Assembly: GCF_016862635.1 (NCBI RefSeq) | Contig: NZ_BONI01000016.1 | Location: forward strand, 62,001 to 126,000 | Reading direction: 5' to 3' | Source: Catellatospora coxensis | GTDB lineage: Bacteria; Actinomycetota; Actinomycetes; Mycobacteriales; Micromonosporaceae | Length of the DNA stretch: 64,000 bases | In this document: piece after piece, positions 1-64,000 of the stretch | Layout of the letters: each line of letters opens with the position of its first letter | Numbering within the stretch: position 1 is the stretch's first letter | Notes under the pieces: generated by a model | Told to the model about the DNA's origin: nothing | The model's database searches: none | What the model saw: the letters and a program-made list of their open reading frames with translations, nothing else | Program-made: the position numbers and the translations under genes

Positions 1-181
1 TACGTCCCCATCCGGCCAGGTAGAGCACTTTCACCATCCGACGAGGATGCCTCGCGAACGTCAGGACAGGGTCAAGATCCCGTTTGACAATCCTGTGACA
101 ATCTCGGCACCGCAACCTCTCGCACACGATTCGCTACTCACGGTCAAATGACTGCGCGCCTGCTCCGGTACGGCAGCCTGT
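1..181. other. Non-coding stretch downstream of the STAS gene
   Basis: No convincing gene is seen here. The stretch contains TTGACAATCCTGTGACAATC-type text around 83-104. Its 11-mer TCCTGTGACAA recurs near 1689. Nothing else could be assigned. Confidence 0.4.
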
Positions 182-499
182 TCACCACGACTCAGTGTGG
201 TCTTCGACTGCTGCTCTCAGCCGGTCCGGACCTCCGGACAGCGAGAACACCAGCCCGCGCCGCTCGGCTTCAGCCCGGCACGCCTGCACGGCGGCCGCGC
301 CGGCATCGTCGACGTCGGTGACGTCATCCGCCACCACTTCGCAGACCGCGGCACCGTGACGGCGCATGGCGTCGCACGCGACCCTGGTCAGCAGTTGCGC
401 GCTGGCGGCATCCAGCCGCCCGGCCACCGTCAGCCGCAGCCGATGGGCTCCCACGCCGATGCCGACCCGCAGGTACGGAAAAGACCCCACCGCCGTCAC
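182..499 (-). CDS. STAS-domain protein (anti-sigma factor antagonist-like)
   Basis: A 105-residue protein with the layout of a single STAS domain. It has a beta strand with HRLRLTVAGRLDAASA near the N-terminus and a VVADDVTDVDDAGAAAV segment in the position where SpoIIAA-type proteins carry the conserved aspartate/serine stretch. The usual phosphorylatable serine appears to be replaced (DVDDAGA), so partner switching by phosphorylation is uncertain. The GTG start at 499 was chosen because it overlaps the stop of the upstream gene in a GTGA motif, which implies translational coupling with the ADP-ribosylglycohydrolase-like gene. A longer in-frame start at 571 would run inside that gene. Family assignment is by fold pattern only. 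Confidence 0.65.
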   Translation of the reverse strand: MTAVGSFPYLRVGIGVGAHRLRLTVAGRLDAASAQLLTRVACDAMRRHGAAVCEVVADDVTDVDDAGAAAVQACRAEAERRGLVFSLSGGPDRLRAAVEDHTESW

Positions 500-1458
500 G
501 CCGGCTCCGCCACGGCACCCAGCGCGCGGGCAGCGCGGCGAGCCCGGTTGTCGTCGGCAGGGGTGCGCCACGAGCGGGGCGTGAGCAGCTGCGGCGAGCG
601 GGCGCCGACCAGCGCAGCGGTGATCATGGGGATGGCGCGGTTGCCGCCGGCCGACTGCAGCGCAAACGACAGAGCCGCATCCGGTTCCTGCGGGTGGCGC
701 AAGTAGGCCGCGAGCGCGGCGGGCACGGTCCGCAGCGCGGTGTCGGTGTTGCCGACGGTCCCGACGACCTCGGCAGGGCCGGCCCGGTGGCGCACCAGCG
801 CCCGGACGATGTTCAGGCAGCTGCGCAGCTCCGGGCCGCGGACCTGCCCGGCGACGATGTCCAGGAACCGGCTGGCGTCAAGGCGCCGGTCCGGGTAGCC
901 GTATGCCGCCAGCGCCACGGCGACCGCGGTCGCGGCCGCCCCGTCCTGGGCCAGCGGGTGGGTGTGGGTCACCGCGGCTGCCCGCCTGGCCAGCTGCGCG
1001 ACGGCTCCGATCCCGGTTCGGGGCAGCAGCCCGACCGCGATGGCCCGGACCGCCGCGCCGCTGCCGTAGGAGCCCTGCCCGCCGTGCAGCGCCGACGCGG
1101 TCTCCCACCACGGACGGCCGCCACGCACCTCGGCCAGGACCAGAGCCGCCCCGTCAACGGCGGCACAGGGATCTGCCTGCCACCCTGCGGCAAGCTCGGC
1201 GGCCAGGTCGTCCTCGTCGAGCTGTCCGCCTCGCGCGCCGAGGTGCTCGGCCACCACGAACGGCAGACCCGTGCTCGCGGGCACCGCGATGGATGCGGCC
1301 GGCAGCCGCATGATGCCGTCGACCTTCTCGGGATCGGGCAGCCGGACGGCGCCGAGTTCGACGGCGAAACGCTCGGCGCAGGCTGACAGCAGCAGGCCGC
1401 GGTGGACGACGTCATGCCAGGAGGTGGCGACCGGCGTCGTCGACGGTGTGGTGATCAC
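496..1458 (-). CDS. ADP-ribosylglycohydrolase-like protein, metal site apparently lost
   Basis: The 320-residue product contains GSYGSGAAVR at about residues 129-138, the hallmark of the ADP-ribosylglycohydrolase (DraG/ARH) family, which removes ADP-ribose from proteins or small molecules using a di-Mg centre. The C-terminal part keeps the family rhythm (TVPAALAAYLRHP, then an alanine-rich helix and LLTPRSW). Where active enzymes have the metal ligands GGDTDT, this protein has GGNRAI, and no GDALG-type N-terminal motif is visible. It may therefore be a non-catalytic ADP-ribose binder or a diverged enzyme. The GTG at 1458 was chosen because AGAGGA lies 6 bases upstream; an ATG at 1521 is the alternative. 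Its end overlaps the STAS gene by 4 bases. Confidence 0.7.
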   Translation of the reverse strand: MITTPSTTPVATSWHDVVHRGLLLSACAERFAVELGAVRLPDPEKVDGIMRLPAASIAVPASTGLPFVVAEHLGARGGQLDEDDLAAELAAGWQADPCAAVDGAALVLAEVRGGRPWWETASALHGGQGSYGSGAAVRAIAVGLLPRTGIGAVAQLARRAAAVTHTHPLAQDGAAATAVAVALAAYGYPDRRLDASRFLDIVAGQVRGPELRSCLNIVRALVRHRAGPAEVVGTVGNTDTALRTVPAALAAYLRHPQEPDAALSFALQSAGGNRAIPMITAALVGARSPQLLTPRSWRTPADDNRARRAARALGAVAEPA

Positions 1459-1537
1459 GGGCGGTCCTCTCGGCGTGGGTGCGATCCGGGAAGAATCCGC
1501 GCTGCTCATAGCAGTGGTCACGCGGTTTCATGACAGT

Positions 1538-1570
1538 TGCGTGACAAGGCGTCGGGCGCCTTGTCACGCA
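1538..1570. repeat. 33-bp perfect palindrome upstream of the ADP-ribosylglycohydrolase-like gene
   Basis: Two perfect 14-base arms, TGCGTGACAAGGCG and CGCCTTGTCACGCA, flank a 5-base centre (TCGGG). The element lies 80 bases upstream of the chosen start at 1458 and 220 bases past the end of the nitroreductase-like gene. It could be an operator for a dimeric regulator or a transcription terminator; no T-run follows on either strand. Confidence 0.6.
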
Positions 1571-1793
1571 CCGGGGCCGTGGTGCCCGGCGACGATGCCG
1601 GACACCACGGCGACGAGCCCGACTTCCTGAACGGGATCAGTTGTTCAACTCGGCAGGTCGCGGCTCGTCGTGGACCCAGGCATGACGTTCCTGTGACAAC
1701 TTGGGCCCGGACCGGCTTCTGGGCGCTCGGCATCGCTCGTTCGTTGCGACTACAGCCGTGGGGCCTGCTGCGGCAGCATCACGCGGGTCGCCG

Positions 1794-2276
1794 TCAGCGC
1801 TGCGCGGAGGTGAGGTCCAGGCTCAGCATCCGCAGCCGACGGCCCAATTCGAGGTAGTCGCTGTCGGTGCCGTCGACCTGGTAACCCATGACTCCGGCCA
1901 GCCCGCGGGCGGCGCGCGGGTGACGTCGGGCGTAACGCAGCATGGCCTGGGCCGCCTGCTCTGCCGGCAGCGGCGCTGCGGTTACGGCTGCGGATCGCCC
2001 GCCCCAGACGATCGACGCCGCCGGACGCGCGAGCAGGTTGCGGTACCAGTCGGAGCGTGGCCCGAACCCGGCAGCGACGGTGAGCGACCCGGCGGAGCAG
2101 TCGACGACCTCGACCACCGTCTGCCTCGGTATGCCGGTTCGCCGCCCAGTGTGGTTGATCAACACGAACCTGCTGCCGAGCAGGCGGCCGAGACCCACCC
2201 GGTACAGCAGGATCGGGGCTCGCAGCAGCGCACGCCGCAGACCGGTGGGTCTTCTGGCTGGAGCACCAGTGTCCAC
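1794..2276 (-). CDS. Deazaflavin (F420)-dependent nitroreductase family protein
   Basis: This 160-residue protein has the Ddn-type split-barrel signature. RFVLINHTGRRTGIPRQTVV (about residues 36-55) is followed by a strand with AAGFGPRSDWYRNLLARPAA, matching the pfam04075 family of F420-dependent quinone/nitro-reductases found in mycobacteria and other actinomycetes. Family members reduce quinones or xenobiotics with reduced F420 and are often membrane-associated. The start is GTG at 2276 with AGGA/GGGG upstream. It is a single gene, divergent from the lipoprotein thioredoxin gene that follows on the other strand. The family is well supported; the substrate is unknown. Confidence 0.85.
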   Translation of the reverse strand: MDTGAPARRPTGLRRALLRAPILLYRVGLGRLLGSRFVLINHTGRRTGIPRQTVVEVVDCSAGSLTVAAGFGPRSDWYRNLLARPAASIVWGGRSAAVTAAPLPAEQAAQAMLRYARRHPRAARGLAGVMGYQVDGTDSDYLELGRRLRMLSLDLTSAQR

Positions 2277-2563
2277 GCCCCGATCCTGTCACGTCACGAG
2301 GCGTCAACCGGGTGTGAGGTGACGCGGCCCGACCGGGGAGGTACGGGCCGCGTCGGCGGTGCGGGCGCCGCGCCGGACGATGCAGCTGACCCGCAGGCCT
2401 CGCCAACACCAACTTCGGCGCGGCACGCAGGTGATGCCGCACCACATGACGATCTCGTGACATCCGGTCGGCACACGGCTACGCCGTAAGGCAGTCGTAA
2501 GGAACACCTGCGGCCGGGAGCCGGTAGCCTGCCTCAAACGCCGTACCCGGGGAGCCAGTCACC

Positions 2564-3142
2564 ATGAAGCATCGCACCGTCCGGCTCGTGGCCGCAGCCG
2601 CTGTGATCGGTTCGCTGGCCGCGTGCGGCGCCGAGCCGGCCGCGCCGCCCGCCGTCCCGGCGCAGAGCCCGCAGGCCGCGTCACAGCCGTCCGCGCCGGT
2701 CTCGCCCTCGCCCGCCAGCACGTCGGAGGCGGCTGTCGCGCAGTCGTTGCGGTTCACCGCCACCACTGTGGACGGTAAGCCGTTCGACGCGGCCGCCCTG
2801 GCGGGCAAGCCTGTGGTGCTGTGGTTCTGGGCGGCGTGGTGCCCGAAGTGTCGCGCCAAGGCAGCCGACGTGGTCGCCGTCCAGCGCAGCCACGGCGATG
2901 CCGTCCATGTGGTCGGGGTCGCAGGGCTGGGCAGCGGTAAGGACGCGATGCGCCGCTTCGCCGCCGACACCGGCATCACCGCGTTCGCCAACCTCGACGA
3001 CGATCGCGGTGACGTGTGGCGCCGCTTCGACGTCACCACCCAGGAGTACTTCGTCGTCCTCGACCGCGCCGGCAACATCGTCCACCGGGGCACGCTCAAC
3101 GGCCAGCAGTTGCGTGAACGAGTCGCCGCATTGGCGGCCTGA
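2564..3142 (+). CDS. Lipoprotein thioredoxin-like protein (TlpA/DsbE type)
   Basis: A 192-residue extracytoplasmic redox protein. A type II signal peptide ends in a lipobox with Cys21 (SLAAC), a proline/alanine/serine-rich linker runs to about residue 58, and a thioredoxin fold follows with the active site WCPKC (Cys93 and Cys96). A GGGGAG ribosome-binding site precedes the ATG. The CcdA-like membrane protein begins 2 bases after the stop codon, so the pair is almost certainly co-transcribed. CcdA-type proteins pass electrons across the membrane to such thioredoxins. The same arrangement occurs in actinobacterial disulfide or cytochrome-maturation systems (for example Mpt53-like proteins). 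Confidence 0.9.
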   Translation: MKHRTVRLVAAAAVIGSLAACGAEPAAPPAVPAQSPQAASQPSAPVSPSPASTSEAAVAQSLRFTATTVDGKPFDAAALAGKPVVLWFWAAWCPKCRAKAADVVAVQRSHGDAVHVVGVAGLGSGKDAMRRFAADTGITAFANLDDDRGDVWRRFDVTTQEYFVVLDRAGNIVHRGTLNGQQLRERVAALAA

Positions 3143-3144
3143 GC

Positions 3145-3996
3145 GTGGACACCGCGTCATACTCGCTGGCGCTGTCAGCGGGGCTGCTGGCAGCCGTCAA
3201 TCCGTGCGGGTTCGCCATGCTGCCGGCGTACGTGTCGCTGCTGGTCACCGCCGACCACGGGGGCCAACCGCCGCGGTGGCCGACGCGGCTGGCCCGGGCG
3301 CTGGCGATGACCGCAGCGATGACGGCCGGGTTCGTCACCGTCTTCGGCGGCTTCGGGCTGCTGGCCGCACCCGCCGCCGACTGGATCGCGGCGCGGCTGC
3401 CGTGGGTCACCGTGTGCATCGGACTGGTGCTGCTCGCGCTGGGCGGTTGGCTGACCGCCGGACGGCAACTGCCCTCGCCCGTGCCCAAGACCGGGGCTGC
3501 GCCGCACCTGCGGCAGCGGTTCTGGCCCATGTACCTGTTCGGGATGTCGTTCGCGGTGGCGTTGCTGGGGTGCACGATCGGCCCGTTCCTGGCCGTAGTG
3601 GTCACCGCGTTCACCACCGGATCGGCAGCCTCCGGGGCTGGGCTGTTCGTGGCGTACGCGACCGGGATGGCTGTGATCGTCGGCGCGATCGCGGTAGCTG
3701 TGGCCGCCGCCCAGCAGACCGCGATCCGGTGGCTGCGCCGGGCAGGCGCGGTCGTGTCCCGCCTCGGCGGCGTCCTGATGGTCGCGGCCGGCGCGTACGT
3801 GGCGTGGTACGGCTGGTACGAGATCCGCCTCTATCGCGGCCAGACCACCGCCGACCCCGTCATCGACGCCGCCGCGGCCGTGCAGCAGTGGCTGTCGCAG
3901 ACACTGGACTCGGCCGGACCGGCTGCCATCGCCGTCACACTCGCCTTGGCCGTCTTTACCACCGTGTGGTGGCATCGCAGCCGCTCCGACACCTGA
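3145..3996 (+). CDS. CcdA/DsbD-type membrane thiol electron-transport protein
   Basis: A 283-residue polytopic membrane protein that begins with AAVNPCGFAMLPAYVSLLV, the first CcdA transmembrane helix carrying its redox cysteine (Cys21). The partner cysteine lies in ALLGCTIGPFLAVV. Six hydrophobic segments fit the CcdA/DsbD-beta core, which relays electrons from cytoplasmic thioredoxin to periplasmic thiol proteins. An extra C-terminal hydrophobic segment precedes a short basic tail. The GTG start at 3145 lies just after the stop of the lipoprotein thioredoxin gene, its likely redox partner. Confidence 0.9.
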   Translation: MDTASYSLALSAGLLAAVNPCGFAMLPAYVSLLVTADHGGQPPRWPTRLARALAMTAAMTAGFVTVFGGFGLLAAPAADWIAARLPWVTVCIGLVLLALGGWLTAGRQLPSPVPKTGAAPHLRQRFWPMYLFGMSFAVALLGCTIGPFLAVVVTAFTTGSAASGAGLFVAYATGMAVIVGAIAVAVAAAQQTAIRWLRRAGAVVSRLGGVLMVAAGAYVAWYGWYEIRLYRGQTTADPVIDAAAAVQQWLSQTLDSAGPAAIAVTLALAVFTTVWWHRSRSDT

Positions 3997-4201
3997 AGAC
4001 CCGCTGGTTGTCCCCCGGCGCAGGACGGGGTTCGCCGCGCCAGGCGGCCGGGGTCCGGTCAGGGCCGCGCAGCTGATCTCTGACCTGGCGGTGTTGCTGG
4101 TGCCACAGTCTCGGGCAACTCATGCGCCCGGCCGGTTCCGCGGCAGGCTGGTCAGCGTCGGCAAGCGTCGGCCCGCGCCGCTCAGCGCTACGAATTACAT
4201 C

Positions 4202-4879
4202 TCATCGGCTGGCGACGCGGCGGCGCGCAGCGCGGGAGAGCCGTTTCTTCGGTGCGAGGGCGACTCGGACTGCATGCTCACCACCGCCTACCATGCGGTG
4301 CTCGATCAGGTGCCGCTGCCGCCGTCGATGTGACAGCCAGCGCCGTGCCCTCATCCCAACAGTCAGGCCGGCGCCCGACCAGAAGACCACCAAGATTAGA
4401 AGTACGACCGCCCTGCCGAGCACACCGCCGGGCCCCGGCACGTATACGACGCGGTGCGCGCCCGAGTCCAGTACCTGGACCTTCACGCCCAGGGCCATCT
4501 CCGCCGGTACGCCGCTAAGCTGCACGCCACTGCGTGTCACCGAAAGGTCGTCGCTGACGAACGTGCCGCGCCAGACCCGCTCCCTGCCTCGTCCGATGTG
4601 GTATGTATCGTCGGCCGTGAAGGTTCCCGGCATTCCCTGGCCAAGCGCCGCACGCCAGGAAGGGCCGATCTCTTGCAATGCCTGACGGACGGCCAAGACG
4701 GACATCGCTGCAAGTCCGATGACCAGTAGGAACATGGCCAGCGTTCGCAGCCCTCTTCGGAAGAGTGTGGCCGCAGCGCCGCGCGAGGTCGCCAGGTATG
4801 TCAGCCCGACAAGCGGTAGCGCCAGCAGCAGTCCGCAGGCAATGGCCGTCACGGGCGGCACTGTACAAGCCCAGGTCAA
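4202..4879 (-). CDS. Membrane protein of unknown function
   Basis: The product is 225 residues. Two hydrophobic segments occur near the N-terminus (about residues 9-30 and 44-66) and another near 135-158. The loop between them (about 70-130, rich in charged and glycine residues) would lie outside the membrane. The C-terminus is strongly basic (RRWLSHRRRQRH, KKRLSRAARRR), consistent with a cytoplasmic end. No family could be recognised. It is a single gene whose end faces the end of the CcdA gene. Confidence 0.65.
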   Translation of the reverse strand: MTWACTVPPVTAIACGLLLALPLVGLTYLATSRGAAATLFRRGLRTLAMFLLVIGLAAMSVLAVRQALQEIGPSWRAALGQGMPGTFTADDTYHIGRGRERVWRGTFVSDDLSVTRSGVQLSGVPAEMALGVKVQVLDSGAHRVVYVPGPGGVLGRAVVLLILVVFWSGAGLTVGMRARRWLSHRRRQRHLIEHRMVGGGEHAVRVALAPKKRLSRAARRRVASR

Positions 4880-5235
4880 GAAGCAATATAGGCAGAGTTC
4901 GCGTTCTCGCTCGGCCGCCGTAGCGGATCGGTCTGCCCTCCGGCGCGGGTGCTGACGGCCGCCACGGTCTCATGGTTCAGCGGCTGTCAGCGTGCCGGCT
5001 CGTGCCCGCCTGGTCGGCCACGTGGGCTCAGCGGTCGGAGCCAGCGCCCGACGTCGTCACGACTCGGCGGGGTGCAGTCTGCCGACCGCACCCCGCCGGA
5101 TGGGCCTGCAGCCGAGCACGGGGGCCCGTGTCCAACTCGAGGTCCCAGATGTTGCTCATCAGGTGCCGCGGTCGCGCAGGCCGAACTTCGACGTAGAGGC
5201 GGCGATCCGCGACGTTGCGAGCCGGTTCCTATGTC
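4880..5235. other. 356-bp intergenic region
   Basis: This lies between the haem peroxidase (ends at 5236) and the membrane protein (starts at 4879), both on the reverse strand, so it must contain the promoter of the latter. No coding sequence or clear hairpin was recognised. Confidence 0.4.
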
Positions 5236-6801
5236 CTAGACGACCGCCGTCAGGCCGAATCCGGTGAACTTGATCAGGTCAGCCATCGTGAAGTCGCCTG
5301 CGGTGGCCGAGGGCAGGAACGGCGTCCAGCCGGGGTCGACACGCAGGTACGACGACGGATCGGCGGCGAGCTGGCCGAGGAAGACCTCCGCGACGATGCG
5401 GCCACCGGCTGGACCGAGGTGCTTGCCGCCGGCGAGTTGGTCGGCTTCGCGTAGCAGGTAGTACCACAGCGGAGCGGGGCCGGGCTTGGGCAGCCCGAGC
5501 TGGTCGTCGGTGAGCGGGGTCTGGCCCAGCGCGCGGGCCACGGCCTGCCCTGAGGGCAGGCCGAGCCGGACGCCGCGGGTCAGGTTGCGCTGGGCCAGCG
5601 AGGGCATCTGGGGTGCGACCTCCGGCGGCAACGCAAGCAGCGGTCCGGCGATCTCTGTGTCGATCTTGCGGGACGGCTGCGGAGGGTTCGCGGGGTCGAC
5701 TTCGAAGAAGCGTCGCCATTCCACCTGCCATCCCGGGGGCAGGGGGCGCAGCCCGCCCAGGTGACTGAGCGGATCAGTTTCGGCGATGGGCGTGGAGGTG
5801 AAGATCGGCCGGTTCGCCACGGTGCTGTTGAGCGTGTAGCGTCCGCGGATCATCGAGTGCGCGAACCGGTAGGCGGCCACGGAGAACTCGACGGGCATGA
5901 ACGGCTGGTTGCGCCATGTGAAGAAGGCGAGGCGGGTCTTCTCGACGGCCGGTCCACCGGCGGTCAGGGGCTCGCGCACCAGGACGTCACCGAGGGTCTG
6001 CTCGCCGACGATGCGGCGCAGGAAGTCGTGCACGACCAGCCATTGGTAGTGCCAGCGCACCACCCGCTGCACCGCGGTGAACGCGGTCTCGCCGGCTTGC
6101 GGCGCCGCCTGGGCGAAGTCAGCGCGGCGGTCGTAGACCTTGTTGTGGAAAAGGAGCAGGGTCAGGTGCAGTTGGCTGATGAAGGTGTTCTCGTCGTTGC
6201 GGGGGTCGCCGATGAGGGCGACTCCTTGGCTGCTGCGTGGCAGGTCGAGTCCGTTGTCGTGTTCGCCGATCAGGAACCTGTCCCGGTTGGCCTTGTCGTA
6301 CAGGTAGGGCTGGTCGGCGGGGCCGCGCCCGTACACGCTGTCCAGGTCGAAGCGCGGGGTCCGGAAGTTGGTCAGCGCGTCGGGGTCGTTCTGCCGGTCG
6401 AGGCTGGAGACCGGGTCGAATGTCAGGTCGTGGTCGATGAACTGGCCCAGGAAGGTGAAACCCGCCGGGATCCGGTCGTTGTCGCCGTGGGGGTCGCCGC
6501 CGTTTGGTTCGGCCATCGCCTCGGCGATGGCGGCGATGGTGCCGTTGTCGGGTTCGAACGGCGGCAGATGGCGAAACATCCGGCCGAAGCGGCCCTCGAA
6601 CAGTTGTGACCTGGCTACTCGCTCGATGCCCCGAAGCGGTTCGGAGTGGCGGAACGGCGTGTTGGACTCGGCAGGATCCACGGTTTTCCTCGGTGTCTCA
6701 GTCCCGGCTGTGGACGGTCGGTCCAGCAAGGCCGAGAGGTTGGCTAGGCACGCTGAGGCTGTCCACGCTGACCCGTCGACAACCCGATCCGCACCAGACA
6801 T
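5236..6801 (-). CDS. Haem peroxidase of the animal-peroxidase (peroxidase-cyclooxygenase) superfamily
   Basis: The 521-residue protein has FLGQFIDHDLTFDP, matching the distal haem motif of myeloperoxidase-type enzymes (Gln, Asp and His next to haem). Further on, YRFAHSMIRGRY matches the proximal histidine segment. Also typical are RTPRFDLDSVYGRG and the LHLTLLLFHNKVYD helix. Bacterial members oxidise halides or organic substrates with H2O2 and are usually single-domain proteins of 450-600 residues, as here. The ATG at 6801 was chosen because upstream in-frame sequence looks non-coding; a start at 6999 is the longer alternative. No signal peptide is obvious, so it is probably cytoplasmic or exported by another route. 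Confidence 0.88.
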   Translation of the reverse strand: MSGADRVVDGSAWTASACLANLSALLDRPSTAGTETPRKTVDPAESNTPFRHSEPLRGIERVARSQLFEGRFGRMFRHLPPFEPDNGTIAAIAEAMAEPNGGDPHGDNDRIPAGFTFLGQFIDHDLTFDPVSSLDRQNDPDALTNFRTPRFDLDSVYGRGPADQPYLYDKANRDRFLIGEHDNGLDLPRSSQGVALIGDPRNDENTFISQLHLTLLLFHNKVYDRRADFAQAAPQAGETAFTAVQRVVRWHYQWLVVHDFLRRIVGEQTLGDVLVREPLTAGGPAVEKTRLAFFTWRNQPFMPVEFSVAAYRFAHSMIRGRYTLNSTVANRPIFTSTPIAETDPLSHLGGLRPLPPGWQVEWRRFFEVDPANPPQPSRKIDTEIAGPLLALPPEVAPQMPSLAQRNLTRGVRLGLPSGQAVARALGQTPLTDDQLGLPKPGPAPLWYYLLREADQLAGGKHLGPAGGRIVAEVFLGQLAADPSSYLRVDPGWTPFLPSATAGDFTMADLIKFTGFGLTAVV

Positions 6802-7029
6802 GCCTAAGTACGTTAACCGGTCAAATCGCACAGCTGCAGGCTCATGACCGGATGCGTAGCGAGATATTGCCGACGGTGGCGAACACCCGATGTCCCGGCA
6901 GCCGGGTTGCATGAAGGGCATGTGCAGGCGATCCCCGACCGGAGCCGGCCTTGCGCCTGCCCGCACCGCGCCTTCCGAGCGATCGAGGCAGCTCAGCACT
7001 CTGAGTAGCTGCTGGTCACCGAAGGGCTG

Positions 7030-7911
7030 CTAGCTGCCGGGCTGTGCGGACCGGAAGAGCCTGATGACTGCGGTGATGTGGTCGCTGCCGTGTCCCTCGT
7101 TGATCGCCTGCTGGTAGGTGTGGGCGGCGGTGCGGGTGAGTGCGATGGTGGCCTGCCGCGAGGCGGCGTCGGCGGTGGCGTACCCCAGGTCCTTGCCCAC
7201 CAGTTCGATCGGGAATGCCGCCGGGAAGGTGTCGCCGAGCATGGCGGTCGCGGCGGTGGCTGCGGCTTGGCTTGCAACCGGGGTGGCGGTCAGTACTTCG
7301 ACGGCGCGGGCCGGGTTGAGGTTGGTGCCGTGCAGAGCCCCGATCAGCTCGGCGACGGCAGCGACCTGCACGGCGAACAGGGAGTTGGCCAGGAGTTTCA
7401 TCTGGGCGCCGGTCCCGGCTGGGCCCATGTGGTGAACAGCGCTGCCGAGCTGCCGCAGTACCGGCTCGGCCCGACGCAGGACCGCAGATGAACCCCCGAC
7501 GAGGAAGATCAGGGCGCCGGCGTCGGCTTGCGGGCGTGAGCCCAGCACCGGTGCGTCGAGATGGTCCACACCATGCTGTGCGCACCGGGCGGCGAGTTCG
7601 CCCGTGAAGGCTGGTGTCACGGTGGAGCAGTCGACGGCGAGCGCGCCTGGGTTCATCGCCGTGAGTGCGCCGATGTCGGGGTCGAGCCAGACGCTGCGGC
7701 CGGCGTGGTCGTCGCGCAGCATGCTGATGACGAGGTCCTGCCGCTCGGCGGCTGTTGCCGGTGTCGGTGCCGCCGTGGCGCCTTGCTCGATCATCGGTCG
7801 TGTCGCTTCGGCCGTGCGGTTCCATACGGTGATGTGGTGTTCGCCGGTGGCGAGCAGCCGGCGGGCCATGCGTGAGCCCATGGCGCCGAGGCCGAGTATG
7901 GCGATCTTCAT
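7030..7911 (-). CDS. NAD(P)-dependent beta-hydroxyacid dehydrogenase-like oxidoreductase
   Basis: The 293-residue product opens with a Rossmann dinucleotide-binding motif (ILGLGAMGSRMARRL) and the VWNRTAE segment of the 3-hydroxyisobutyrate dehydrogenase/imine reductase superfamily. The substrate-binding motif DAPVLGSRPQADAGALIFLVGG and the helix with catalytic-type lysine (GTGAQMKLLANSL, Lys in the expected place) are both present. AGGGAG lies just upstream of the ATG. A remnant of a short-chain dehydrogenase gene lies immediately upstream on the same strand, and an AraC-type regulator is divergent, which may once have controlled both. Confidence 0.88.
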   Translation of the reverse strand: MKIAILGLGAMGSRMARRLLATGEHHITVWNRTAEATRPMIEQGATAAPTPATAAERQDLVISMLRDDHAGRSVWLDPDIGALTAMNPGALAVDCSTVTPAFTGELAARCAQHGVDHLDAPVLGSRPQADAGALIFLVGGSSAVLRRAEPVLRQLGSAVHHMGPAGTGAQMKLLANSLFAVQVAAVAELIGALHGTNLNPARAVEVLTATPVASQAAATAATAMLGDTFPAAFPIELVGKDLGYATADAASRQATIALTRTAAHTYQQAINEGHGSDHITAVIRLFRSAQPGS

Positions 7912-7953
7912 CGTGCTCCCTGGTGGGTCGGGTTGGTCTCCGTCGGGCCGGGA

Positions 7954-8067
7954 TCAGGAGCCCGTGGCGGCGAACGCTTCGGCGAAGGTGCAGGGTTCGT
8001 CGACGAGGGCGCGGCCCAGGCCGCGGTTGGCTCCGGTGACGAGGACCGTGCTTGCCTTGATCTCCAT
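7954..8067 (-). pseudogene. Remnant of a short-chain dehydrogenase/reductase (SDR) gene
   Basis: Thirty-seven codons from ATG 8067 to TGA 7954 encode the first strand and helix of an SDR Rossmann fold, with TVLVTGANRGLGRALVDE (the TGxxxGxG cofactor motif). The sequence then jumps directly to a short tail. Real SDRs are about 240-280 residues, so the middle of the gene appears to have been deleted. It lies between the AraC regulator (divergent) and the beta-hydroxyacid dehydrogenase, where SDR targets of AraC regulators are commonly found. Confidence 0.7.
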
Positions 8068-8182
8068 ACCGGCAAGCCTGCCGCCCCGCAGTGAGGCTAT
8101 GAATGCCTGTGCTGCTCGATTCCTTATCCGTGAGTCTCACCGCGAGTGTCGCGGTGCCCGACGCGCCGCCTACCCTGGGCGG

Positions 8183-9145
8183 GTGGATGTTCTCGGTGAC
8201 GTGCTGGCGCTGGCCCGCGTCGACGCCAGTCTCATGGCGACCTTCGACGCACGCGCCCCGTGGGCCATCGAGCTGCCGGCCCGGCAGGGGGCAATGTTCC
8301 ACGCGGTGGTGGACGGCACCTGCTGGTTCACCGCCGACGGCATGCCACCGCGCCAGCTGGGGCCGGGCGACCTGGTCCTGTTGCCCGCCGGGACGCGGCA
8401 CGAGTTGGCCACCGACCCGCGGTTGCCGACACGCCGCTTCGACGACGACCTCAAACGCAGCCTCATCCAGCCCGACGGTGAGCTGAGGCTCGACGGGCCG
8501 GGTGCCCGCACCCGGATCCTGTGCGCGGGCTACAGCTACGAGGCACACGCCGCGCACCCCGTGCTGAGCCTGCTCCCGCAGGTGCTGCACGTGGCCACCG
8601 CCGAGCCGCAGAGCGGACCGTCGCTGCGTACGGTCCTTGACCTGCTGGCCAACGAGACCCGAAGGCGAACCGCGACCGGTTCCGGCACGGCCGCGGTGCG
8701 CCTGCTCGACCTGTTGTTGATCCATGTCATCCGCGTCTGGCTCGACACCGGCGGGGACACCGTCGGCGTCTCATGGCTACGAGGTCTGCGCGACCCTGTC
8801 ACCGCGCATGCCCTGAGCGCGCTGCACGGGCGACCCGGATTCGACTGGACTTTGCAGAACCTGGCCGCGACGGTGAACGTCTCCCGAGCCACCCTCGCCC
8901 GGCGGTTCACCCACCACGTCGGCGAGCCGCCGCTGACCTACCTCAACCGGTGGCGCCTCACCGTCGCCGCGCACCAGCTGCGCAACACCACCGTGCCGGT
9001 TGCCGCCATCGCCCACGGCGTCGGCTACACGTCCGAGTTCGCGTTCAACCGCGCGTTCGCGCGCACTCACGGCCAGCCTCCCGGCCGCTACAGGCGCCGC
9101 GCCCACACATCAGCTGCCCCACCCGACACCGCTCGACTTACTTGA
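8183..9145 (+). CDS. AraC-family transcriptional regulator with cupin sensor domain
   Basis: The 320-residue product has an N-terminal cupin_6-type domain (roughly residues 1-175, with GDLVLLPAGTRHELA) and a C-terminal double helix-turn-helix. The latter is visible as WTLQNLAATVNVSRATLARRF and VAAIAHGVGYTSEFAFNRAF, ending in the family PPGRYRR motif. The GTG at 8183 fits the cupin start. The gene is divergent from the SDR remnant and hydroxyacid dehydrogenase and probably controls that side. Its stop codon overlaps the first TetR operator at 9142-9157. Confidence 0.9.
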   Translation: MDVLGDVLALARVDASLMATFDARAPWAIELPARQGAMFHAVVDGTCWFTADGMPPRQLGPGDLVLLPAGTRHELATDPRLPTRRFDDDLKRSLIQPDGELRLDGPGARTRILCAGYSYEAHAAHPVLSLLPQVLHVATAEPQSGPSLRTVLDLLANETRRRTATGSGTAAVRLLDLLLIHVIRVWLDTGGDTVGVSWLRGLRDPVTAHALSALHGRPGFDWTLQNLAATVNVSRATLARRFTHHVGEPPLTYLNRWRLTVAAHQLRNTTVPVAAIAHGVGYTSEFAFNRAFARTHGQPPGRYRRRAHTSAAPPDTARLT

Positions 9146-9157
9146 CCGGACAGTCAA
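9142..9157. promoter_or_regulatory. TetR operator site 1
   Basis: TTGACCGGACAGTCAA is a near-perfect 16-bp palindrome overlapping the AraC stop codon, 43 bases before the tetR start. It closely matches sites at 9171 and 9833. Confidence 0.75.
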
Positions 9158-9170
9158 CTCCACCATAGAG

Positions 9171-9186
9171 TGGACCGGACGGTCAA
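9171..9186. promoter_or_regulatory. TetR operator site 2
   Basis: TGGACCGGACGGTCAA is the second copy of the TTGACYG-N2-CRGTCAA palindrome. It is 29 bp from site 1 and just upstream of the tetR ribosome-binding site, in a position to repress tetR itself. Confidence 0.75.
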
Positions 9187-9199
9187 GAAAGGTGGAGGG

Positions 9200-9790
9200 A
9201 TGGCGCGCGACACTCGCGACCGCATCGTCGCGGTCGCCCGAGACCTGGTCCACGGCACCTCCCTGGCCCAGGTCAGCACCGACGACGTGTGCCGGGCCGC
9301 AGGCGTCCACAAAGGCAGCCTGTACCACTTCTTCCCGTCCAAGGACGCCCTCGGCGCCGCCGTCTTCGAGCTCAACTGGACGATGATGAGCGCAGTGCTG
9401 GTCCAGGCGTTCGCCGACGACGTCGGACCCCTGGCCCGCATAGACCGCTTCCTCGACAGCTTCGCCGCGATGCTCGCCATGATGCGCGAGAAGACCGGCT
9501 CCACCCCCGGCTGCCCGCTGGGCGGCCTGGCCGCCGAACTCGCCGCACACGGCGAGGACGCTCGCGCCCACGTCACCCGGGTACTTGACGCGTGGAAGCG
9601 GTACTTCGCCGATGCGATCAGCGAGGCCAAAGGCCGCGGCGAGGTCGATCCGAAGATCGACTCCGGCGCTGCCGCCACCCGGCTGCTCGCGCACCTGCAG
9701 GGCCTGGCGCTACTGGCCCAGGCCTACGACGACCCACGCCTCTTACTACACGCCAAGGCGGACCTGCGGATGCTGCTCGCGCCGAAGTAG
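9200..9790 (+). CDS. TetR-family transcriptional regulator
   Basis: A 196-residue repressor. The N-terminal HTH reads RIVAVARDLVHGTSLAQVST, then VCRAAGVHKGSLYHFFPSKDAL, the standard TetR recognition helix. A C-terminal ligand domain with GCPLGGLAAEL resembles the TetR_C subfamily that senses small electrophiles or xenobiotics. The ATG at 9200 was preferred over a start at 9170 because AAAGG/GGAGG lies just before it and the upstream start sits inside operator 2. Three matching palindromes (two in front of this gene, one in front of the next) argue that it represses both itself and the thioredoxin-fold gene downstream. Confidence 0.92.
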   Translation: MARDTRDRIVAVARDLVHGTSLAQVSTDDVCRAAGVHKGSLYHFFPSKDALGAAVFELNWTMMSAVLVQAFADDVGPLARIDRFLDSFAAMLAMMREKTGSTPGCPLGGLAAELAAHGEDARAHVTRVLDAWKRYFADAISEAKGRGEVDPKIDSGAAATRLLAHLQGLALLAQAYDDPRLLLHAKADLRMLLAPK

Positions 9791-9832
9791 TCGCGCAGCA
9801 CCGCCGAACCGCCCTTTCCCGTACCCGCAGAC

Positions 9833-9848
9833 TTGACCGATCAGTCAA
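9833..9848. promoter_or_regulatory. TetR operator site 3
   Basis: TTGACCGATCAGTCAA is the third copy of the TetR palindrome. It lies 18 bases upstream of the GTG start of the thioredoxin-fold gene and overlaps its probable promoter and leader. Confidence 0.78.
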
Positions 9849-9865
9849 GTCGATTGGAGAACATC

Positions 9866-10696
9866 GTGGCCCCCACAACGACCACCGCCGACGAACAGGC
9901 CGCAGTCGCCTACCGGTTCACCCGCTTCCGCACGGCGCTACTCATCGACGACCTGACCTTCGCTCGCGGCGCTCCCGGCCCCGGCGACCGCGTTCCCGCC
10001 TTCGACCTGCCCGTCCTGGACGGCGGCCGGTTCCGTGACACCGACCTCGGCCTGCGGCCCGTGCTGCTGGTGTTCGGCTCACGCACGTGCCCGGTCACCG
10101 AGAGCGCCGGCCCGGTCCTGCGCCGCCTCCACGCACGCTTCGGCAAACAGGTGCGGTTCGTGCTGGTCAACACCAGAGAGGCACACCCAGGCGAACTGTT
10201 CGGCCAGCCCAGCACCTTCGCCGACAAGGCCCTCCACGCCGAAGAACTGCGTGACCACCACGGCGTGCCGTTCGAGGTCGCCGTCGACGACCTCGATGGA
10301 CGCCTGCACCGGGCGATGAGCCCCAAACCCAACTCCGCGTACCTCATCAACAATGACGGCATCATCCGCTTCCGGGCGCATTGGGCCAACGACGAGCGCG
10401 GACTGCACACCGCGCTGGCCGACATCACCGCCGGACGTGTACCGGCCCGCCGTAGCAGCCGCGCCATGGTCGGCCCGCTCATGCGCGCCGTAGGCCATCT
10501 CCCGGGCGTCGTGACCTTCGCCGGCCGCCAGGTCGAACGCGACGTGTGGCGGGCCGCGCTGCCACTGGCCGTGCTCAGCCGCCTGTCACGCCCGCTGACC
10601 CGGCTGCGCCCGGACCAGCGGGGCCCGGCTGCCGCCGCCATGCTCATCACCGCAACGATCATCCTGGTCGGCAGTGCCGTCTGGGGCGCTCGGTAA
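9866..10696 (+). CDS. Deiodinase-like thioredoxin-fold protein with C-terminal membrane anchor
   Basis: The 276-residue product carries a redoxin domain at about residues 38-190. Its core, LVFGSRTCPVTESAGP (Cys75) followed by FVLVNTREAHPGE, matches the iodothyronine-deiodinase/peroxiredoxin-like group, where the first motif carries the catalytic Cys or Sec and EAHP is conserved. Here the residue is an ordinary TGC cysteine and there is no resolving CxxC. The C-terminus has a basic stretch and a final hydrophobic helix (AAAMLITATIILVGSAVWG), so it is probably membrane-anchored. GGAG precedes the GTG at 9866; an upstream TTG would lie inside the operator. It is controlled with tetR through shared operators. 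The physiological substrate is unknown. Confidence 0.75.
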   Translation: MAPTTTTADEQAAVAYRFTRFRTALLIDDLTFARGAPGPGDRVPAFDLPVLDGGRFRDTDLGLRPVLLVFGSRTCPVTESAGPVLRRLHARFGKQVRFVLVNTREAHPGELFGQPSTFADKALHAEELRDHHGVPFEVAVDDLDGRLHRAMSPKPNSAYLINNDGIIRFRAHWANDERGLHTALADITAGRVPARRSSRAMVGPLMRAVGHLPGVVTFAGRQVERDVWRAALPLAVLSRLSRPLTRLRPDQRGPAAAAMLITATIILVGSAVWGAR

Positions 10697-10750
10697 TTGC
10701 GCCCCGCATCTGGTCACGGCCGAGTCGGCACCAGCCTGCCGTCTCGGCCG
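10683..10750 (+). terminator. Double hairpin after the deiodinase-like gene
   Basis: A first hairpin, GGGGCGC (10683-10689) pairing with GCGCCCC (10699-10705), encloses the stop codon. A second, stronger one pairs CGGCCGAGTCGGCA (10717-10730) with TGCCGTCTCGGCCG (10737-10750), with one T-T mismatch and a CCAGCC loop. No clear T-run follows, as is common in actinomycetes. Confidence 0.6.
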
Positions 10751-11180
10751 ACCAGCCCAGCTCACCTGAGCAGGTGTCCCACAGTTTCGGAGTGGACGAC
10801 GCAATCCCGTTCGCCGGTCGGGTAGAAGCGGAACTTGAACACGCTTGACCGCCTTGGAGGCAACCCGCGGCCCTTACAGGATGCCGAACGGGTTTCATGC
10901 CGGCATACGGATGGCGCCGGTCCACCGTGACAGCGGATCGGCTGTGCCTGCCCTGCTCGGCAGGAGTTCGGATCGCCACGCTTCGGTCACCCCGATGAGC
11001 GAGCGTGCCGACGTCCGGCGCGGCCGGCGTTGAGGGTCGGCGCCGGCTGGTCGACGGGTGCCGCCCGGGGCGATCCCCAGGTGAGGCCCGTACCTACCGG
11101 TAACCTGTTGCCGCCTACTGATACCACGGTGGGCACGCCATGCCCGAATGCCTGGCGGGTGCGACGGAAGGTGGAAGTCG
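10751..11180. other. 430-bp intergenic region before the antiporter gene
   Basis: No gene could be supported. The downstream half must contain the promoter of the antiporter gene. The short open frames here lack ribosome-binding sites and family resemblance. Confidence 0.4.
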
Positions 11181-12308
11181 GTGCGCCGAATCGGACAGCT
11201 GAGCCTGTTCATACTGCTCGGCCTGGGCATCGCCTGGGCGCTGTCCGCCGATGTGGACGCGCTCGCCCACTCGACCAGCTACCGAGTCGGCGCCTACCTG
11301 CTGCTGGCGGTCGGTCTCTACAGCGCCACCTACGGCATCGACCTGGCCCAGGCCCGCACCGACAAGAAGATCATCGTCGGCGCGGTAACCGTCGGGGTCG
11401 TCGTCAAGGCGCTGCTGATCGGCGGGTTGCTGGCGCTGGCCTGGCAGAATCCGCTGTTCCTCCTCCTCGGTGTCGCGGTCGCTCAGATCGACCCGCTGTC
11501 GGTTGCCGCACTGATGGGCGACGAACGAATGAGCACCCGCGCGCGCACCGTCCTGGCCGCGTGGTCGTCGTTCGACGACCCGTTCACGGTCGTGCTGGCC
11601 GTCTACGCATCAGCCGTCGCGGCCACCTCGTTCGGACTGGGCGGCAGTTCCGCTTCGGACAGCGATCCGCTGCTGCTCTACGCCGCCGACCTCGCCGGCA
11701 ACCTCGCCGTGGCCGCCGTCGCCTGGGCGCTGTGGCGGGTGGCGGGCTCCCGCCCCTGGGCCCAGTATCTCGCTCTGGCGGCTTTCGTCGCCGTCGCCGT
11801 CGCCACAGGCTGGATGCTCGCGATCGCGATCATCGGCCTGTTCGCCCGACCCGCCGCACTGGGCGCCTGGATCCCGAAGGTCACCACCGCGGCGACGTAT
11901 GCCGCAGCCACCGCACTGGGCGTGCTGCTCATCGACGGCATCGCCATCGCCGAAGGCATCAGCCTCGGCGTGGCCGCGTTCGCGGCGCAGACCGTCGCCG
12001 CCTGGCTGCTGACCCGCGGCATGCCCCGCAACGACCGCTGGCACTTGGCCGCCGCCCAGCAGAACGGCATCACCGCGATCATCCTCGCGCTCACCCTGCA
12101 GATCCAGTTCGACGGCGTAGTCGCCGTCGTCGCCCCCGCCATCATCACCGCGAACCTGCTGCACACCGCAGCCAACCATCTGCTCGACCGCCATCTGAGA
12201 CCCGCAGCCGCCGTCCCGGCCCCCCGCCCCGCGACTGCAGGCGACACCGGCAGCCCCGCCGCCACGGACACGCGCGACGCAGGCCCCGACCCGTCCCGGC
12301 ATCCCTGA
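11181..12308 (+). CDS. Sodium/proton antiporter-like membrane protein (CPA-type)
   Basis: A 375-residue polytopic membrane protein with about 10-12 hydrophobic segments. The segment GVAVAQIDPLSVAALMGDERM followed by WSSFDDPFTVVLAVY resembles the ion-binding aspartates of cation/proton antiporters of the NhaP/CPA1 class, though it is shorter than typical (about 400-550). The C-terminal 40 residues are proline/alanine-rich and probably cytoplasmic. GTG 11181 has GGTGGAAG upstream; an ATG at 11148 is the alternative start. Ion specificity cannot be judged. Confidence 0.72.
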   Translation: MRRIGQLSLFILLGLGIAWALSADVDALAHSTSYRVGAYLLLAVGLYSATYGIDLAQARTDKKIIVGAVTVGVVVKALLIGGLLALAWQNPLFLLLGVAVAQIDPLSVAALMGDERMSTRARTVLAAWSSFDDPFTVVLAVYASAVAATSFGLGGSSASDSDPLLLYAADLAGNLAVAAVAWALWRVAGSRPWAQYLALAAFVAVAVATGWMLAIAIIGLFARPAALGAWIPKVTTAATYAAATALGVLLIDGIAIAEGISLGVAAFAAQTVAAWLLTRGMPRNDRWHLAAAQQNGITAIILALTLQIQFDGVVAVVAPAIITANLLHTAANHLLDRHLRPAAAVPAPRPATAGDTGSPAATDTRDAGPDPSRHP

Positions 12309-12379
12309 ACGCACCACGGCCGCCCGCCCGCCGTCGTCGGCATAGGATCACCCTCCCACCACCCCCGCGAAGGTGCCTG

Positions 12380-13318
12380 ATGACCACTGCCAGCCCCACG
12401 TCCGTACCGAAAATCAATTGGTCCCAGCGGATGGCAAGCATCCTGGCCAGCACCATCGCCCTGCCGCTGATCTTCGAGATCCTGCTCGCCCTGCTCGGCG
12501 ACGAGCCGTTCAACTTCGGTCGCGCCGCCGTCGCCGTCGTGATCGTCGGGCTGACCGCCGGCGGGCTCTACATCGCCCGCCCCGGCTGGCTGAACGTGCA
12601 GCGGGCCCGCGGCGCATTCCTCATCCTCGCCGGACTCGGCAGCGCCATCCACGGCTTCCTCGTCACCGCCGCCTACGATCTGTTCAAAAGCGACTTCGTG
12701 CAAGACGTCGTCGGCATGCTCACCCTGCTGCTCGGCGTCACCACCTTCGCCATCGGATGCTTCTACTTCCGCGTCGAAGACGTCCAGGAAGTGATCGAGA
12801 ACCCGAAGACGACGACGCTGCCCGCCGAGGAGATCGCGATCTCCACCGTGCCCGGCAGCTACCACGCCGACTCCACCGACCGCGCCCTGCTGGAAGCCTG
12901 CCGCGACGCCCTCAGCGTCGAACGGCTGCACTACATCGCCCTGTATGAGCCACCGGACGGCCAGCCTGACGCACCCGCGCAGCGGATCTTCAGCGTCGAC
13001 GCCTTCGAACAGGGCAAATACCGGGTCCGCCAGCTCACCCCGCACCAGCGCCGCGAGCTCTACCACACCTACGGCCAGCGGATCATCGACCGTCACCCCG
13101 CGCTCAACGAGGAACTGGCCGCCCTGTACACCGGCAACCTGACCCGCACCGTCCTCGACGTCGAACAAGGTGCCATCTACCACCACGAGATCAGCCGCAA
13201 CCCCCACCGGCACCTCATCGCGGTCACCCTCGACCAGGAGCACGTCTACACCACTGACGCCGAACTCGACGTCCTGAAGGGACGGCTGCGCCGCGAGCTG
13301 GGCCTGCCCCGTGCCTGA
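12380..13318 (+). CDS. Four-helix membrane protein with soluble C-terminal domain, unknown function
   Basis: The 312-residue product has four hydrophobic helices within about residues 15-135. A soluble domain of about 175 residues follows (from EDVQEVIENPKTT onward), ending in a lysine/arginine-rich tail. AAGGTG lies 5-6 bases before the ATG at 12380. The gene sits 71 bases after the antiporter gene on the same strand and may be co-transcribed. No family was recognised. Confidence 0.7.
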   Translation: MTTASPTSVPKINWSQRMASILASTIALPLIFEILLALLGDEPFNFGRAAVAVVIVGLTAGGLYIARPGWLNVQRARGAFLILAGLGSAIHGFLVTAAYDLFKSDFVQDVVGMLTLLLGVTTFAIGCFYFRVEDVQEVIENPKTTTLPAEEIAISTVPGSYHADSTDRALLEACRDALSVERLHYIALYEPPDGQPDAPAQRIFSVDAFEQGKYRVRQLTPHQRRELYHTYGQRIIDRHPALNEELAALYTGNLTRTVLDVEQGAIYHHEISRNPHRHLIAVTLDQEHVYTTDAELDVLKGRLRRELGLPRA

Positions 13319-13443
13319 ACCGTCTGATTCTGGTGACGCCCTCGACCGACCACCGAAGTTTGCTCGTTCATGATCGTTAGCCACGAGCTGGTCGAGTTCC
13401 AGATCGCGCGCGAGCATCATGGCTGTGACGCCCGAAACCGGCG

Positions 13444-13827
13444 TCAGGCACCGGGGCGCGGCCTGCCCCATGGCTGGGTGGGCTGCAGTACCGTCTCGGC
13501 CAGCGCGCTGGCCCGAAGATGCGCGATCTGCTGGTAGTCGGGGTCGGCGACCATCCGCCCGAAGGCCGCACGGTCGGGGTAGGCGACCAGCAGTACCGCG
13601 TCCCATCCCGACCCGGATCCGGCGACCAGCGGCGCACCGCCATCGCCGGCGTAGACTGTCGTCACGCCGTACCGGTCTGCGACGAGTTCGCGAAACCTCC
13701 GGGCGTACTCGGCGTACCGCTCCCGACCGCCCTCGTTGAACCGCAGCAGGTTCAGCATGACGAACGGGCCGTCCGGCCCGTCGACGACGAAACGGGCGAG
13801 ATCGCCTTCGGAAGGGTCCACGGACAT
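13444..13827 (-). CDS. DUF1330/ABM-like small protein
   Basis: The 127-residue product has the ferredoxin-like alpha/beta pattern of DUF1330 and antibiotic-biosynthesis-monooxygenase-type proteins: FVMLNLLRFNEGGRERYAEY, then VYAGDGGAPLVAG, then WDAVLLVAYPDRAAFGRMV and DPDYQQIAHLRASALAET. GGAGGTCACC directly precedes the ATG, fixing the start. It is a single gene. Members are often small dimeric proteins of unknown or oxygenase-like activity. Confidence 0.82.
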   Translation of the reverse strand: MSVDPSEGDLARFVVDGPDGPFVMLNLLRFNEGGRERYAEYARRFRELVADRYGVTTVYAGDGGAPLVAGSGSGWDAVLLVAYPDRAAFGRMVADPDYQQIAHLRASALAETVLQPTQPWGRPRPGA

Positions 13828-13977
13828 GGTGACCTCCGGTCTGATGGCAGCGTCGCCTCAGGTTATGGCGGCCGGCATCGGCGGCGGCATCGGCGAAGTC
13901 ACCGGTCAGTGGCCGGTGGCCTCGGCAGTGGTGCTGAGTGCCTACCCCGAGTCGCTACTGCGGACACGCGGACAGGG

Positions 13978-15327
13978 TCATGATTCGGGTGGCCAGCGTC
14001 CGGCCAGCGCTGCGCGGACGTCGGCCGACAGGCTCCGCAGCCGGGCTCGTTCGGTGGCCGTGTAGTGCTGTTGGGCGCTGATCGTGTCGTTGATCTGGTC
14101 GAGTTCGATGCGTATCGCGTCGTGAGTGTGCGGTTCGGTGGTGCACCAGGCGACTTCGCGCAGCATGGTGAGTAGGCGTGCCTGGATGTCGGGTTCGGCG
14201 GCGCCATAGCGTCTCGGCTGGCCGATGGCCAGGTCGAGCAGTTCCGGGAGTTCGGGTTCGCCGATGACCGCCCGCGGCCGCTTCTGTTCGTCGTGGAGCA
14301 CGCGAGGGCTGGGGGGTTGGCGCGCCAGCCCGCACAGCAGTGCACTGGTGTGGTGGAGGGCGTGCACGGCGGTGGTGGGGTCGTTGATGCCGGGTGACAG
14401 CGCCTTGACGGCGACCTCGGTGAGCTGCCGCAGACCGAAGGCGATGTCCTGGGCGGCGGTGCGTTCGGGGCCGATGGTCAGCGCCTGGTCGAGGGCTGCC
14501 GCCAGGTCTTCGTCTGCGGCGGGATCGGCTTCTGGGGCCGGGGTGGCGGGCCAGGTGTGCGCGATGGGGGTGCCTTCGATGAGCCAGTCGCCGACGCGCC
14601 GGTCGAGGCTGATGACGGCCCCGGCGTCGACGGCGGCCTTGAGCAGAGCGGTGTCGTCGACAGCGACGAGGAAGCCGGTGCGGCGCGCCGGGACGGGTGC
14701 CGCGCCAGGCGCTGCCGCCGGCGGCTGCCCCTGGTCGTGTCGCCGGTCCTCGCGCAGGCGGTGCATGGTGGCGGTGGTCTCGGCGGTGACACGTTGCAGC
14801 AGCAGCTCGATGCGGATCTGGCGGACCAGGTGAGCCAGGAAGGCGATCAGCGTGACGAAGGCGATCAGGCCGAGCACGAACGCGAGGGTGACCGACAGCT
14901 GCGGCACGAACGCGGCCTGGGTCTGGGTGTCGGAGCGGACGGTGCGCAGCACCATGACGGCATAGGTGAACGTGCCGATCAGCAGCGCGAGGGTGACCTG
15001 CACGGCCGGGTCGCGGGTGAAGGTGCGCAGCAGCCGCGGGGAGAACTGGCTGGCCGCCAGCTGCAGGGTGACCACGGTCAGGGAGAACGTGAGCGCGGAG
15101 ACGGTGATCAGCGAGCCGGCAATCGCCGACAGGACGGTGCGGGCGGCTTCCGGACCGCCGCTGAACAGGTGACCGGCCAACGCCGGTGGCAGGTGCGCGG
15201 CGACGGCCACGTCCACGCGTGGCAGCAGCACGCCGAGCCCGACGGCGACCGCGACCCCGAGGGCCGGCAACGGCCACAGCCGCGACCGCCAGTCCTCCCA
15301 CCTCACCTGCCATCCTCGCCGATTCAT
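13978..15327 (-). CDS. DUF2254 family membrane protein
   Basis: The 449-residue product has an N-terminal hydrophobic helix (PLPALGVAVAVGLGVLLP). The DUF2254 core follows: ITVSALTFSLTVVTLQLAASQFSPRLLRTFTRD, then paired helices TLALLIGTFTYAVMVL and VTLAFVLGLIAFVTLIAFLAHLVRQI. A soluble C-terminal half contains KALSPGINDPTTAV, a conserved motif of the family. The function of DUF2254 is unknown. The start ATG overlaps the Usp stop codon by 4 bases (ATGA), so the two are translationally coupled. It is the last gene of the reverse-strand operon beginning at 17314. Confidence 0.88.
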   Translation of the reverse strand: MNRRGWQVRWEDWRSRLWPLPALGVAVAVGLGVLLPRVDVAVAAHLPPALAGHLFSGGPEAARTVLSAIAGSLITVSALTFSLTVVTLQLAASQFSPRLLRTFTRDPAVQVTLALLIGTFTYAVMVLRTVRSDTQTQAAFVPQLSVTLAFVLGLIAFVTLIAFLAHLVRQIRIELLLQRVTAETTATMHRLREDRRHDQGQPPAAAPGAAPVPARRTGFLVAVDDTALLKAAVDAGAVISLDRRVGDWLIEGTPIAHTWPATPAPEADPAADEDLAAALDQALTIGPERTAAQDIAFGLRQLTEVAVKALSPGINDPTTAVHALHHTSALLCGLARQPPSPRVLHDEQKRPRAVIGEPELPELLDLAIGQPRRYGAAEPDIQARLLTMLREVAWCTTEPHTHDAIRIELDQINDTISAQQHYTATERARLRSLSADVRAALAGRWPPES

Positions 15328-16268
15328 ACCGACGACGAGCCTTCGTCAGCTGCACCGCCGTCGGGTGCGGCGTCGTCGGCTGGGGGATGGCCGCCCGTGA
15401 TAAGGACGGGGCAGGAGGCATGGTGCAGCAGGGTCTGGCTGACCGATCCGAGCAGCAGCCCGGTGAAGCCGCCGCGGCCCCGGGTGCCGACGACCGCCAG
15501 CCGCGCGCCCACACATTGGTCGATCAGCGTCGCCGCTGGATTGCCGATCACGACCGTGTAGTCCACGCTCACGGTGGGATGGGCCAGCCGTGCCGCGGCG
15601 GTGGCTTCGTCGAGCAGCTTCTCACCGTCGGTGCGTTCCTGCTCGCCCCACCGGAGGGTGGCGCTGACCTCGCGCGGCGGTGCGGCTGTGACGTGCACGG
15701 CGTTGACGTCGGCCTGGTGCAGGGCCGCCTCCTCGAAAGCCAGCATGGCAGCGGCAGCCGACCGGGCAGAGCCGTCGACGCCCACCACCACCCGGCCACG
15801 GCCGATGTCGTCGGCTGGGTCTGCCTGCCTGCCGCAGCGGACCACCGCGACCGGGCAGGGCGCCCGCATCGCGGTGCGCAGGCTGGTCGACCCCAGCAGC
15901 AGCGACGCGAACCCGCCCCGGCCTCGGTCACCGACGACCACCATGACCGCCTCGGCGCCGGCCTCGGCGAGCACGTCGGCGGGCCTTCCCCACCGCACCT
16001 CGGACGTGACGGGGAGGTTCGGCGTCTGCCGGTCCAGTGCCGACATGGTCTCGGCCAGCAGGTGCCGTCCGGCTGCGACGAGCGCCTGGTCGGTGGCCGT
16101 GCTAAGCGTGCCGGACTCGTGGCCGGTCAGGGTCGGCAGGTAGGCGGCGTGCAGCAGCCGCAAGCCGCAGCCGCGGACGGCCGCTTCGCTGGCGGCCCAG
16201 TGCAGCGCGTCATCAGACTCCGGCGAGCCGTCGACACCGACCACGATCGCAGTGCACGAGAGGGTCAT
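15324..16268 (-). CDS. Tandem-domain universal stress protein
   Basis: The 314-residue product carries two Usp domains in tandem. Each starts with a VVGVDGS strand (residues about 8-14 and 160-166). Each ends with the ATP-binding G2xG9xG(S/T) pattern, here VVGDRGRGGFASLLLGSTS in the first domain and VVGTRGRGGFTGLLLGSVS in the second. Such proteins bind ATP and are induced in stress or dormancy, notably in the DosR regulon of mycobacteria. It follows the PRC-CBS gene and overlaps the DUF2254 gene by 4 bases. GGAGGTGAG precedes the ATG. Confidence 0.95.
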   Translation of the reverse strand: MTLSCTAIVVGVDGSPESDDALHWAASEAAVRGCGLRLLHAAYLPTLTGHESGTLSTATDQALVAAGRHLLAETMSALDRQTPNLPVTSEVRWGRPADVLAEAGAEAVMVVVGDRGRGGFASLLLGSTSLRTAMRAPCPVAVVRCGRQADPADDIGRGRVVVGVDGSARSAAAAMLAFEEAALHQADVNAVHVTAAPPREVSATLRWGEQERTDGEKLLDEATAAARLAHPTVSVDYTVVIGNPAATLIDQCVGARLAVVGTRGRGGFTGLLLGSVSQTLLHHASCPVLITGGHPPADDAAPDGGAADEGSSSV

Positions 16269-16345
16269 GGGTTGAACTCACCTCCGGACGGCCATCGCCG
16301 TACGTGCCCGAGGTACGGCGCTGTCGCCGCTGGCGACTTGCGCGG

Positions 16346-17177
16346 TCACAGGTTCGGCGGTGCGCTGCTGATGTCGGCTGGCGCCGAGTCCGGGTCGCGT
16401 TCGACAGCCAGGTCGCCGATCGACACTACGCCGACCGGTTGTCCGTCCTCGACGACGGGCAGGCGGCGCAGCACATGCCGACGCATCAGGTCGACGGCAT
16501 CGTCGACGCTCTGGTCCGGGGCGTACGGTGACGCAGTCGGCGCTGACCACCTCCGACAGCCGGGCGTGGGTGGGATCCAAGCCTTCGGCCAGGCCCCGGA
16601 TCACGATGTCGCCGTGGCTCCTTCGCCGCTGACGGAACGCGTCGACGGCGGCATCGAACCTGTCCAGGTCCGCACAGGCGTACGCGACGACCTCTTGCGG
16701 GACGACCACGGCCTGCCCGGACACGGGCAGGACATCGGGCACCGGGATGAGCACCCGGTGTCCACGTGCCTGCAGCACCGGGTTCGCCCGGATCTCGTAG
16801 CCGACGACCTGCGGCACCCCGTCGAGCCGGAGGATGACGTCGCACACGGTGCCCAACTCGGTGCCGGTGTCGGTGACGACCTTGTCGTCGAGCACGGCTC
16901 GGTCACGGGCGTCGACCTCGTCGACGACGGCGCCGGACTCGGTCAGGCGGTCCTCACTTTCGATCATGACGGCGTCGGGGCCGATTGCGTGGACGGCATC
17001 CGCGGGCAGGGCGGTGTCGCGCGGCCCGGCGAACATTCCCCTTCCGGCCAGCGTGAATCCGCGAAGCGGGCCGCCGGTCGGGCCGTACACCACGTCCTTG
17101 ACCTGCCCGACCGCGTCGCCTGACAAAGTCACCACAGGTCTGCTCATCAGCGCTGTGGCGCGCACCAGTCCGGACAT
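16346..17177 (-). pseudogene. PRC-barrel and CBS-domain protein interrupted by a one-base frameshift
   Basis: About 215 codons encode two PRC-barrel-like repeats (SRPVVTLSGDAVGQVKDVVY, then DDKVVTDTGTELGTVCDV) and the beginning of a CBS pair (GLAEGLDPTHARLSEVVSAD). At 16518-16521 (GGGG on the + strand) an extra base throws the frame. Reading on in the neighbouring frame gives PDQSVDDAVDLMRRHVLRR, then LPVVEDGQPVGVVSIGDLAV, a textbook CBS ending, to a TGA at 16346. Without the shift the product would be about 277 residues. The start ATG 17177 overlaps the stop of the small membrane protein (TGATG). This is either a real mutation or a sequencing error in the G-run. Confidence 0.8.
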
Positions 17178-17314
17178 CACCGGCCACCGGGCTTTGTCGG
17201 CGGACGCGACGACACGACCTTGCCTTTGCGCCTCGCAGCCTGGACCCTAGCCAGGATCACCACCGCGAGAGCGATCAGCACCAGGATCACGATCAACCAG
17301 AGCCACCATTCCAT
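17177..17314 (-). CDS. Small membrane protein, 45 residues
   Basis: A short gene with an excellent ribosome-binding site (GGAGGGGGGAGCC before ATG 17314). It encodes MEWWLWLIVILVLIALAVVI followed by a basic, glycine/proline-rich tail, a single transmembrane helix with a cytoplasmic positive tail. It ends in TGATG, overlapping the start of the PRC-CBS gene, so it heads this stress operon and is translationally coupled. Similar small membrane proteins often precede Usp/CBS genes. Confidence 0.72.
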   Translation of the reverse strand: MEWWLWLIVILVLIALAVVILARVQAARRKGKVVSSRPPTKPGGR

Positions 17315-17669
17315 GGCTCCCCCCTCCGCCGGCGGGCCGTCGGCCCGCACAGCAGAATCGCGGTATGCGTACCCCGTCGCCGCCGTCGCAAACGTGATCG
17401 GCGGGCCTTCCCGTCACCACCGGGCGGCAGCGGCGATGGCATCGTCTTGGCGCCGAGAACCACCCTCGGCATGATCCTCTCGGCGACGTGGTGGGCAGGT
17501 TGTGGGCAGCACGTGTCACTGCCATCGCCAGCCGCTCGGTGACAGGCCACCATCCGCCCGACGCAGGCGCCGCACCCCGAGATGACAGTGTTTGTGCAGG
17601 CTGAGGCTCGGGTAGTCCACCTTCGGGGAGCGCTTCCACCGCCGCTGGGCAGCGTGGGAGGGAGGAACC
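17315..17669. other. 355-bp divergent intergenic region
   Basis: This stretch separates the reverse-strand stress operon from the forward NfeD-type gene and should contain both promoters. No further gene, operator palindrome or repeat was recognised. Confidence 0.4.
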
Positions 17670-18310
17670 GTGACGTGGGTCCTGCGCATCTGGGCGCTGG
17701 TGGCGGTTGCGTTCGCCGTGGCCGCAGGCGCGCAACCGGCTGCCGGGCAGTCATCCGGCGTGCTCGTGACCCGTGTCGACGGTGTGATCACCCCCGTGGT
17801 CGCCGACCATCTCGGCGACGCCGTGGCCGCAGCTGTCGACCGCGGCAGCCAGGCGCTGCTGGTGGAACTGGACACACCCGGCGGCCTGGACCCCGCGATG
17901 CGCGCCATCGTCCGTGACTTCCTGGGCTCCCGCGTTCCGATCATCGTCTATGTCGAGCCGTCCGGGGCCCGCGCCGCTTCCGCCGGGGCGATCATCACCA
18001 TGGCCGCGCACGTGGCCGCGATGGCGCCCGGCACCACGATCGGCGCGGCCACTCCCGTCAACGCGCAGACCGGCGAACCCGCCGGAGACAAGATCATAAA
18101 TGATTTCTCGGCCTACGCCCGGTCCATCGCCGGGCTGCGCGAACGCGACCAGCAGTTCGCCGACGACGCCGTACGCCAGGGCAAGGCCGTCACCGCCGGA
18201 CAGGCCCTGGAACTCGGCGTCATCGACGTCGTGGCCGCCAGCCGCGCTGAACTGCTGCAGGCCGTCGACGGCCGCACCGTCGCCCTGGCCGACGGCACCA
18301 CCGTCACCCT
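17670..18310 (+). pseudogene. Truncated NfeD-type ClpP-class membrane serine protease
   Basis: Starting at GTG 17670 behind GGGAGGAACC, the gene encodes a signal peptide and then the ClpP/crotonase-like protease domain of NfeD-family membrane proteases. LLVELDTPGGLDPAMRAIV, YVEPSGARAASAGAIITMAAH (catalytic serine in ASAG) and RQGKAVTAGQALELGVID are all recognisable. At about residue 213 the match stops and the frame runs into the complement of an IS630 transposase. Full-length NfeD proteases are about 430-460 residues with C-terminal helices and an OB fold, all missing here. The open frame continues to 18596 only as antisense of the transposase. The junction is placed at 18310 within about 20 bases. 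Confidence 0.8.
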
Positions 18311-19060
18311 CCAGCAGGGCGGCGAAATCGGATTCGCGGAAACCTTTCGGCTCGCCTTTGCGGCCTCGATGGACCATGACCCGGTAGAGCATCCGGCTGC
18401 GCCTGCCGGGCCGGTAGCAGACCAGCCCGGCGATCGAGATACGGCCCGAGCCCTTGCCGGTGACCGCGACAACGGGGGTCTTGCCGCGCGGGGCCCAGGT
18501 GCGGGCCTTGGCTGGTCTCAGCGTGTGCCCACTCTCGTCGGCGAAGACGATCCACGCGCCCAGCCTGCGCGCGACCCTTTTACCGCCGGCCACTGATGAC
18601 GCCGCCAGTGCACGATCTGATCCTCGTCGCGTTCGGCGGCCCGGTGCGCGGGCACCTGCGGTGTCCAGCCCAGGCGATGCAGCAGCACCGACACGGCTTG
18701 GACGCTCAGCGTCTGGTGGAACATCGTGGAGATCAGCTTCGCGACCCGGGCCAGTGTCCAACGCTGGTCGTCGTAGCCCGCCGCAGCGGGGCCCTCATCG
18801 AGACGGGCGACCAGTCGTTCGACCTGGTCAGCCGACAGTTTGCGGGCTCTACCCGGCGGTCCTTTCGAAGCGAGGGCGTCCGCGCCGCCAGCGGCCCAGG
18901 CGCGCCGCCAGGTGTAGGCGGCCTTCGTCGACACCTCCAGCACGGCGGCGACCTGCGGTGCGCTCAGCCCGTCGGCGAACATCGCCGCCGCACGGCCGCG
19001 GACCTGCTCACGGCGGTCCCGCCCGGCCTGATCGACTCCACCACCGTCGGCGTACCTCAT
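18311..19060 (-). mobile_element. IS630-family transposase fragment, C-terminus missing, with a -1 frameshift
   Basis: From ATG 19060 the frame encodes an IS630 N-terminus (AAAMFADGLSAPQVAAVLEV HTH, then ASKGPPGRARKLSADQVERL) up to QWPAVK. The catalytic domain continues in the -1 frame: KRVARRLGAWIVFADESGH with the first DDE aspartate, then TWAPRGKTPVVAVTGKGSGR, and MLYRVMVHRGRKGEPKGF. The switch occurs at GTAAAAGGG (about 18568-18576), a plausible slippery site, since IS630 elements often use programmed frameshifting. The last part, with the DNLNTH-type aspartate and final glutamate, is absent: the sequence passes straight into the NfeD gene. The element is therefore dead. Confidence 0.8.
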
Positions 19061-19251
19061 GCCAACAATGGAACCGACCAGCCCGCACATGGGCGATACC
19101 CCAAAAGCATCACAAAGGACTCAGCTCAGACCCTGATTCGAGAGAGTCAGTAGCAGACGGTTCGATCCGACGTCTCCTCCAGTGCCTTCGGGAAGTCGGC
19201 CGGGTGAGCTTCGCACACGGGCACGAGCGCCGCCCGTTGGCCTTACCAGGC

Positions 19252-20001
19252 CTACATGCAGCTCAGTCCCTCGTGGCCCCATCTCGCGGGCGCGCCGCTG
19301 GGGCGTAGCCATGGCTCGGTCACCGCATCCCCGCCAGGCGGCCAGTAGCCGTGAGTAAGGCGCACCCATCTCGCCGACAACGGGACGTGGCCTCGGTCCG
19401 GACGACGTCGCGTCACCCAGCAGGCGAAGTTCAACGGAACAGCCTGCAGAACCCACCGTAGCGGCGGTACCCTGCGGATGATCCACTGAAACAGCCGCTG
19501 GGTGCGCCCGATGGGCTGCTTACCCGGGGCCAGTTCGAGGGTGTCGCTTCTGCGTCGCCAAATCTCGCCACGGGCGTCAGCGAACGTCACGATCGCGAAG
19601 GTCCCACCTACTCCGGTCTCAACTGCCCACTCCCCTGGCAGGTCGATACTCAGCTCCGTGCCTGACCGCAGGGTGAGCGCCGGAAGGTCCACGGAGTGGA
19701 GGCTGAGCCGGCCATGGTTCATCCGGGCTTGTTCCCAGCCGATGTCTGCGACCAGCAGGAGCTGGCGGAGGTGGACCACCTGGTTGCTCTCGTTGAATAT
19801 CGCCAACTTGCCCCCGGTGACGTGGTGGCTGCCGGGGGCCGACTCTTCCAGCACCGGTTGCGCCGCCATCGTGACCTGCTCGGCCTGGGCGCGGCGCTGG
19901 CTATCACGTTCACGGCGACGGAAGCGAAAGAGCTCGCCGGCAAGGATGGCGGCAATGACGGCGCTGGAGAAGGAGCCGAGGGCATCAAGGTACTCGAGCA
20001 C
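19252..20001 (-). CDS. Membrane-anchored protein of unknown function
   Basis: The 249-residue product has one N-terminal hydrophobic helix (AVIAAILAGELF) followed by a basic, coiled-coil-like stretch (RFRRRERDSQRRAQAEQV). A beta-rich region of about 100 residues comes next (GGKLAIFNESNQVVHLRQLLLVADI to GGTFAIVTFADARGEIWRR), reminiscent of a small immunoglobulin-like or C2-like fold, then a basic hydrophobic C-terminus. A GAGGA sequence lies 6 bases before the GTG at 20001. No family was recognised. It lies beside the IS630 fragment in the accessory region. Confidence 0.6.
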   Translation of the reverse strand: MLEYLDALGSFSSAVIAAILAGELFRFRRRERDSQRRAQAEQVTMAAQPVLEESAPGSHHVTGGKLAIFNESNQVVHLRQLLLVADIGWEQARMNHGRLSLHSVDLPALTLRSGTELSIDLPGEWAVETGVGGTFAIVTFADARGEIWRRRSDTLELAPGKQPIGRTQRLFQWIIRRVPPLRWVLQAVPLNFACWVTRRRPDRGHVPLSARWVRLTHGYWPPGGDAVTEPWLRPSGAPARWGHEGLSCM

Positions 20002-20118
20002 ACCTCATCCTCGCTTATCGGTGCACAGGCCCGCCATGCCGCGAACTGCGTTGCGACAAGCCGGACCTCGGGCCCGCCGAACGACGCCATCCGGACAGGC
20101 GGAGTCGTGGGTCCAGGT

Positions 20119-20346
20119 TCAGGTGAAGGCGAGCGTGCCTGTGGTGTAGATGCTGGAAAGTCTGCCCAGGCCTGCTGTGCACAGCAGGATGTCGGTGGCT
20201 GGACCGGTCTGGTTGCCGTTCACGGTGTCGCCGGTGAACAGGCCGCTGGCAACTGTTCCTGTGACGGTGGAGGTGTAGACCGCGCCGGCGATCTGGGTGA
20301 CGAAGTTGAGCGTGAGCCTGCTGGTCTGCCCGGTGTTCCAGGTGAT
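20119..20346 (-). pseudogene. C-terminal remnant of a secreted beta-sandwich protein
   Basis: Seventy-five codons read ITWNTGQTSRLTLN, then AVYTSTVTGTVASGLFTGDT, ending IYTTGTLAFT and TGA. This matches the usual C-terminus of secreted actinobacterial proteins with a TWNTGQTS...GTVTAGLFAGD pattern. No ATG or GTG start or signal peptide precedes it in frame, so the 5-prime part has been lost. It is likely a casualty of the rearrangement around the IS630 fragment. Confidence 0.55.
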
Positions 20347-20483
20347 CGCCTTTCCTCTTGACCTTGCGCGCTCCCTTCGACCTGGGTCCTTGCTCTGAGC
20401 GTGGCCGAGTACGAAGCCCTCGGGTACACGTCCTTTGTCGGCAGGGGCAGCGCGAGGATCCCTACGGTGACAGAATCCGGCGC

Positions 20484-21407
20484 GTGGGCGACGACACCGG
20501 GACCGGCCGCGACGAGGCCCTGGCCAAGCTGGCTCGGCTGCGCCAGCACCAGCGCGACGGACGGCGCTCCCCGCACAAGCCGCTGCTGGTCCTGCTCGCC
20601 CTGGGCCGGATGGCTGCGGTCGGCTCCAGCCGCCTGCCGTGGCACGACGCCCGCGCCGCGCTAGGCGACCTGGTGGCGGAGTTCGGGCCGGCGTCCAATA
20701 CCAGCCGGGTGCAGGGCGCGGCGTACCCTTTCACGCGGCTGCGCACCGACGGGATCTGGATCCTTGACCACGACGTCCCGATGGACACGATCACTCCGCT
20801 GAACGCCACCGACGCCGTCGGGCAGTTCACCGCCGATCTCGAGTCGCTTCTGCGCAGCGACCCGGGCTTGGTCGCGTCGGCGGCTCGCGCGCTGGTGGAG
20901 AGTCACTTCCCGCCGTCGATCGCCCCGGACGTGCTGGCCGCGGTGGGCCTCGACCCCGACGCGGTGCTGCACTCGCCGGACGCCGTGCCCGACCCGGATC
21001 CCGGCAGCCGGCGCAGGCGCGATCCGAGATGGCGTGACGCCGTGATCCAGGCATGGGATCGCCAGTGCGCGTTCTGCGGCTTCGACGGGCAGTTCCTCGG
21101 CGCCACCGTGGGCATCGATGCCGCCCATGTGCGCTGGTTCGCCCTCGACGGCCCGGATGACCTCGACAACGGCCTGGCATTGTGCGTGCTGCACCACAAG
21201 TTGTTCGACCGCGGCGTCCTGGGCATCGACACCGGCCTGCGCCTGTGCGTGTCCACGGCCTTCACCGCCCGGACCCCGGCAGGGAAAGCCATCTACGACT
21301 TGCACGGACGACTGCTGCAGGGCAGGCCCGGCACCCTTCACCCGGCCCCCTCGCACCTCGACTGGCATCGCGATCAGGTCTTCAAGGGCCAGCCACTACC
21401 CGTGTAA
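20484..21407 (+). CDS. Phosphorothioate-DNA-dependent type IV restriction endonuclease (SBD-HNH, ScoMcrA-like)
   Basis: The 307-residue product begins with an SBD-like sulfur-binding domain: SPHKPLLVLLALGRM, then NTSRVQGAAYPFTRLRTDGIW at about residue 73. The C-terminal HNH domain has AVIQAWDRQCAFCGFDG, then GIDAAHVRWFALDGPDDLDN, GLALCVLHHKLFDRGVLGID. This matches the ScoMcrA group, which cleaves DNA carrying phosphorothioate (dnd) modification and so restricts incoming modified DNA. Zinc-binding CxxC and HH residues are intact. GTG 20484 was chosen as the first start giving the domain with a normal leader; the longer in-frame stretch upstream looks non-coding. No dnd modification genes are in the window, as expected for such a host. 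Confidence 0.85.
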   Translation: MGDDTGTGRDEALAKLARLRQHQRDGRRSPHKPLLVLLALGRMAAVGSSRLPWHDARAALGDLVAEFGPASNTSRVQGAAYPFTRLRTDGIWILDHDVPMDTITPLNATDAVGQFTADLESLLRSDPGLVASAARALVESHFPPSIAPDVLAAVGLDPDAVLHSPDAVPDPDPGSRRRRDPRWRDAVIQAWDRQCAFCGFDGQFLGATVGIDAAHVRWFALDGPDDLDNGLALCVLHHKLFDRGVLGIDTGLRLCVSTAFTARTPAGKAIYDLHGRLLQGRPGTLHPAPSHLDWHRDQVFKGQPLPV

Positions 21408-21651
21408 CGGGGCCGGGCTCAGTGACGACGAAGGTGACAGGCCGGCTGTTCCCGAAGCGGTCTGCTGGTACAGGGTTCAATGTCCGACACCCCGGGTCAC
21501 TCGGATCCCGGGGTTCACTTATTGCGACGACTCGACCAGGTCCTTCCAGCCGGCCGCTCCGTTCCGCTGGGGTGGTTGCCGCAGTGTCGGGCGGCGCGTC
21601 AGGTGTAGGCCGTGTGGCCGTGCTGGCGGTGACGTGCCGCCTGGCTGTCGG

Positions 21652-22605
21652 CTATTCGAACGTCGCGGGGTCGACGTAGGTGTCGGTGCTGCGCAGGTAG
21701 GGAATAGCGCGGGTCCACTCCCCCAGTAGTCGTGCGAAGGTGTCGTCATCGACGGCGGCGACTTCACCCAAGGCCGTCTCGCCCCCTGCACGGACGCTGG
21801 TCACGACCATGTAGGCGTAGGGGTTGAAGTAGCGGGCGTGGTTGCCGTCGCGCCTGGACCGCACATAGACGATCTCCACGTCATCTACACCATGGCCACG
21901 CGGTACGACGAGGTGGGCTTGCAGCGGCTCGTCGTCTGCGCCGGCCCGTCCTCCGATGGCCTCACAGGCGGCGATGAGCTGTTCGATGCGGACCAGCTGT
22001 TCGCGGGCACCCCACCGCCGGGCGGGGCTGTACTCCCATCCCCAGCCCCGCTCGATCCAGCCTGCGGCCCCTTCGGGAAGTGGCCCGAGGTTGCCGAGTT
22101 TCCCCGATCGGGTGACTTCGCACATCTGCCAGATCCTGGATGAGCCATCATCAGGGTCGGCGCCTGTGGGCAGCAGTTGAAGGGCTTCGGCGCGCTCGGC
22201 GGCGTCGTGGGTGAGTTCGTCGGCGATGGTCAGCCGCTGGGTGCGCGTCAATGGGGTCAGAGCCCGATCGAGGTCGTGGTCGAGCAGGAACTGCACTTCG
22301 GCGAAGCTGCCGCCGGTGTGGCGGTAGTTCCCTGCTTCCAGCTTGACCGGTGTGATGATCTCGGTTTGGGCGCGTAGCTTCCCGATCAGCCGGCCGATGC
22401 CATCTTCGACCGCTGGGTGCGAGTCGAGGAACGCAGCAGCGTCCCAAGCGGCCTCGGACAAGCGGGTCAGGAAGACGGCCAGGTCCTTGGCGTGTTCGGC
22501 ATCGGACAGGGTGGTGATGTTGGCGGTCTGGTCGCACTCCTCGCCGCTCCACGTCGCGACGATCGTGGTGCGGGTGGCGCCTCGGGACAGGCTGTAGCTG
22601 GTCAT
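21652..22605 (-). CDS. Conserved protein of unknown function (paralogue A)
   Basis: The 317-residue product starts MTSYSLSRGATRTTIVATWSG, with GGGAG 6 bases upstream of the ATG. It is clearly homologous to the gene at 59043-60026. Both have the VATWSGE strand, an AWDAAAFLD helix, LTRTQRLTIADEL, LLPTGxDPxxxxSRIWQMC, and SPARRWGxREQLVRIEQL, followed by a C-terminal domain with a V(R/T)V strand and a DDxxFARLLGEWT motif. No catalytic motif or known family could be named. The fold looks mixed alpha/beta and soluble. A 35-bp block upstream is shared with the paralogue. Confidence 0.75.
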   Translation of the reverse strand: MTSYSLSRGATRTTIVATWSGEECDQTANITTLSDAEHAKDLAVFLTRLSEAAWDAAAFLDSHPAVEDGIGRLIGKLRAQTEIITPVKLEAGNYRHTGGSFAEVQFLLDHDLDRALTPLTRTQRLTIADELTHDAAERAEALQLLPTGADPDDGSSRIWQMCEVTRSGKLGNLGPLPEGAAGWIERGWGWEYSPARRWGAREQLVRIEQLIAACEAIGGRAGADDEPLQAHLVVPRGHGVDDVEIVYVRSRRDGNHARYFNPYAYMVVTSVRAGGETALGEVAAVDDDTFARLLGEWTRAIPYLRSTDTYVDPATFE

Positions 22606-22680
22606 ACGGATCTCCCTGATGAGATGCAGGCACCTGGCTCGCTGCGCGTGCGCGTCTGCGGTCAAGCGTTGATGGAGAGC

Positions 22681-22715
22681 CGGTAACCCCGCAGCACGAC
22701 TGCAGCGCCGATCCG
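22681..22715 (-). promoter_or_regulatory. Conserved block upstream of paralogue A
   Basis: About 76 bases upstream of the start of the 21652-22605 gene. It matches 30 of 35 bases at 60111-60145, the same position before the paralogue. On the reverse strand it reads with codon-like substitution (RIGAAVVLRGYR versus RIGVAVVLRGYR). It may be a leader peptide or a duplicated regulatory segment. Confidence 0.5.
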
Positions 22716-22831
22716 TACGGCGATCGTAGAGCATCCAGCGCGGCACACACACCGGTGCTCGCGCTGGATGTCGTCCGATCGCGGAGGCGTAGGCGGTTGC
22801 ATCGTCCCGCCGGTAAGTGCCGAGACCGTCG

Positions 22832-23941
22832 TCAGCAGTGGTGATCGTGGAGAACTCGTGCTGGTTGAGATGCCAGCTGAGCGATCACCTCGGAGGAGCC
22901 AGTCAGGCCGAACGCACGGGTGGCGTAGAAGTCGGCTACCGAGCGCACATCCTGGTCGCCGCGGCGGCGACGACATTGCATCGCACGGTTGAACCCGCGG
23001 GCCACGATGGCGTTGACTCCCTGGAGATAACGGTCTGCCAGGGCCGACTCAACCGAGCTCCACCGCCGCCATGACCCGGCAGGGTCAACCCCGCCATCTC
23101 CACCTGGACGACCGCGTCGCGTTGCCGCACGGGTCTGGAGCCGTTCCAGGGCCGACGTTGGTACGTCGGTTGGTGCTGGCGGCCCAGCCCGCATCTGGTC
23201 GAGTTCACGTTGAAAGGCGTCAAGCTGCAGGTTCAGCTGTGTGCCGTGGTCGGGCGGCATACCGATGGAGTCGAGGTCTACCGACTGGACTGTAGTGATG
23301 GCCTCCGGCGCCACCGCCAGCGACAGCGAACCAGGCGACTCGTGGACGTTCAGGTACCGGACGGCTTGAAGGCCGTGGTCTCGCAGTTCGGCTGCGGACA
23401 GCTGGGCTGCGGGTTGCAGGTTTTCGTCTCGGAAGCCTGCTTCGATTCGCTGGGGGTCGAGGTTGAGCGCAACTCGGAAGAGGAAGAACTTCGCGTTCGC
23501 TTCGCCCTGGTCGCGCATTCGGCGCAGGACGTTCTCGATCGCGGCCTCGTACGTCCCGACGTGCAGCGCAAGGTTCGACAGCCGGACGATACTTTCCTCA
23601 CGTACCCGCATCGGCGGTATGGCCTGCGCCAACGTGTGGCGTTTCCGTTCGGCATAGGTCGACGACGGCCAGTCCGGTTCGGTACTGGTGTGGTACCAGG
23701 CGAATCCGTTGAGCTCTTCGTTGTTCAGCCCCGGGTCGGCGCGGTCGCGTAACGCGATGACGTTCCGGCCGAAGTGTATGGCGTCGCCGCAGTGGGAGCA
23801 CGGGATGTGTGCTTCGTTGATCTCGTCGGCGTAGTCGTCGGCGCTCAGGTCGGTTGCTTCGCCGCAAGCGCAACGCATGCGGTACGCGTAGGCGAAGTCG
23901 ACCGGGCGCTCGGTCAGTGCAGGCATGGACTCGGCGATCAC
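22832..23941 (-). CDS. Unknown protein with N-terminal zinc ribbon
   Basis: The 369-residue product has cysteine pairs MRCACGE (about residue 22) and PCSHCGD (about 47), a zinc-ribbon layout. A conserved-looking GFAWYHTSTEPDWPSS segment follows, then a helix-rich region (LALHVGTYEAAIENVLRRM). The HTS and following acidic residues loosely recall ADP-ribosyltransferase folds, but this is speculation. The GTG at 23941 has AGAGG about 11 bases upstream. The C-terminal third is low-complexity and basic. It is a single gene in a cluster of unknowns. Confidence 0.6.
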   Translation of the reverse strand: MIAESMPALTERPVDFAYAYRMRCACGEATDLSADDYADEINEAHIPCSHCGDAIHFGRNVIALRDRADPGLNNEELNGFAWYHTSTEPDWPSSTYAERKRHTLAQAIPPMRVREESIVRLSNLALHVGTYEAAIENVLRRMRDQGEANAKFFLFRVALNLDPQRIEAGFRDENLQPAAQLSAAELRDHGLQAVRYLNVHESPGSLSLAVAPEAITTVQSVDLDSIGMPPDHGTQLNLQLDAFQRELDQMRAGPPAPTDVPTSALERLQTRAATRRGRPGGDGGVDPAGSWRRWSSVESALADRYLQGVNAIVARGFNRAMQCRRRRGDQDVRSVADFYATRAFGLTGSSEVIAQLASQPARVLHDHHC

Positions 23942-24152
23942 CTACTGGCTTGCCTCTCATAATGGTGTCCGTCAATGCCGGACATGACGGTCGGCGCTAA
24001 AGGCCTTGCGAGTACAGATACGGGACATGTGGGCCCTGTCGGCTTTGATCGCAGCCCGGCGATCTTCCGTGCCTCCGAGAGATCGGATTCGGTCCGTGTT
24101 CGATGTGTCGCCTCGACACCGAGAATTTTGGTTCGTGTGGATGCGACACTCG

Positions 24153-24689
24153 TTACTGGGTGGTGACGTACACGTAGTCGTCCCCCGACGTAGGCGCGTA
24201 AACGACGAACTCGAACGCCCTGAGTAGCGCCAGGCTCCTGACGTTGTCTTTGTGTACGCGGCCGAACACCCGATGCCCGGGGTATCGATCACTGATATCG
24301 CCCAGGACAGCCGACATCAGGACGTGACTTACACGCTCGCCGTCGTCAAACGTCCGACCTTGCCATTCGTTGGCCACGGCAAGCGCATACAGTCGAACGG
24401 CTTCGAACCGCTCTGCGCCGATTCCCAGCTTGCCGTAGCGCTCATAGGCGGCAATCGCCACGGCTTCGCCAGTGGGTTGCGTGAGAACGAGCAGCGCCTG
24501 GCTATCCTGCTGGGCGGCGGCTGTGCCGCGAAACGTCCATTCGGTGAGCTTGTCCTGGACCTGGCGCTCGACTTCAACGTCCCAGAGGTTGCCGCTGGCG
24601 CCGCACTCAAACTGTTCGAATACGGCTGCGTCGTCGGGCGTCGCTGCCCGCACGCTCCACGATCCCACCTTGCGGCTACCGCCGTTCAA
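24153..24689 (-). CDS. GNAT-family N-acetyltransferase
   Basis: Up to 178 residues with the GNAT order of elements: the N-terminal WSVRAATPDDAAVFEQF strand-helix, a central sheet (ALLVLTQPTGEAVAIAAYE), the RLYALAVANEWQGR acetyl-CoA region, and VFGRVHKDNVRSLALLRAFEF, the typical N-x-x-S/A-L-x-L ending of motif B. The start is uncertain: TTG 24689, GTG 24668 and GTG 24653 are in frame, and the last has GGTGGG upstream. It overlaps the end of the next reverse-strand gene (24676), so the two are probably coupled. The substrate is unknown. Confidence 0.75.
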   Translation of the reverse strand: MNGGSRKVGSWSVRAATPDDAAVFEQFECGASGNLWDVEVERQVQDKLTEWTFRGTAAAQQDSQALLVLTQPTGEAVAIAAYERYGKLGIGAERFEAVRLYALAVANEWQGRTFDDGERVSHVLMSAVLGDISDRYPGHRVFGRVHKDNVRSLALLRAFEFVVYAPTSGDDYVYVTTQ

Positions 24690-25449
24690 TCGTGACCGGA
24701 ACCGTGACCTTCAATCTCTTCGGAGGCATGGCACTACGATATAGTGCTGCCATCTCCTGAGGTATGTCGGGAAGTACCTCATCGGGATCGAACGCAGAAC
24801 CCGATGTCGATGCAGGAGCCTGCACCTGTATAGCGGGCCGGACGTGCTGGATCATTCGGCTGCCGTCCCAGTGTTGGATGACGGCGACATCTGCCCCAAC
24901 CGTGTCGAGATTCGTGCCTTCCGCGACCTGAATAGGCAGCTCCGCGACATGATGGTGACCTTCCCATCTGACGATCAGACAGGTTCCTTCGATTCGTTCG
25001 ACCTTTCCGAAGAACTCTTGATGGTTCGGCATCTGCTCCGGGCTGAAGAATTTACGACGGACTCTTTCGGCTGAGATGGCACAGGCCGAAATCGCATACC
25101 AAAGCCGATCCGATGCAGTACCTGGCAAGATTCCGTTGGCGAAGTCTCGGACGGCCCGTGATGGAAGACCTGCGAGAAGGGCTGCGAGGTCCTGGAACTC
25201 CTTGCCGGCTTCCAGCTTCTCAGCCTCTCGTTTCAACTGCGAGGCATAGCTGATGTGGCCGCACCTGATGAGGATATCTACATCAAGATAGAGACTGCTA
25301 TGAAGTCCCTTGACTGTCGTCGCATGAGCAAGACTCCCTGACTGCGAGCGACGAAACCAGCGAAGCCTTCCCGGTCCACGTTTCGGGCCCGCCAATGAGG
25401 CGTCGAACATCTCCCCGACGACGACGGGCCAGGTGGCAGCTGTTCTCAT
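24676..25449 (-). CDS. Unknown protein, probably co-transcribed with the acetyltransferase
   Basis: A 257-residue soluble protein without recognised motifs. The middle is helical (REAEKLEAGKEFQDLAALLAGL). A beta region follows (GKVERIEGTCLIVRWEGHHHVAELPIQVAEG, about residues 150-180) that could be a small barrel. The codon choice is less GC-biased than in flanking genes, suggesting recent acquisition. AGGA lies 7 bases before the ATG. The end overlaps the start of the GNAT gene. Confidence 0.6.
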   Translation of the reverse strand: MRTAATWPVVVGEMFDASLAGPKRGPGRLRWFRRSQSGSLAHATTVKGLHSSLYLDVDILIRCGHISYASQLKREAEKLEAGKEFQDLAALLAGLPSRAVRDFANGILPGTASDRLWYAISACAISAERVRRKFFSPEQMPNHQEFFGKVERIEGTCLIVRWEGHHHVAELPIQVAEGTNLDTVGADVAVIQHWDGSRMIQHVRPAIQVQAPASTSGSAFDPDEVLPDIPQEMAALYRSAMPPKRLKVTVPVTIERR

Positions 25450-25709
25450 ACATGCATCCTACGGATGGTGCGACCGGCCAACAACTACGTAAACGAGACC
25501 AAATGTGACAAGTAACTCACTACTGCTACTCAAGAACAGCCACATCCTGTCCCACCGCCGGAGCGTATTGCTGGGCCCCAGGCTCGGGAGCACCCCCTAG
25601 ATTTCCGGCGGCGCGTGAACTCGGCCAGGTCAGCCTCAGATCGGCTGTTACGGATCGCGGCTGCGCGCTAGCAACCTTGGCGTAAGCGCGTCCATTGGCT
25701 GGTGACGAT

Positions 25710-26483
25710 CTAGCGGCGCCTTGGCTGATCCGACGAGTCACGGTGTGTTGTGCAGGGGCCTCCGCCAGTAGGGATGGCACAGCGGCCTTTAGCGGTCTTG
25801 TGCCCGCATTGCAGCGCTGGGTCGTGCACGTGGCACTTCCCTGAGACGCCGGGATTGATGGTGCATGGGGTTCCAGCTTTGGTCCTCTCCGAACAGCCGC
25901 GGCGGGTGGCAGGCTTGTGTCGTGCCGACCTGGTTTTGGGGCCAGCCGCCGACTTCCGGGTTCCCTCGAACTGCCCATATGCCGCGGCCAGAGCTGCTTT
26001 GCGGTCGGCAGGCGCCCAGCCCGTCTGTCCTGCCTGCACCCGGTCGGCTTTAGCGTCGGAGGTGAGGTCGAAAGCCGCTGCTGCCCATTGGGTCAGGCGG
26101 AGCGAACGTTCTGTGAGCGTGGTCGAGCTAGCCTGCCAGCAGATGATGCCAGCACGCCGGACGATGGCCTGATCCATCCTGCCGAGCTTCAGCGCGTCCG
26201 GATGTCCACGGAAGCGCTCGGCGTTGGCCTGCGTAAGGACCTGCCCGGTGATCTGCTCCCACAGCGCTCGCAGCCCATCGACCCGGACCCGGTCGAGTTC
26301 TGCCTGCGATTCTGGGTCTCGGTCTGCGGCGTCCCACCGGTCGAGGTGGCTGGTCGTGCGGTACTGGCCGGGCTGACGGCCTACTTCGTCGTTCGTGCCT
26401 ATGACCCTGCATGGCTTGCCTGCATCCACGTCGCACCGCGGGCACGGCAGTCGGCGTACCACCTTGTTGATGCGCAGATTCAC
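25710..26483 (-). CDS. Cysteine-motif protein with tandem CxxxTxxGxC repeats
   Basis: The 257-residue product (GTG start at 26483 tentative; an upstream GTG at 26510 is possible) has CPRCDVDAGKPCRV near residue 13. A helical core follows, then a C-terminus with two related units, GCSERTKAGTPCTINPG, GKCHVH and LQCGHKTAKGRCAIPTGG, PCTTH. Each unit is C-x3-T-x2-G-(x)-C ending in C-x2-H, a zinc-knuckle style often seen in phage and actinobacterial proteins. The N-terminal CxxC...PCRV motif recurs in the divergent gene at 26637. The function is unknown; nucleic-acid binding is an inference. Confidence 0.6.
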   Translation of the reverse strand: MNLRINKVVRRLPCPRCDVDAGKPCRVIGTNDEVGRQPGQYRTTSHLDRWDAADRDPESQAELDRVRVDGLRALWEQITGQVLTQANAERFRGHPDALKLGRMDQAIVRRAGIICWQASSTTLTERSLRLTQWAAAAFDLTSDAKADRVQAGQTGWAPADRKAALAAAYGQFEGTRKSAAGPKTRSARHKPATRRGCSERTKAGTPCTINPGVSGKCHVHDPALQCGHKTAKGRCAIPTGGGPCTTHRDSSDQPRRR

Positions 26484-26636
26484 GTTCGGATCGAGTCGGA
26501 CCGCAGACACCGGATGATGATACGTCGATGGGAATGGCAACCGATTCAAGGCAGTGGACGACGTGGCCGTTCGGCCATGGGTCTTTGATCCGGCGAGCGT
26601 GATACTGGCTGAGTGAGAGGTAGCCAAGGCACGTCC

Positions 26637-27020
26637 ATGACGACGGTTCGAATCCCTCAGAAGCGCTACGAGGCCACCGACGCCGCCTGCGTCACGTGCG
26701 GATCGGTGGCACGCCAACCGTGCCGGGTCGTGATGACGGACTTGAAGCTCGGGGCGATCCTGGCCCGGGTTCATCGCAGCCGGCCCGGTACGCGTTTCGT
26801 CATCGGGGAACGACAGAAGGCGAAGAAGCCTCCGGCGCCTGCTGCGGCTGCGCCTCGTGCGAAACAGACGGTCAGGTGCCCCGCATGTCAGAATATGATC
26901 TTGCAGGGATCGCCCACTGGCGTTTACGCAGGCGGCTTGACGGTGCACGCCGCCTGCGCCCGATCAGCGGGACGGAGGGGCCAGCGAACGAGAACCGGCA
27001 GCCAGCTGCGCCGACGCTAG
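26637..27020 (+). CDS. Small zinc-finger protein
   Basis: The 127-residue product has AACVTCGSVARQPCRVVMTD at about residues 14-33, matching the CxxC...PCRV motif of the divergent gene at 25710-26483. A second motif is CPACQNMI, then HAACARSAG (about residues 83-112), a second ribbon half. The last 20 residues are very basic. AAGG lies 7 bases before the ATG at 26637. The function is unknown. It is paired head-to-head with a gene of the same motif class, so a shared regulatory region is likely. Confidence 0.6.
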   Translation: MTTVRIPQKRYEATDAACVTCGSVARQPCRVVMTDLKLGAILARVHRSRPGTRFVIGERQKAKKPPAPAAAAPRAKQTVRCPACQNMILQGSPTGVYAGGLTVHAACARSAGRRGQRTRTGSQLRRR

Positions 27021-27379
27021 GAGCCAGTACTGCCATGAACGGTTCGCCGGAATCCATCCAAGCGTCGGGATCCGGATGGACTCAGACGTAGCGGGCAGGG
27101 TCGACCGGGCGCATCGACGGCCCCGAATCAACGACGTTGTCCAGCCCCGCGCGTTGTGGCATTGCAGAACCCGCCGGCGAGCCGCCTTATGTTCGAGTAA
27201 TGCTGCTCATGAAGCACACTGCGACGACCGTGCGGTTTCCCCGGTTGCTAGGAACCTTCAACTTCACGGATAGCCCAGTCCACCACCACGGGCGTTGGCA
27301 AGGGTCGCTCTGCCGTCATGTCGGAGGTAGTAGCCCGCCCACCTGGTCGATGGCCCGCAGAAACATGCGCACCTCGAAT
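27021..27379. other. 359-bp region without a supported gene
   Basis: A forward open frame at 27137-27385 has no ribosome-binding site or recognisable motif. The GC bias falls towards the DUF6602 gene, so this may be the edge of a transferred segment. Confidence 0.35.
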
Positions 27380-28135
27380 TCATGACTCACTAAAAGTTAA
27401 TGGATAGAACAGAATCGGATGCTTGCTCCTTCGAACAGTCGGGGTGAGTCGGTAAATGTAGCGAAGCATCAAAGCCAACACTTGATCGTTGGCCACGGTG
27501 TGCGACCATCCGACGGATGGATTGCGCATCGCCAGAGATGTCGTATTGTCTCGAAGGTTAAGAAAAACGCATCGATTCAAGACGAATATTGCGTCAGGTT
27601 GCTCGTCAGGCGGCACAGTCTTAGCAGTATCGATGATATGGTCATGGAGTTTTCGATCAGTTAGGCGAGTTGAGAAAGCGAAACAAAAGTACGGAACACG
27701 GACAATGAACGGTTCCGTATCGGCAAGCGGAGCAGCGACGGTGTCGTTTTGCACGAACTGTCTGCGCAGTTGTTTGACTGTTCGCGCATTGGTAAAAACT
27801 CTTTCAATCTCACGCTTATCAAGTCCAGCCTTGACCTGGATCGCAACATCGACGCCTTCGGCGATCAGCAGCGGCTGGTGTGGGTCGGGCCGAAATGGCT
27901 GGTACTCGTTACAGACAACGACGTCGACTTCGTCCGACTGCTTGTCGAACGAGTCGATGATCTGGGTATTCGTCACGATGTGCTTGGTTCGGAAGTTCTT
28001 CCGAAGGAGAGTCGCGACGATGGCTTCATTTCCGCCCCCTTTTACGTCCGAGTCGGAAGCCGCCGCACGAAGATGCTGGAAGTCAATGTTGAGTTTCTGG
28101 GCTTCAGTTACCCAGTAGCGCTGGATCGGATTCAT
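27380..28135 (-). CDS. DUF6602 family protein (putative nuclease-fold, defence-like)
   Basis: The 251-residue product has the DUF6602 pattern: GGGNEAIVATLLRKNF, then TNTQIIDSFDKQSDEVDVVV and, further on, GVDVAIQVKAGLDKREIE. The spaced D ... QxK (in place of ExK) resembles a PD-(D/E)xK restriction-like core with Gln instead of Glu. Members sit in defence and mobile regions; the activity is not established. The sequence is visibly AT-richer than its surroundings, a sign of transfer. The ATG at 28135 is the first start of the conserved part; longer upstream frame overlaps the M23 remnant. Confidence 0.7.
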   Translation of the reverse strand: MNPIQRYWVTEAQKLNIDFQHLRAAASDSDVKGGGNEAIVATLLRKNFRTKHIVTNTQIIDSFDKQSDEVDVVVCNEYQPFRPDPHQPLLIAEGVDVAIQVKAGLDKREIERVFTNARTVKQLRRQFVQNDTVAAPLADTEPFIVRVPYFCFAFSTRLTDRKLHDHIIDTAKTVPPDEQPDAIFVLNRCVFLNLRDNTTSLAMRNPSVGWSHTVANDQVLALMLRYIYRLTPTVRRSKHPILFYPLTFSES

Positions 28136-28195
28136 TTGACCTGACCAGATAGTAAGGGAGGATGCCACCATAGCAGCGAGGCGTTGACGGAGCCG

Positions 28196-28665
28196 CGCGC
28201 AGATCGGCAGCCCGTATGGCCAGCGCGGTGCCAGGCTGCACGCCGGCGTCGACCTCGGGGCTGCACGGCACACCCCCAATCCCGCGCAGCGTCGGCCGGG
28301 GTCGTGGTCCGGGTGAAGTGCAACTCCAGCACCGGCACCTGCGACCACGACGGCAGCCTGGACCAGACTGGCTGCGGCTGGTATGTGGACGTGCGCCACG
28401 CGGCGAACCTCGTCTACGCGGGGGCGCGCGTGACCAGCGTCGTCACCCGCTACTGCCACATGATCCAGCGGCCGCAGGTCGCCGTCGGTGACCCTGTAGC
28501 GGCAGGGACCGTCCTGGGTTTCGTTGGATCGTCGGGCCGCCCATCAGGACCGCACCTGCACTTCCAGGTCCACCTGAACGTCCCCGCCGGCGGCGCGGCC
28601 GCAACGCCAACAGCACCGACCCGGGTCCGTTCATGGCGGCTGTCGGAGCCAAACTCGGACCGTGA
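28196..28665 (+). pseudogene. Decayed M23 (LytM-like) metallopeptidase
   Basis: Pieces of one M23 domain lie in different frames. QIGSPYGQRGARLHAGVDLG, the first zinc ligand motif, is in one frame. ASAGVVVRVKCNSSTGTCD and YHMIQRPQVAVGDPVAAGTV-type sequence with SGRPSGPHLHFQVHLN (the HxH zinc motif) are in another. A terminal NANSTDPGPFMAAVGAKLGP followed by TGA at 28663 is in a third. At least three frameshifts are needed, and no start or signal peptide precedes it, so it cannot make an active endopeptidase. It lies head-to-head with the DUF6602 gene. Confidence 0.75.
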
Positions 28666-28742
28666 GTTCTTGTACGTTGTCGGTGGACCATACCGCCAGC
28701 TCACCGGATCGGTGGGCGCCGACGACACCGGTTGGGAGCAGA

Positions 28743-29147
28743 ATGCGGGAGATCAACGCACCGTCGGGTCCTCTCGACGACTGGACCTGGTGCATGGCCG
28801 GTAGCCGCGTCATGGACTTCCTGAGCAGGCGCGACGGTTGGGAGGATATGGGCCTGGCATTCGAATACCGGCCCTCCCGGCCCGCTTGCTTGGACACCAT
28901 CGTGGACCGGTCCATGCACCCCTGCAACGGCACCACGATCACCAGCGACATGGACGTCCACACGCCCGAGGCGAGCTGTCCGCGGTGTCTGGCAGACCTG
29001 CCTGGCCATCGTCCGGTGGACCCCATCACGCTTACCGTTGGGTACGACCATCCCGAAGACATCCGCCGCTACATCCTGCTCATCGAGGCGATTCGCTGGT
29101 CGACGACCGACTTCGGGGTTCTGATGCAGGATGCACCCCCGGCGTGA
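28743..29147 (+). CDS. Small protein of unknown function with a CPRC motif
   Basis: The 134-residue product (ATG 28743, GGGAG 5 bases upstream) has MHPCNGTTITSDM followed by ASCPRCLADLPGH, which could form a zinc site. The C-terminus is TLTVGYDHPEDIRRYILLIE, then a short acidic tail. No family is recognised. Confidence 0.5.
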   Translation: MREINAPSGPLDDWTWCMAGSRVMDFLSRRDGWEDMGLAFEYRPSRPACLDTIVDRSMHPCNGTTITSDMDVHTPEASCPRCLADLPGHRPVDPITLTVGYDHPEDIRRYILLIEAIRWSTTDFGVLMQDAPPA

Positions 29148-29507
29148 CAATACCGATGGCCTTAGGGCGCGGCGTCGCAACGCAGCCAGTGGTCGCGCGC
29201 ATCAATTTGGCCACCGCAGCGCCGCAGACAGAGCGGCCCCCGGCCGCACCCGGTTGGCCGCCGCCCGGCGAGATGTCCACCGTCCGACTGCCGCGGTGCG
29301 CCCGCGCTCGACCGTCACGACTTCGACCAGCCCACCGCCGACACCTACTAGCTCTCTGCCGAAGCGAACGTGACCTGCGGTATGCGGTGATCATTCAGCG
29401 TGCGCCGGACACACTGATGGTTTCCGGCTCGGAGTACGTGTGCTGCGGGGGCTCGTGCGTATCAACCAGACTATGTCCGGGGGTGAACGGTCAGTCACAC
29501 TTGGCCC
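29148..29507. other. 360-bp region without a supported gene
   Basis: Open frames here lack ribosome-binding sites and motifs. The region must include the promoter of the EcsC-like gene at 29508. Confidence 0.35.
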
Positions 29508-30239
29508 ATGGTGGACGTAGACAAGATCGATCTTGGTGCTGTGGTCATGACAGGCCTGAGTATGGCGCTCATGAAACAGCAGCCGGTTGCCGCCGCGACC
29601 GTCGATCGTCTGCGCCGAGTGCATCCTGACAAGACCCCTGCCGAGCTTGTCGCCTACATGAACAAGTTTTACCTGGTCGGTGTCGCGGCCATCGGCGCGG
29701 GAACCGGAGCCGCGTCTGCCGCGCCGTCCGGGCTGGTTCGAGCACCGGCTGTCTACCTCCAGCGGCTCAGCTTCTTGGAAGCGTCAGCGCTGTACACGCT
29801 GTCGGTGGCCGAGGTCCACGGGCTGCACGCCGAGGACCTCGAGAGGCGGACTCTGCTGGCGACCTCAGTCCTGGCAGGAAACTTTGCCGCGACCAAAGTC
29901 CTGCAGGAGACGGTCGGCCGCACAGCCCCGTATTGGGGCAGGGAGATCGTGAAGTCGATCCCGATGTCGGTGATCTTGAAGGCAAACAAGCTGCTCGGGC
30001 CGCAGTTCATCACGAAGTGGGGCTCTACGCAGGGCGTACTCGTCCTCAGCCAGCAGGTACCTTTACTGATCGCTGTGGCACTCGGCGGAGGGGGCAGCAC
30101 CCTGGTCGGGTGGACCATCATCAAGGCTGCGCAGGCGATTCTCGGTCCAGCCCCGGACTCGTGGGACCACCTTCCGGACGTCACCAGCCCGGCCACGGCT
30201 AGGAGAGCACGCCGTACTGCTCAAACAAGTCGGCGATGA
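29508..30239 (+). CDS. EcsC-like membrane-associated protein
   Basis: The 243-residue product has an EcsC-type arrangement. A glycine/alanine-rich hydrophobic stretch (GVAAIGAGTGAASAAPSGLV) precedes a long helix (LSFLEASALYTLSVAEVHGL). Near the end come EIVKSIPMSVILKANKLLG, FITKWGSTQGV and VPLLIAVALGGGGSTLVGWT. EcsC-family proteins are predicted peripheral or membrane proteins and occur in some phage-defence loci; their activity is unclear. The last 41 bases overlap the convergent nuclease gene at 30199, a strong sign that the two are a linked pair. Assignment is by pattern only. Confidence 0.55.
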   Translation: MVDVDKIDLGAVVMTGLSMALMKQQPVAAATVDRLRRVHPDKTPAELVAYMNKFYLVGVAAIGAGTGAASAAPSGLVRAPAVYLQRLSFLEASALYTLSVAEVHGLHAEDLERRTLLATSVLAGNFAATKVLQETVGRTAPYWGREIVKSIPMSVILKANKLLGPQFITKWGSTQGVLVLSQQVPLLIAVALGGGGSTLVGWTIIKAAQAILGPAPDSWDHLPDVTSPATARRARRTAQTSRR

Positions 30240-31152
30240 ACGCCTGCACCAGTTGGCGGGCTGTCCCCTCGTCGCCCGTCAGCTCGTGTCCGCCGAACCG
30301 GAAGACCTCGTAGCCGGCTAGCCGTAGACGGCGATCCTCGGCAACCATCTTGGCGTAGCGACGTGCATCGGCGCGGCCGTCGTCGGTGCTGTAGTGCTGC
30401 CGCCCGTCGATCTCGATCACGACCCGCTGTCCGTGTGGGAGCAGCAGAAGGAAGTCCATCCGCTGACGGACAAGCGGGCCAGGCTGGGCCCGCTGGCGCC
30501 GTGTGAGCGGGTCGAAGTGCAGGTAGACCTGCGGTATCAGCGCGGGCACCCGATCGAACGGATGCTGACGGTACAGCGCGCAATACTCCTGGAAGAACAG
30601 CTGCTCCGGCGGCGACTTCGGGTCCAGCGACTCGAACAGCCGCTGGTACAGCAGACGTGCCGGATGGACGAGGTCGTCGGATGGGTGTCCCTGCACGTCT
30701 TCGCACCACCAGCGCACCAGCGCTGCCCAGCTGAGCCCGTCGGGCGGAAGAACGCGTCTGTAGATCAGGCAGTACTCGGCGTGCTTGACGATCTCCACCT
30801 CGTTGCTGACAGCGTCGCGTAGCACCAGCTCGGGCTTGGGGCCCTTGGCCGCGAAGATGAGGTTCTTGAAGTCGCCGTCGACGCCGCGCACACTCGCGCG
30901 TTGCACCAGGTCCTGCAGCTGATCGGAGCGGTACTCCTCCAGGACCCGGACGGCGAGGCTGACGAGCTGGTGCAGGTCCCAGCGGTTGATCCGCTTGCGG
31001 ACGTACCACTTCTTGCTGGCGAAGGCCTCGTCGCCGTCGCCGGGGGCAAGCCCGAACCGCTCGCCGACCTCGGGCAGTTCGTAGGACTTCACCTGCGACA
31101 ACGTCTCGGCGATCGCGTCGACCAGGTCTACTGCGCGTACGCGGTCAGCCAC
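30199..31152 (-). CDS. VSR/DUF559-fold nuclease with N-terminal AbiJ-like region
   Basis: The 317-residue product ends in a VSR/DUF559-type PD-(D/E)xK nuclease: QRMDFLLLLPHGQRVVIEID (D and E-x-D), GRQHYSTDDGRADARRYAKM, then LAGYEVFRFGGHEL. The N-terminal 60 residues (VDAIAETLSQVKSYELPEVG, then KKWYVRKRINRWDLHQLVSLA) resemble the N-terminal helical domain seen in AbiJ-like abortive-infection proteins, but less certainly. This predicts a DNA- or RNA-cleaving defence effector. Its end overlaps the convergent EcsC-like gene by 41 bases. Confidence 0.72.
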   Translation of the reverse strand: MADRVRAVDLVDAIAETLSQVKSYELPEVGERFGLAPGDGDEAFASKKWYVRKRINRWDLHQLVSLAVRVLEEYRSDQLQDLVQRASVRGVDGDFKNLIFAAKGPKPELVLRDAVSNEVEIVKHAEYCLIYRRVLPPDGLSWAALVRWWCEDVQGHPSDDLVHPARLLYQRLFESLDPKSPPEQLFFQEYCALYRQHPFDRVPALIPQVYLHFDPLTRRQRAQPGPLVRQRMDFLLLLPHGQRVVIEIDGRQHYSTDDGRADARRYAKMVAEDRRLRLAGYEVFRFGGHELTGDEGTARQLVQAFIADLFEQYGVLS

Positions 31153-31326
31153 GTAGGAAGACTAGGACACTGCGCCGACAGCCGAGCAGCCGCGCGGGTG
31201 GGTCAAGCCGCGGCACAGCGGCCGGTCGACGTGCCGCCGATGACCGCGCGCAGGCCGTGGCCGTGGGCAGGCGTGCGGGCGCGTCGACGTCCAGTAGCGC
31301 GCGGCAGGGCAAATAGACTGCCCGCC

Positions 31327-32166
31327 ATGGCCCTTCACTTCCCCGACGAGGTACCGCCCGAGCACATCAGGACCGCGATGTTCGCCCGCGCGTTCATGGG
31401 CGGTGGCTGGAACAGGTTCCTGCCCGGCCGGGCCGTCCTCATCACATCCTTCCTCGCGCACCAGCCGATGACCCGCGACGATCTGCACGACCTACTGCGT
31501 GAGCGGGAACAGATGCCCGAGGGCATGGCCGATTCCGTGTGGGAGCCGCTGGACCCCTACACCGATGAGGAGCTGGCCGACCTGGCGAAAGACTGGGGCC
31601 GGGAGCCCGAGACCGCAGCACAGGCCAACGCCGAAGATCAGCAGCGCCGTGCCGAAGACATCGCCGACATGGCGTCCTACGCCACGGCGCTCGGATTGGC
31701 GCCGGTGGAGACCATGGACGACCTGCTGGCCTTCATGGTGGCCGTCCGCCTGGTCGTCGCCGAGGACGACGGCGGGCAGGTGCGGTATGACCTGAACGCC
31801 GACGCTCCGTTGCCCGAGGAGGTGCTGCCGCTGACGGCTGAGCGCATCGCGCGCGAAGGCAAGATTCGGTGGCTGCAGATGTACGAGCCGACCGCTCAGG
31901 ACATCATCCGTCAGTTCCGCCCGGATGACGCCGACCGGCCGGTGGCGCTGACCACCAGCCTGCAGAAGCTCAGCCGCCGCCTGGGCGTTGACGTGGAGAC
32001 CGCGCGCGCCGGCGTCGGCGTGCTGATGTTCGAGGGTGATTTCACGACCAGCCGTGACCCGGAGACCGTTCCCGAGCACGCCGTCTTCGAAATCCGCGTG
32101 GACTGGCAGCGATTCGCCAAGCAGCGGTTCGGCCTGCGAATGGGAACCGACGAAGACTCCGACTGA
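31327..32166 (+). CDS. DUF6042 family protein
   Basis: The 279-residue soluble protein starts MALHFPDEVPPEHIRTAMFA and contains GGWNRFLPGRAVLITSFLAH, PMTRDDLHDLLRE, and later EEVLPLTAERIAREGKIRWL, matching the actinobacterial DUF6042 group of unknown function. It is acidic and probably cytoplasmic. The gene starts 174 bases from the divergent nuclease gene, so they share a promoter region. The terminator at 32288 follows it. Confidence 0.68.
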   Translation: MALHFPDEVPPEHIRTAMFARAFMGGGWNRFLPGRAVLITSFLAHQPMTRDDLHDLLREREQMPEGMADSVWEPLDPYTDEELADLAKDWGREPETAAQANAEDQQRRAEDIADMASYATALGLAPVETMDDLLAFMVAVRLVVAEDDGGQVRYDLNADAPLPEEVLPLTAERIAREGKIRWLQMYEPTAQDIIRQFRPDDADRPVALTTSLQKLSRRLGVDVETARAGVGVLMFEGDFTTSRDPETVPEHAVFEIRVDWQRFAKQRFGLRMGTDEDSD

Positions 32167-32287
32167 CCCGGCTGCCTAGGGCCAGGCGCCCCGGGACGCC
32201 CGCCATGCCGAGCCGAGGACGGACCGGCCAGCTGCCTGCGTCTGCAATTCCACGGAATACCCGCCCCATGAGTTGGGCGCGGCTGAA

Positions 32288-32315
32288 CGGCCGGGGCGCG
32301 GCGAAGCCCCGGCCG
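32288..32315. terminator. Bidirectional terminator hairpin
   Basis: CGGCCGGGGC pairs perfectly with GCCCCGGCCG across an 8-base loop, between two convergent genes (stops at 32166 and 32321). It can serve both strands. Confidence 0.75.
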
Positions 32316-32320
32316 CTGAG

Positions 32321-33628
32321 TCACGCCACGGCGATGTCCCGCCACCGCGGTGGCGCCGAGGGTGCCGTTACGTCCTGGGCGGGCGCAGCAAGCACCGGCC
32401 GGAGCGACCCGAGGACATCGGCGTGGGAACCGGTGGCCAGATGCAGGGCGGAGCAGGTGTCGCACCGCTCCTGCTGGTCGCATCCCGCGGAGGTCAGCAG
32501 GTTCTGGACGTGTAGGAGCGCCCGCCCGGGGTCGTCGGCCCGCACCGCGTACCAGGTGCCCTCGCGCTCCTGGGCACCCAGCCCGGCGGCGACGCCGTGC
32601 CTCATGGGCCGGTACAGGCGGCCGCCGTGATGGCGGAGCAGGTACAGGTGGTCGAAGTGGTCGACCTGGTCGGGCTCGGGCTGCTGCTGCCGAAGCCAGT
32701 CCGCTGCGGTGGCCCGGTCGCCGGGTCCCCACAGCAACTGGGTCGGGTATCTGGTGGTCTCGTGGAGCCCGTCGAATCCGAACAGGCCCAGGCTGCCGGG
32801 GTGATCGGGCTCGTCGACGCCACGGACGATCAGGTACCGCAGCCCCGAGGAGTCATCGTCTGCGAGCAGGTGCTCGGCGGGCTCGGTGTACTGGTCACCG
32901 CTGACGGGATCCCAGGAGATCGCCATGATCTCGCGCGTGGCCAGCTCGGGGTACAGGCGGCCGCCGGGCGTACGGTGTCCCCACAGCTGGTTGATGATCT
33001 CTGCCACGTCCCGCAGGGTGCCCATGGCGCTGTTGGGCCCTTCCAGCTGGTGGCCGTTGGGGTGGGCGACCCAGTTCCGCAGGTTGGTGAGCGCTGCCTC
33101 GATCCGCAGGTTGCGCTGCCCGAGCAGAAGCCCTTCGGCGCGTGCCCAGGTGCGCAGGCCGTCGAGCATCCCGTTGAACGCGATCTCACTGCCGGAGGAA
33201 ACGCGCAACTTGCCCGGCTTGCGTGCGGCCTTAACGACGTCTTCGTAGGAGGTGGCCGATACGTGCCGCTCCACGCCGTTCTTCACGAAGACGAGCCGGC
33301 CGCCGGTGAGCTGCATGAACCGGTCGCGAAGCGCCTGCTCGATGACGAGCAGGGCGTGCTCGCCGACGAGCGTGAAGATCTCGTAGCAGAGCACTCCGTA
33401 GGGCCACACGGTGCGCAGCATGTCGAACCGGGCCCGCGTGCCCTCGGCGACGTCGTCGGCCAAGGTGACGGCCGCGACGGATTCCTGCTGGTAGCTTGCC
33501 GCGCCTTCGTCGGTGAAGCGGATGCCGACGCCGAACGCGCCGGGCAGGAAGTGCGGCGTGCGGGGATCGGTCTGGCGCAGCCGGTCCAGAACGTCGTCCG
33601 CTGTGGTGGTCGCTTCGTCGATGTTCAC
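32321..33628 (-). CDS. Large protein of unknown function
   Basis: The 435-residue product (GTG 33628 tentative, no clear ribosome-binding site) has no recognised domain. The N-terminal half is helix-rich with hydrophobic periodicity (YGVLCYEIFTLVGEHALLVIEQALRDRFMQL) and a segment RNLRIEAALTNLRNWVAHPNGHQL that recalls HEPN or Apea-like RNase motifs (R-N-x4-H: here RNWVAH). The C-terminal part contains a CDTC pair. A HEPN-type toxin role is possible but unproven. It lies beside the DUF6042 gene in the defence-like region. Confidence 0.55.
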   Translation of the reverse strand: MNIDEATTTADDVLDRLRQTDPRTPHFLPGAFGVGIRFTDEGAASYQQESVAAVTLADDVAEGTRARFDMLRTVWPYGVLCYEIFTLVGEHALLVIEQALRDRFMQLTGGRLVFVKNGVERHVSATSYEDVVKAARKPGKLRVSSGSEIAFNGMLDGLRTWARAEGLLLGQRNLRIEAALTNLRNWVAHPNGHQLEGPNSAMGTLRDVAEIINQLWGHRTPGGRLYPELATREIMAISWDPVSGDQYTEPAEHLLADDDSSGLRYLIVRGVDEPDHPGSLGLFGFDGLHETTRYPTQLLWGPGDRATAADWLRQQQPEPDQVDHFDHLYLLRHHGGRLYRPMRHGVAAGLGAQEREGTWYAVRADDPGRALLHVQNLLTSAGCDQQERCDTCSALHLATGSHADVLGSLRPVLAAPAQDVTAPSAPPRWRDIAVA

Positions 33629-34739
33629 AGGCGACCATGGTCCGGCTCGGTGGCTGTGCCGACAACCTATTACCTCGGTTGGGTGGGGCTCAGGTCCAGC
33701 GGTGTAGCTGCACATCGTCAGGCGTCAGATCCGGGCGGGAAGCTGGCGGAGCGTATATATTCGGAATCTGCGGTATTCCCTCGGCCTGCGCGCACAGGTC
33801 GCCCTCGCCTGGCTCACTCACGCCGCCTACGGCACCGGCGCGAACAGGCTGGCGCAGAGGCTCAGCGCGGCGTTCACTAGATGGGATATCTGCCGCTGGT
33901 ATTCCAGGTCCCGTCCCGACCTCCGGCGTAAGGCTCACCTGCTTGATGCCCGGTCGCGAGATCGTGAGGAGTGCCCTGCTACGGCGGCCCGGGATCAGCG
34001 CCGCTATGACCTCCTGAAGACTGGACACAACGCGCCCTTTCGCCATCCACATGAGCGGACCGTGCTGGCGTCTGCGAGACCCGCGCTGCCGACGATAAAA
34101 CCCGTGAGCACCGGGCGTCTCCGGATGCCGGGAATTGCGGTTGCGGTGGCCGGCGGGTAAGGCTTGCCGTCGCCAGAGCGCAGGCCGTGGCGTCCGCCGA
34201 CGAGCAGCGGTCGGTCCTCGTCCGAGGACGACTTCACCCGGTTGCATATCGTGTCGAACTTGTGTCGGTCTCGGGCGAGGAAGGCGAAGCTTTGTTCAAG
34301 AGCCAACACGCTGCCGTCCTGAACGCCTCTGTCGGGCAGCGGCCAACGTGTATGCATCCGAGAATGCGGCCGGGTCAGTATGGTTGAGCAGCCTGGAGGC
34401 GCTGACATCGCCGCGAGCGGGACGATCATCACCACGGAGCCAAGGTCGCTGCCGGTGCGAGAGCGGACAGGGTGGTCATGTCCGGGCCCACCCAGTTGCC
34501 GGGCTCCTGGCTGTCGGCGGAGCTGGCACTCCGATCGGGTGCTTCCACGGAAGCACGCCGCCGCCGCGGCCGTAACTGTCGCGGCACGCCTGCCGGACGG
34601 GCGCGCCCGGCGGTGGCGCGATAGCCTTTGCCCTGGCTACCTGCATTGGAGGCACCCGAGCGGTCGGCTCGGCGCGCCGGTGGCGCACCCGGTGGCCGAG
34701 CCGGTCTAGGTTTCGGTCCATCGGGGCGGGCGGGCGGGC
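33629..34739. other. 1.1-kb region with no reliably supported gene
   Basis: Several open frames occur but none shows both a start signal and family-like sequence. A reverse frame from 34052 to 33690 (MWMAKGRVVSSLQEVIAALI) looks partly protein-like and may be a small gene or remnant. The whole stretch resembles decayed DNA next to the pseudogene at 34740. Confidence 0.35.
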
Positions 34740-35277
34740 GGCGGTTCCGCCGATCAGTGCAGCGCCTCGAGGTCGTCGCCCGGGTGGTGGTAAACCGTTG
34801 CCGATGTTGGACGCGATGGCTTCGCGTACCCAGTCCGGGTCGCGGTGTCGTCGGCCGCCGACATCCACTGGGCGATGACGTCGACGCCCTCGGTGGGGCA
34901 ACCCTGCGCCTGGCCGGGCAAGGCGACCGCGATCCACACGTCTTCGCCGAGCAGCTGCACGGTTTCCGGATGGCGCGCGGATTTTCGGCTCGGCGCCGAT
35001 GCTGGAACTGTCGCCCAGGTCGTCGGCGTCGATGCCGTAGGCCGTTCCAGGTCGTGCATCCCGGCCAGGCCCGCCGTCAGGACCATCGCATGGTCGGGGT
35101 GCTGCTGGGCGGGGGTGAGCCGGCCCTCGACGAGGCTGCCGAACTCGGCCCACGCCGCTTGCGTGGCGTCGACACCATGTCGCGCAGCGTCGACCAGTCC
35201 ATCCCGGCAGCCAGGCCGTCGACGACCACTGTCCAGCACCGGTGGCGGCCCCCCTTGCGCACAGTGTCGGCCTGCAC
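34740..35277 (-). pseudogene. Frame-disrupted gene of unknown function
   Basis: Protein-like segments succeed one another in different reverse frames. HRCWTVVVDGLAAGMDWSTL comes first, then DATQAAWAEFGSLVEGRLTP and HAMVLTAGLAGMHDLERPTA, then YGIDADDLGDSSSIGAEP. ETVQLLGEDVWIAVALPGQA follows, and finally DPDWVREAIASNIGNGLPPP. Together they suggest one former soluble protein of about 170-190 residues with at least three frameshifts. No family was recognised. Confidence 0.5.
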
Positions 35278-35406
35278 GCGGCGTCGCGCGGTTGCCCTGC
35301 CGGGCTGCCGCCGCGGTGCCGACCAGCGCCGCGGTGAACGTGGCGGGGTGTGCGTGTCCCGGATCGGACGCGGGTTCCTCTGGGAGCCGTTGCGATAGGT
35401 CGTTAT

Positions 35407-38154
35407 TTATGTGCCGGGGATGACAGCGTGTGCGAGTTGGATGCGCGAGTGGAGGCCGAGTTTCCGGTAGACGCGGGTGAGGTTCGCTTCGACTGTTTTG
35501 ACGCTGATGGTGAGGGCTGTGGCGATGTCGCGGTTGCTCGCTCCGCTGGCGGCGAGCTCCGCGCAGCGCTGTTCGGCGGTGGTGAGGCGCGGGAGCGTGT
35601 CGCGGTGCGTGCGGGCGGGGTCCAGCCGGTGGAGGGTTCGGATGGCGGCTTCGTTCCAGGGGTGTGCCTGGTGGGTGTTGAAAAGCTCGGCGGCGCTCTG
35701 CGCGGCGGTGCGGGCGCTGGCGCGGCGGCGCCCGCGTCGTTCGGTGTGGCTGAGTGCCAGCAGGGTCCGGCCGCGTTCGATGGGCAGGTGGTGGAGGTGG
35801 TCGGCTGCGTCGGTGAGGCGCTGGGCGGCTGCGTTATAGTCGCCCAGGGTGGCGTCCAGGAGTGCCTGGGAGCGTTCGAGCGCGGGCAGGACGGAGCTTC
35901 TCCCCAGGTCGGTAGCGGTGCGCCGGGTTTCGGTCAGCAGGTCTCGGGCTTGGTCGAGGTGGCCGAGGCAGATGAGGGCTTCGGCGAGGTCGGCGTGCCA
36001 GCGCAGGACGGATGGGTCGCGGACCTGCTGCCGGGTCTCAAGTGTCCGGACCTCCTCCAGCGCTTGCAGGGCTTCTTTCGGATGGCCGGTGACCAGCAGA
36101 AGGTGTCCGAGGGCGAAGAGGTTCCGGGAGAGGAAGACCTTGTTGTCCTCCCGGCGGGCGGTGTCGGCCCCGCGGCGTGCGTGCGCGAGGGCGGAGTCGG
36201 TGTGCGAGGCGATGCCTTCGACGAGTGCGGAGGTGTAGCACGCCGGTCCGGGGTCCAGGCCAGCCCCGCCTGTCAGCGACTGGGCTCGGTCGGCGTAGTT
36301 CAGGGCACGTGCGCATCGTCCGGCGCGGATCTCGACTTCGGCGAGGCTGCGCAGGATGTCGACGGTGCCCTCGGCGTCTCCCGACCGCTCCGCTTCGACA
36401 AGCAGTGGCAGCAGGGCGTTGCGGGCTTCGTCCAGGTGATCGTCGAAGAGGGCGTGGCGGGCACTGAGCTGTTCGGGTGTGGCGTTGACGGGGATGTGTG
36501 TGCTGCGTGGCAGGGACAGGGCGTGGCGGAGCGTTGTCTCGGCTTCGGGGTGGCCGAGGATGCGTTGGACGCGGGCCTGCATGGTGAGGGCCATGGCGGT
36601 GGTGGCGGTGTCGCCGGCGGTCCGGGCCAGGCTGGCGGCCTGGGCGGCCAGGGCGCATGCCCGGCCGGGGTTGCCTTCGTTGACGTTGGCCCAGATCGCC
36701 TGGCGGATGAGGATCTGCGCGGTCAGGTCCGGCTGGTCGGCCGCCTCGTGGAGTGCGTCGGCGAACAGTTCGTCGGCGCTGTGCAGGTGCTGTCCGCCTG
36801 AGTCGATCAGGGTGATGAGGGCGTTGACGCGTTGGGCGGGGCTGCTGTCGTGGTGCAGGACGAGGCGGACCGCGATCTGGCCGCGGAGCAGGTCGCCGCA
36901 GTGCGCGGCGTCGCGGACGGCGGTCAGCGCCCGTTCGGTGAGCAGATCGGTGTCGGCGTGCGGGGTGCGTTCGGCGGCGAGCAGCGACAGTTCGGCCGCT
37001 AGTGCGTGTTGTCCGCGCAGCCTGGCGCGGGCGGCGGCGCGGGCGGCGTGGTAGGCCGACTGCGGGTCGGTGGTGTCGGCTGCCAGCGTGGTGTGACGGT
37101 CCCGGCGGACGCTGTCGTGGCTGGCTTCGGCCAGGCGGGTGTGCAGGAGCCTGCGTGCGGCCGCTGGCGGCCGGGCCGCGAGTTCTGCGCCGATCGCGGC
37201 GGCGGTGAACCGGATCTTCCCGTCGGGCTGCCCGATGTCGATCAGTCCGGCTGCCTCGGCCTCGGCCAGGAGGCTCTCGGCGGCCGGACCGGCGAGGCGG
37301 CTCAGCAGTACGAGGTCGGGCTGATCGTCGAGCGCGGCGAATGTCAACAGGTGCTGGACGTCGGCCGACACGGTTCCCAGCCATTCGCCCACCAGTCTTC
37401 GGGCCGCCGAGGGGAGCAACGGGTCGCCTTCGGGACCCCGAGTGGCCGACATGTTCGCGGTACGGTCGTGGGCCCCGGCCAGTGCCAGGGCCAGGGCCGG
37501 GTTTCCGCCGCTGCGGGTGTGGGCCTGGGTGACCTGGTTGGCGGACAGCCGGTACGGCGACAGCAGGGCCGCGATCTGCTCGGCCGTCATCGCGGGGATG
37601 CGCACGGTGCATGGGTCCTCCCCGCACCAGTGGCCTGCGGCCCCGGGATGCCACGTGCGTTCGGCCGCGATGACGGGAAGGTTCGGGGCCATGCGCAGGG
37701 CCCAGCGCAAGATGGCCGCGCTGGCCGGGTCCAGCCACTGGGCGTTGTCCACCAGCAGCGTCAGGGGCGGTGTGTCGCGCAGCAGTGCGGCGGTCAGCCG
37801 GCGCAGCCGCAGGGCGGTCTTCGTGTGATCGACCGAGCCGGGCTCTGCGGCGTCGTCGAGCCCTGCCGCCAGCTTCTGGGCGCCAGGCTGGGGCTGCAGG
37901 GCGAGCGCGAGTTCGAGCAGTGCGGCGTGGGGGATCCGGCTGTCTTGCGGGCCTGGGGCCAGACGCACGACGGGCAGCTTCAGTTGCTGCCCGAGGACAC
38001 CGGCTGCGGTGGTCTTGCCGATCCCGGGTGGCCCGAACAGCACGACCCGTCGGGTGCGGTACACCTCGGCCGGTATCACTGGCAGCAGGTTGCCAGGCGG
38101 CTCCTGGAACGCACTCGTCACCGTCGGGAAGTCTGCCATCGGATCATGATGCAC
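35407..38154 (-). CDS. LuxR-family (LAL-type) transcriptional regulator with ATPase domain
   Basis: The 915-residue protein has a Walker A GPPGIGKTT at residues 41-49 and a Walker B LTLLVDNAQWLD. Long helical TPR-like repeats fill about 300-830, and a C-terminal LuxR HTH reads LTTAEQRCAELAASGASNRD, then ISVKTVEANLTRVYRKLGLH. LAL/MalT-type regulators are large activators, often in secondary-metabolite clusters, and bind nucleotide and an inducer. GTG 38154 gives the longest form; ATG 38139 is also possible. It is divergent from the secreted protease gene, with 163 bases between, so it may control that gene. It lies too far from the 48-58 kb cluster for a firm link. Confidence 0.92.
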   Translation of the reverse strand: MHHDPMADFPTVTSAFQEPPGNLLPVIPAEVYRTRRVVLFGPPGIGKTTAAGVLGQQLKLPVVRLAPGPQDSRIPHAALLELALALQPQPGAQKLAAGLDDAAEPGSVDHTKTALRLRRLTAALLRDTPPLTLLVDNAQWLDPASAAILRWALRMAPNLPVIAAERTWHPGAAGHWCGEDPCTVRIPAMTAEQIAALLSPYRLSANQVTQAHTRSGGNPALALALAGAHDRTANMSATRGPEGDPLLPSAARRLVGEWLGTVSADVQHLLTFAALDDQPDLVLLSRLAGPAAESLLAEAEAAGLIDIGQPDGKIRFTAAAIGAELAARPPAAARRLLHTRLAEASHDSVRRDRHTTLAADTTDPQSAYHAARAAARARLRGQHALAAELSLLAAERTPHADTDLLTERALTAVRDAAHCGDLLRGQIAVRLVLHHDSSPAQRVNALITLIDSGGQHLHSADELFADALHEAADQPDLTAQILIRQAIWANVNEGNPGRACALAAQAASLARTAGDTATTAMALTMQARVQRILGHPEAETTLRHALSLPRSTHIPVNATPEQLSARHALFDDHLDEARNALLPLLVEAERSGDAEGTVDILRSLAEVEIRAGRCARALNYADRAQSLTGGAGLDPGPACYTSALVEGIASHTDSALAHARRGADTARREDNKVFLSRNLFALGHLLLVTGHPKEALQALEEVRTLETRQQVRDPSVLRWHADLAEALICLGHLDQARDLLTETRRTATDLGRSSVLPALERSQALLDATLGDYNAAAQRLTDAADHLHHLPIERGRTLLALSHTERRGRRRASARTAAQSAAELFNTHQAHPWNEAAIRTLHRLDPARTHRDTLPRLTTAEQRCAELAASGASNRDIATALTISVKTVEANLTRVYRKLGLHSRIQLAHAVIPGT

Positions 38155-38317
38155 CCGAGGTGCATTGTGCGCCAGGACAAGGGGTTGCCCTGATTTCGGC
38201 CAGCCTCCGCCTTTCCTAAGGTCGTCGCCAAAGCCGAGCTGTCACCGGCTGCCGGACACCCCGCTAACCCGGGTCCTGCGGCCACCCCCTTAACCCCAGC
38301 CCGGCGGAAGGATTGCG

Positions 38318-41300
38318 ATGTATCGAAAGAATGCTGCGGCGGCCGCTGCCGTGGTTCTGTTTGCAATGGGCGCCGTGACCGGGGTGGCCGCCCCGTCGAC
38401 CGCGGCCACCCCGCCGCCTGCGCCCGCGGTGGCGCAGAGCCCGTTGTCGCTGGCGATCTCCGCGGCCGACCGGGCCGCCGACGGCGGTCACGACGCGCTG
38501 GCCAAAGGCCCCTTCGAGCAGTACGACCGGCGCATGGTGATCCCGTGGGTCGACGGGCTGTTCTCCATCGCCTACACACGCACCTACCGGGGCCTGCCGG
38601 TGGTCGGCGGCGACGCCGCCGTGCTCGCCGACGGCAAGGGTGCGATCCGGGCGATCTCCGCCGCCACCAAGACGAAGATCAACGTGTCGGTGGTGCCGAC
38701 CGTCGCCGTCGACCGTGCCGAGCAGACCGCCAAGAGCCTGCTCGCGAAGGTCGACCGGGTCGAGTCGCGCACCCTGGTGGTGCACGTCAAGGACAGCACC
38801 GCCCGCCTCGCATGGGAGGTCGTCGTCGCCGGACGCACCGCCTCGGCGCCCAGCCACCTGCACGTCTTCGTGGACGCGCGCACCGGCCAGGTGCTGGCCA
38901 AGCAGGAGGACGCCGCGGCGGGCTCCGGCACCGGCAAGTGGAACGGGCCCAGTCCGCTGACGATCACCACGTCGCAGTCGGGCAGCACGTACTACCTGCG
39001 CGACACCACCCGCTCCGGCCTGAACTGCCAGGACTACAGCACCAACACCGTCTTCTCCGGCCCGGACGACAGCTGGGGCAACGGCGTGGGCACCAGCAAG
39101 GAGACCGGCTGCGTCGACGCCCTGTACTCGGCGCAGAAGGAATGGGACATGCTGTCGGGCTGGCTGGGCCGCAACGGCCACAACGGCAACGGCGGCAGCT
39201 GGCCCATCAAGGTGGGCCTCAACGAGCAGAACGCCTACTGGGACGGCTCGACGATCACCATCGGCAAGAACCAGGCGGGCAACTGGATCTCCTCGATGGA
39301 CGTGGTGGGCCACGAGTTCGGCCACGGCCTCGACCAGAACACCCCCGGCGGCACCAGCTCCGAGGCCGGCCTCGGCGAAGCCACCGGCGACATCTTCGGC
39401 GCCCTGACCGAGGCATACGCCAACCAGTCCAGCGCCTACGACGAACCCGACTACCTGGTCGGTGAGGAGATCGACCTCGTCGGCGACGGCCCGATCCGCA
39501 ACATGTACAACCCGTCGCTGGTCGGCGGCCACCCGAACTGCTACTCCTCGTCGATCCCGAACACGGAGGTACACGCGGCCGCAGGTCCGCTCAACCACTG
39601 GTTCTACCTGCTCGCCGAGGGCAGCGCGCCGGGCGGCGGCAAGCCGAACAGCCCCATCTGCTCGGGCGGCCCGTCGTCGGTCACCGGCGTGGGCATCCAG
39701 TCCGCCGGAAAGATCTTCTACGGCGGCATGCTGCTGAAGACCTCCGGCATGACCCACAAGAAGTACCGCACCGCGACCCTGACCGCCGCGAAGAACCTGG
39801 ACTCCTCGTGCGTCCTGTTCAATCGGACCAAGGACGCGTGGAACGCGGTCGCGGTCCCGGCCCAGACCGGTGACCCGACCTGCACCGGTTCCAGCACCGA
39901 CTTCTCCGTCTCGGTCAGCCCCACCTCGGGCAGCGTCAACGCGGGCTCCTCGGTCACCGCGACGGTCAACACCGCGACCGTCTCCGGCAGCGCCCAGACC
40001 GTGTCGCTGACCTCCTCGGGTGCCCCGTCGGGGGTCACCGTGTCGTTCAGCCCGACGTCGGTGACGTCGGGCAACAGCTCCACGATGACGGTGGCGACCA
40101 CGTCCAGTGCGGCTGCGGGCACGTACACCATCACCGTGACCGGCACCGGGTCGGTCACCCACACGGCCCAGTACACGCTGACGGTCAACGGCGGCACCCC
40201 CGGCGGCACCGCCCCGGACATCAGCGTGTCCAACGTGCAGGCGCACCTGACCCAGCTCAACACCATCGCCACCAACAACGGCGGCAACCGCCGCTCGACC
40301 GGCCAGGGCTACCTGCAGTCGGTGGCCTACGTCAAGGGCAAGCTGCAGACCGCCGGCTTCACCGTCACCGAGCAGCCCTGCACCTCGGGCTGCACCAGCG
40401 GCGCCGGCCCGAACCTGATCGCCGAGTGGCCCGGCGGCAACGCCAGCAACGTCTACATGTTCGGCGCCCACCTGGACAGCGTCTCGGCCGGTCCCGGCAT
40501 CAACGACAACGGCTCCGGCTCGGCGGCGCTGCTCGAGGTCGCCCTCGCGCTCGCCGCGCAGAACCCGACCATGCTGAACAAGGTCCGCTTCGGCTGGTGG
40601 ACCGACGAGGAGCAGGGCCTCAACGGCTCGAAGTTCTACGTCAACTCCCTCACCAGCACCCAGCGGACCGCGATCAAGGCCTACTACAACTTCGACATGA
40701 TCGGGTCGAAGAACGGCGGCTACTTCATCAACAACATCAGCTCGACCGCGTCGCAGCCGATGAAGGCGTACTGGGACAGCCTCAGCCTGCAGCCGGAGGA
40801 GAACGTCGAGGGCCAGGGTCGCTCCGACGACTACTCGTTCCAGAACGCGGGCATCCCGACCTCCGGCTACGCCATGGGCGCCAGCGCCACCAAGACCTCG
40901 GCCCAGGCGTCGAAGTGGGGCGGCACCGCCGGTCAGGCGTACGACTCCTGCTACCACTCGTCGTGCGACACCACCAGCAACATCAACGCCACCGGCCTGG
41001 ACCGGGCCGCCGACGGCATCGCCTACACGCTGTGGAACCGGGCCGTCGGCACGTCCACCCCGACCGACGACTTCTCGATCTCGGCCAGCCCCGCGTCGGG
41101 CACCGTGAACGCGGGGTCCAGCACCACGACCACCGTCGGCACCGCCACCACCTCGGGCAGCGCCCAGACGGTGAACCTGACCGCCAGCGGCGCCCCCACG
41201 GGCGTGACGGTCTCGTTCAGCCCGGCGTCGGTGACCTCCGGCAGCTCGTCGACCGCCACCATCTCGGTCGGCTCGTCGGTGGCCGGCGGCACCTACACCA

Positions 41301-41827
41301 TCACCATCACCGGCTCGGGTTCGGCGACGCACAGCACCACGTACACGCTGACCGTGCCCGGCGGGCCGGGCGGCTGCACCGCCGCCCAGCTGATCCTCAA
41401 CGGCGGGTTCGAGACCGGCACCTCGCCGTGGACCGGCTCCACCGGCGCGATCGGCACCTCTATCGGGCAGGTGCCGCGCAGCGGCACCCGGTACGCGTGG
41501 CTCAGCGGCTACGGCTACACCGCGACCGACGCCATCAGCCAGACCGTCACCATCCCGTCCGGCTGCACCAGTGCGGTACTGACCTACTGGCTGCACATCG
41601 ACACCGACGAGTACTGGGCTGTCGCCTACGACACGTTCACGATCAAGGCTGGCGGCACCACCCTGGTGACGCTGTCCAACGTGAACGCGGCGGCGGGCTA
41701 CACCCAGCGCACGGTCAACCTCGGCGCGTACGCCGGCCAGACGGTCACGCTGACCTTCACCGGCACCGAGGACGCCTACCTGCAGACCAGCTTCGTGCTG
41801 GACGACGTGACCCTGCAGGTCGGCTAA
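38318..41827 (+). CDS. Secreted M4-M28 fusion protease with Ig-like domains
   Basis: The 1169-residue exported protein begins with a signal peptide (to about residue 29) and a FTP/PepSY-like propeptide. The M4 thermolysin domain carries zinc motif HEFGH (residues 332-336) and GLGEATGD with the third ligand Glu354. Next come an Ig-like domain ([20 protein letters not shown], about 527-625) and an M28 aminopeptidase domain with [37 protein letters not shown] and [11 protein letters not shown] second near-identical Ig-like domain follows, then a C-terminal LNGGFETG...W carbohydrate-binding-like domain. Endoprotease and aminopeptidase activities on one chain would let it clip and trim proteins outside the cell. 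GGAAGG precedes the ATG. Confidence 0.93.
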
Positions 41828-41833
41828 GTTCAA

Positions 41834-41865
41834 CGGCAGGGTGGGGCGCTCGCCCCGCCCTGCCG
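41834..41865 (+). terminator. Terminator of the protease gene
   Basis: CGGCAGGGTGGGGCG pairs with CGCCCCGCCCTGCCG across a 2-base CT loop, with one T-G wobble, directly after the protease stop codon. It is a strong actinomycete-style hairpin without a T-run. Confidence 0.8.
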
Positions 41866-41979
41866 CCTGTCCCGTTCCTCTGGTCACTGGTCCTCGGCCT
41901 GCAGCAGACGCCCGTGCGGCCCGGTGCGGGTCGTCAGCGGTCAACACACCACGGCTCGAGCCGGTTGTGTGGGAGGTGG

Positions 41980-44271
41980 TCATCGCTGTGACCGGCTCGC
42001 GGCCGACGCAGCGCGTTCGCCGACGAAGGGGAGCCAGTCCCGCCTGGCGTAGCGCGTCCATCTGATCGCAGCCGTGATGCTGATCCCGAGGATCTTGCTC
42101 AATACCGGCGCGGGCAGGTCCTCAGCCAAGCTGATCAGTGCGGAGTTGCGCGCACGGCGAATTCGGATTCCGTGCTGGCGGAGTCTTTGGCACAGGGCGG
42201 CTGCCGAGATGGGCCGACCCGCCAGGCGACCGGGAAACAGCCACGGGGTGCCGGGCACAGCGCGCCCGACCAGCGACGAGGTGCGCGCTGCGGACGCGGC
42301 TTGCGTGATCAGGGCGGCGACGGCGGGCGGCAGCTGCGTACGATGTTCCTTGACCTGCAGGAAGTGCTTGCCGCCGCTGGTGGTGACATTGTCGGTGGTC
42401 AGGGTCGCGATGAACGTGACCGGCAAGCCGTAGATCAGCAGCAGCGACGCGGCCGTCCGGACGTCGACGGAGATCGTCGTGTCGTGCAGGAGGCGGTCGA
42501 GCAGCGCCCACCTCTGGTCTTCGGTCATGGACAGGTCGGGCCCAGACGGGGTGATCGCGGCGACGGACAGCTTCTGGGCCAGTCCTCTCCGGCTGGCCCA
42601 TGTGAGGAAGTCGCCGAGAAGCCGCCGATTGAGGCCGCCGTCCTCTATCCATGTGTCGACGTGTGCCTGGCGAGCCCGCTCGAGGGTGAGGTCGGTCGTG
42701 TCGAGCCAACGCAGGAACGTCAGAGCTGTGGAGACTTTGAGGCGGGCGTTGCGGGCGCTGGCGGCGGTGAACCGGGTCCTGTCCGCGCGCAGCCTGGCAC
42801 GCCTCAGTACCGACCAGTTGCCGTAGGCGCGCAACACCTGCCGGTGATGCGCGGGTGCGGTGGCCAGCGTCCGGCTCAGCCAGGGAGCCAGCCGCTCGAG
42901 TTGCTCGTCGCGGCGGGGCAGGACACCGGCGTGGACGAGCATCTCACGTAGTGCGGCAGCGGCTTGCTGCCGCGTTGCGGCATCGAGGGCCTCATGCGTG
43001 ATAGCGCAACCGGATCGCACGAGGTCACGTAGCAGTGCCGCACTGCCGTCACCACGCTCGACCCATGCCAGCACCGAACGCGGCCGATGCGCTGCGGCAA
43101 GCGCCGCCAGCAGCGGCGTGAGCTCCGCCGGAACAGATCCGTCGGGTCTGCGGAACTGGTCTTCCAGCTTTGATCGCGCGACGCACCGGACGCATTCGCC
43201 GTGCCGGTATCGTTCCTCGGCTTGCCCGCAGGTACGGCATGTGTAGTCGATCGTGGTACCGGCGCACGGCCCGCACACGTCGCGGCCTCGGAAGTCGGCC
43301 GCGACGAGCACGCGTACTTTGCCGCAGGAAGGGCAAGGCGACGGGTTGGCGCGGGCGTGGCGGTAACAGTGGCGGCAGACCCCACCTATGGGCCAACGGG
43401 CGGCGGGCTGGCAGCTTGTGCCGCACCGGGCACATGGCGTGGCTCGTCTCGGCCGGCACGACACGCATAGCGGCCGCGCCGTGGCCACGAAGGCACAGGG
43501 TCGAAGCCGCTTGCAACCAGCACACTCCACCACGGGTTGCCGGTTGCAGCGCCGGCACAGGTCCGGGCCGCCGTCGCGACCGCGCACGGAAATCCGCCCC
43601 GTCCGGCCGCAGCGGCCGCAACGGCGCGGCTGCCGCCCGCCGCGCTCGTAGCAGGGCGGGCACAACGGCCCGTCCGGCCCGCGACGTGCGACCCTATCGA
43701 CCCGCCCACACTCAGCACAGATGTGGACCGGCTTGCCATGGCACGTGCTGCACAGCGGCGACCCATCCGGAAGTCGACCGTTGACCCGCCGGGCTCGACC
43801 GCATCGCGAACACGGCTCGTGCCGACGCGGATCCCGGTCACGGCATGGATGGCACAGCGGACCTTCCGGCTCGATCACGGCTACGGGTCGGGTCTGCCCG
43901 CACCGCGCGCACGGGCGGGCCCGTGCCTTGGCCGCGCAGCTCTGGCACACGCGACCACGACCGCCGCGCCCAGGCAGATGCGTCCGCCGCAGGCCGCACT
44001 CGGCGCACACCGGCACCCGTACTGGATGGCCCTCGCCCTCCAGCAGCACCAGAAGCCGAAACGCGCCCGGTGGCGTGTCCGACGATGCCGACACCAGGAC
44101 GTCGAGCCCGCGCTGCAGAAACGCGTCGAGCTCTCGTAGACCGCGGCGCTTGTCCGCGTTGGCCGCCGCGACCAGCCGGACGGCGTCAACCTGGGCCAGG
44201 CCGGGCAGGCAGGCACTGAGCCGGTCGAGCACCCGCTGGCGCATCGCGCCAACGAGTGCCTCCTTGGTCAT
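41980..44271 (-). CDS. Nine-zinc-ribbon protein with degenerate integrase-like C-terminal domain
   Basis: The 763-residue product has a helical N-terminus, then nine successive CxxC ... CxxC zinc-ribbon units (about residues 89-370). Examples are CARCGQTRPVAVIEPEGPLC, CSRCGRARRVNGRLPDGSPL and CAECGRVDRVARRGPDGPLC. The C-terminal 350 residues are arranged like a tyrosine-recombinase SAM-like core plus catalytic domain (NARLKVSTALTFLRWLDTTD, then LLLIYGLPVTFIATLTTDNV, then IRRARNSALISLAEDLPAPV). Key catalytic Arg and His positions are replaced, so it is probably a non-catalytic DNA-binding partner. It overlaps the XRE gene by 4 bases and forms a three-gene operon with the intact recombinase. 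Confidence 0.8.
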   Translation of the reverse strand: MTKEALVGAMRQRVLDRLSACLPGLAQVDAVRLVAAANADKRRGLRELDAFLQRGLDVLVSASSDTPPGAFRLLVLLEGEGHPVRVPVCAECGLRRTHLPGRGGRGRVCQSCAAKARARPCARCGQTRPVAVIEPEGPLCHPCRDRDPRRHEPCSRCGRARRVNGRLPDGSPLCSTCHGKPVHICAECGRVDRVARRGPDGPLCPPCYERGGRQPRRCGRCGRTGRISVRGRDGGPDLCRRCNRQPVVECAGCKRLRPCAFVATARPLCVSCRPRRATPCARCGTSCQPAARWPIGGVCRHCYRHARANPSPCPSCGKVRVLVAADFRGRDVCGPCAGTTIDYTCRTCGQAEERYRHGECVRCVARSKLEDQFRRPDGSVPAELTPLLAALAAAHRPRSVLAWVERGDGSAALLRDLVRSGCAITHEALDAATRQQAAAALREMLVHAGVLPRRDEQLERLAPWLSRTLATAPAHHRQVLRAYGNWSVLRRARLRADRTRFTAASARNARLKVSTALTFLRWLDTTDLTLERARQAHVDTWIEDGGLNRRLLGDFLTWASRRGLAQKLSVAAITPSGPDLSMTEDQRWALLDRLLHDTTISVDVRTAASLLLIYGLPVTFIATLTTDNVTTSGGKHFLQVKEHRTQLPPAVAALITQAASAARTSSLVGRAVPGTPWLFPGRLAGRPISAAALCQRLRQHGIRIRRARNSALISLAEDLPAPVLSKILGISITAAIRWTRYARRDWLPFVGERAASAASRSQR

Positions 44272-44594
44272 TCGGCTGCCGGTCGACGAATGGCGGTCCG
44301 CCGCACTGGCGGCGGACCGGACCGGTCGACCTCGTCCACCGCCTTACGCACCGCAGCCTGCACCGGCTGCACTTCGATCAGGTCGTTGGGCGTGCAGCCG
44401 AGGATGTCGCACAACGCCGCCAGGGTGTCCATGCTGAGCCGCTGCGGAGGCTGGGTCACCAGCCGGAACACCTGCTCACGGGACAAGTCAACGCCGCGCT
44501 CGGCCAGCAGCGGCACCAGCTCCGTCGTGGCGTACATGCCCTTCTCCGCCATCCGCAGCCGCAGATGCCATGCGATGGCAAGTCCGCTGGTCAC
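44268..44594 (-). CDS. XRE/HTH_26-type small DNA-binding protein
   Basis: The 108-residue product is a Cro/CI-like helix-turn-helix: ATTELVPLLAERGVDLSREQ (first helices and turn), then RLSMDTLAALCDILGCTPND, the usual HTH_26 ending. A basic tail follows. GTG 44594 overlaps the recombinase stop (GTGA), and the gene's own end overlaps the zinc-ribbon gene by 4 bases (ATGA). Its position between the two recombinase-like genes suggests it regulates or assists recombination. Confidence 0.85.
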   Translation of the reverse strand: MTSGLAIAWHLRLRMAEKGMYATTELVPLLAERGVDLSREQVFRLVTQPPQRLSMDTLAALCDILGCTPNDLIEVQPVQAAVRKAVDEVDRSGPPPVRRTAIRRPAAE

Positions 44595-45709
44595 AACGCC
44601 TCCCACAGATTCGGTCCGCGTGTCTGCAGAGCACGGGTCAACAGCCGGTTGCGGTACTCGTCGGACACCCCGGTGTACAACGCGGTGGTGGAGGCGTAGG
44701 CGTGGCCGGCCTGCTCCTGCACGAACCGCTCGGGATACCCGAACTCGATCAAGTGCGTGACGTAGGAGTGCCGCAGGCAGTGCAGGTCCAGTGCCGGGTC
44801 CAGGCCGGCCGCCTCCCGGGCGGCGACGAACGCGTCGTTGAGGCTGCGCCACGACACCCGCTCATGGCGCTCGTTGACCCACAACGCGGCGTGGCCGGCA
44901 GGCTGGAACCTGGGCCGCACCTCGTCCAGCCACTGCTGCAGCACCGCGACGATCCAGTCCATCTCCGGCACCAGCAACACCGTGCGGCGCTTGGGCGGAC
45001 TGCCCCGCGACGACTTGCCCCAGCGCACCAGCGCAGCGCCGAACTGGCCGAAGTCCGGCACCCGCGGATTGCGACGAAGATCGGCCAGATCCAGACCCCA
45101 CGCCTCGCGGCGCCGAAGACCGAACGCATACACCGTCTTGAGCATCGCCGAGTCCCGCTGCGCAGCCAGGCCACCTTTGCGGCCCCGGGACCTGATCACC
45201 TCGACCCACCCATCTGCGGCATCGAACAACGCCTGGACCTCGTCATAGGTCAGCGGGCGCCGACCCGGCCGGCCCTCGTACTCTGAGACGTGCGCGATGG
45301 TGTTCCACTCGCCCAGAACCTGCCGCGGAGCACGCCCGAACCGCTCCTCGCACAGCTGCTGCCACTCGTAGCGCGGATCGGTGACGTATTCCAAGAACAA
45401 CTGGATGCCGTTGAGGTACGCCCTGGCCGTCGAGTACACGATTGGCTTCGGGCCACCCCGCAGGTGATCGACGAACGCCTCGACCTCTGCTGCGCTCCAC
45501 TCCCACGGGTACTGATTGGCAAAACGCGACAGCCGCCTCACCAGGTCCACGCGTCGCCGGATGGTCTCCGCCTTCAAAAACCGCACCCGCTGCTGCCGTG
45601 ACCAGCCCTCCAGCATGGCCTCCAGCACCGCCGGCGCCGGATCGAGAAAGACAACTCCCGATGACGGCAACAGATTGGGGGCGACGGTCGAGGCGGCCAG
45701 CTCCTTCAT
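44591..45709 (-). CDS. Tyrosine recombinase/integrase, intact
   Basis: The 372-residue product has a SAM-like core-binding domain (RVDLVRRLSRFANQYPWEWS, about 55-130) and the complete catalytic set. FGLRRREAWGLDLADL carries Arg I, LDLHCLRHSYVTHL carries the HxLRH box, QEQAGHAYASTTALYTG carries the second His and the nucleophilic Tyr. It is therefore predicted active. ATG 45709 was chosen; GTG 45724 is a longer alternative, and neither has a strong ribosome-binding site. It is first gene of the three-gene operon with the XRE and zinc-ribbon proteins. Confidence 0.9.
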   Translation of the reverse strand: MKELAASTVAPNLLPSSGVVFLDPAPAVLEAMLEGWSRQQRVRFLKAETIRRRVDLVRRLSRFANQYPWEWSAAEVEAFVDHLRGGPKPIVYSTARAYLNGIQLFLEYVTDPRYEWQQLCEERFGRAPRQVLGEWNTIAHVSEYEGRPGRRPLTYDEVQALFDAADGWVEVIRSRGRKGGLAAQRDSAMLKTVYAFGLRRREAWGLDLADLRRNPRVPDFGQFGAALVRWGKSSRGSPPKRRTVLLVPEMDWIVAVLQQWLDEVRPRFQPAGHAALWVNERHERVSWRSLNDAFVAAREAAGLDPALDLHCLRHSYVTHLIEFGYPERFVQEQAGHAYASTTALYTGVSDEYRNRLLTRALQTRGPNLWEAL

Positions 45710-45783
45710 GGTTGCATTAAACACAACATTGCGTCGTTAGTGACGGTATGACCCATTCGAGCCAGGCTAGCGGCGCGCCATGG

Positions 45784-46806
45784 TCACTCGAGCGGCTGAT
45801 CCCAGTCGTCACCCGCCATGCGAAGCAGTTGCATCGGAAGCAACTCCGCTCGTATGCGGTGAAACTTCGAGGAGTGCCGCCAGCGCCCGAACTCCCACGC
45901 CGTGTCGTGCTCGACCTCCACTACCAGCAGCGGCGGAACCTGTCGATACGGCAGCGGCTCGGTCACGCTGAACTGGCCGACCCACGCCGCAGGTAGCTGG
46001 TCTGGCCACGGGTGAACGGCGGGGCCGGCGAGCTCTGCCACGACGCGGAGCAGCGCTCCGACTTCACGGCTCTGCGCCCCGGTCAGCGGGCGGGTTCGGC
46101 CGACGTAGCGCAGAGTGCCGTTGCGGTCCAGCCGGCCCAGAAGCAGCGTGGCCGGCTGCCCAGGCGGACCGGTGATACCGCCAACGATCGCCTCCGCAGT
46201 TGAGGTCGCGCGTAGCTTTCGCCAAACTCGTCTGCCAGGTTCGTAGGCGGAGCCTCGGCCCTTGACGACCAGGCCTTCGGCGCCAGTGGCGGTGGCGTGG
46301 CGCAGCCAGGAACGGGCCTCGTCGGCGTCGCAGGTCTGCGGACACAACTGCAGCTGGGGCGGGGCGTCCGTCAATAGCTGTTCCAGTCGAACCCGGCGTT
46401 GCCACAGCGGACGTCGGCGCAGGTCGGTGTCTCCGTCGTGCAGCAGGTCGAATAGGACGAGGACGGCTGGATGGCGCAGCGACTCGCGGGCTATGGCACG
46501 TCCGGCGGTGAGCCGCCGGTGTAGCAGCGTGAACGAGGTCCGGTCCGCACTGGCGTCCCATATCACCAACTCACCGTCGACGACGGCGCCCGGAGGGAAG
46601 GCGCCTTGCGATGCCGCGACTATGTCGGGGAAGTACGGGCCTAGCGGCTTGAGTGCACGCGACTGCAGGTAGGGGGTCCGGGAGGCGAAGAGCACGCAGC
46701 GGTAGCCGTCCCACTTGATCTCGTAACAGCACCCGCCGGCGCAGCTGTCGGGCGCGGGCAGATCGGCGACCGGCTCAGCCTGCATCGGTTTGATCGGTGG
46801 TCGCAT
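45784..46806 (-). CDS. ATP-dependent DNA ligase (LigC-like, adenylation domain plus OB fold)
   Basis: The 340-residue product has the nucleotidyltransferase motif I YEIKWDGYR with the adenylated lysine (Lys31), then VVDGELVIW, SFTLLHRRL, VLFDLLHDGD (motif IIIa) and GLVVKGRGSAYEPGRR (motif IV/V), followed by a small OB-like domain. It lacks Ku/LigD primase parts, as in stand-alone LigC proteins of actinomycetes, which act in repair. AGG precedes the ATG. Its stop lies 60 bases from the recombinase start. Confidence 0.9.
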   Translation of the reverse strand: MRPPIKPMQAEPVADLPAPDSCAGGCCYEIKWDGYRCVLFASRTPYLQSRALKPLGPYFPDIVAASQGAFPPGAVVDGELVIWDASADRTSFTLLHRRLTAGRAIARESLRHPAVLVLFDLLHDGDTDLRRRPLWQRRVRLEQLLTDAPPQLQLCPQTCDADEARSWLRHATATGAEGLVVKGRGSAYEPGRRVWRKLRATSTAEAIVGGITGPPGQPATLLLGRLDRNGTLRYVGRTRPLTGAQSREVGALLRVVAELAGPAVHPWPDQLPAAWVGQFSVTEPLPYRQVPPLLVVEVEHDTAWEFGRWRHSSKFHRIRAELLPMQLLRMAGDDWDQPLE

Positions 46807-47259
46807 CTGCCTACCCCGCTGAAGGGACCCGCACCAAGATCCAAGGTAGCTCGCGACGCACGCCGAAGGGTAGCCACCAGGTGGACGGGGCCCAGCTGAA
46901 GGCGGTCGGGCCGCGGCAACCCGCCCGGCGTGCTGGACTCCACGTTCGGCAAGGATAACGCCAAATTGTGACAAAGCGGTCATGGGTTATATCCGCAGTT
47001 CAACCACAGCATCGCGATGCGCAGCGTGGCAGGGAGGGCAGGCCCGCACGACCTTTTGCGGCGTTGTGACGCTTGCCGGGGAGTCCCTCCGGCGGCCTCG
47101 TCGGCGGATCTGGCCTGGCCGAGCCTGCGTCAAGGTCAAGGCATCCGGGCGGGTGAGACCCCTGGGCGCAATGACTCCCCCACCCTCCGATGGGGGTATC
47201 GTGTCGAGGTTCCACTCATGTCGTTGGGCTCAAAGCAGGCGTAGCTGAGGGGTGGCGGG
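46807..47259. other. 453-bp divergent region between ligase and NUDIX genes
   Basis: It must contain both promoters. Open frames inside it lack support. No palindrome or repeat stood out. Confidence 0.35.
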
Positions 47260-47838
47260 GTGTCGCTAGAAGGACTTTCACGACGCATCGTACGGGATCT
47301 TGTGGCAGGGGTGAGCCCTCTTGACGCAGTCGAGCGCGGCCACCAAATCGATATCCTCGGCTGGATCGATGCTGGCTATGATTTGTTCCGGGTGAACCCT
47401 CCAGCGGATCCTCCCAAACACCTAGCGGTGTACTTCGCCTTGTTCGACGACGATGAAGGCACCGTGATGATGGTCGACCATAAGAAGGCCGCGGCGTGGT
47501 TGCTGCCCGGTGGCCACGTCGACCCGTATGAAGACCCACGGGTTACCGCTCTACGCGAGGCTGAGGAAGAGCTTCAGATCGCTGGCAAGTTCCACGATCT
47601 GACCGGAGACGCCCCGTTGTTCGTGTCCGTGACCGAAACCCGGGGCGCCCACAGCCACACAGATGTGACTCTGTGGTTCGTGCTCAAGGCCAGTCAGCGA
47701 GAGCTGTTCCGCCCCGACCCGGGTGAGTTCGAGGCGGTCGAGTGGTTCCCTTTGCGGGGCACCGACTGGGACGGGGACAGGTTCGACCCAAACATGGCGC
47801 GGTTTGTCAGGAAGCTCGATCAGTTGGCGTCGCAGTAA
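47260..47838 (+). CDS. NUDIX hydrolase
   Basis: The 192-residue product has a complete Nudix box, GGHVDPYEDPRVTALREAEEELQI (residues about 82-105, pattern Gx5Ex7REuxEExGu with EL replacing the last). An N-terminal extension (SRRIVRDLVAGVSPLDAVER) and a VDHKKAAAWLLPGGH strand are present. Nudix enzymes hydrolyse nucleoside diphosphate-X compounds. GTG 47260 is preceded by GAGGGG. Its last 32 bases overlap the end of the convergent PfkB-like gene, the last gene of the biosynthetic cluster, so it may be functionally tied to nucleotide metabolism there. Confidence 0.9.
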   Translation: MSLEGLSRRIVRDLVAGVSPLDAVERGHQIDILGWIDAGYDLFRVNPPADPPKHLAVYFALFDDDEGTVMMVDHKKAAAWLLPGGHVDPYEDPRVTALREAEEELQIAGKFHDLTGDAPLFVSVTETRGAHSHTDVTLWFVLKASQRELFRPDPGEFEAVEWFPLRGTDWDGDRFDPNMARFVRKLDQLASQ

Positions 47839-48727
47839 TCTCGGCGCTGGTCGGAAACGGATCGTCCTCCGTTCGTGAACACCACAGGCTGCCCGCCGAA
47901 CAGGCACGGGTGAGTGCGTCGTGTAGGACCGGCTGGCTCTGCAGACTGTCGAGCAGCGCAGCGGAGAAGACCGATCCTGCCCCTTGAACCTGCTTCACCG
48001 CGACCTTAAGGGCTGGGGCGTGGACGACGGTGTCGTCTGCATGGTGGACCGCGAAGGCGCCGAGGTGGCCAGCGGTTACGACAGCGACGTCGGCGGCGGC
48101 GGTCTGGGCCAACTGGACCGCGAGCCGGCCCGCGGCGTCAGGGTCGGTGTGGGAGGCATTGGTCTGCACAACGCGAGCTCGTGTCGTGGCGGGCCCACGC
48201 AGCCATCCTGGCAGCGGTCCACCGCCGAGGTTGAGGTAGATGTCGACGCCGAGGTCACATGCCGCATCGAAGACGCGCCGTGGAGCGTCGCCGAGGACCT
48301 CGTAGCAGTCGATGTAGACGGCAGATGCGCGGTGTAGTGGGCTGAGGTCGATGTCGTTCAGGATCGAGTCGATGCCGCGTAGGCCGGAGAACCAGGTACG
48401 GTTTCCGGCTTCGTCGCAGACCACGGTGTTGACCATCGTTGCCGTGGCCATGGCTGCGAGTGGTGTGGGTACGCCCCAAGTGCCGAGCCGGTCGGTGATG
48501 AGCTGACCTTGGGGGTCGTCGCCGATGGTGTTGGTGAGCAGCACGGGTTCCCGGCCGAGGGCGGCCAGGGCACCGGCGACGATGGGTCCGTCTCCCGCGA
48601 GGAAAGAACCGGTGCTGATGATCTCGATGCCGTAGTTGAGTTCAGGCATGCGCGGCACGCGCAGGGTATGGACGGCCGCAAGGTAGCTGAAGCAGGCGAT
48701 GGCGGATCTGGTCACGTCGGCTCTCAT
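47807..48727 (-). CDS. PfkB/ribokinase-like protein lacking the catalytic aspartate
   Basis: The 306-residue product has the ribokinase fold: AGDGPIVAGALAALGREPVL (N-terminal sugar site), LTNTIGDDPQG, SAVYIDCYEVLG, and the C-terminal ATP-side motif. In active PfkB kinases this is DTTGAGDAF; here it is VQGAGSVFSAALL (residues 247-259), so the catalytic Asp is Ser252 and the preceding DT is lost. It may be a non-catalytic subunit, a binding protein or an altered kinase. The start lies directly after the EEP gene stop (TGAATG context). It is last in the cluster and converges on the NUDIX gene. Confidence 0.82.
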   Translation of the reverse strand: MRADVTRSAIACFSYLAAVHTLRVPRMPELNYGIEIISTGSFLAGDGPIVAGALAALGREPVLLTNTIGDDPQGQLITDRLGTWGVPTPLAAMATATMVNTVVCDEAGNRTWFSGLRGIDSILNDIDLSPLHRASAVYIDCYEVLGDAPRRVFDAACDLGVDIYLNLGGGPLPGWLRGPATTRARVVQTNASHTDPDAAGRLAVQLAQTAAADVAVVTAGHLGAFAVHHADDTVVHAPALKVAVKQVQGAGSVFSAALLDSLQSQPVLHDALTRACSAGSLWCSRTEDDPFPTSAEITATPTDRAS

Positions 48728-49537
48728 TCAAATGCAGGTGTCGATGCTGGCGAGGATGGCCGAGTGGTCGGTGAGCACCCCGGTGCGGGGGTAGTGGTCG
48801 TAGGTGCAGCTGGTGAGGTGCCCGGCCGCGGGGCTGACGAAGATGTGGTCGAGTCGTTGGGCACCGTGCAACGGGTTGGTCCAGCTGTGGTCTTCGCCGT
48901 CAGGCTGTACGGCACGGTAGGCGTCGTTGGCGCCGAGTTCGATCAGGCCCCGGTAGAAGGCGTAGTCGTGGTCCCGGAAGTGCGGCAGCGGGGGCTGGTG
49001 GCCGGGTTCGATGGTGTTGAGGTCGCCGCCGATGACTACGCGTTTGGCGGCGTTGTGCCGTAGCCAGGCCAAGCAACGGCCTTGGAAGTCCGCCCGGCTG
49101 GCGCTGCTTAGGTCGGTCATGCCGTTGGTGGGGCCGTAGATGCCGACCAACTGGATCTCCCCGGCCTTGGACGACAGCGTCGCGGCGGTGACCCGGCCGT
49201 CGAATGCTGTCAGGTCTGCGGGCTTCACATCGGCGAATCCCTTGACCGCCAGGGCGCAGAAGTGTTTAGCGTTCTGCCAGCCGGAAGGCAGCACGGTTTC
49301 GTAGCCGGTGGCACGAAGGCTCGCGATCAGGCGACGGCCGCCGTCGCTGGGGTGCAGTTCGGTCAGGATCAGCGCGTTACTGCCGGTCGAGGTCAGCCAC
49401 TCCGCAAGACGTTCGGCGCGGTTGACGGATGGACCTTGGACGTTAAGCGCGCACACCGCCAGCTGCCGGTGGGCGAGTGTGTCGTCGACCGGCTGGCTGA
49501 AGGCTCCGAAGAGCAGATCCTGGATGGCGTCGCTCAT
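48728..49537 (-). CDS. Endonuclease/exonuclease/phosphatase-fold enzyme 1
   Basis: The 269-residue product has the EEP metal-phosphoesterase motifs: CALNVQG (N-terminal Asn), ALILTELHP (catalytic Glu), GIYGPTNGM, GGDLNTIEPGH (Asp/Asn) and the final LDHIFVSPAAGHLTSCTYDH with LTDHSAI (Asp/His). It is clearly paralogous to the gene at 56998 (same TCTYDHxPRTxxLTDH ending). Such enzymes cleave phosphodiesters or phosphates. It overlaps the cupin gene by 4 bases (ATGA), so it is coupled within the cluster. Confidence 0.88.
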   Translation of the reverse strand: MSDAIQDLLFGAFSQPVDDTLAHRQLAVCALNVQGPSVNRAERLAEWLTSTGSNALILTELHPSDGGRRLIASLRATGYETVLPSGWQNAKHFCALAVKGFADVKPADLTAFDGRVTAATLSSKAGEIQLVGIYGPTNGMTDLSSASRADFQGRCLAWLRHNAAKRVVIGGDLNTIEPGHQPPLPHFRDHDYAFYRGLIELGANDAYRAVQPDGEDHSWTNPLHGAQRLDHIFVSPAAGHLTSCTYDHYPRTGVLTDHSAILASIDTCI

Positions 49538-50217
49538 GCGGCAGGTCCGACGGGGGTCTTCAGCAGGTTTGTAATGTGGGCGGCACTTTCGACGAGCTGG
49601 TCGGCGGTCATCTGCTTGGCGGCACGCTCCTGCGGGGTTTCGGCGGCTTGGCCGTAGACCCAGAAGAACCGGTGCTGCTCGCGGTCGAGGATCAGGAACC
49701 TGTCTTTGGTAGCCGGTCCGCGTACCAGCAGCGAGAGGGTGTCTGCTTGCGCCTGGACGGTGTGGACGCTGGTGTGATGCAGGACGTAGCAGTCACCTGG
49801 CCGCTCGATGCGTTCGTGGATGGGGACGAGTGTGTCGGGGTCGAGGTCTTCGGTGAACGCGTCGTCGCGGCCGAAGACGCGGTGGCGGTACTGGCCGCGC
49901 AGGATGTTGCTGGCGAAGTTCCAGCGGTGGTTGTGGGGCCGGTCGAAGTAGCCATCGCGGTAGCGGTGCAGCCGCACCCGGATGCCGGGGTGAGGCAGGT
50001 CGGCGAGGACGAGTTTGTCGAGGAAGTCGTAGCGTTCGCACATCGCGGCCAGGTGGGCGTCGCCGGGTAGTCGCTGTACGAGTGCGGGCAGCAGGTCGGG
50101 TTCGCTGGCGACGGCGTCGAACAGCGTGGTGCAGCCAGCCAGGATCGAGGACGTGTCGTTCCAGTCGAGGGCCGTGAGGCTGGCCAGGGCAGGGTGGTCC
50201 AGCGGCGTTGAGGTCAT
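49534..50217 (-). CDS. Cupin-like protein in the biosynthetic cluster
   Basis: The 227-residue product has a helical N-terminal part and a cupin-type barrel: VRLHRYRDGYFDRPHNHRWN (HxH metal ligands) and PGDCYVLHHTSVHTVQA. It may bind metal and act as an epimerase, oxygenase or sensor; none can be chosen. ATG 50217 overlaps the formyltransferase stop by 4 bases and its own stop overlaps the EEP gene start. The C-terminal stretch is helical (QERAAKQMTADQLVE). Confidence 0.72.
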   Translation of the reverse strand: MTSTPLDHPALASLTALDWNDTSSILAGCTTLFDAVASEPDLLPALVQRLPGDAHLAAMCERYDFLDKLVLADLPHPGIRVRLHRYRDGYFDRPHNHRWNFASNILRGQYRHRVFGRDDAFTEDLDPDTLVPIHERIERPGDCYVLHHTSVHTVQAQADTLSLLVRGPATKDRFLILDREQHRFFWVYGQAAETPQERAAKQMTADQLVESAAHITNLLKTPVGPAA

Positions 50218-51539
50218 GTGGGCCTTCCTTCGGTGGCACCGTAGGGCGATTGGTCGAGGGTTCGTTTGAGGTGGGGATGCAGGCGGTAGAACTGCCGTGC
50301 CCCGTCCGCGGGTTGCGCTGTCGCGGGCGGCAGCTGCCCGGTCGAGGTGACGTGCTGGGCTGCCTGTAGGAGCAGCTCCAGCTGTAGCTGCTTGACCCGG
50401 TCTTTGAGGCTGGCCAGCGGGGTCGCTGGCACGACGGCGGAGGCGAGTACAGCTCCGGCGTCGACTTGGGTCGCGGCCAGGTGCAGCGTGCAGACGACTG
50501 GATCTCCGTTGATCAGGGCCCAGCCGACGGCGTCCATTCCGCGGTAGTCCGGCAGGGAGCCGTTGTGCGCGTTGATGAAGCCGATGCGAGCGGCGGCCAG
50601 GACGGGTTCGGGGACGATCGGCATACCGACCAGGACGACCAAGTCGGCAGCGGCCGCGGTGAGCGCCTGGGCGGTGGCGTCCCATCCGTGAACTTCGACG
50701 GGCGTGAACCCTGCCGCCGGCGGGGGTGGCGGGGCGATGCTGTCGTCAGCTGGCGGATACCAGGCGCTGGCGTACGCGGACTCCGCCGCGGTGTGTCCGG
50801 CGCCGTGGCCTGGTGTGAAGCTGACGACGTGCGCGATCGGTACGCCGTGTTGGCGTGCCATGTGCAGGAACCGCATGGCGCCAGCTGACCCGTGGCCGTG
50901 CAGGACTGCGATTCGTCCGCCGCGGCGCCCGGTGGCGGGTCGTGTGAGCGCCCAGGTCGACGACCCCGGGTCCTCTTTCGTGAGGGCGTGGTTTCTGAGC
51001 TGCTGCACGAGGTGATGTGTCGCCTGCTGGAGGAGTCCGGCGACCACCACCGCCTGTGTCCGCAGCTGCGGATCACCGCCGGCAGCGGCGTTGCCGCTGG
51101 TTAGGCGGATCCAGGCCGCCCCGAACAGCTTGCAGGCGGCGTTGAGGAACCGTGCGTCGCCGCTGTTGGCATGGACGGCGAGCCAGTGCTCGGCCAGCCG
51201 AAGCCACGTGATCGCTTCAGTTGGCGTCAGGCCGGCGACGGCCTCTGCGACCGGCGGGCGCCACAGGGCAGATGTCTCGAACGCGTGCAGCAGGCGCACG
51301 TCGTCGCCGGTGGGCGGCGCATGTCCGGGCGTGAGGTCCGAGGCCGGGATGTCGGGTGGCGTGGTGAACGGCAGGCGCCACGCTGTGGCGGCCAGCAGCG
51401 CGGAGGCCAGGTCCGGCATGTGCCTGGCTCCGGACCCGGTGGCGTCGGCGGCCAGTTCGGCAGCGACCTGGGGCAGGCAGAAGTCGCCGTCGAGTGCGCT
51501 GTGGACGGGAAACCGTCCGACGGTCGTTGATGTGGTCAT
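50214..51539 (-). CDS. Formyltransferase-domain protein with N-terminal extension
   Basis: The 441-residue product has about 190 helical residues of unknown type (LASALLAATAWRLPF, then TEAITWLRLAEHWLAVHANS). The C-terminal domain is of formyl-tetrahydrofolate transferase type, IGFINAHNGSLPDYRGMD (Asn and His of the NxHxSLLPxYRG motif) with LHLAATQVDAGAVL carrying the distal Asp. Such enzymes N-formylate amino groups, as in methionyl-tRNA or sugar-nucleotide formyltransferases. Next to a DegT aminotransferase this suggests an N-formylamino product. It overlaps both neighbours by 4 bases. Confidence 0.82.
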   Translation of the reverse strand: MTTSTTVGRFPVHSALDGDFCLPQVAAELAADATGSGARHMPDLASALLAATAWRLPFTTPPDIPASDLTPGHAPPTGDDVRLLHAFETSALWRPPVAEAVAGLTPTEAITWLRLAEHWLAVHANSGDARFLNAACKLFGAAWIRLTSGNAAAGGDPQLRTQAVVVAGLLQQATHHLVQQLRNHALTKEDPGSSTWALTRPATGRRGGRIAVLHGHGSAGAMRFLHMARQHGVPIAHVVSFTPGHGAGHTAAESAYASAWYPPADDSIAPPPPPAAGFTPVEVHGWDATAQALTAAAADLVVLVGMPIVPEPVLAAARIGFINAHNGSLPDYRGMDAVGWALINGDPVVCTLHLAATQVDAGAVLASAVVPATPLASLKDRVKQLQLELLLQAAQHVTSTGQLPPATAQPADGARQFYRLHPHLKRTLDQSPYGATEGRPT

Positions 51540-52771
51540 CGTGCGACCGCTTCGGTGACTTTCAGCAGCGAGGCGAGGTATCCGTCCACCAGCTCGGTGT
51601 CGCCGGGGTAGCCCCAGATCGGGATCTTGAGGAAGGTGCTTTCGAAGGCCTCGACACCTGGCAGCGCGGGAGCTGGACCGGCAGCGCGTGGCGTCCACGG
51701 CTCGTAGGGGTCGTGGCGCTGGAACAGCGGTTCACCGGCCAGGTTGCGGGTCGAGCCTGGTGCGTCGACCTCTCGGGCGCCTTCGGCGACGACGAGGTCG
51801 ATGAATTCGTCGCGGGTGACGGTGGCAGCTTGTGGGTGGAACGCGAAGCCGATCACATACAGGCCGTGGGTGCCGTGTTCCGGTGGTACGACGACGGGGG
51901 TGAGGACCGGGTTGCCGGTCAGGCCGTCGACGAAGGTGGCGAGGTTGGCGCGGCGGCGTTTCTCGATGTCGGCTGCGTGCTGCAGCTGGTGGACACCGAT
52001 CGCAGCACCGATGGTGGTGATGCGGTGTTTGAGGCCCATGCCGGTGAACGCGAACGGGTAGATCGGCGAGTCGCGGTCGATGTCGGACAGCGCCCTCTTG
52101 TTGTAGTGGGCGTAGAGGATGGCGAGGTCGCGGTGCGCTTTGAGCCGCGTGGTGAGGAGTCCGCCTTCGCCGGTGGTGATGGCCTTCTGGTTGGTGGAGA
52201 ACACGGCCATGTCGCCGAACGTCCCGATGCGCTGGCCGTTCCAGGAGGCGAAGTGGGCGTGGGAGCAGTCCTCGAACAGCAGCAGCCCGCGGCTTTCGCA
52301 GTACGCCGCGATGTCGGTCATGGCGCAGGGGTTGCCCCACATGTGGGTCACGATGACCGCGCGGACGTTCGGGGCCATGACGGCTTCAATGCTCGCAGCG
52401 GTGACGTTGCCGTACTCGTCGGCGTCGGCGAAGATCACCTCGATGCCGTCGAACGCGAAGGGGCTCGCGGTCGCCAGGAAGGTGTAGGCAGGAGCGATGA
52501 TCGCGTCACCGGGTTTGAGGTCGGCGATCCGACCCATTGCGTGGATCGCCGCGGTGCCCGACGCGAACGACACCACGTGCTCGGCACTGGCGAACTTGGC
52601 GAACTCCTTCTCGAGCTCGCCGATGATGCCGGAGGCGTCCCGGTCGGAAAGGGACCGGTGCGCCTGAACGATGATCGCTTGTTCCAGGCTGGCGTTCATG
52701 TCGGGCCAGCGGTAGTGCGGTCCTGGGATGTCGAGGGTTTTGGCGCCGCCTCGGGCGGCCAGGGTGGTCAT
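51536..52771 (-). CDS. DegT/DnrJ/EryC1/StrS-family PLP aminotransferase
   Basis: The 411-residue product is a full-length DegT-fold enzyme. Substrate and PLP motifs are IGELEKEFAKFASAEHVVSF, ASGTAAIHAMG, APAYTFLATASP and VIVTHMWGNPCAM. LLFEDCSHAH carries the PLP-pyridine Asp, and FSTNQKAITTGEGG carries the Schiff-base Lys196. Family members aminate keto-sugars or inositol ketones in natural-product pathways. ATG 52771 overlaps the kinase stop, and its end overlaps the formyltransferase start (ATGA), so amination followed by formylation is a natural reading of the gene order. Confidence 0.93.
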   Translation of the reverse strand: MTTLAARGGAKTLDIPGPHYRWPDMNASLEQAIIVQAHRSLSDRDASGIIGELEKEFAKFASAEHVVSFASGTAAIHAMGRIADLKPGDAIIAPAYTFLATASPFAFDGIEVIFADADEYGNVTAASIEAVMAPNVRAVIVTHMWGNPCAMTDIAAYCESRGLLLFEDCSHAHFASWNGQRIGTFGDMAVFSTNQKAITTGEGGLLTTRLKAHRDLAILYAHYNKRALSDIDRDSPIYPFAFTGMGLKHRITTIGAAIGVHQLQHAADIEKRRRANLATFVDGLTGNPVLTPVVVPPEHGTHGLYVIGFAFHPQAATVTRDEFIDLVVAEGAREVDAPGSTRNLAGEPLFQRHDPYEPWTPRAAGPAPALPGVEAFESTFLKIPIWGYPGDTELVDGYLASLLKVTEAVAR

Positions 52772-53493
52772 CGGCGGGAACCTCCGTAGGTGAGGGTGTC
52801 GTGGTGCCTCAGCTCGGCGACGATCGGAGACAGCCGTGCTGCGGTCTCGGGGGCTTGTTCGTCGGCGTCGACGAGCAGCGTGGGCCAGCCGCGCCGGACG
52901 GCTGTTTCGCGCAGCAGCCGCTGGCCGTCGGTCTGGTAGGTGATGAACGTTTCTTTGCCGAGGTCGGGCAGCGCGGCGTGCATGCCGAGTTCGGCGGGGC
53001 GGAACTGGCCTTCGCGGCGGTCGTAGAGCGCGGCCGGGTCCGCGGTGAGCAGGATGACCGCGTCGGGCATGCGGACCCTGCTGAAGGTGGCGTCCAGGAC
53101 GGCCTGGTCGTAGCCCTGCAGGATGAGTTTGGAGAAGAACTTGTAGACCCAGCCGTCGACGATCACGTCGAGGCCGGAGTCCAGCAGTGGTCCGATCACC
53201 GTCGTGGAATGGGCGGTGAACCAGGCGGCCTGCAGCGGAACCCAGAAGCTGTCGGGCAGGTCCGGGCTGTCGCCGCTGCCCCACAGCATCGTCGACAGAT
53301 GCCCCATGAGCCCGGCGGAGTATGCGGAGGTCGCTGACATCTGCCGCCGTGACACGTACACCAGCCGGCCAGTCGGCGGGTCCTCGCCAGCGGCTTTGAG
53401 CCCCTGTTCGTAGTCGAGGTCGGCGACCATCCGGGCCAGGGTTGTCTTACCGACGCCGTCGCCGCCTTCCAGAGCAAGGAATCGTCCGGCCAT
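52768..53493 (-). CDS. Thymidylate-kinase-like P-loop kinase
   Basis: The 241-residue product opens with RFLALEGGDGVGKTTLARMV, a dTMP-kinase-type P-loop. It has VDGWVYKFFSKLILQGYD in the region of the DR(Y/W) substrate motif and ends with FITYQTDGQRLLRETAVRRG. It is longer than typical thymidylate kinases (about 200-215) and the substrate motif is altered, so it may phosphorylate a pathway intermediate rather than dTMP. AGAGGT lies 6 bases before ATG 53493. The end overlaps the DegT gene by 4 bases. Confidence 0.85.
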   Translation of the reverse strand: MAGRFLALEGGDGVGKTTLARMVADLDYEQGLKAAGEDPPTGRLVYVSRRQMSATSAYSAGLMGHLSTMLWGSGDSPDLPDSFWVPLQAAWFTAHSTTVIGPLLDSGLDVIVDGWVYKFFSKLILQGYDQAVLDATFSRVRMPDAVILLTADPAALYDRREGQFRPAELGMHAALPDLGKETFITYQTDGQRLLRETAVRRGWPTLLVDADEQAPETAARLSPIVAELRHHDTLTYGGSRR

Positions 53494-53508
53494 GTTCGTA
53501 CCTCTCAT

Positions 53509-55629
53509 CTAGTTGCCGCAGGATTCGGCGGCGTTGATCAACTGCCAGCCCGACGCCGCCCGCCACCGGCTGTGCTCATCGACCATCAGTTGCCGCGCCG
53601 AGGCGGGCAGCCGAGGCCCGGTCTCTGCGACGGTCTTGTCCATCACCTCGGCCATGTCCGCAATGGCGGAGTCCATCGCGGCCCGAAGCCGTGCGTCCAG
53701 GCCGGCTTCGTCGGGGTGCTCCGGGGGGAACTGCCCGATCAGGTCCAGCATCCGGCCGAGCAGGTCGAAGGCCGCGGTCTTGATCACCACGCGGGCGGAA
53801 CGGACCGCGTGGTAGGCATCGCCGTCGAGGATCTTCGCCAGCGACTTGAACGTGTAGTCCAACGCGAAGTTGCGGTCGACCCACAGCTGGGCGTGGTGTG
53901 AGGCGCGGCCGATGCGCCAGTCGGCGAAGTCGGCGTCGACCCGGCCCATCGACGGACGCATCGCGCCGGCGAGACCGGCCTGCGCCACTTGCTTGGTATA
54001 GGCGGCGCCGATGAGGCACTCCATGCTGACCAGCAGGTACGAGATCGCGCTGTAGAACGGCTTGCCGGTGCTGTGCTGCGCGACGAACTGCTCGTCGCGG
54101 ACTCCCTCGACGATCTGTTCCACGCTCAGGTGCGCAAGGGGACGCAGTAGTAGGTCGGTGCGGCCCTGGAACGCATGGGTGGCTGCCAGCTCGTCAGCGG
54201 TCATGAGATGGTCGAATGTGATGTAGGTGAAGCGCGGCGGGACACCCAACGCGGTCAGTGTCCGGATCGCGAGCGCGTTCTGCTCGCCGGTGGTCTCTTT
54301 GTTGAAGCGGGTGAGGATGGAGTCGACGCCGGACTCGACGCCGAACAGCATCCGGCGCAGGCCATAGTCGACCAGTTGGCGCCACATCTGAGCCCGTTCG
54401 ATATGCCATGCGCGGCTTTGGTCGGGTAGCACGACCTGGTCGACCCGGCACGATGACTCCCACCGGTAGCCGTGGTCGTGGAGGGTCCGGCCGAGCGACA
54501 GTGCACGTTCGACGACGTTGTCGCCGCGGCCGATGAACTCCTCGTCGACGAGGTAGAGGGTCCGGCTGATGTCGGGATGCTGGTCGAAGACGGTGCCCAT
54601 CGCGCGTAGCAGCCATGGCAGGTTGCTTCCGTCCGGGCCAGCCCAGATGCCTTTGTGTCCGCGGGGGCAGAACGAGCAGAAGTTCGTGCACCCACGTGAT
54701 GCCTCGAGCTGGGCGACGCCGTGATGGGCGAAGGTCGTGGCCAGCAGGTCGAGTTCGGGCAGGAAGTCGGTCTGGTTTCTGTTGGAGGTCACGGCGTTGC
54801 GGCGTACACCGATCTGCAGGCCGCCGCCGTGGGCCGCTCCGGCGTAGCCGATGCCGTTGACCTGCGCGAGTTCGATGTCGCCGTGGAAGTAGGCGATGAT
54901 GTCGGCGATGGTCGGCTCGCCGGCGCCGCGGGCGACCAGCAGGCGTGGGTACTGCTCCAGCAGCAGGCGTTCGTTGCGGGCGGTCAGGCTCCCGCCAGCG
55001 AGGACCACGGGCGGCTCGGGACGGGCGAACAGCTCGTCAAGCAGTTCGATCATCAGGTCGTGCTGCCCGAAGGTCGCCGAGATGCCGACGATGTCGGGCC
55101 GGTCAGCGTCGACGGCGGCGAGCACATCGGCCGGCGAGACGCCGAGCTGCATGTCCATCAGACGTACTTGCCCGGACAGTGTGGATCGCGCAGCGCGGGC
55201 GAGGTCGGAGATGGCCAGCGGGAACCGCGGCAGCGGAAAGGTCTCCTTGTGGTACAGCGCCGTGAGCAGGATGTTGGGGCGCAGCAGCCGCCGCTGGCCT
55301 TCCGGTGTGATCGTCGCCAGGGAGCTGTCCTGCGCCGGGTCGGCGACGGCGAGGTGGTCCCTTGCCCAGGTGGGCCATGCCCGGTCGCGCAGGGTGCGGC
55401 CGGACAGCTCGGCGAGCACCCAGTCGTCGCTGGCGGGGACCTTGGCGATCAGGAGCCGGTGGTCGAGGGTTCCGGTGAGAGCCACGGGCGTCTGCAGATG
55501 TGCGCGCAGCCGGTCGACGGTGGCCATCGGCTGGGTCAACTCGTCGTCAAAGCCGGCGAGTGTGGCCGCTGCGCTGTGACCGGTTACCAGTTGGAGGGCG
55601 TTTTCCAGGCGTTGCTTGGGGGTGAGCAT
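53509..55629 (-). CDS. B12-binding-domain radical SAM enzyme
   Basis: The 706-residue product (ATG 55629; a longer start at 55689 adds 20 residues) has an N-terminal unknown region. A cobalamin-binding-like Rossmann domain follows at about 165-260 (LAAVDADRPDIVGISATFGQ, then VVLAGGSLTARNERLLLEQY). The radical SAM core carries the cluster motif RGCTNFCSFCPRG (Cys314, 318, 321) and DEEFIGRGDNVVERALSLGR. A long C-terminal helical extension completes it. Such enzymes make C-C, C-S or methyl transfers or rearrangements on unactivated carbons. It is central in the cluster and 15 bases from the kinase start. Confidence 0.92.
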   Translation of the reverse strand: MLTPKQRLENALQLVTGHSAAATLAGFDDELTQPMATVDRLRAHLQTPVALTGTLDHRLLIAKVPASDDWVLAELSGRTLRDRAWPTWARDHLAVADPAQDSSLATITPEGQRRLLRPNILLTALYHKETFPLPRFPLAISDLARAARSTLSGQVRLMDMQLGVSPADVLAAVDADRPDIVGISATFGQHDLMIELLDELFARPEPPVVLAGGSLTARNERLLLEQYPRLLVARGAGEPTIADIIAYFHGDIELAQVNGIGYAGAAHGGGLQIGVRRNAVTSNRNQTDFLPELDLLATTFAHHGVAQLEASRGCTNFCSFCPRGHKGIWAGPDGSNLPWLLRAMGTVFDQHPDISRTLYLVDEEFIGRGDNVVERALSLGRTLHDHGYRWESSCRVDQVVLPDQSRAWHIERAQMWRQLVDYGLRRMLFGVESGVDSILTRFNKETTGEQNALAIRTLTALGVPPRFTYITFDHLMTADELAATHAFQGRTDLLLRPLAHLSVEQIVEGVRDEQFVAQHSTGKPFYSAISYLLVSMECLIGAAYTKQVAQAGLAGAMRPSMGRVDADFADWRIGRASHHAQLWVDRNFALDYTFKSLAKILDGDAYHAVRSARVVIKTAAFDLLGRMLDLIGQFPPEHPDEAGLDARLRAAMDSAIADMAEVMDKTVAETGPRLPASARQLMVDEHSRWRAASGWQLINAAESCGN

Positions 55630-55755
55630 CCTGTGGACTCCATCGATGGCAGGGCGGGGACCGCCCACGGGTATGAGGGTGTGAGCCATCGAGCTCGCAG
55701 CGTGATTGCTGCGGGCTTGAATGAGGAGCGGGAGAGCTAGATCGCTGCCGGCGGG

Positions 55756-56835
55756 TCAGCGGTGCTCGTCGACGAACACCTCCCCGGTGCCGTCGAGCTG
55801 CTGCTGGACGCCGGACATGATCGATCGTGCGACGGCGATGTGGGTGTCGTCGGGGCGCATGCGCAGCGCGGCGAGGTTCTGCTCGACTTGGTCTGCGGTG
55901 GTGAACCCGGCCAATACCGCTGCGTCGTCGAACCTTGTCAGGCATGCCCACAAGGCGACCGCGACCAGGTAGGTGGGGTCGTCTCCGATCACCTGCTGCA
56001 GGTCGCGGATCCCTTGGTTGATAATCGATTTGGCGTCGGGTGTGAACCATCGCTTGCGGCTGCGGTGATCGCCGGGTCCGAAGTTCCGTTCGCGGCCGGA
56101 TGTCGTGGCGGCGGTCAGCAGGCCTTGGCTGAGCGGCTTGTTGAACAGCACGCCGCAGTCGTGCTCGGCGGCCAGTTCGAGGATGCCGGTCAGCCGCGAC
56201 GCGGGGGTCAGCAGGTTGTCGCGTACGGCGAGGACCTCTGGCTGGATCTGGCCGAAGATCCGGCCGAACCTTTCGATCTTGTCGGTCCTGTCCCCGGTAA
56301 CTTGCAGGCGTTCGGGGGCGTAGCGGTGTGGGCCGCGCATACCGACGGCCCGGATCAGGCCTTGGCTGCGGAAGGAGCGCATCGCCTCGACGGCGCCGTG
56401 GAGCCAGCGGTCATCGGGCCCGAAGTCCGGGTGATGCAGGAAGTAGACGTCGAGGTAGTCCGTGCGCAGGTTGTCCAGGCTCTGTTCGAGTTGGCGCCGC
56501 ATGTGGCCGGGGTGGTAGCCGTGCTCGGCGGTGCCGGCGAAGTAGCCGACTTTGGACGTCAGAGTCAGGCTTTCGCGGGGAACCTCGCTGACCAGGTGGC
56601 CGAGCAGACGCTCGGACCGGCCGTGGCCGTAGACGTCGGCGGTGTCGAAAAGCCTCGCACCCAGCTCGTATGCTTTGCGCAGGCCAGCGGCTGATGCGTC
56701 GTCGTCGGCGGTGGACCAGCCCATCGGCATGCCGAGGTTTTCGGCGGGGCCGCCGATCGCCCAGCAACCGACGCCGACCGCCGGTACGACGATGCCTGTC
56801 CGGCCGAGCCTTCGCTGTGCGAGGTGGTCGTTCAC
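55756..56835 (-). CDS. Aldo/keto reductase
   Basis: The 359-residue product has the AKR barrel sequence: LGRTGIVVPAVGVGCWAIGG, AYELGARLFDTADVYGHGRS (catalytic Asp and Tyr), SLTLTSKVGYF (Lys), DYLDVYFLHHPDFG (His) and a GGVLF-type end of the NADPH site (CGVLFNKPLSQG). It would reduce an aldehyde or ketone. GTG 56835 is preceded by AGGGGG. Tandem 11-bp repeats and an inverted TGTCGGA pair lie just upstream, so it is probably directly regulated. Confidence 0.93.
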   Translation of the reverse strand: MNDHLAQRRLGRTGIVVPAVGVGCWAIGGPAENLGMPMGWSTADDDASAAGLRKAYELGARLFDTADVYGHGRSERLLGHLVSEVPRESLTLTSKVGYFAGTAEHGYHPGHMRRQLEQSLDNLRTDYLDVYFLHHPDFGPDDRWLHGAVEAMRSFRSQGLIRAVGMRGPHRYAPERLQVTGDRTDKIERFGRIFGQIQPEVLAVRDNLLTPASRLTGILELAAEHDCGVLFNKPLSQGLLTAATTSGRERNFGPGDHRSRKRWFTPDAKSIINQGIRDLQQVIGDDPTYLVAVALWACLTRFDDAAVLAGFTTADQVEQNLAALRMRPDDTHIAVARSIMSGVQQQLDGTGEVFVDEHR

Positions 56836-56912
56836 TCGCGCCCCCTGTCCTGATAGCTCGTGAGCTGTCTATTTTCCGGGGTCCACGACGATGTCGGACA
56901 GTGGCAAGCGGC

Positions 56913-56934
56913 GACTCCGACAATCCGCTGACAT
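56913..56934 (-). promoter_or_regulatory. Two 11-bp direct repeats upstream of the aldo/keto reductase
   Basis: Read on the reverse strand as AATGTCAGCGG then ATTGTCGGAGT. Each unit spans one helical turn, matching the three units at 57938-57970. A TCCGACA inverted copy lies downstream, closer to the gene. Such tandem repeats are typical of SARP-type or similar activator sites. Confidence 0.6.
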
Positions 56935-56997
56935 TGACACTCGCTATCGACAGCGAGGTGATCGTGCCGCTACCGATACGGGTTCACCATACGGAGA

Positions 56998-57798
56998 TCA
57001 AAACAGTGTTCCCGCGGTCACGGGCGAGGAGGCCTCGTACGGGAGGTGGTCGACCCTGACGTCGAATTGCGCGGACACGGCAGCGTGGTCGGTGAGCAAG
57101 TCCGTCCGTGGCCGGTGGTCGTAGGTACAGGCCATCAGACGCGGCAGGAGCTTCGGCGAGAGGTGAATGTAGTCGAAGCAGTAGGGGTTTCCCGAGCGTC
57201 CGTGCCAGGAGTGCTCCTGTTGTGCGTGCAGGTGTCGGTAGGCGTCAACGAGGCCTAGGTCGCCGGTTAGGGCGTCCATGAAGCCGTACTCCCAGGAGAG
57301 GAATGTTCCGCGGTATGCCGGATCGTGGTCACGCGTGATGACGTTGTAGTCGCCACACAGAACCAGCCCGTCGCGCTGCTTCGACGGCATGTCCTTCAGC
57401 GATGTGACGAGGCTGTTGAGGAACTCCCGCTTCTTGCCGACTTTGTCAGCGCTGCGGTCGCTGGACGGAACATAGATCCCGTACACCGTCACCTCGGGAT
57501 CGGTTTTAACCGAGCAGGCGACCGCGCGGCCGGGCAGCGACAGCGAACCCGTCAGGTCCGGCAGGGGTGTCAACGGTAGGCGGCTGACGATCGCGCAGCC
57601 CCGGTCCCCCGCCGCGCCAACGTTGGTTAAGACGCTCCAGCCGGCCTCCTGACATCGAGTCAGCAGATGGCCGGTTCCGTCACCAGCGCTGGTCTCGGTA
57701 AGCACGAAAACATGATCTTCTCGTCCGTCGAGCCACTGCAGCAGTGCCACCGCTCGAGGCAGCGCAGCTGCCTGGATGTTCACCGTAGTGATCAGCAT
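56998..57798 (-). CDS. Endonuclease/exonuclease/phosphatase-fold enzyme 2
   Basis: The 266-residue product (ATG 57798, chosen because the upstream frame looks non-coding) has the EEP motifs TTVNIQA, VFVLTETSA (Glu), VYGIYVPSS, VLCGDYNVITRDHDP (Asp/Asn) and a CFDYIHLSPKL then ACTYDHRPRTDLLTDHAAV ending (Asp/His). It shares this ending with EEP1 at 48728, so the two arose by duplication and bracket the cluster. It is preceded by three 11-bp repeats and heads the cluster's transcription. Confidence 0.87.
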   Translation of the reverse strand: MLITTVNIQAAALPRAVALLQWLDGREDHVFVLTETSAGDGTGHLLTRCQEAGWSVLTNVGAAGDRGCAIVSRLPLTPLPDLTGSLSLPGRAVACSVKTDPEVTVYGIYVPSSDRSADKVGKKREFLNSLVTSLKDMPSKQRDGLVLCGDYNVITRDHDPAYRGTFLSWEYGFMDALTGDLGLVDAYRHLHAQQEHSWHGRSGNPYCFDYIHLSPKLLPRLMACTYDHRPRTDLLTDHAAVSAQFDVRVDHLPYEASSPVTAGTLF

Positions 57799-57937
57799 GC
57801 GAGCTCCCGGGCTGTTGGCGGTGAACTGTTGGCGGCTCCAGGGAAACCGCGGGCATCGTCGCGTTCTGCTCCCCGTGCGGTGAACAGTTTGCGTCAACTA
57901 GACATCGCGGACACTCGGCCGGCAACACCACCCCGGC

Positions 57938-57970
57938 ACTTCCGACAATCTGCCGACAATGCGCTGACGC
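57938..57970 (-). promoter_or_regulatory. Three 11-bp direct repeats upstream of EEP2
   Basis: Reverse-strand units are GCGTCAGCGCA, TTGTCGGCAGA and TTGTCGGAAGT. They are spaced exactly 11 bp apart, in the 278-bp divergent region between EEP2 and the unknown gene at 58077. They share the TGTCGG core with 56913-56934. Confidence 0.65.
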
Positions 57971-58076
57971 TCGGTTTGGCGCCGGGCATCAGCCCTTTGG
58001 CATCGACACTCCGGTGATCCAGGGGAGGCGCTTAACCGCTTGGAGTTGCACAGACCGGGCCCTAGTGTCATCAGCC

Positions 58077-58877
58077 GTGTCCGAGAGTGAGCAGCAGCAC
58101 GTTCAGCTATTGGCGTTGTTCAATGTGGTTCCCCATTGGGTGTGGCGTGTCTCGGGTGAAGAACCATCCGAGAGCGAACCGAAGTCAGGCAGCTCCCTGG
58201 CCGACGACGACCAGTTGACGGGCAAATATCCCGTTAGCGGCGGCGCGTGGCACCACATCACTGTCGCTGTCGATCACTTCAACACCCTGCGCGCCGCGAC
58301 TGTCGGGCGCGGTGACCACGAGAACCTGACTCTACTTCCCTTCCTCAGCGGGCAGTACACGTTGCTACGAGCGGTGATCGAGAACGCCTGTACGGCCTTG
58401 TGGCTGCTCGAGTCGCCCTCCCAGAGTGATCGGGTGTTGCGGCGCCTGGAGTTGGCGGCTAACGACATCCGCAACGACGAGCTATACCGCGCCTTGATAA
58501 ATCGCCCTGGGCGTAAGACCAAGGAGCAGCTGCTGGAAGAGGTACGCACCATCGCCAACGCCGCTGTCCCGGCCCATCGGAGCAAGTTCGAAAAGCTCGG
58601 GTACAAGGAGATCGTGAGTGTGGGGGGCGCTGCCAGCACGATCGGAGGTGACCGTGCAGTCTTCCTGTGGCGGTCCTGTAGCGGCTTGGCGCACGGTGAC
58701 GGCGGGGCACTGTTGCACGCGTCGGATCATGAGTTTGGCATGGGCGACGACGGCACGCCGACTCTTAGGCTGCGTACGAACGTGAAAAGGTTGATGGACA
58801 CAATCGGCGAAGGCAAGATCTTGGTCCAAGATGCGATGGCTAAATATGACCTGTACCGAGATGCCCGCAGGGACTGA
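58077..58877 (+). CDS. Helix-rich protein of unknown function
   Basis: The 266-residue product (GTG 58077) is mainly helical, with GAWHHITVAVDHFNTLRAATV, YTLLRAVIENACTALWLLES, RRLELAANDIRNDELYRALI and WRSCSGLAHGDGGALLHASD. The R-x3-E-N-A and S-G-x3-H pattern resembles DUF5677/HEPN-like actinobacterial proteins, a weak comparison. It is divergent from the biosynthetic cluster across the repeat region. Confidence 0.6.
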   Translation: MSESEQQHVQLLALFNVVPHWVWRVSGEEPSESEPKSGSSLADDDQLTGKYPVSGGAWHHITVAVDHFNTLRAATVGRGDHENLTLLPFLSGQYTLLRAVIENACTALWLLESPSQSDRVLRRLELAANDIRNDELYRALINRPGRKTKEQLLEEVRTIANAAVPAHRSKFEKLGYKEIVSVGGAASTIGGDRAVFLWRSCSGLAHGDGGALLHASDHEFGMGDDGTPTLRLRTNVKRLMDTIGEGKILVQDAMAKYDLYRDARRD

Positions 58878-59042
58878 AACAGGTCACCTCCGCAGACCCA
58901 TCCTCAACCACAGCGAACCATGCACGCCGCCGACCGCCACACGACCCGGATGCTCCTACACAAGAGCGGCCCCCAGGATGACCTGGAGGCCGTCTGTTCT
59001 CAGCGCGCCGAAGCCGAGGCGGTGACGGTCAGTCGTGCGCCG

Positions 59043-60026
59043 TCAGCCAGCGAGGGCATCATCACCGTCCTTGTAGAGGTTGGCTACGGAGATGACCTTC
59101 CCCGGCACCATCGTGGTCCATGGCCCGAGGAGGCTCGCGAACGCGTCGTCGTCGTCAACTGCAACCTCCACCGCCTCGGGGCGCCCAGTGCTGCCGTGCC
59201 GGCGGACGGTGACGTAGAGGGGCGCGAACGGGTCAGGTTCCAGTGGCGTTCGGGTGCTGGGGTGGACCCGGATGTCGAAGATGTCAGCCTCTGACAGAGG
59301 CTCGCCTCCGGGAATGGGCATCACCAGGTGCGTACCCAACGGATCGTCATCCATTAGCCCACGGCCACCGTTGGCCAAGCACGCCTCCGTGAGCTGCTCC
59401 AACCGCACGAGTTTGTCGCGGCACCCCCAACGTCGTGCAGGGCTGGACTCCGGACCTCGCCAGCCCTGCACGATCCAGCCTGCTGAGCTGTTTGGCGGAT
59501 GGCCAAAGATGCCACTGCTCGTCACGCGGGTGACCTGACACATCTGCCAGATCCTGGAGGCGTCCGACTCAGGATCGAACCCGGTGGGCAGTAGTTTCAG
59601 CGCTTCGACGCGCCCGGCGGCGTCTGCTGCGAGCTCGTCGGCGACTGCGAGCCGCTGGGCCCGGGTAAGGGCACTCAGAACGCGCGGCGCGGTGGACTGC
59701 AACTCCTCGACAAAGTCGGCGCAGCTCCAGCGCTCAGCGTGGCGGCAGCCTTCGACATCGACGTGAACGGGCTCGGTCAGGTCGCCGTCGGACCGCAGAC
59801 GTTGCACGAGTTCCACGATCGCGGCTTCCATCGCTGGGGCCGTGTCCAGAAACGCCGCAGCGTCCCATGAGAACTCCGACAGCCGCGTAAGCAGCTCCGC
59901 AAGCGCTTGGGCCGGGTAGCGCTCGGCCAGGCTGGTGATCGTGAGGCTCGTATCGACCGTCTCGCCAGACCACGTGGCGATGATCGTGTTGCGCGTACCG
60001 GATGACAGGACGCTGTAACTGGTCAC
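59043..60026 (-). CDS. Conserved protein of unknown function (paralogue B)
   Basis: The 327-residue product starts VTSYSVLSSGTRNTIIATWS at GTG 60026 with GGAG 6 bases upstream. It aligns along its length with the gene at 21652-22605: LTRLSEFSWDAAAFLD, LTRAQRLAVADELAADAAGR, LLPTGFDPESDASRIWQMC, SPARRWGCRDKLVRLEQL and a DDDDAFASLLGPWT end. No known family. The position of its start and the shared upstream block support a common origin of gene plus leader. Confidence 0.75.
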   Translation of the reverse strand: MTSYSVLSSGTRNTIIATWSGETVDTSLTITSLAERYPAQALAELLTRLSEFSWDAAAFLDTAPAMEAAIVELVQRLRSDGDLTEPVHVDVEGCRHAERWSCADFVEELQSTAPRVLSALTRAQRLAVADELAADAAGRVEALKLLPTGFDPESDASRIWQMCQVTRVTSSGIFGHPPNSSAGWIVQGWRGPESSPARRWGCRDKLVRLEQLTEACLANGGRGLMDDDPLGTHLVMPIPGGEPLSEADIFDIRVHPSTRTPLEPDPFAPLYVTVRRHGSTGRPEAVEVAVDDDDAFASLLGPWTTMVPGKVISVANLYKDGDDALAG

Positions 60027-60110
60027 GAAGGCTCCAAGCACGTGAGACCGCAACGCCAGTCGCAGCAGCGTGTGAGCGCGCGGACTGTCGGCGGAAGAAA
60101 TGGGGAGCTT

Positions 60111-60145
60111 CGGTAACCTCGCAGCACCACCGCGACGCCGATCCG
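60111..60145 (-). promoter_or_regulatory. Conserved block upstream of paralogue B
   Basis: It matches the block at 22681 in 30 of 35 bases and is about 85 bases upstream of the start. Four of the five differences fall in third codon positions of the frame RIGVAVVLRGYR, suggesting that it was or is translated. Confidence 0.5.
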
Positions 60146-60430
60146 AGCGTTCCCCGAGTCTACGGCATGGCCGAGTCCTCCCCGCAACCTGAGCCTGACT
60201 CCGGTCGCTGACGCGGACTCGGCGCCAGGACTTCGTGGCATAGCAGATCCACGACCAATTGTGTCGTTATCCCCAAGCCCGAGTTGTCCACAGGTTGCGT
60301 CGATCTCTGGTTGCATCGCAAGCGTTGCCTGCGCAGAGTTCTTCGTGCAGCAAGACAGCACGCACCCTTCTACCAGCTCCATGCGAGCGGGGCTGATGTG
60401 GAGCGCGCAGGTTGCTGCGCATCCGGATGC

Positions 60431-60464
60431 GGGCTGCCCCACGAAAACGGGGGTGGGGCAGCCC
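60431..60464. terminator. Strong hairpin upstream of lexA
   Basis: GGGCTGCCCCAC pairs perfectly with GTGGGGCAGCCC over a 10-base loop (GAAAACGGGG). It lies 63 bases before the lexA start and probably insulates it from upstream transcription; there is no T-run. Confidence 0.7.
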
Positions 60465-60505
60465 TCCGAAATCTGACGGATGACCTTTACCGCTTTAGCA
60501 CACCT

Positions 60506-60519
60506 GATCGATTACGATC
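60506..60519 (+). promoter_or_regulatory. lexA promoter -10 region and GATCG dyad
   Basis: GATCGATTACGATC is a dyad (GATCG-N4-CGATC). It covers a -10 box TACGAT at 60513-60518. A -35-like TTTACC lies at 60487-60492. The -10 ends only 8 bases before the ATG, implying a leaderless transcript. The dyad differs from the usual actinobacterial SOS box (GAAC-N4-GTTC) and may be a divergent operator. Confidence 0.5.
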
Positions 60520-60526
60520 GTAGATC

Positions 60527-61180
60527 ATGACAGCCGGCAGCAACGACGCTGGCCAACCCTCGGGGCCCCTCAGCATGCGTCAGCAGCAGATACTGGCAGC
60601 GATCCACAGCTGGGCGGACCGTCACGGCTACCCGCCCACCGTCCGAGAGATTGCCTCCGTGGTCGGACTGTCGTCGCCATCGACCGTCGCTCACCATCTT
60701 TCCGTCCTGCAGCAGCGGGGCATGATCCGCCGGGATGGAGAACGTCCCCGGGCCGTCGACGCGCGAGCCGGCGTAGCTGCCGTGGATGGCCTCTTGCACG
60801 CTTCCGCACCGGTGTTGGTACCGCTGGTGGGCACGATCGCCGCCGGCAGGCCGCTTCTGGCCGAGGAGTCGATCGAGGATGTCCTGGCGCTGCCACAGGA
60901 ACTCGTGGGCCGCGGAACGCTGTTCGGCTTACGCGTGCGCGGTGACTCCATGCTCGATGCAGCTATCTGTGATGGAGACATCGTCGTGGTGCGTCAGCAG
61001 CCCACAGCCGACAACGGTGACATCGTGGCCGCGATGATCGACGGCGAGGCGACCGTCAAGGTCTACCAGCGTCTGGACGGAACCATGCGGCTACTTGCTC
61101 GCAACAGCTCCTATCCGCCGATCACCGCCGACGACGTCGTCATCCTGGGGCGGGTCGTTTCAGTGCTGCGGCACATGTGA
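60527..61180 (+). CDS. lexA: LexA-type SOS repressor
   Basis: The 217-residue product has the LexA winged HTH (LSMRQQQILAAIHSWADRHG, then PPTVREIASVVGLSSPSTVA). The self-cleavage site is Ala106-Gly107 in VGTIAAGRPLLAEE, and the serine/lysine dyad is Ser141 in VRGDSMLDAAICDGD and Lys178 in EATVKVY. It is therefore an active LexA, cleaved with RecA help on DNA damage. The ATG is only 8 bases from a -10 box, so it is probably translated leaderless. It may be a second LexA of this genome, since its operator is atypical. A C-terminal VVILGRVVSVLRH ends it. Confidence 0.93.
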   Translation: MTAGSNDAGQPSGPLSMRQQQILAAIHSWADRHGYPPTVREIASVVGLSSPSTVAHHLSVLQQRGMIRRDGERPRAVDARAGVAAVDGLLHASAPVLVPLVGTIAAGRPLLAEESIEDVLALPQELVGRGTLFGLRVRGDSMLDAAICDGDIVVVRQQPTADNGDIVAAMIDGEATVKVYQRLDGTMRLLARNSSYPPITADDVVILGRVVSVLRHM

Positions 61181-61224
61181 CCTTGGCCCCGGTCACGAAA
61201 ATGCTGCGAGCGCCGGTGATCGTT

Positions 61225-62124
61225 TCAGCCCTTGGTTACCGCTGAGGCACCGTCGCGTCCTACAAGGACCCGGTTGCCCAGCGGCCGGGCGAGGCGGACC
61301 GTGTACGGCTGAGTGCGGTAGACCAGGTCATCCAGGCAACCGCCCTGCCGTCTGCCGGGAGTTGCCGCTGGCGAGGATTCGACCAGCCGCAGCCCGATGG
61401 CTACGGCGGTGGTGGATTCGGCCACCTCGGCCTCGAACTGCTCCGTGGGCATCCCCGGACACGGATCAGGAGTTTTCATCAGCTGGACGGTCAGCGTCAT
61501 CCCGTCCGCGGCGATGCTCGCCGCGCCAGGTTCGCCCAGGTTCGGCTCTCCCGGGCGCCAGAACGCCGCCTCAGCGAGCATGGGCACAGCCAGTGGTTGC
61601 GTCGATTCCGCAGCGGTGAACAACCACGCGGGCAGTGTCAATCGGCCGCGATCGGTCCGGAACTCGGCCGTGCCGAGAGCAATCTTCGTGATCCTAAGCG
61701 GTGCCGGGCTGACATCGGATACCGCTCCCGGGTCTCCAGCTGCGACGATGACGTCATAAGCCTGCTCTGCGCTGATTGCGGGGAGGGTGAAGGTTCCGTC
61801 GGTCAGGTTCACCTCGACGGTCGACGGGCCAGCGGGAAGTGTGGTCTCCAGGGCGAGTTTGCCCTGCATCAATGCAATCTTCGCGTTGTCGGTGGTGAAG
61901 CCCTGCACCCGTATCCGTGAGTCGCCCATGAGGACGATGGGGCGCGGGGCACGCTCTACGGGGAAGTCCGCACATTGTTGGAGAACAGCCGGGTCGGCGC
62001 GGACGAGGGTCACCCCACCGGGCGTCATGGTGCCGTCGCGGGTTTGCGTTGCAACGGGAGGTGCGCAACCGGCAAGAGCTGCCGCTAGTAGGACGACGGC
62101 AGTCCGAGGCAGGCGAGCCGTCAT
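61225..62124 (-). CDS. Lipoprotein of unknown function
   Basis: The 299-residue product starts at ATG 62124 (GGAG 5-6 bases upstream). A signal peptide AVVLLAAALAGC carries a lipobox, so it is lipid-anchored on the outer face of the membrane. A beta-rich exterior follows (IVLMGDSRIRVQGFTTDN, VEVNLTDGTFTLPAISAEQA). No known domain. Its end converges on lexA with 44 bases between. Confidence 0.75.
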   Translation of the reverse strand: MTARLPRTAVVLLAAALAGCAPPVATQTRDGTMTPGGVTLVRADPAVLQQCADFPVERAPRPIVLMGDSRIRVQGFTTDNAKIALMQGKLALETTLPAGPSTVEVNLTDGTFTLPAISAEQAYDVIVAAGDPGAVSDVSPAPLRITKIALGTAEFRTDRGRLTLPAWLFTAAESTQPLAVPMLAEAAFWRPGEPNLGEPGAASIAADGMTLTVQLMKTPDPCPGMPTEQFEAEVAESTTAVAIGLRLVESSPAATPGRRQGGCLDDLVYRTQPYTVRLARPLGNRVLVGRDGASAVTKG

Positions 62125-62155
62125 ACGCACTCCGGCAGATTCGACCACCCGAGAC

Positions 62156-62416
62156 TCACTGGGGCCAGTCCAATTGCGCTGACGGCACACCCACCGACGT
62201 TGCGTACGCGACCACCCGCTGATGTTGGTCACGATCTCCGCGGTTGATCACAAACTTGCGTCCGGCGAACACGACATGACGTTTATCTGCCACCCCGAAG
62301 TCGGCATACCAGGGCCCAGGTGACAGAGCCGCTGCGAGCTGGTCGGCGAACCGGTCAATGTCAGCCTCGGCGCAGGTGAAGTCGATGAGCGTCCAATGTC
62401 CCGTGTAGGTTCTCAT
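62156..62416 (-). CDS. Small protein of unknown function
   Basis: The 86-residue acidic/aromatic protein reads HWTLIDFTCAEADIDRFADQ, then LAAALSPGPWYADFGVADKR, then HVVFAGRKFVINRGD. The pattern is a small alpha/beta fold with a nicely alternating strand. It sits 31 bases upstream of the lipoprotein start on the same strand, so co-transcription is likely. Confidence 0.65.
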   Translation of the reverse strand: MRTYTGHWTLIDFTCAEADIDRFADQLAAALSPGPWYADFGVADKRHVVFAGRKFVINRGDRDQHQRVVAYATSVGVPSAQLDWPQ

Positions 62417-62534
62417 TGCCCTTGTCCAGACCCAGCGTTCAGAGCTGCAGGCTTCGCGACGCTTTCACCGATGTCACCTTGGCAGTTCTCGCCAGCCCTG
62501 TCGTTTTCCGACGACTGTAATTTTTGGTCACGAT

Positions 62535-62852
62535 GTGCATGATCCTTCAGCCGACAGCGCACAGGGGCGGCTACAGCGTGCTTGGACGCGGCTAACAGCT
62601 GGGCGTCGGTGGCAACGCCCTACCGTGATCGAGCTGAGCCGTGACGCCGCCGCCATGGTCGGCGATCATGCGCAGGTGTGCATCGTTCCCGACGCCAACC
62701 ACCTGTTCAGCGAACCCGGCGCGCTGCAGCAGGTCGCCGAGCTGGCGATCGGATGGTTCTACCTGCATATGGCACCAGCGGCAGCGGCACAGCTGCCGCA
62801 GGAACGGTCCGCGGCCGCCGGCGGCCGCAAGGCGTGTCCCGGGACAACTTGA
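62535..62852 (+). pseudogene. C-terminal fragment of an alpha/beta hydrolase
   Basis: The middle of this frame reads RPTVIELSRDAAAMVGDHAQ, then VCIVPDANHLFSEPGALQQV and AELAIGWFYLHM. This is the usual end of dienelactone-hydrolase-like alpha/beta hydrolases (catalytic His in the ANHLF segment). The nucleophile elbow and the first two-thirds of the fold are absent, so it is a remnant. Confidence 0.6.
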
Positions 62853-62963
62853 CGGCAGCATCGCAGCCTTGCCAGATGGAGTCCCGCGACCAGGCGAACC
62901 ATTGACAGGGCGGCTAATGGTCGGAGCGGCCCACGGAAAGGTCACCAATGAGTTCCGGACCGG

Positions 62964-63200
62964 CTACTCCTCGGGGTCGGCCAGGGCGTGGAACCGGTAG
63001 AGCCACCTCGGGTCGCCGCCTGGGTTGGGTTCTCGGATGTAGACGGCCTCCCAGGGATCCTGCGCTCCGGCGGCGGCGAGGGGATCGTCCGCAGGCAGCC
63101 AGATCGAAACCGACATCGGCGGATCGTCGGCGTCCGGTACGTCGATCTCCTCCAAGGACTCAGCCGCGCCGTGCACGAACTTGACGGTGATCTTCTCCAT
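62964..63200 (-). CDS. Small acidic protein of unknown function
   Basis: The 78-residue product (ATG 63200, GGAAGGG just upstream) begins MEKITVKFVHGAAESLEEID and ends with PRWLYRFHALADPEE. Acidic and proline-rich, it is probably a small soluble protein; no family. Confidence 0.6.
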   Translation of the reverse strand: MEKITVKFVHGAAESLEEIDVPDADDPPMSVSIWLPADDPLAAAGAQDPWEAVYIREPNPGGDPRWLYRFHALADPEE

Positions 63201-63497
63201 GGCGCCCTTCCTGTGAGCAGTGCTGGCGCGGGGTGAACGCACGGGCCATACGCTAGTCGTGAGCCCGACCGGTGGCCGGGACAGCTCACCCATTGAACGG
63301 TTCGAGGCCCGCATGAGCGCATCCGCGTGGCCGGATGCCGGTCGGGCGTCTTCTTGCCCGGCAGGCTGTCACGCCGGTGGAGCCGCTACCGGTTGGCGCC
63401 CGAACCGGCTCGGTGTGATGCCGGCAGAGACGGTGCGTTACCGAGGTCCCGTGCTGTGCGGCCCGGTCACACATGCCGACGGGGTTTGCGGCTGGGC
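63201..63497. other. 297-bp region without a supported gene
   Basis: Open frames here are non-coding-like. It lies between two small reverse-strand genes and may contain the promoter of the 63200 gene. Confidence 0.35.
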
Positions 63498-63743
63498 TCA
63501 GGCCGGTGCGGCGTTGGCGAGGTTGCCGGGTCGGACCCGGTTGCCGTCACCTACGCAGTCGGGGCAGCGGTGGGCTGGGTCGGGGCCAGCCGGAGCGTCC
63601 CATCCGGCGAGTACGGCTTCCAGCCGCAGGCTTGCGTAGCGGTAGCAGCCGTCGTCGAACGCCGTGAACCAGGTGCCGCAGTCGTCGCAGCTGATCGCGA
63701 AGTACTGTCGGCCTCGGTGGTCGCGTTTGAGGTGCAGCGCCAT
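63498..63743 (-). CDS. Small zinc-ribbon protein downstream of a MerR-type gene
   Basis: The 81-residue product has ISCDDCGTWFTAFDDGCYRY and HRCPDCVGDGNRVRPG, giving two CxxC pairs for a single zinc ribbon. It starts 6 bases after the MerR-type gene's stop on the same strand, so both are co-transcribed and may act together. The function is unknown. Confidence 0.7.
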   Translation of the reverse strand: MALHLKRDHRGRQYFAISCDDCGTWFTAFDDGCYRYASLRLEAVLAGWDAPAGPDPAHRCPDCVGDGNRVRPGNLANAAPA

Positions 63744-63749
63744 CGTCGG

Positions 63750-64000
63750 TCACTCCTGCGGGCCTCGTTTGGGCTGCTGGTCCTTGCGGCGCAGCAGTTC
63801 GATCATCGCGTTGGCGGCGGCGAGTTGGTATTCGAGGCTGACGATGCGCACGGCTGCGTCCAGGCGGACGCCGTCGTCGACCAGGGCGCGGGCGCGTTCA
63901 GCGCGGTGCAGGTCGTCGCGGCTGTAGCGGCGGTGCCCGCCCTCGGAGCGGTGCACTTCGAACAGCCCGGCTGTTTCGGCTGAGCGCAGGAAGGCGGGGG
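63750..64000 (-). CDS. MerR-family regulator, 5-prime end outside the window
   Basis: The visible 83 codons contain the second half of the HTH and its wing: AFLRSAETAGLFEVHRSEGG and HRRYSRDDLHRAERARALVD. A coiled-coil helix follows (VRIVSLEYQLAAANAMIELL) with a basic tail. The N-terminal recognition helix lies beyond 64000. The short effector region fits a small MerR/BldC-like regulator. It is followed by the zinc-ribbon gene. Confidence 0.75.
   Translation of the reverse strand, partial: PAFLRSAETAGLFEVHRSEGGHRRYSRDDLHRAERARALVDDGVRLDAAVRIVSLEYQLAAANAMIELLRRKDQQPKRGPQE

Follow-up and report, generated by a model that had tools for sequence, protein, structure and literature searches.

A ten-gene cluster in the analyzed DNA of Catellatospora coxensis (the window, a stretch of 64,000 nucleotides) can be read as an OxsB-type pathway to a ring-contracted nucleoside with added tailoring steps, and we give this general claim, which does not require all of its steps to hold jointly, a probability of about 50%. 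The key component is a cobalamin-dependent radical SAM enzyme (rSAM; positions 53509 to 55689, minus strand), which by sequence is an OxsB-family protein. The earlier note on this DNA had called it a B12-type radical SAM enzyme and thereby overlooked the main clue, since homology to OxsB directs attention to a nucleoside of the oxetanocin type and away from a generic sugar. OxsB is a B12 enzyme; acting on dAMP or dATP, it contracts the deoxyribose to an oxetane aldehyde. Just two natural oxetane nucleosides are known, namely, the antiviral and antibacterial oxetanocin A and the herbicide albucidin (PMC13331322). The cluster may make a third kind of these very rare four-membered-ring nucleosides, and its amine- and formyl-adding gene set next to an OxsB relative matches no pathway that we found described.

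All nine reverse-strand genes of the earlier note were present as open reading frames with zero internal stops (coordinates refer to the best starts). Seven of them form a tightly chained run, which extends from a PfkB-fold gene (47807 to 48727; PF00294, 2.2e-12) through EEP1, a second phosphohydrolase of the ExoIII fold (48728 to 49537; PF03372, 1.4e-7), a cupin-like protein of the thiol-dioxygenase type (49534 to 50217), a formyltransferase of the 10-formyl-THF type (FT; 50214 to 51539; PF00551, 7e-16), a DegT/DnrJ/EryC1-type PLP aminotransferase (DegT; 51536 to 52771; PF01041, 6e-59) and a TMK-like P-loop kinase (52768 to 53508; PF02223, 1.1e-7) to rSAM, all on the minus strand. Four junctions are 4-base overlaps (EEP1/cupin, cupin/FT, FT/DegT and DegT/TMK), and two abut with zero bases between them (PfkB/EEP1 and TMK/rSAM). 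The aldo/keto reductase gene (AKR; 55756 to 56835, minus strand; GTG start; PF00248, 2.5e-34) and the gene of the ExoIII/AP-endonuclease-fold phosphohydrolase EEP2 (56998 to 57798, minus strand; ATG start, with an alternative TTG start at 57897; PF03372) are set apart by 66 and 162 bases. The EEP2 gene holds one TTA codon. A convergent NUDIX hydrolase gene (47260 to 47838, plus strand; PF00293, 7e-20; Nudix box) overlaps the PfkB 3' end by 32 bases and accompanies the cluster at six (the window, L009, L010, L024, L037 and L042) of the seven full loci. It belongs to the cluster, which thus comprises ten genes; the interval of 47807 to 57970 given earlier was slightly off in leaving out this gene, which travels with the other nine. 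Pfam backed the family names of all ten proteins except the cupin, whose fold was assigned from profile, Foldseek and motif, and no cluster protein reached the cutoff of a curated equivalog.

The sole PDB sequence match of rSAM was OxsB (5ul2; E = 5.6e-75 by phmmer, query residues 134 to 622), and BLASTP gave 33% identity and 51% positives over 510 aligned columns. OxsB and AlsB are reported to have 44.1% "sequence similarity," a measure that may differ from BLASTP positives, and they are interchangeable, both giving the same bicyclic intermediate (PMC13331322). The likeness of rSAM to OxsB spanned the cobalamin, radical SAM and C-terminal domains; the CxxxCxxC motif (C334-C338-C341), DEE, GVESG and residues of the C-terminal domain were kept in the alignment, and the B12-binding domain was detected just under the curated cutoff (PF02310, 1.5e-7). 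The AF2 models of rSAM (pLDDT of 56) and the cupin (pLDDT of 49) did not have the quality needed to compare active sites, and therefore only the ranking of Foldseek matches was used. The top three matches of rSAM were OxsB (1.4e-24), the first of them spanning the full length, and the next match followed at 5e-5. Ring contraction is a predicted step well supported by homology, and we consider an OxsB-type ring contraction on a nucleotide probable.

Related actinobacterial loci shared a recurring core consisting of an OxsB-like enzyme, an aldo/keto reductase and a phosphohydrolase. The AKR gene adjoined that of rSAM in most of these loci; the phosphohydrolase was likewise found in most of them, with a family that varied between EEP and CYTH. 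SurE adjoined a distant rSAM relative in Sphingobium. The cluster AKRs were 46 to 64% identical to the window AKR, compared to at most 39% for other AKRs of the window's own genome, and appear from this to form a cluster-specific subfamily, with D64, Y69, K95 and H134 invariant (13/13). Oxetanocin synthesis requires an aldehyde reduction, for which the oxetanocin cluster encodes no reductase (PMC7074753, PMC13331322). The core AKR is a candidate for this missing enzyme; the odds that it acts on the aldehyde arising from ring contraction appear even to us. The literature searched gave no match for OxsB together with an aldo-keto reductase.

The catalytic N, E, D-x-N and DH were invariant in all 18 EEPs, including EEP1 and EEP2, and the nearest relative of EEP2 in its own genome was EEP1. 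EEP2 is a candidate nucleotide phosphatase. The EEPs were nevertheless closer to DNA-processing ExoIII than to nucleotide phosphatases, with profile matches to ExoIII, AP endonucleases and the LINE-1 endonuclease (ExoIII/APE1 among PDB profiles for EEP2). APE1 and ExoIII clean DNA 3' ends, and the EEPs could accordingly be self-protection nucleases, clearing DNA 3' ends of incorporated nucleotide analogues that block the chain, instead of biosynthetic phosphatases. We regard this as unlikely, as one clade has CYTH in the place of EEP, CYTH proteins act on small phosphates, and the full clusters carry two EEPs each. The self-protection role would touch a single step and could hold alongside an oxetanocin-type pathway.

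The remaining genes center on a block, TMK-DegT-FT-cupin-EEP1, with an identical gene order in all seven full loci (the window, two Actinoplanes-type loci, two further genomes, a Nocardia plasmid and a Streptomyces plasmid). Recurrence of the same genes in seven loci from several genera, with a constant block order, places the cluster beyond chance. The claim of a conserved orphan biosynthetic cluster was borne out: in relatives, the genes do not lie dispersed, we found no characterized product that the cluster matches, and the literature searched contained no described cluster with the gene set of the window. On the two plasmids, TMK and DegT are fused. The motif NQK196AITTGEGG of DegT, with the catalytic Lys196, was invariant in seven orthologues. 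The N...H...D triad of FT (N323, H325 and D360) was invariant as well; FT, whose profile matches included PurN (2.9e-13), carries an N-terminal extension of about 200 residues. The idea that an aminotransferase and an adjoining formyltransferase yield an N-formylamino group proved right as a suggestion. The cupin had no Pfam match. Among profiles, it resembled mercaptosuccinate dioxygenase (8vni), though weakly (E = 0.0066); Foldseek matched it to the same structure (3.5e-6, on the low-confidence model), and H95 and H97 were invariant in a PH-x-H motif.

The two kinase-like proteins, which the earlier note had taken as a sign of phosphorylation, are weak evidence for it. The GAGD motif of the PfkB-like protein is replaced in all five aligned sequences (GAGS in the window and GAGA in four relatives), indicating a probable pseudokinase whose catalytic Asp was lost across its subfamily; its gene was found in just three of the seven full clusters and also occurs apart from them. 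The TMK-like protein matched dTMP kinases (6.5e-15) and kept the P-loop GGDGVGKT but has DGW where those kinases have DR[YHF], i.e., it lacks DRY. Clusters unrelated to this one encode TMK-like proteins, too, and no literature match was found for dTMP-kinase-like genes in nucleoside clusters. Phosphorylated, nucleotide-like intermediates themselves were judged likely.

Core and block need not serve one product. Seven loci (L029, L038, L039, L041, L045, L078 and L079) have the core without the block, and this absence of DegT and FT means that the block could supply a building block of its own, to be joined at a later stage: rSAM, AKR and EEP2 would give an oxetanocin-like alcohol, and the block a phosphorylated, formylated amine that is either attached or independent. 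The block indeed behaves as a fixed unit, with three changes on the rSAM tree as if a cassette had been gained or lost (the tree was built without AlsB, and its deep part is unresolved, with long branches), and AsnB-type amide synthetases lie near two full clusters. The window cluster, on the other hand, has no ligase, and in all searches made the DegT block was seen solely alongside an OxsB-like gene. We consider two separate products or moieties rather unlikely. That DegT and FT act on the same scaffold as the ring-contraction enzyme is itself tentative, at somewhat less than an even chance; adenine as the base falls just short of an even chance.

In the oxetanocin-type pathway that we propose, the OxsB-like enzyme would take a 2'-deoxynucleotide, probably a deoxyadenosine phosphate, and shrink its furanose to a four-membered oxetane bearing an aldehyde. 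Judging from conservation of the core, the AKR would be a dedicated reductase of this aldehyde or of a shunt form, and EEP2 (CYTH in other loci) would take off the phosphate. DegT, either in concert with the TMK-like kinase or drawing on what that kinase supplies, may transaminate an aldehyde of the phosphorylated intermediate to an aminomethyl group, which the PurN-like FT would N-formylate from 10-formyl-THF. EEP1 and NUDIX would then strip phosphates to give the free nucleoside or limit how much of the active phosphorylated form builds up in the producer, while the cupin and the PfkB-like pseudokinase may be accessory or regulatory. The end product would be an oxetanocin-type (form)amido nucleoside. 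With adenine as the base, the predicted [M+H]+ values are 252.109 for oxetanocin A, 251.125 for the aminomethyl analogue and 279.120 for the N-formyl analogue. The most specific version is doubtful: N-formyl-aminomethyl oxetanocin would join the two known natural oxetane nucleosides as a third chemical type, a kinase-aminotransferase pair would divert the aldehyde from reduction to transamination, and the core would mark a wider, partly plasmid-borne oxetane-nucleoside family of Actinomycetota. The DegT/FT extension would show how the aldehyde from ring contraction is turned into an amine instead, a chemistry new to oxetane nucleosides. The related actinomycete loci form a set to mine for relatives, and the B12 radical SAM field gains substrates and partner enzymes with which to test what OxsB-like enzymes release. 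Two points count against the pathway: neither a transporter nor an obvious amide ligase was found in the window cluster, and AKR and DegT would be rivals for one aldehyde if both acted on it.

Another point against it is Thr206 of the window rSAM, which occupies the position of OxsB Asn186, as in the aligned relatives, including an Agrobacterium protein (OxsB being the one proven family member in this alignment, next to AlsB as the other known one). Asn186 coordinates a water under the cobalamin and is not known as a family-defining residue, and B12 radical SAM enzymes are mostly methylases. The Thr in the window clade would fit another radical rearrangement or a methylation of the nucleotide, leading to a product without an oxetane; OxsB and AlsB methylate as a side reaction (PMC13331322). 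This alternative is improbable, since the likeness to OxsB covers the catalytic and C-terminal domains and lies far above that to TokK, CysS and TsrM. An NDP-(formylamino)sugar pathway, in part suggested earlier, would suit DegT (similar to perosamine and PseC-type sugar aminotransferases) and FT (similar to sugar N-formyltransferases, among others), but it was rejected as very improbable, as the companion enzymes are missing (by Pfam, the cluster encodes neither a nucleotidylyltransferase nor a sugar dehydratase, an epimerase or a glycosyltransferase) and the OxsB homologue would be left unexplained. Anti-phage defense (no PADLOC match for 10/10 proteins) and a phage origin (no match in phages or viral contigs) were also rejected.

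Three known systems are comparable. The oxetanocin A cluster of Bacillus megaterium (OxsA/OxsB) shares an OxsB-family enzyme and a phosphohydrolase with the window; the latter is of the HD type in OxsA, whereas the window has EEP and related loci have EEP or CYTH, and Pfam found no HD domain among the ten window cluster proteins. The window adds a dedicated AKR, TMK, DegT, FT, cupin, EEP1, PfkB and NUDIX. With the albucidin cluster of Streptomyces albus subsp. chlorinus (albA/albB, i.e., AlsA/AlsB), it shares an OxsB/AlsB-type ring-contraction enzyme and an actinomycete host. Instead of a second radical SAM enzyme (AlsA) and the ribonucleotide-reductase-like albC, both absent from the window cluster, whose genes encode a single radical SAM protein, the window has AKR and the aminotransferase/formyltransferase pair. 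In the puromycin pathway, nucleotides are the substrates of the aminotransferase Pur4, the NUDIX hydrolase Pur7 and the phosphatase Pur3 (PMC11641026), which sets a precedent for such enzymes in the window cluster. The genes shared by the puromycin, A201A and ADG clusters (pur10, pur4, pur7 and pur3) include no OxsB-like enzyme and no formyltransferase but follow a common logic of carbonyl, aminotransferase, NUDIX and phosphatase on nucleotides; there, the carbonyl is made by a dehydrogenase, whereas in the window it would arise by ring contraction.

The cluster on the reverse strand of the window (47807-57798) is filed here as OxsB-family nucleoside biosynthesis, yet it is neither the oxetanocin cluster, whose HD-type OxsA it lacks, nor the albucidin cluster, whose AlsA it lacks. 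The assignment centers on its cobalamin radical SAM enzyme (rSAM). OxsB (5ul2, E = 5.6e-75) was the only solved protein that rSAM matched by sequence, with 33% identity and 51% positives over 510 aligned columns. Ranking with a low-confidence AlphaFold model of rSAM placed three OxsB structures at the top (1.4e-24) and TokK and CysS far lower (5e-5). OxsB accepts dAMP, dADP or dATP and contracts their deoxyribose; the related enzyme AlsB performs the same contraction on dAMP in albucidin synthesis, with a strained bicyclic intermediate common to both (PMC13331322). Set against the 44.1% sequence similarity quoted in that review for OxsB and AlsB, the values for rSAM suggest about the same distance from OxsB as that which apparently separates these two enzymes of proven ring-contraction activity, although the similarity measures may differ. 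OxsB Asn186, which holds a water under the cobalt, is replaced by Thr206 in rSAM and its aligned relatives.

Relatives turned up in 10 of 399 genomes from the order (including a few weak matches, which are only distant relatives), 5 of 395 from the class and 4 of 396 from the phylum; the window's own genome is counted every time, and thresholds were unequal between the three sets. Named source loci came from Actinoplanes/Paractinoplanes, Longimycelium and a Pseudonocardiales MAG, and further relatives lay on plasmids of Streptomyces, Nocardia and Agrobacterium. Genes for rSAM, an aldo/keto reductase (AKR) and an ExoIII-fold phosphohydrolase (EEP) occurred together in the window and in related loci L009, L010, L024, L029, L037, L038, L039, L041, L043, L045, L078 and L079. 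A CYTH-domain protein replaced EEP as the third gene in one well-supported rSAM clade (99/99; L025-L028) and was also present in L030, the sequence of which was too broken for the tree. CYTH proteins bind or hydrolyze triphosphates. The cluster AKRs formed their own subfamily (46 to 64% identity to the window AKR, compared to at most 39% for other AKR genes of the window's genome). In oxetanocin synthesis, the OxsB aldehyde must be reduced by an enzyme absent from the oxetanocin cluster, and a phosphohydrolase is likewise required (PMC7074753; PMC13331322). An oxetanocin-type pathway complete in itself would be expected to have just such a set: OxsB, AKR and a phosphohydrolase of exchangeable type. 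This core is not universal, since the Longimycelium locus (L011) carries rSAM without a close AKR or EEP.

All nine reverse-strand genes listed in the earlier note were present with open frames. Neighboring genes overlapped by exactly 4 bases at four pairs and met with zero gap at two, while gaps of 66 and 162 bases set AKR and EEP2 apart; several mechanically listed ORFs begin too early, and likelier starts were used for gene coordinates. The cluster end proposed earlier was not borne out: a convergent NUDIX gene (47260-47838, forward strand) overlaps the end of the PfkB gene and is kept with the cluster in five of six relatives having the extended gene set. Past NUDIX, one flank has two site-specific-recombinase-like genes and a gene resembling DNA ligase, and the other flank holds genes of unknown function and a LexA-like gene (LexA and the larger recombinase are labels read from the sequence, without a database match). 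These flanking genes look unrelated to the cluster. The region beside the cluster at 41980-46983, with recombinase-like genes of 377 and 763 residues and the ATP-dependent ligase-like gene, is a possible genomic island; the 763-residue protein, which had no match in Pfam, contains numerous zinc-ribbon-like CxxC motifs.

In seven loci, a block encoding a dTMP-kinase-like protein (TMK), a DegT aminotransferase, a formyltransferase (FT), a cupin and EEP1 joins the rSAM/AKR genes in constant order: the window, L009, L010, L024, L037 and plasmids of Nocardia NBC_01327 (L042; AKR present, single EEP) and Streptomyces europaeiscabiei (L043). These plasmids were the only ones in the plasmid collection with close DegT relatives, and on both TMK and DegT are fused as one polypeptide (683 and 626 residues, respectively); the kinase-like protein and the aminotransferase thus probably act one after the other. 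Three changes on the rSAM tree were needed to explain the extended clusters; thus, the block was probably gained, lost or moved more than once. DegT has its PLP lysine, FT (nearest to PurN) its N/H/D triad, and both EEP1 and EEP2 their catalytic residues. In FT (gene at 50214-51539, reverse strand), the N-terminal 200 or so residues are also conserved, with D128, R130, N133 and K137 invariant, and match no known domain. The cupin weakly resembles thiol dioxygenases. PfkB probably does not work as an ordinary kinase, because Ser or Ala stands in place of the catalytic Asp of the GAGD motif in five of five aligned sequences; it had no tblastn match in four of the seven full clusters. TMK has the P-loop but DGW instead of DR[YHF], the canonical motif of dTMP kinases.

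Homology, gene order, kept catalytic residues and the recurring core are direct observations. In the proposed scheme, established OxsB ring contraction would be joined to the logic of puromycin biosynthesis, in which a nucleotide carbonyl is transaminated and a NUDIX enzyme, together with a phosphatase, then removes phosphates (PMC11641026); the ADG cluster has the same four gene types (PMC9239236). We infer the substrate, the step order, which amine is formed and what each phosphohydrolase does. Predicted masses were calculated from three proposed formulae, C10H13N5O3, C10H14N6O2 and C11H14N6O3. The main weakness of the scheme is that AKR and DegT would contest one aldehyde. The block may use a second carbonyl instead or make a separate piece. 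In the open-licence literature, no report was found that pairs an OxsB homologue with either a reductase or an aminotransferase.

Several further loci were observed. OxsB-like genes appear truncated, frameshifted or split in L012, L028, L030, L040 and L045 (the last adjoined by a transposase), and pathway loss may be frequent. A nucleotidyltransferase-like GSFGTR...DLDLG motif marks a protein of some 200 residues, possibly a self-resistance determinant, whose gene lies close to the OxsB-like gene and mostly on the other strand (L012, L029, L038, L040, L041, L043, L045, L078 and L080); searches of Pfam and PDB gave no match. In four loci that lack OxsB (L056, 8556-12271; L067, 7767-9589; L068, 7764-11440; L069, 7858-10407), cupin relatives recur alongside an AAA-type kinase and a different radical SAM enzyme, and some of these loci also have PfkB-like and NUDIX genes; they form a second, unrelated-looking cluster family reusing the same accessory genes. 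The chromosomal locus L052 (7901-15776) has a partial TMK-like gene (48 to 50% identity) with AsnB-like, pirin and methyltransferase genes; OxsB, DegT and FT are all absent. On an Agrobacterium plasmid (L044, 11761-15631), an OxsB-like gene (40% identity to the window rSAM) comes before another radical SAM gene and a NUDIX gene, a layout resembling the two-enzyme arrangement of albucidin. Three successive genes of a Sphingobium conjugative plasmid (L075, 4937-8098) encode a SurE nucleotidase, a distant OxsB-like radical SAM protein and a NUDIX protein.
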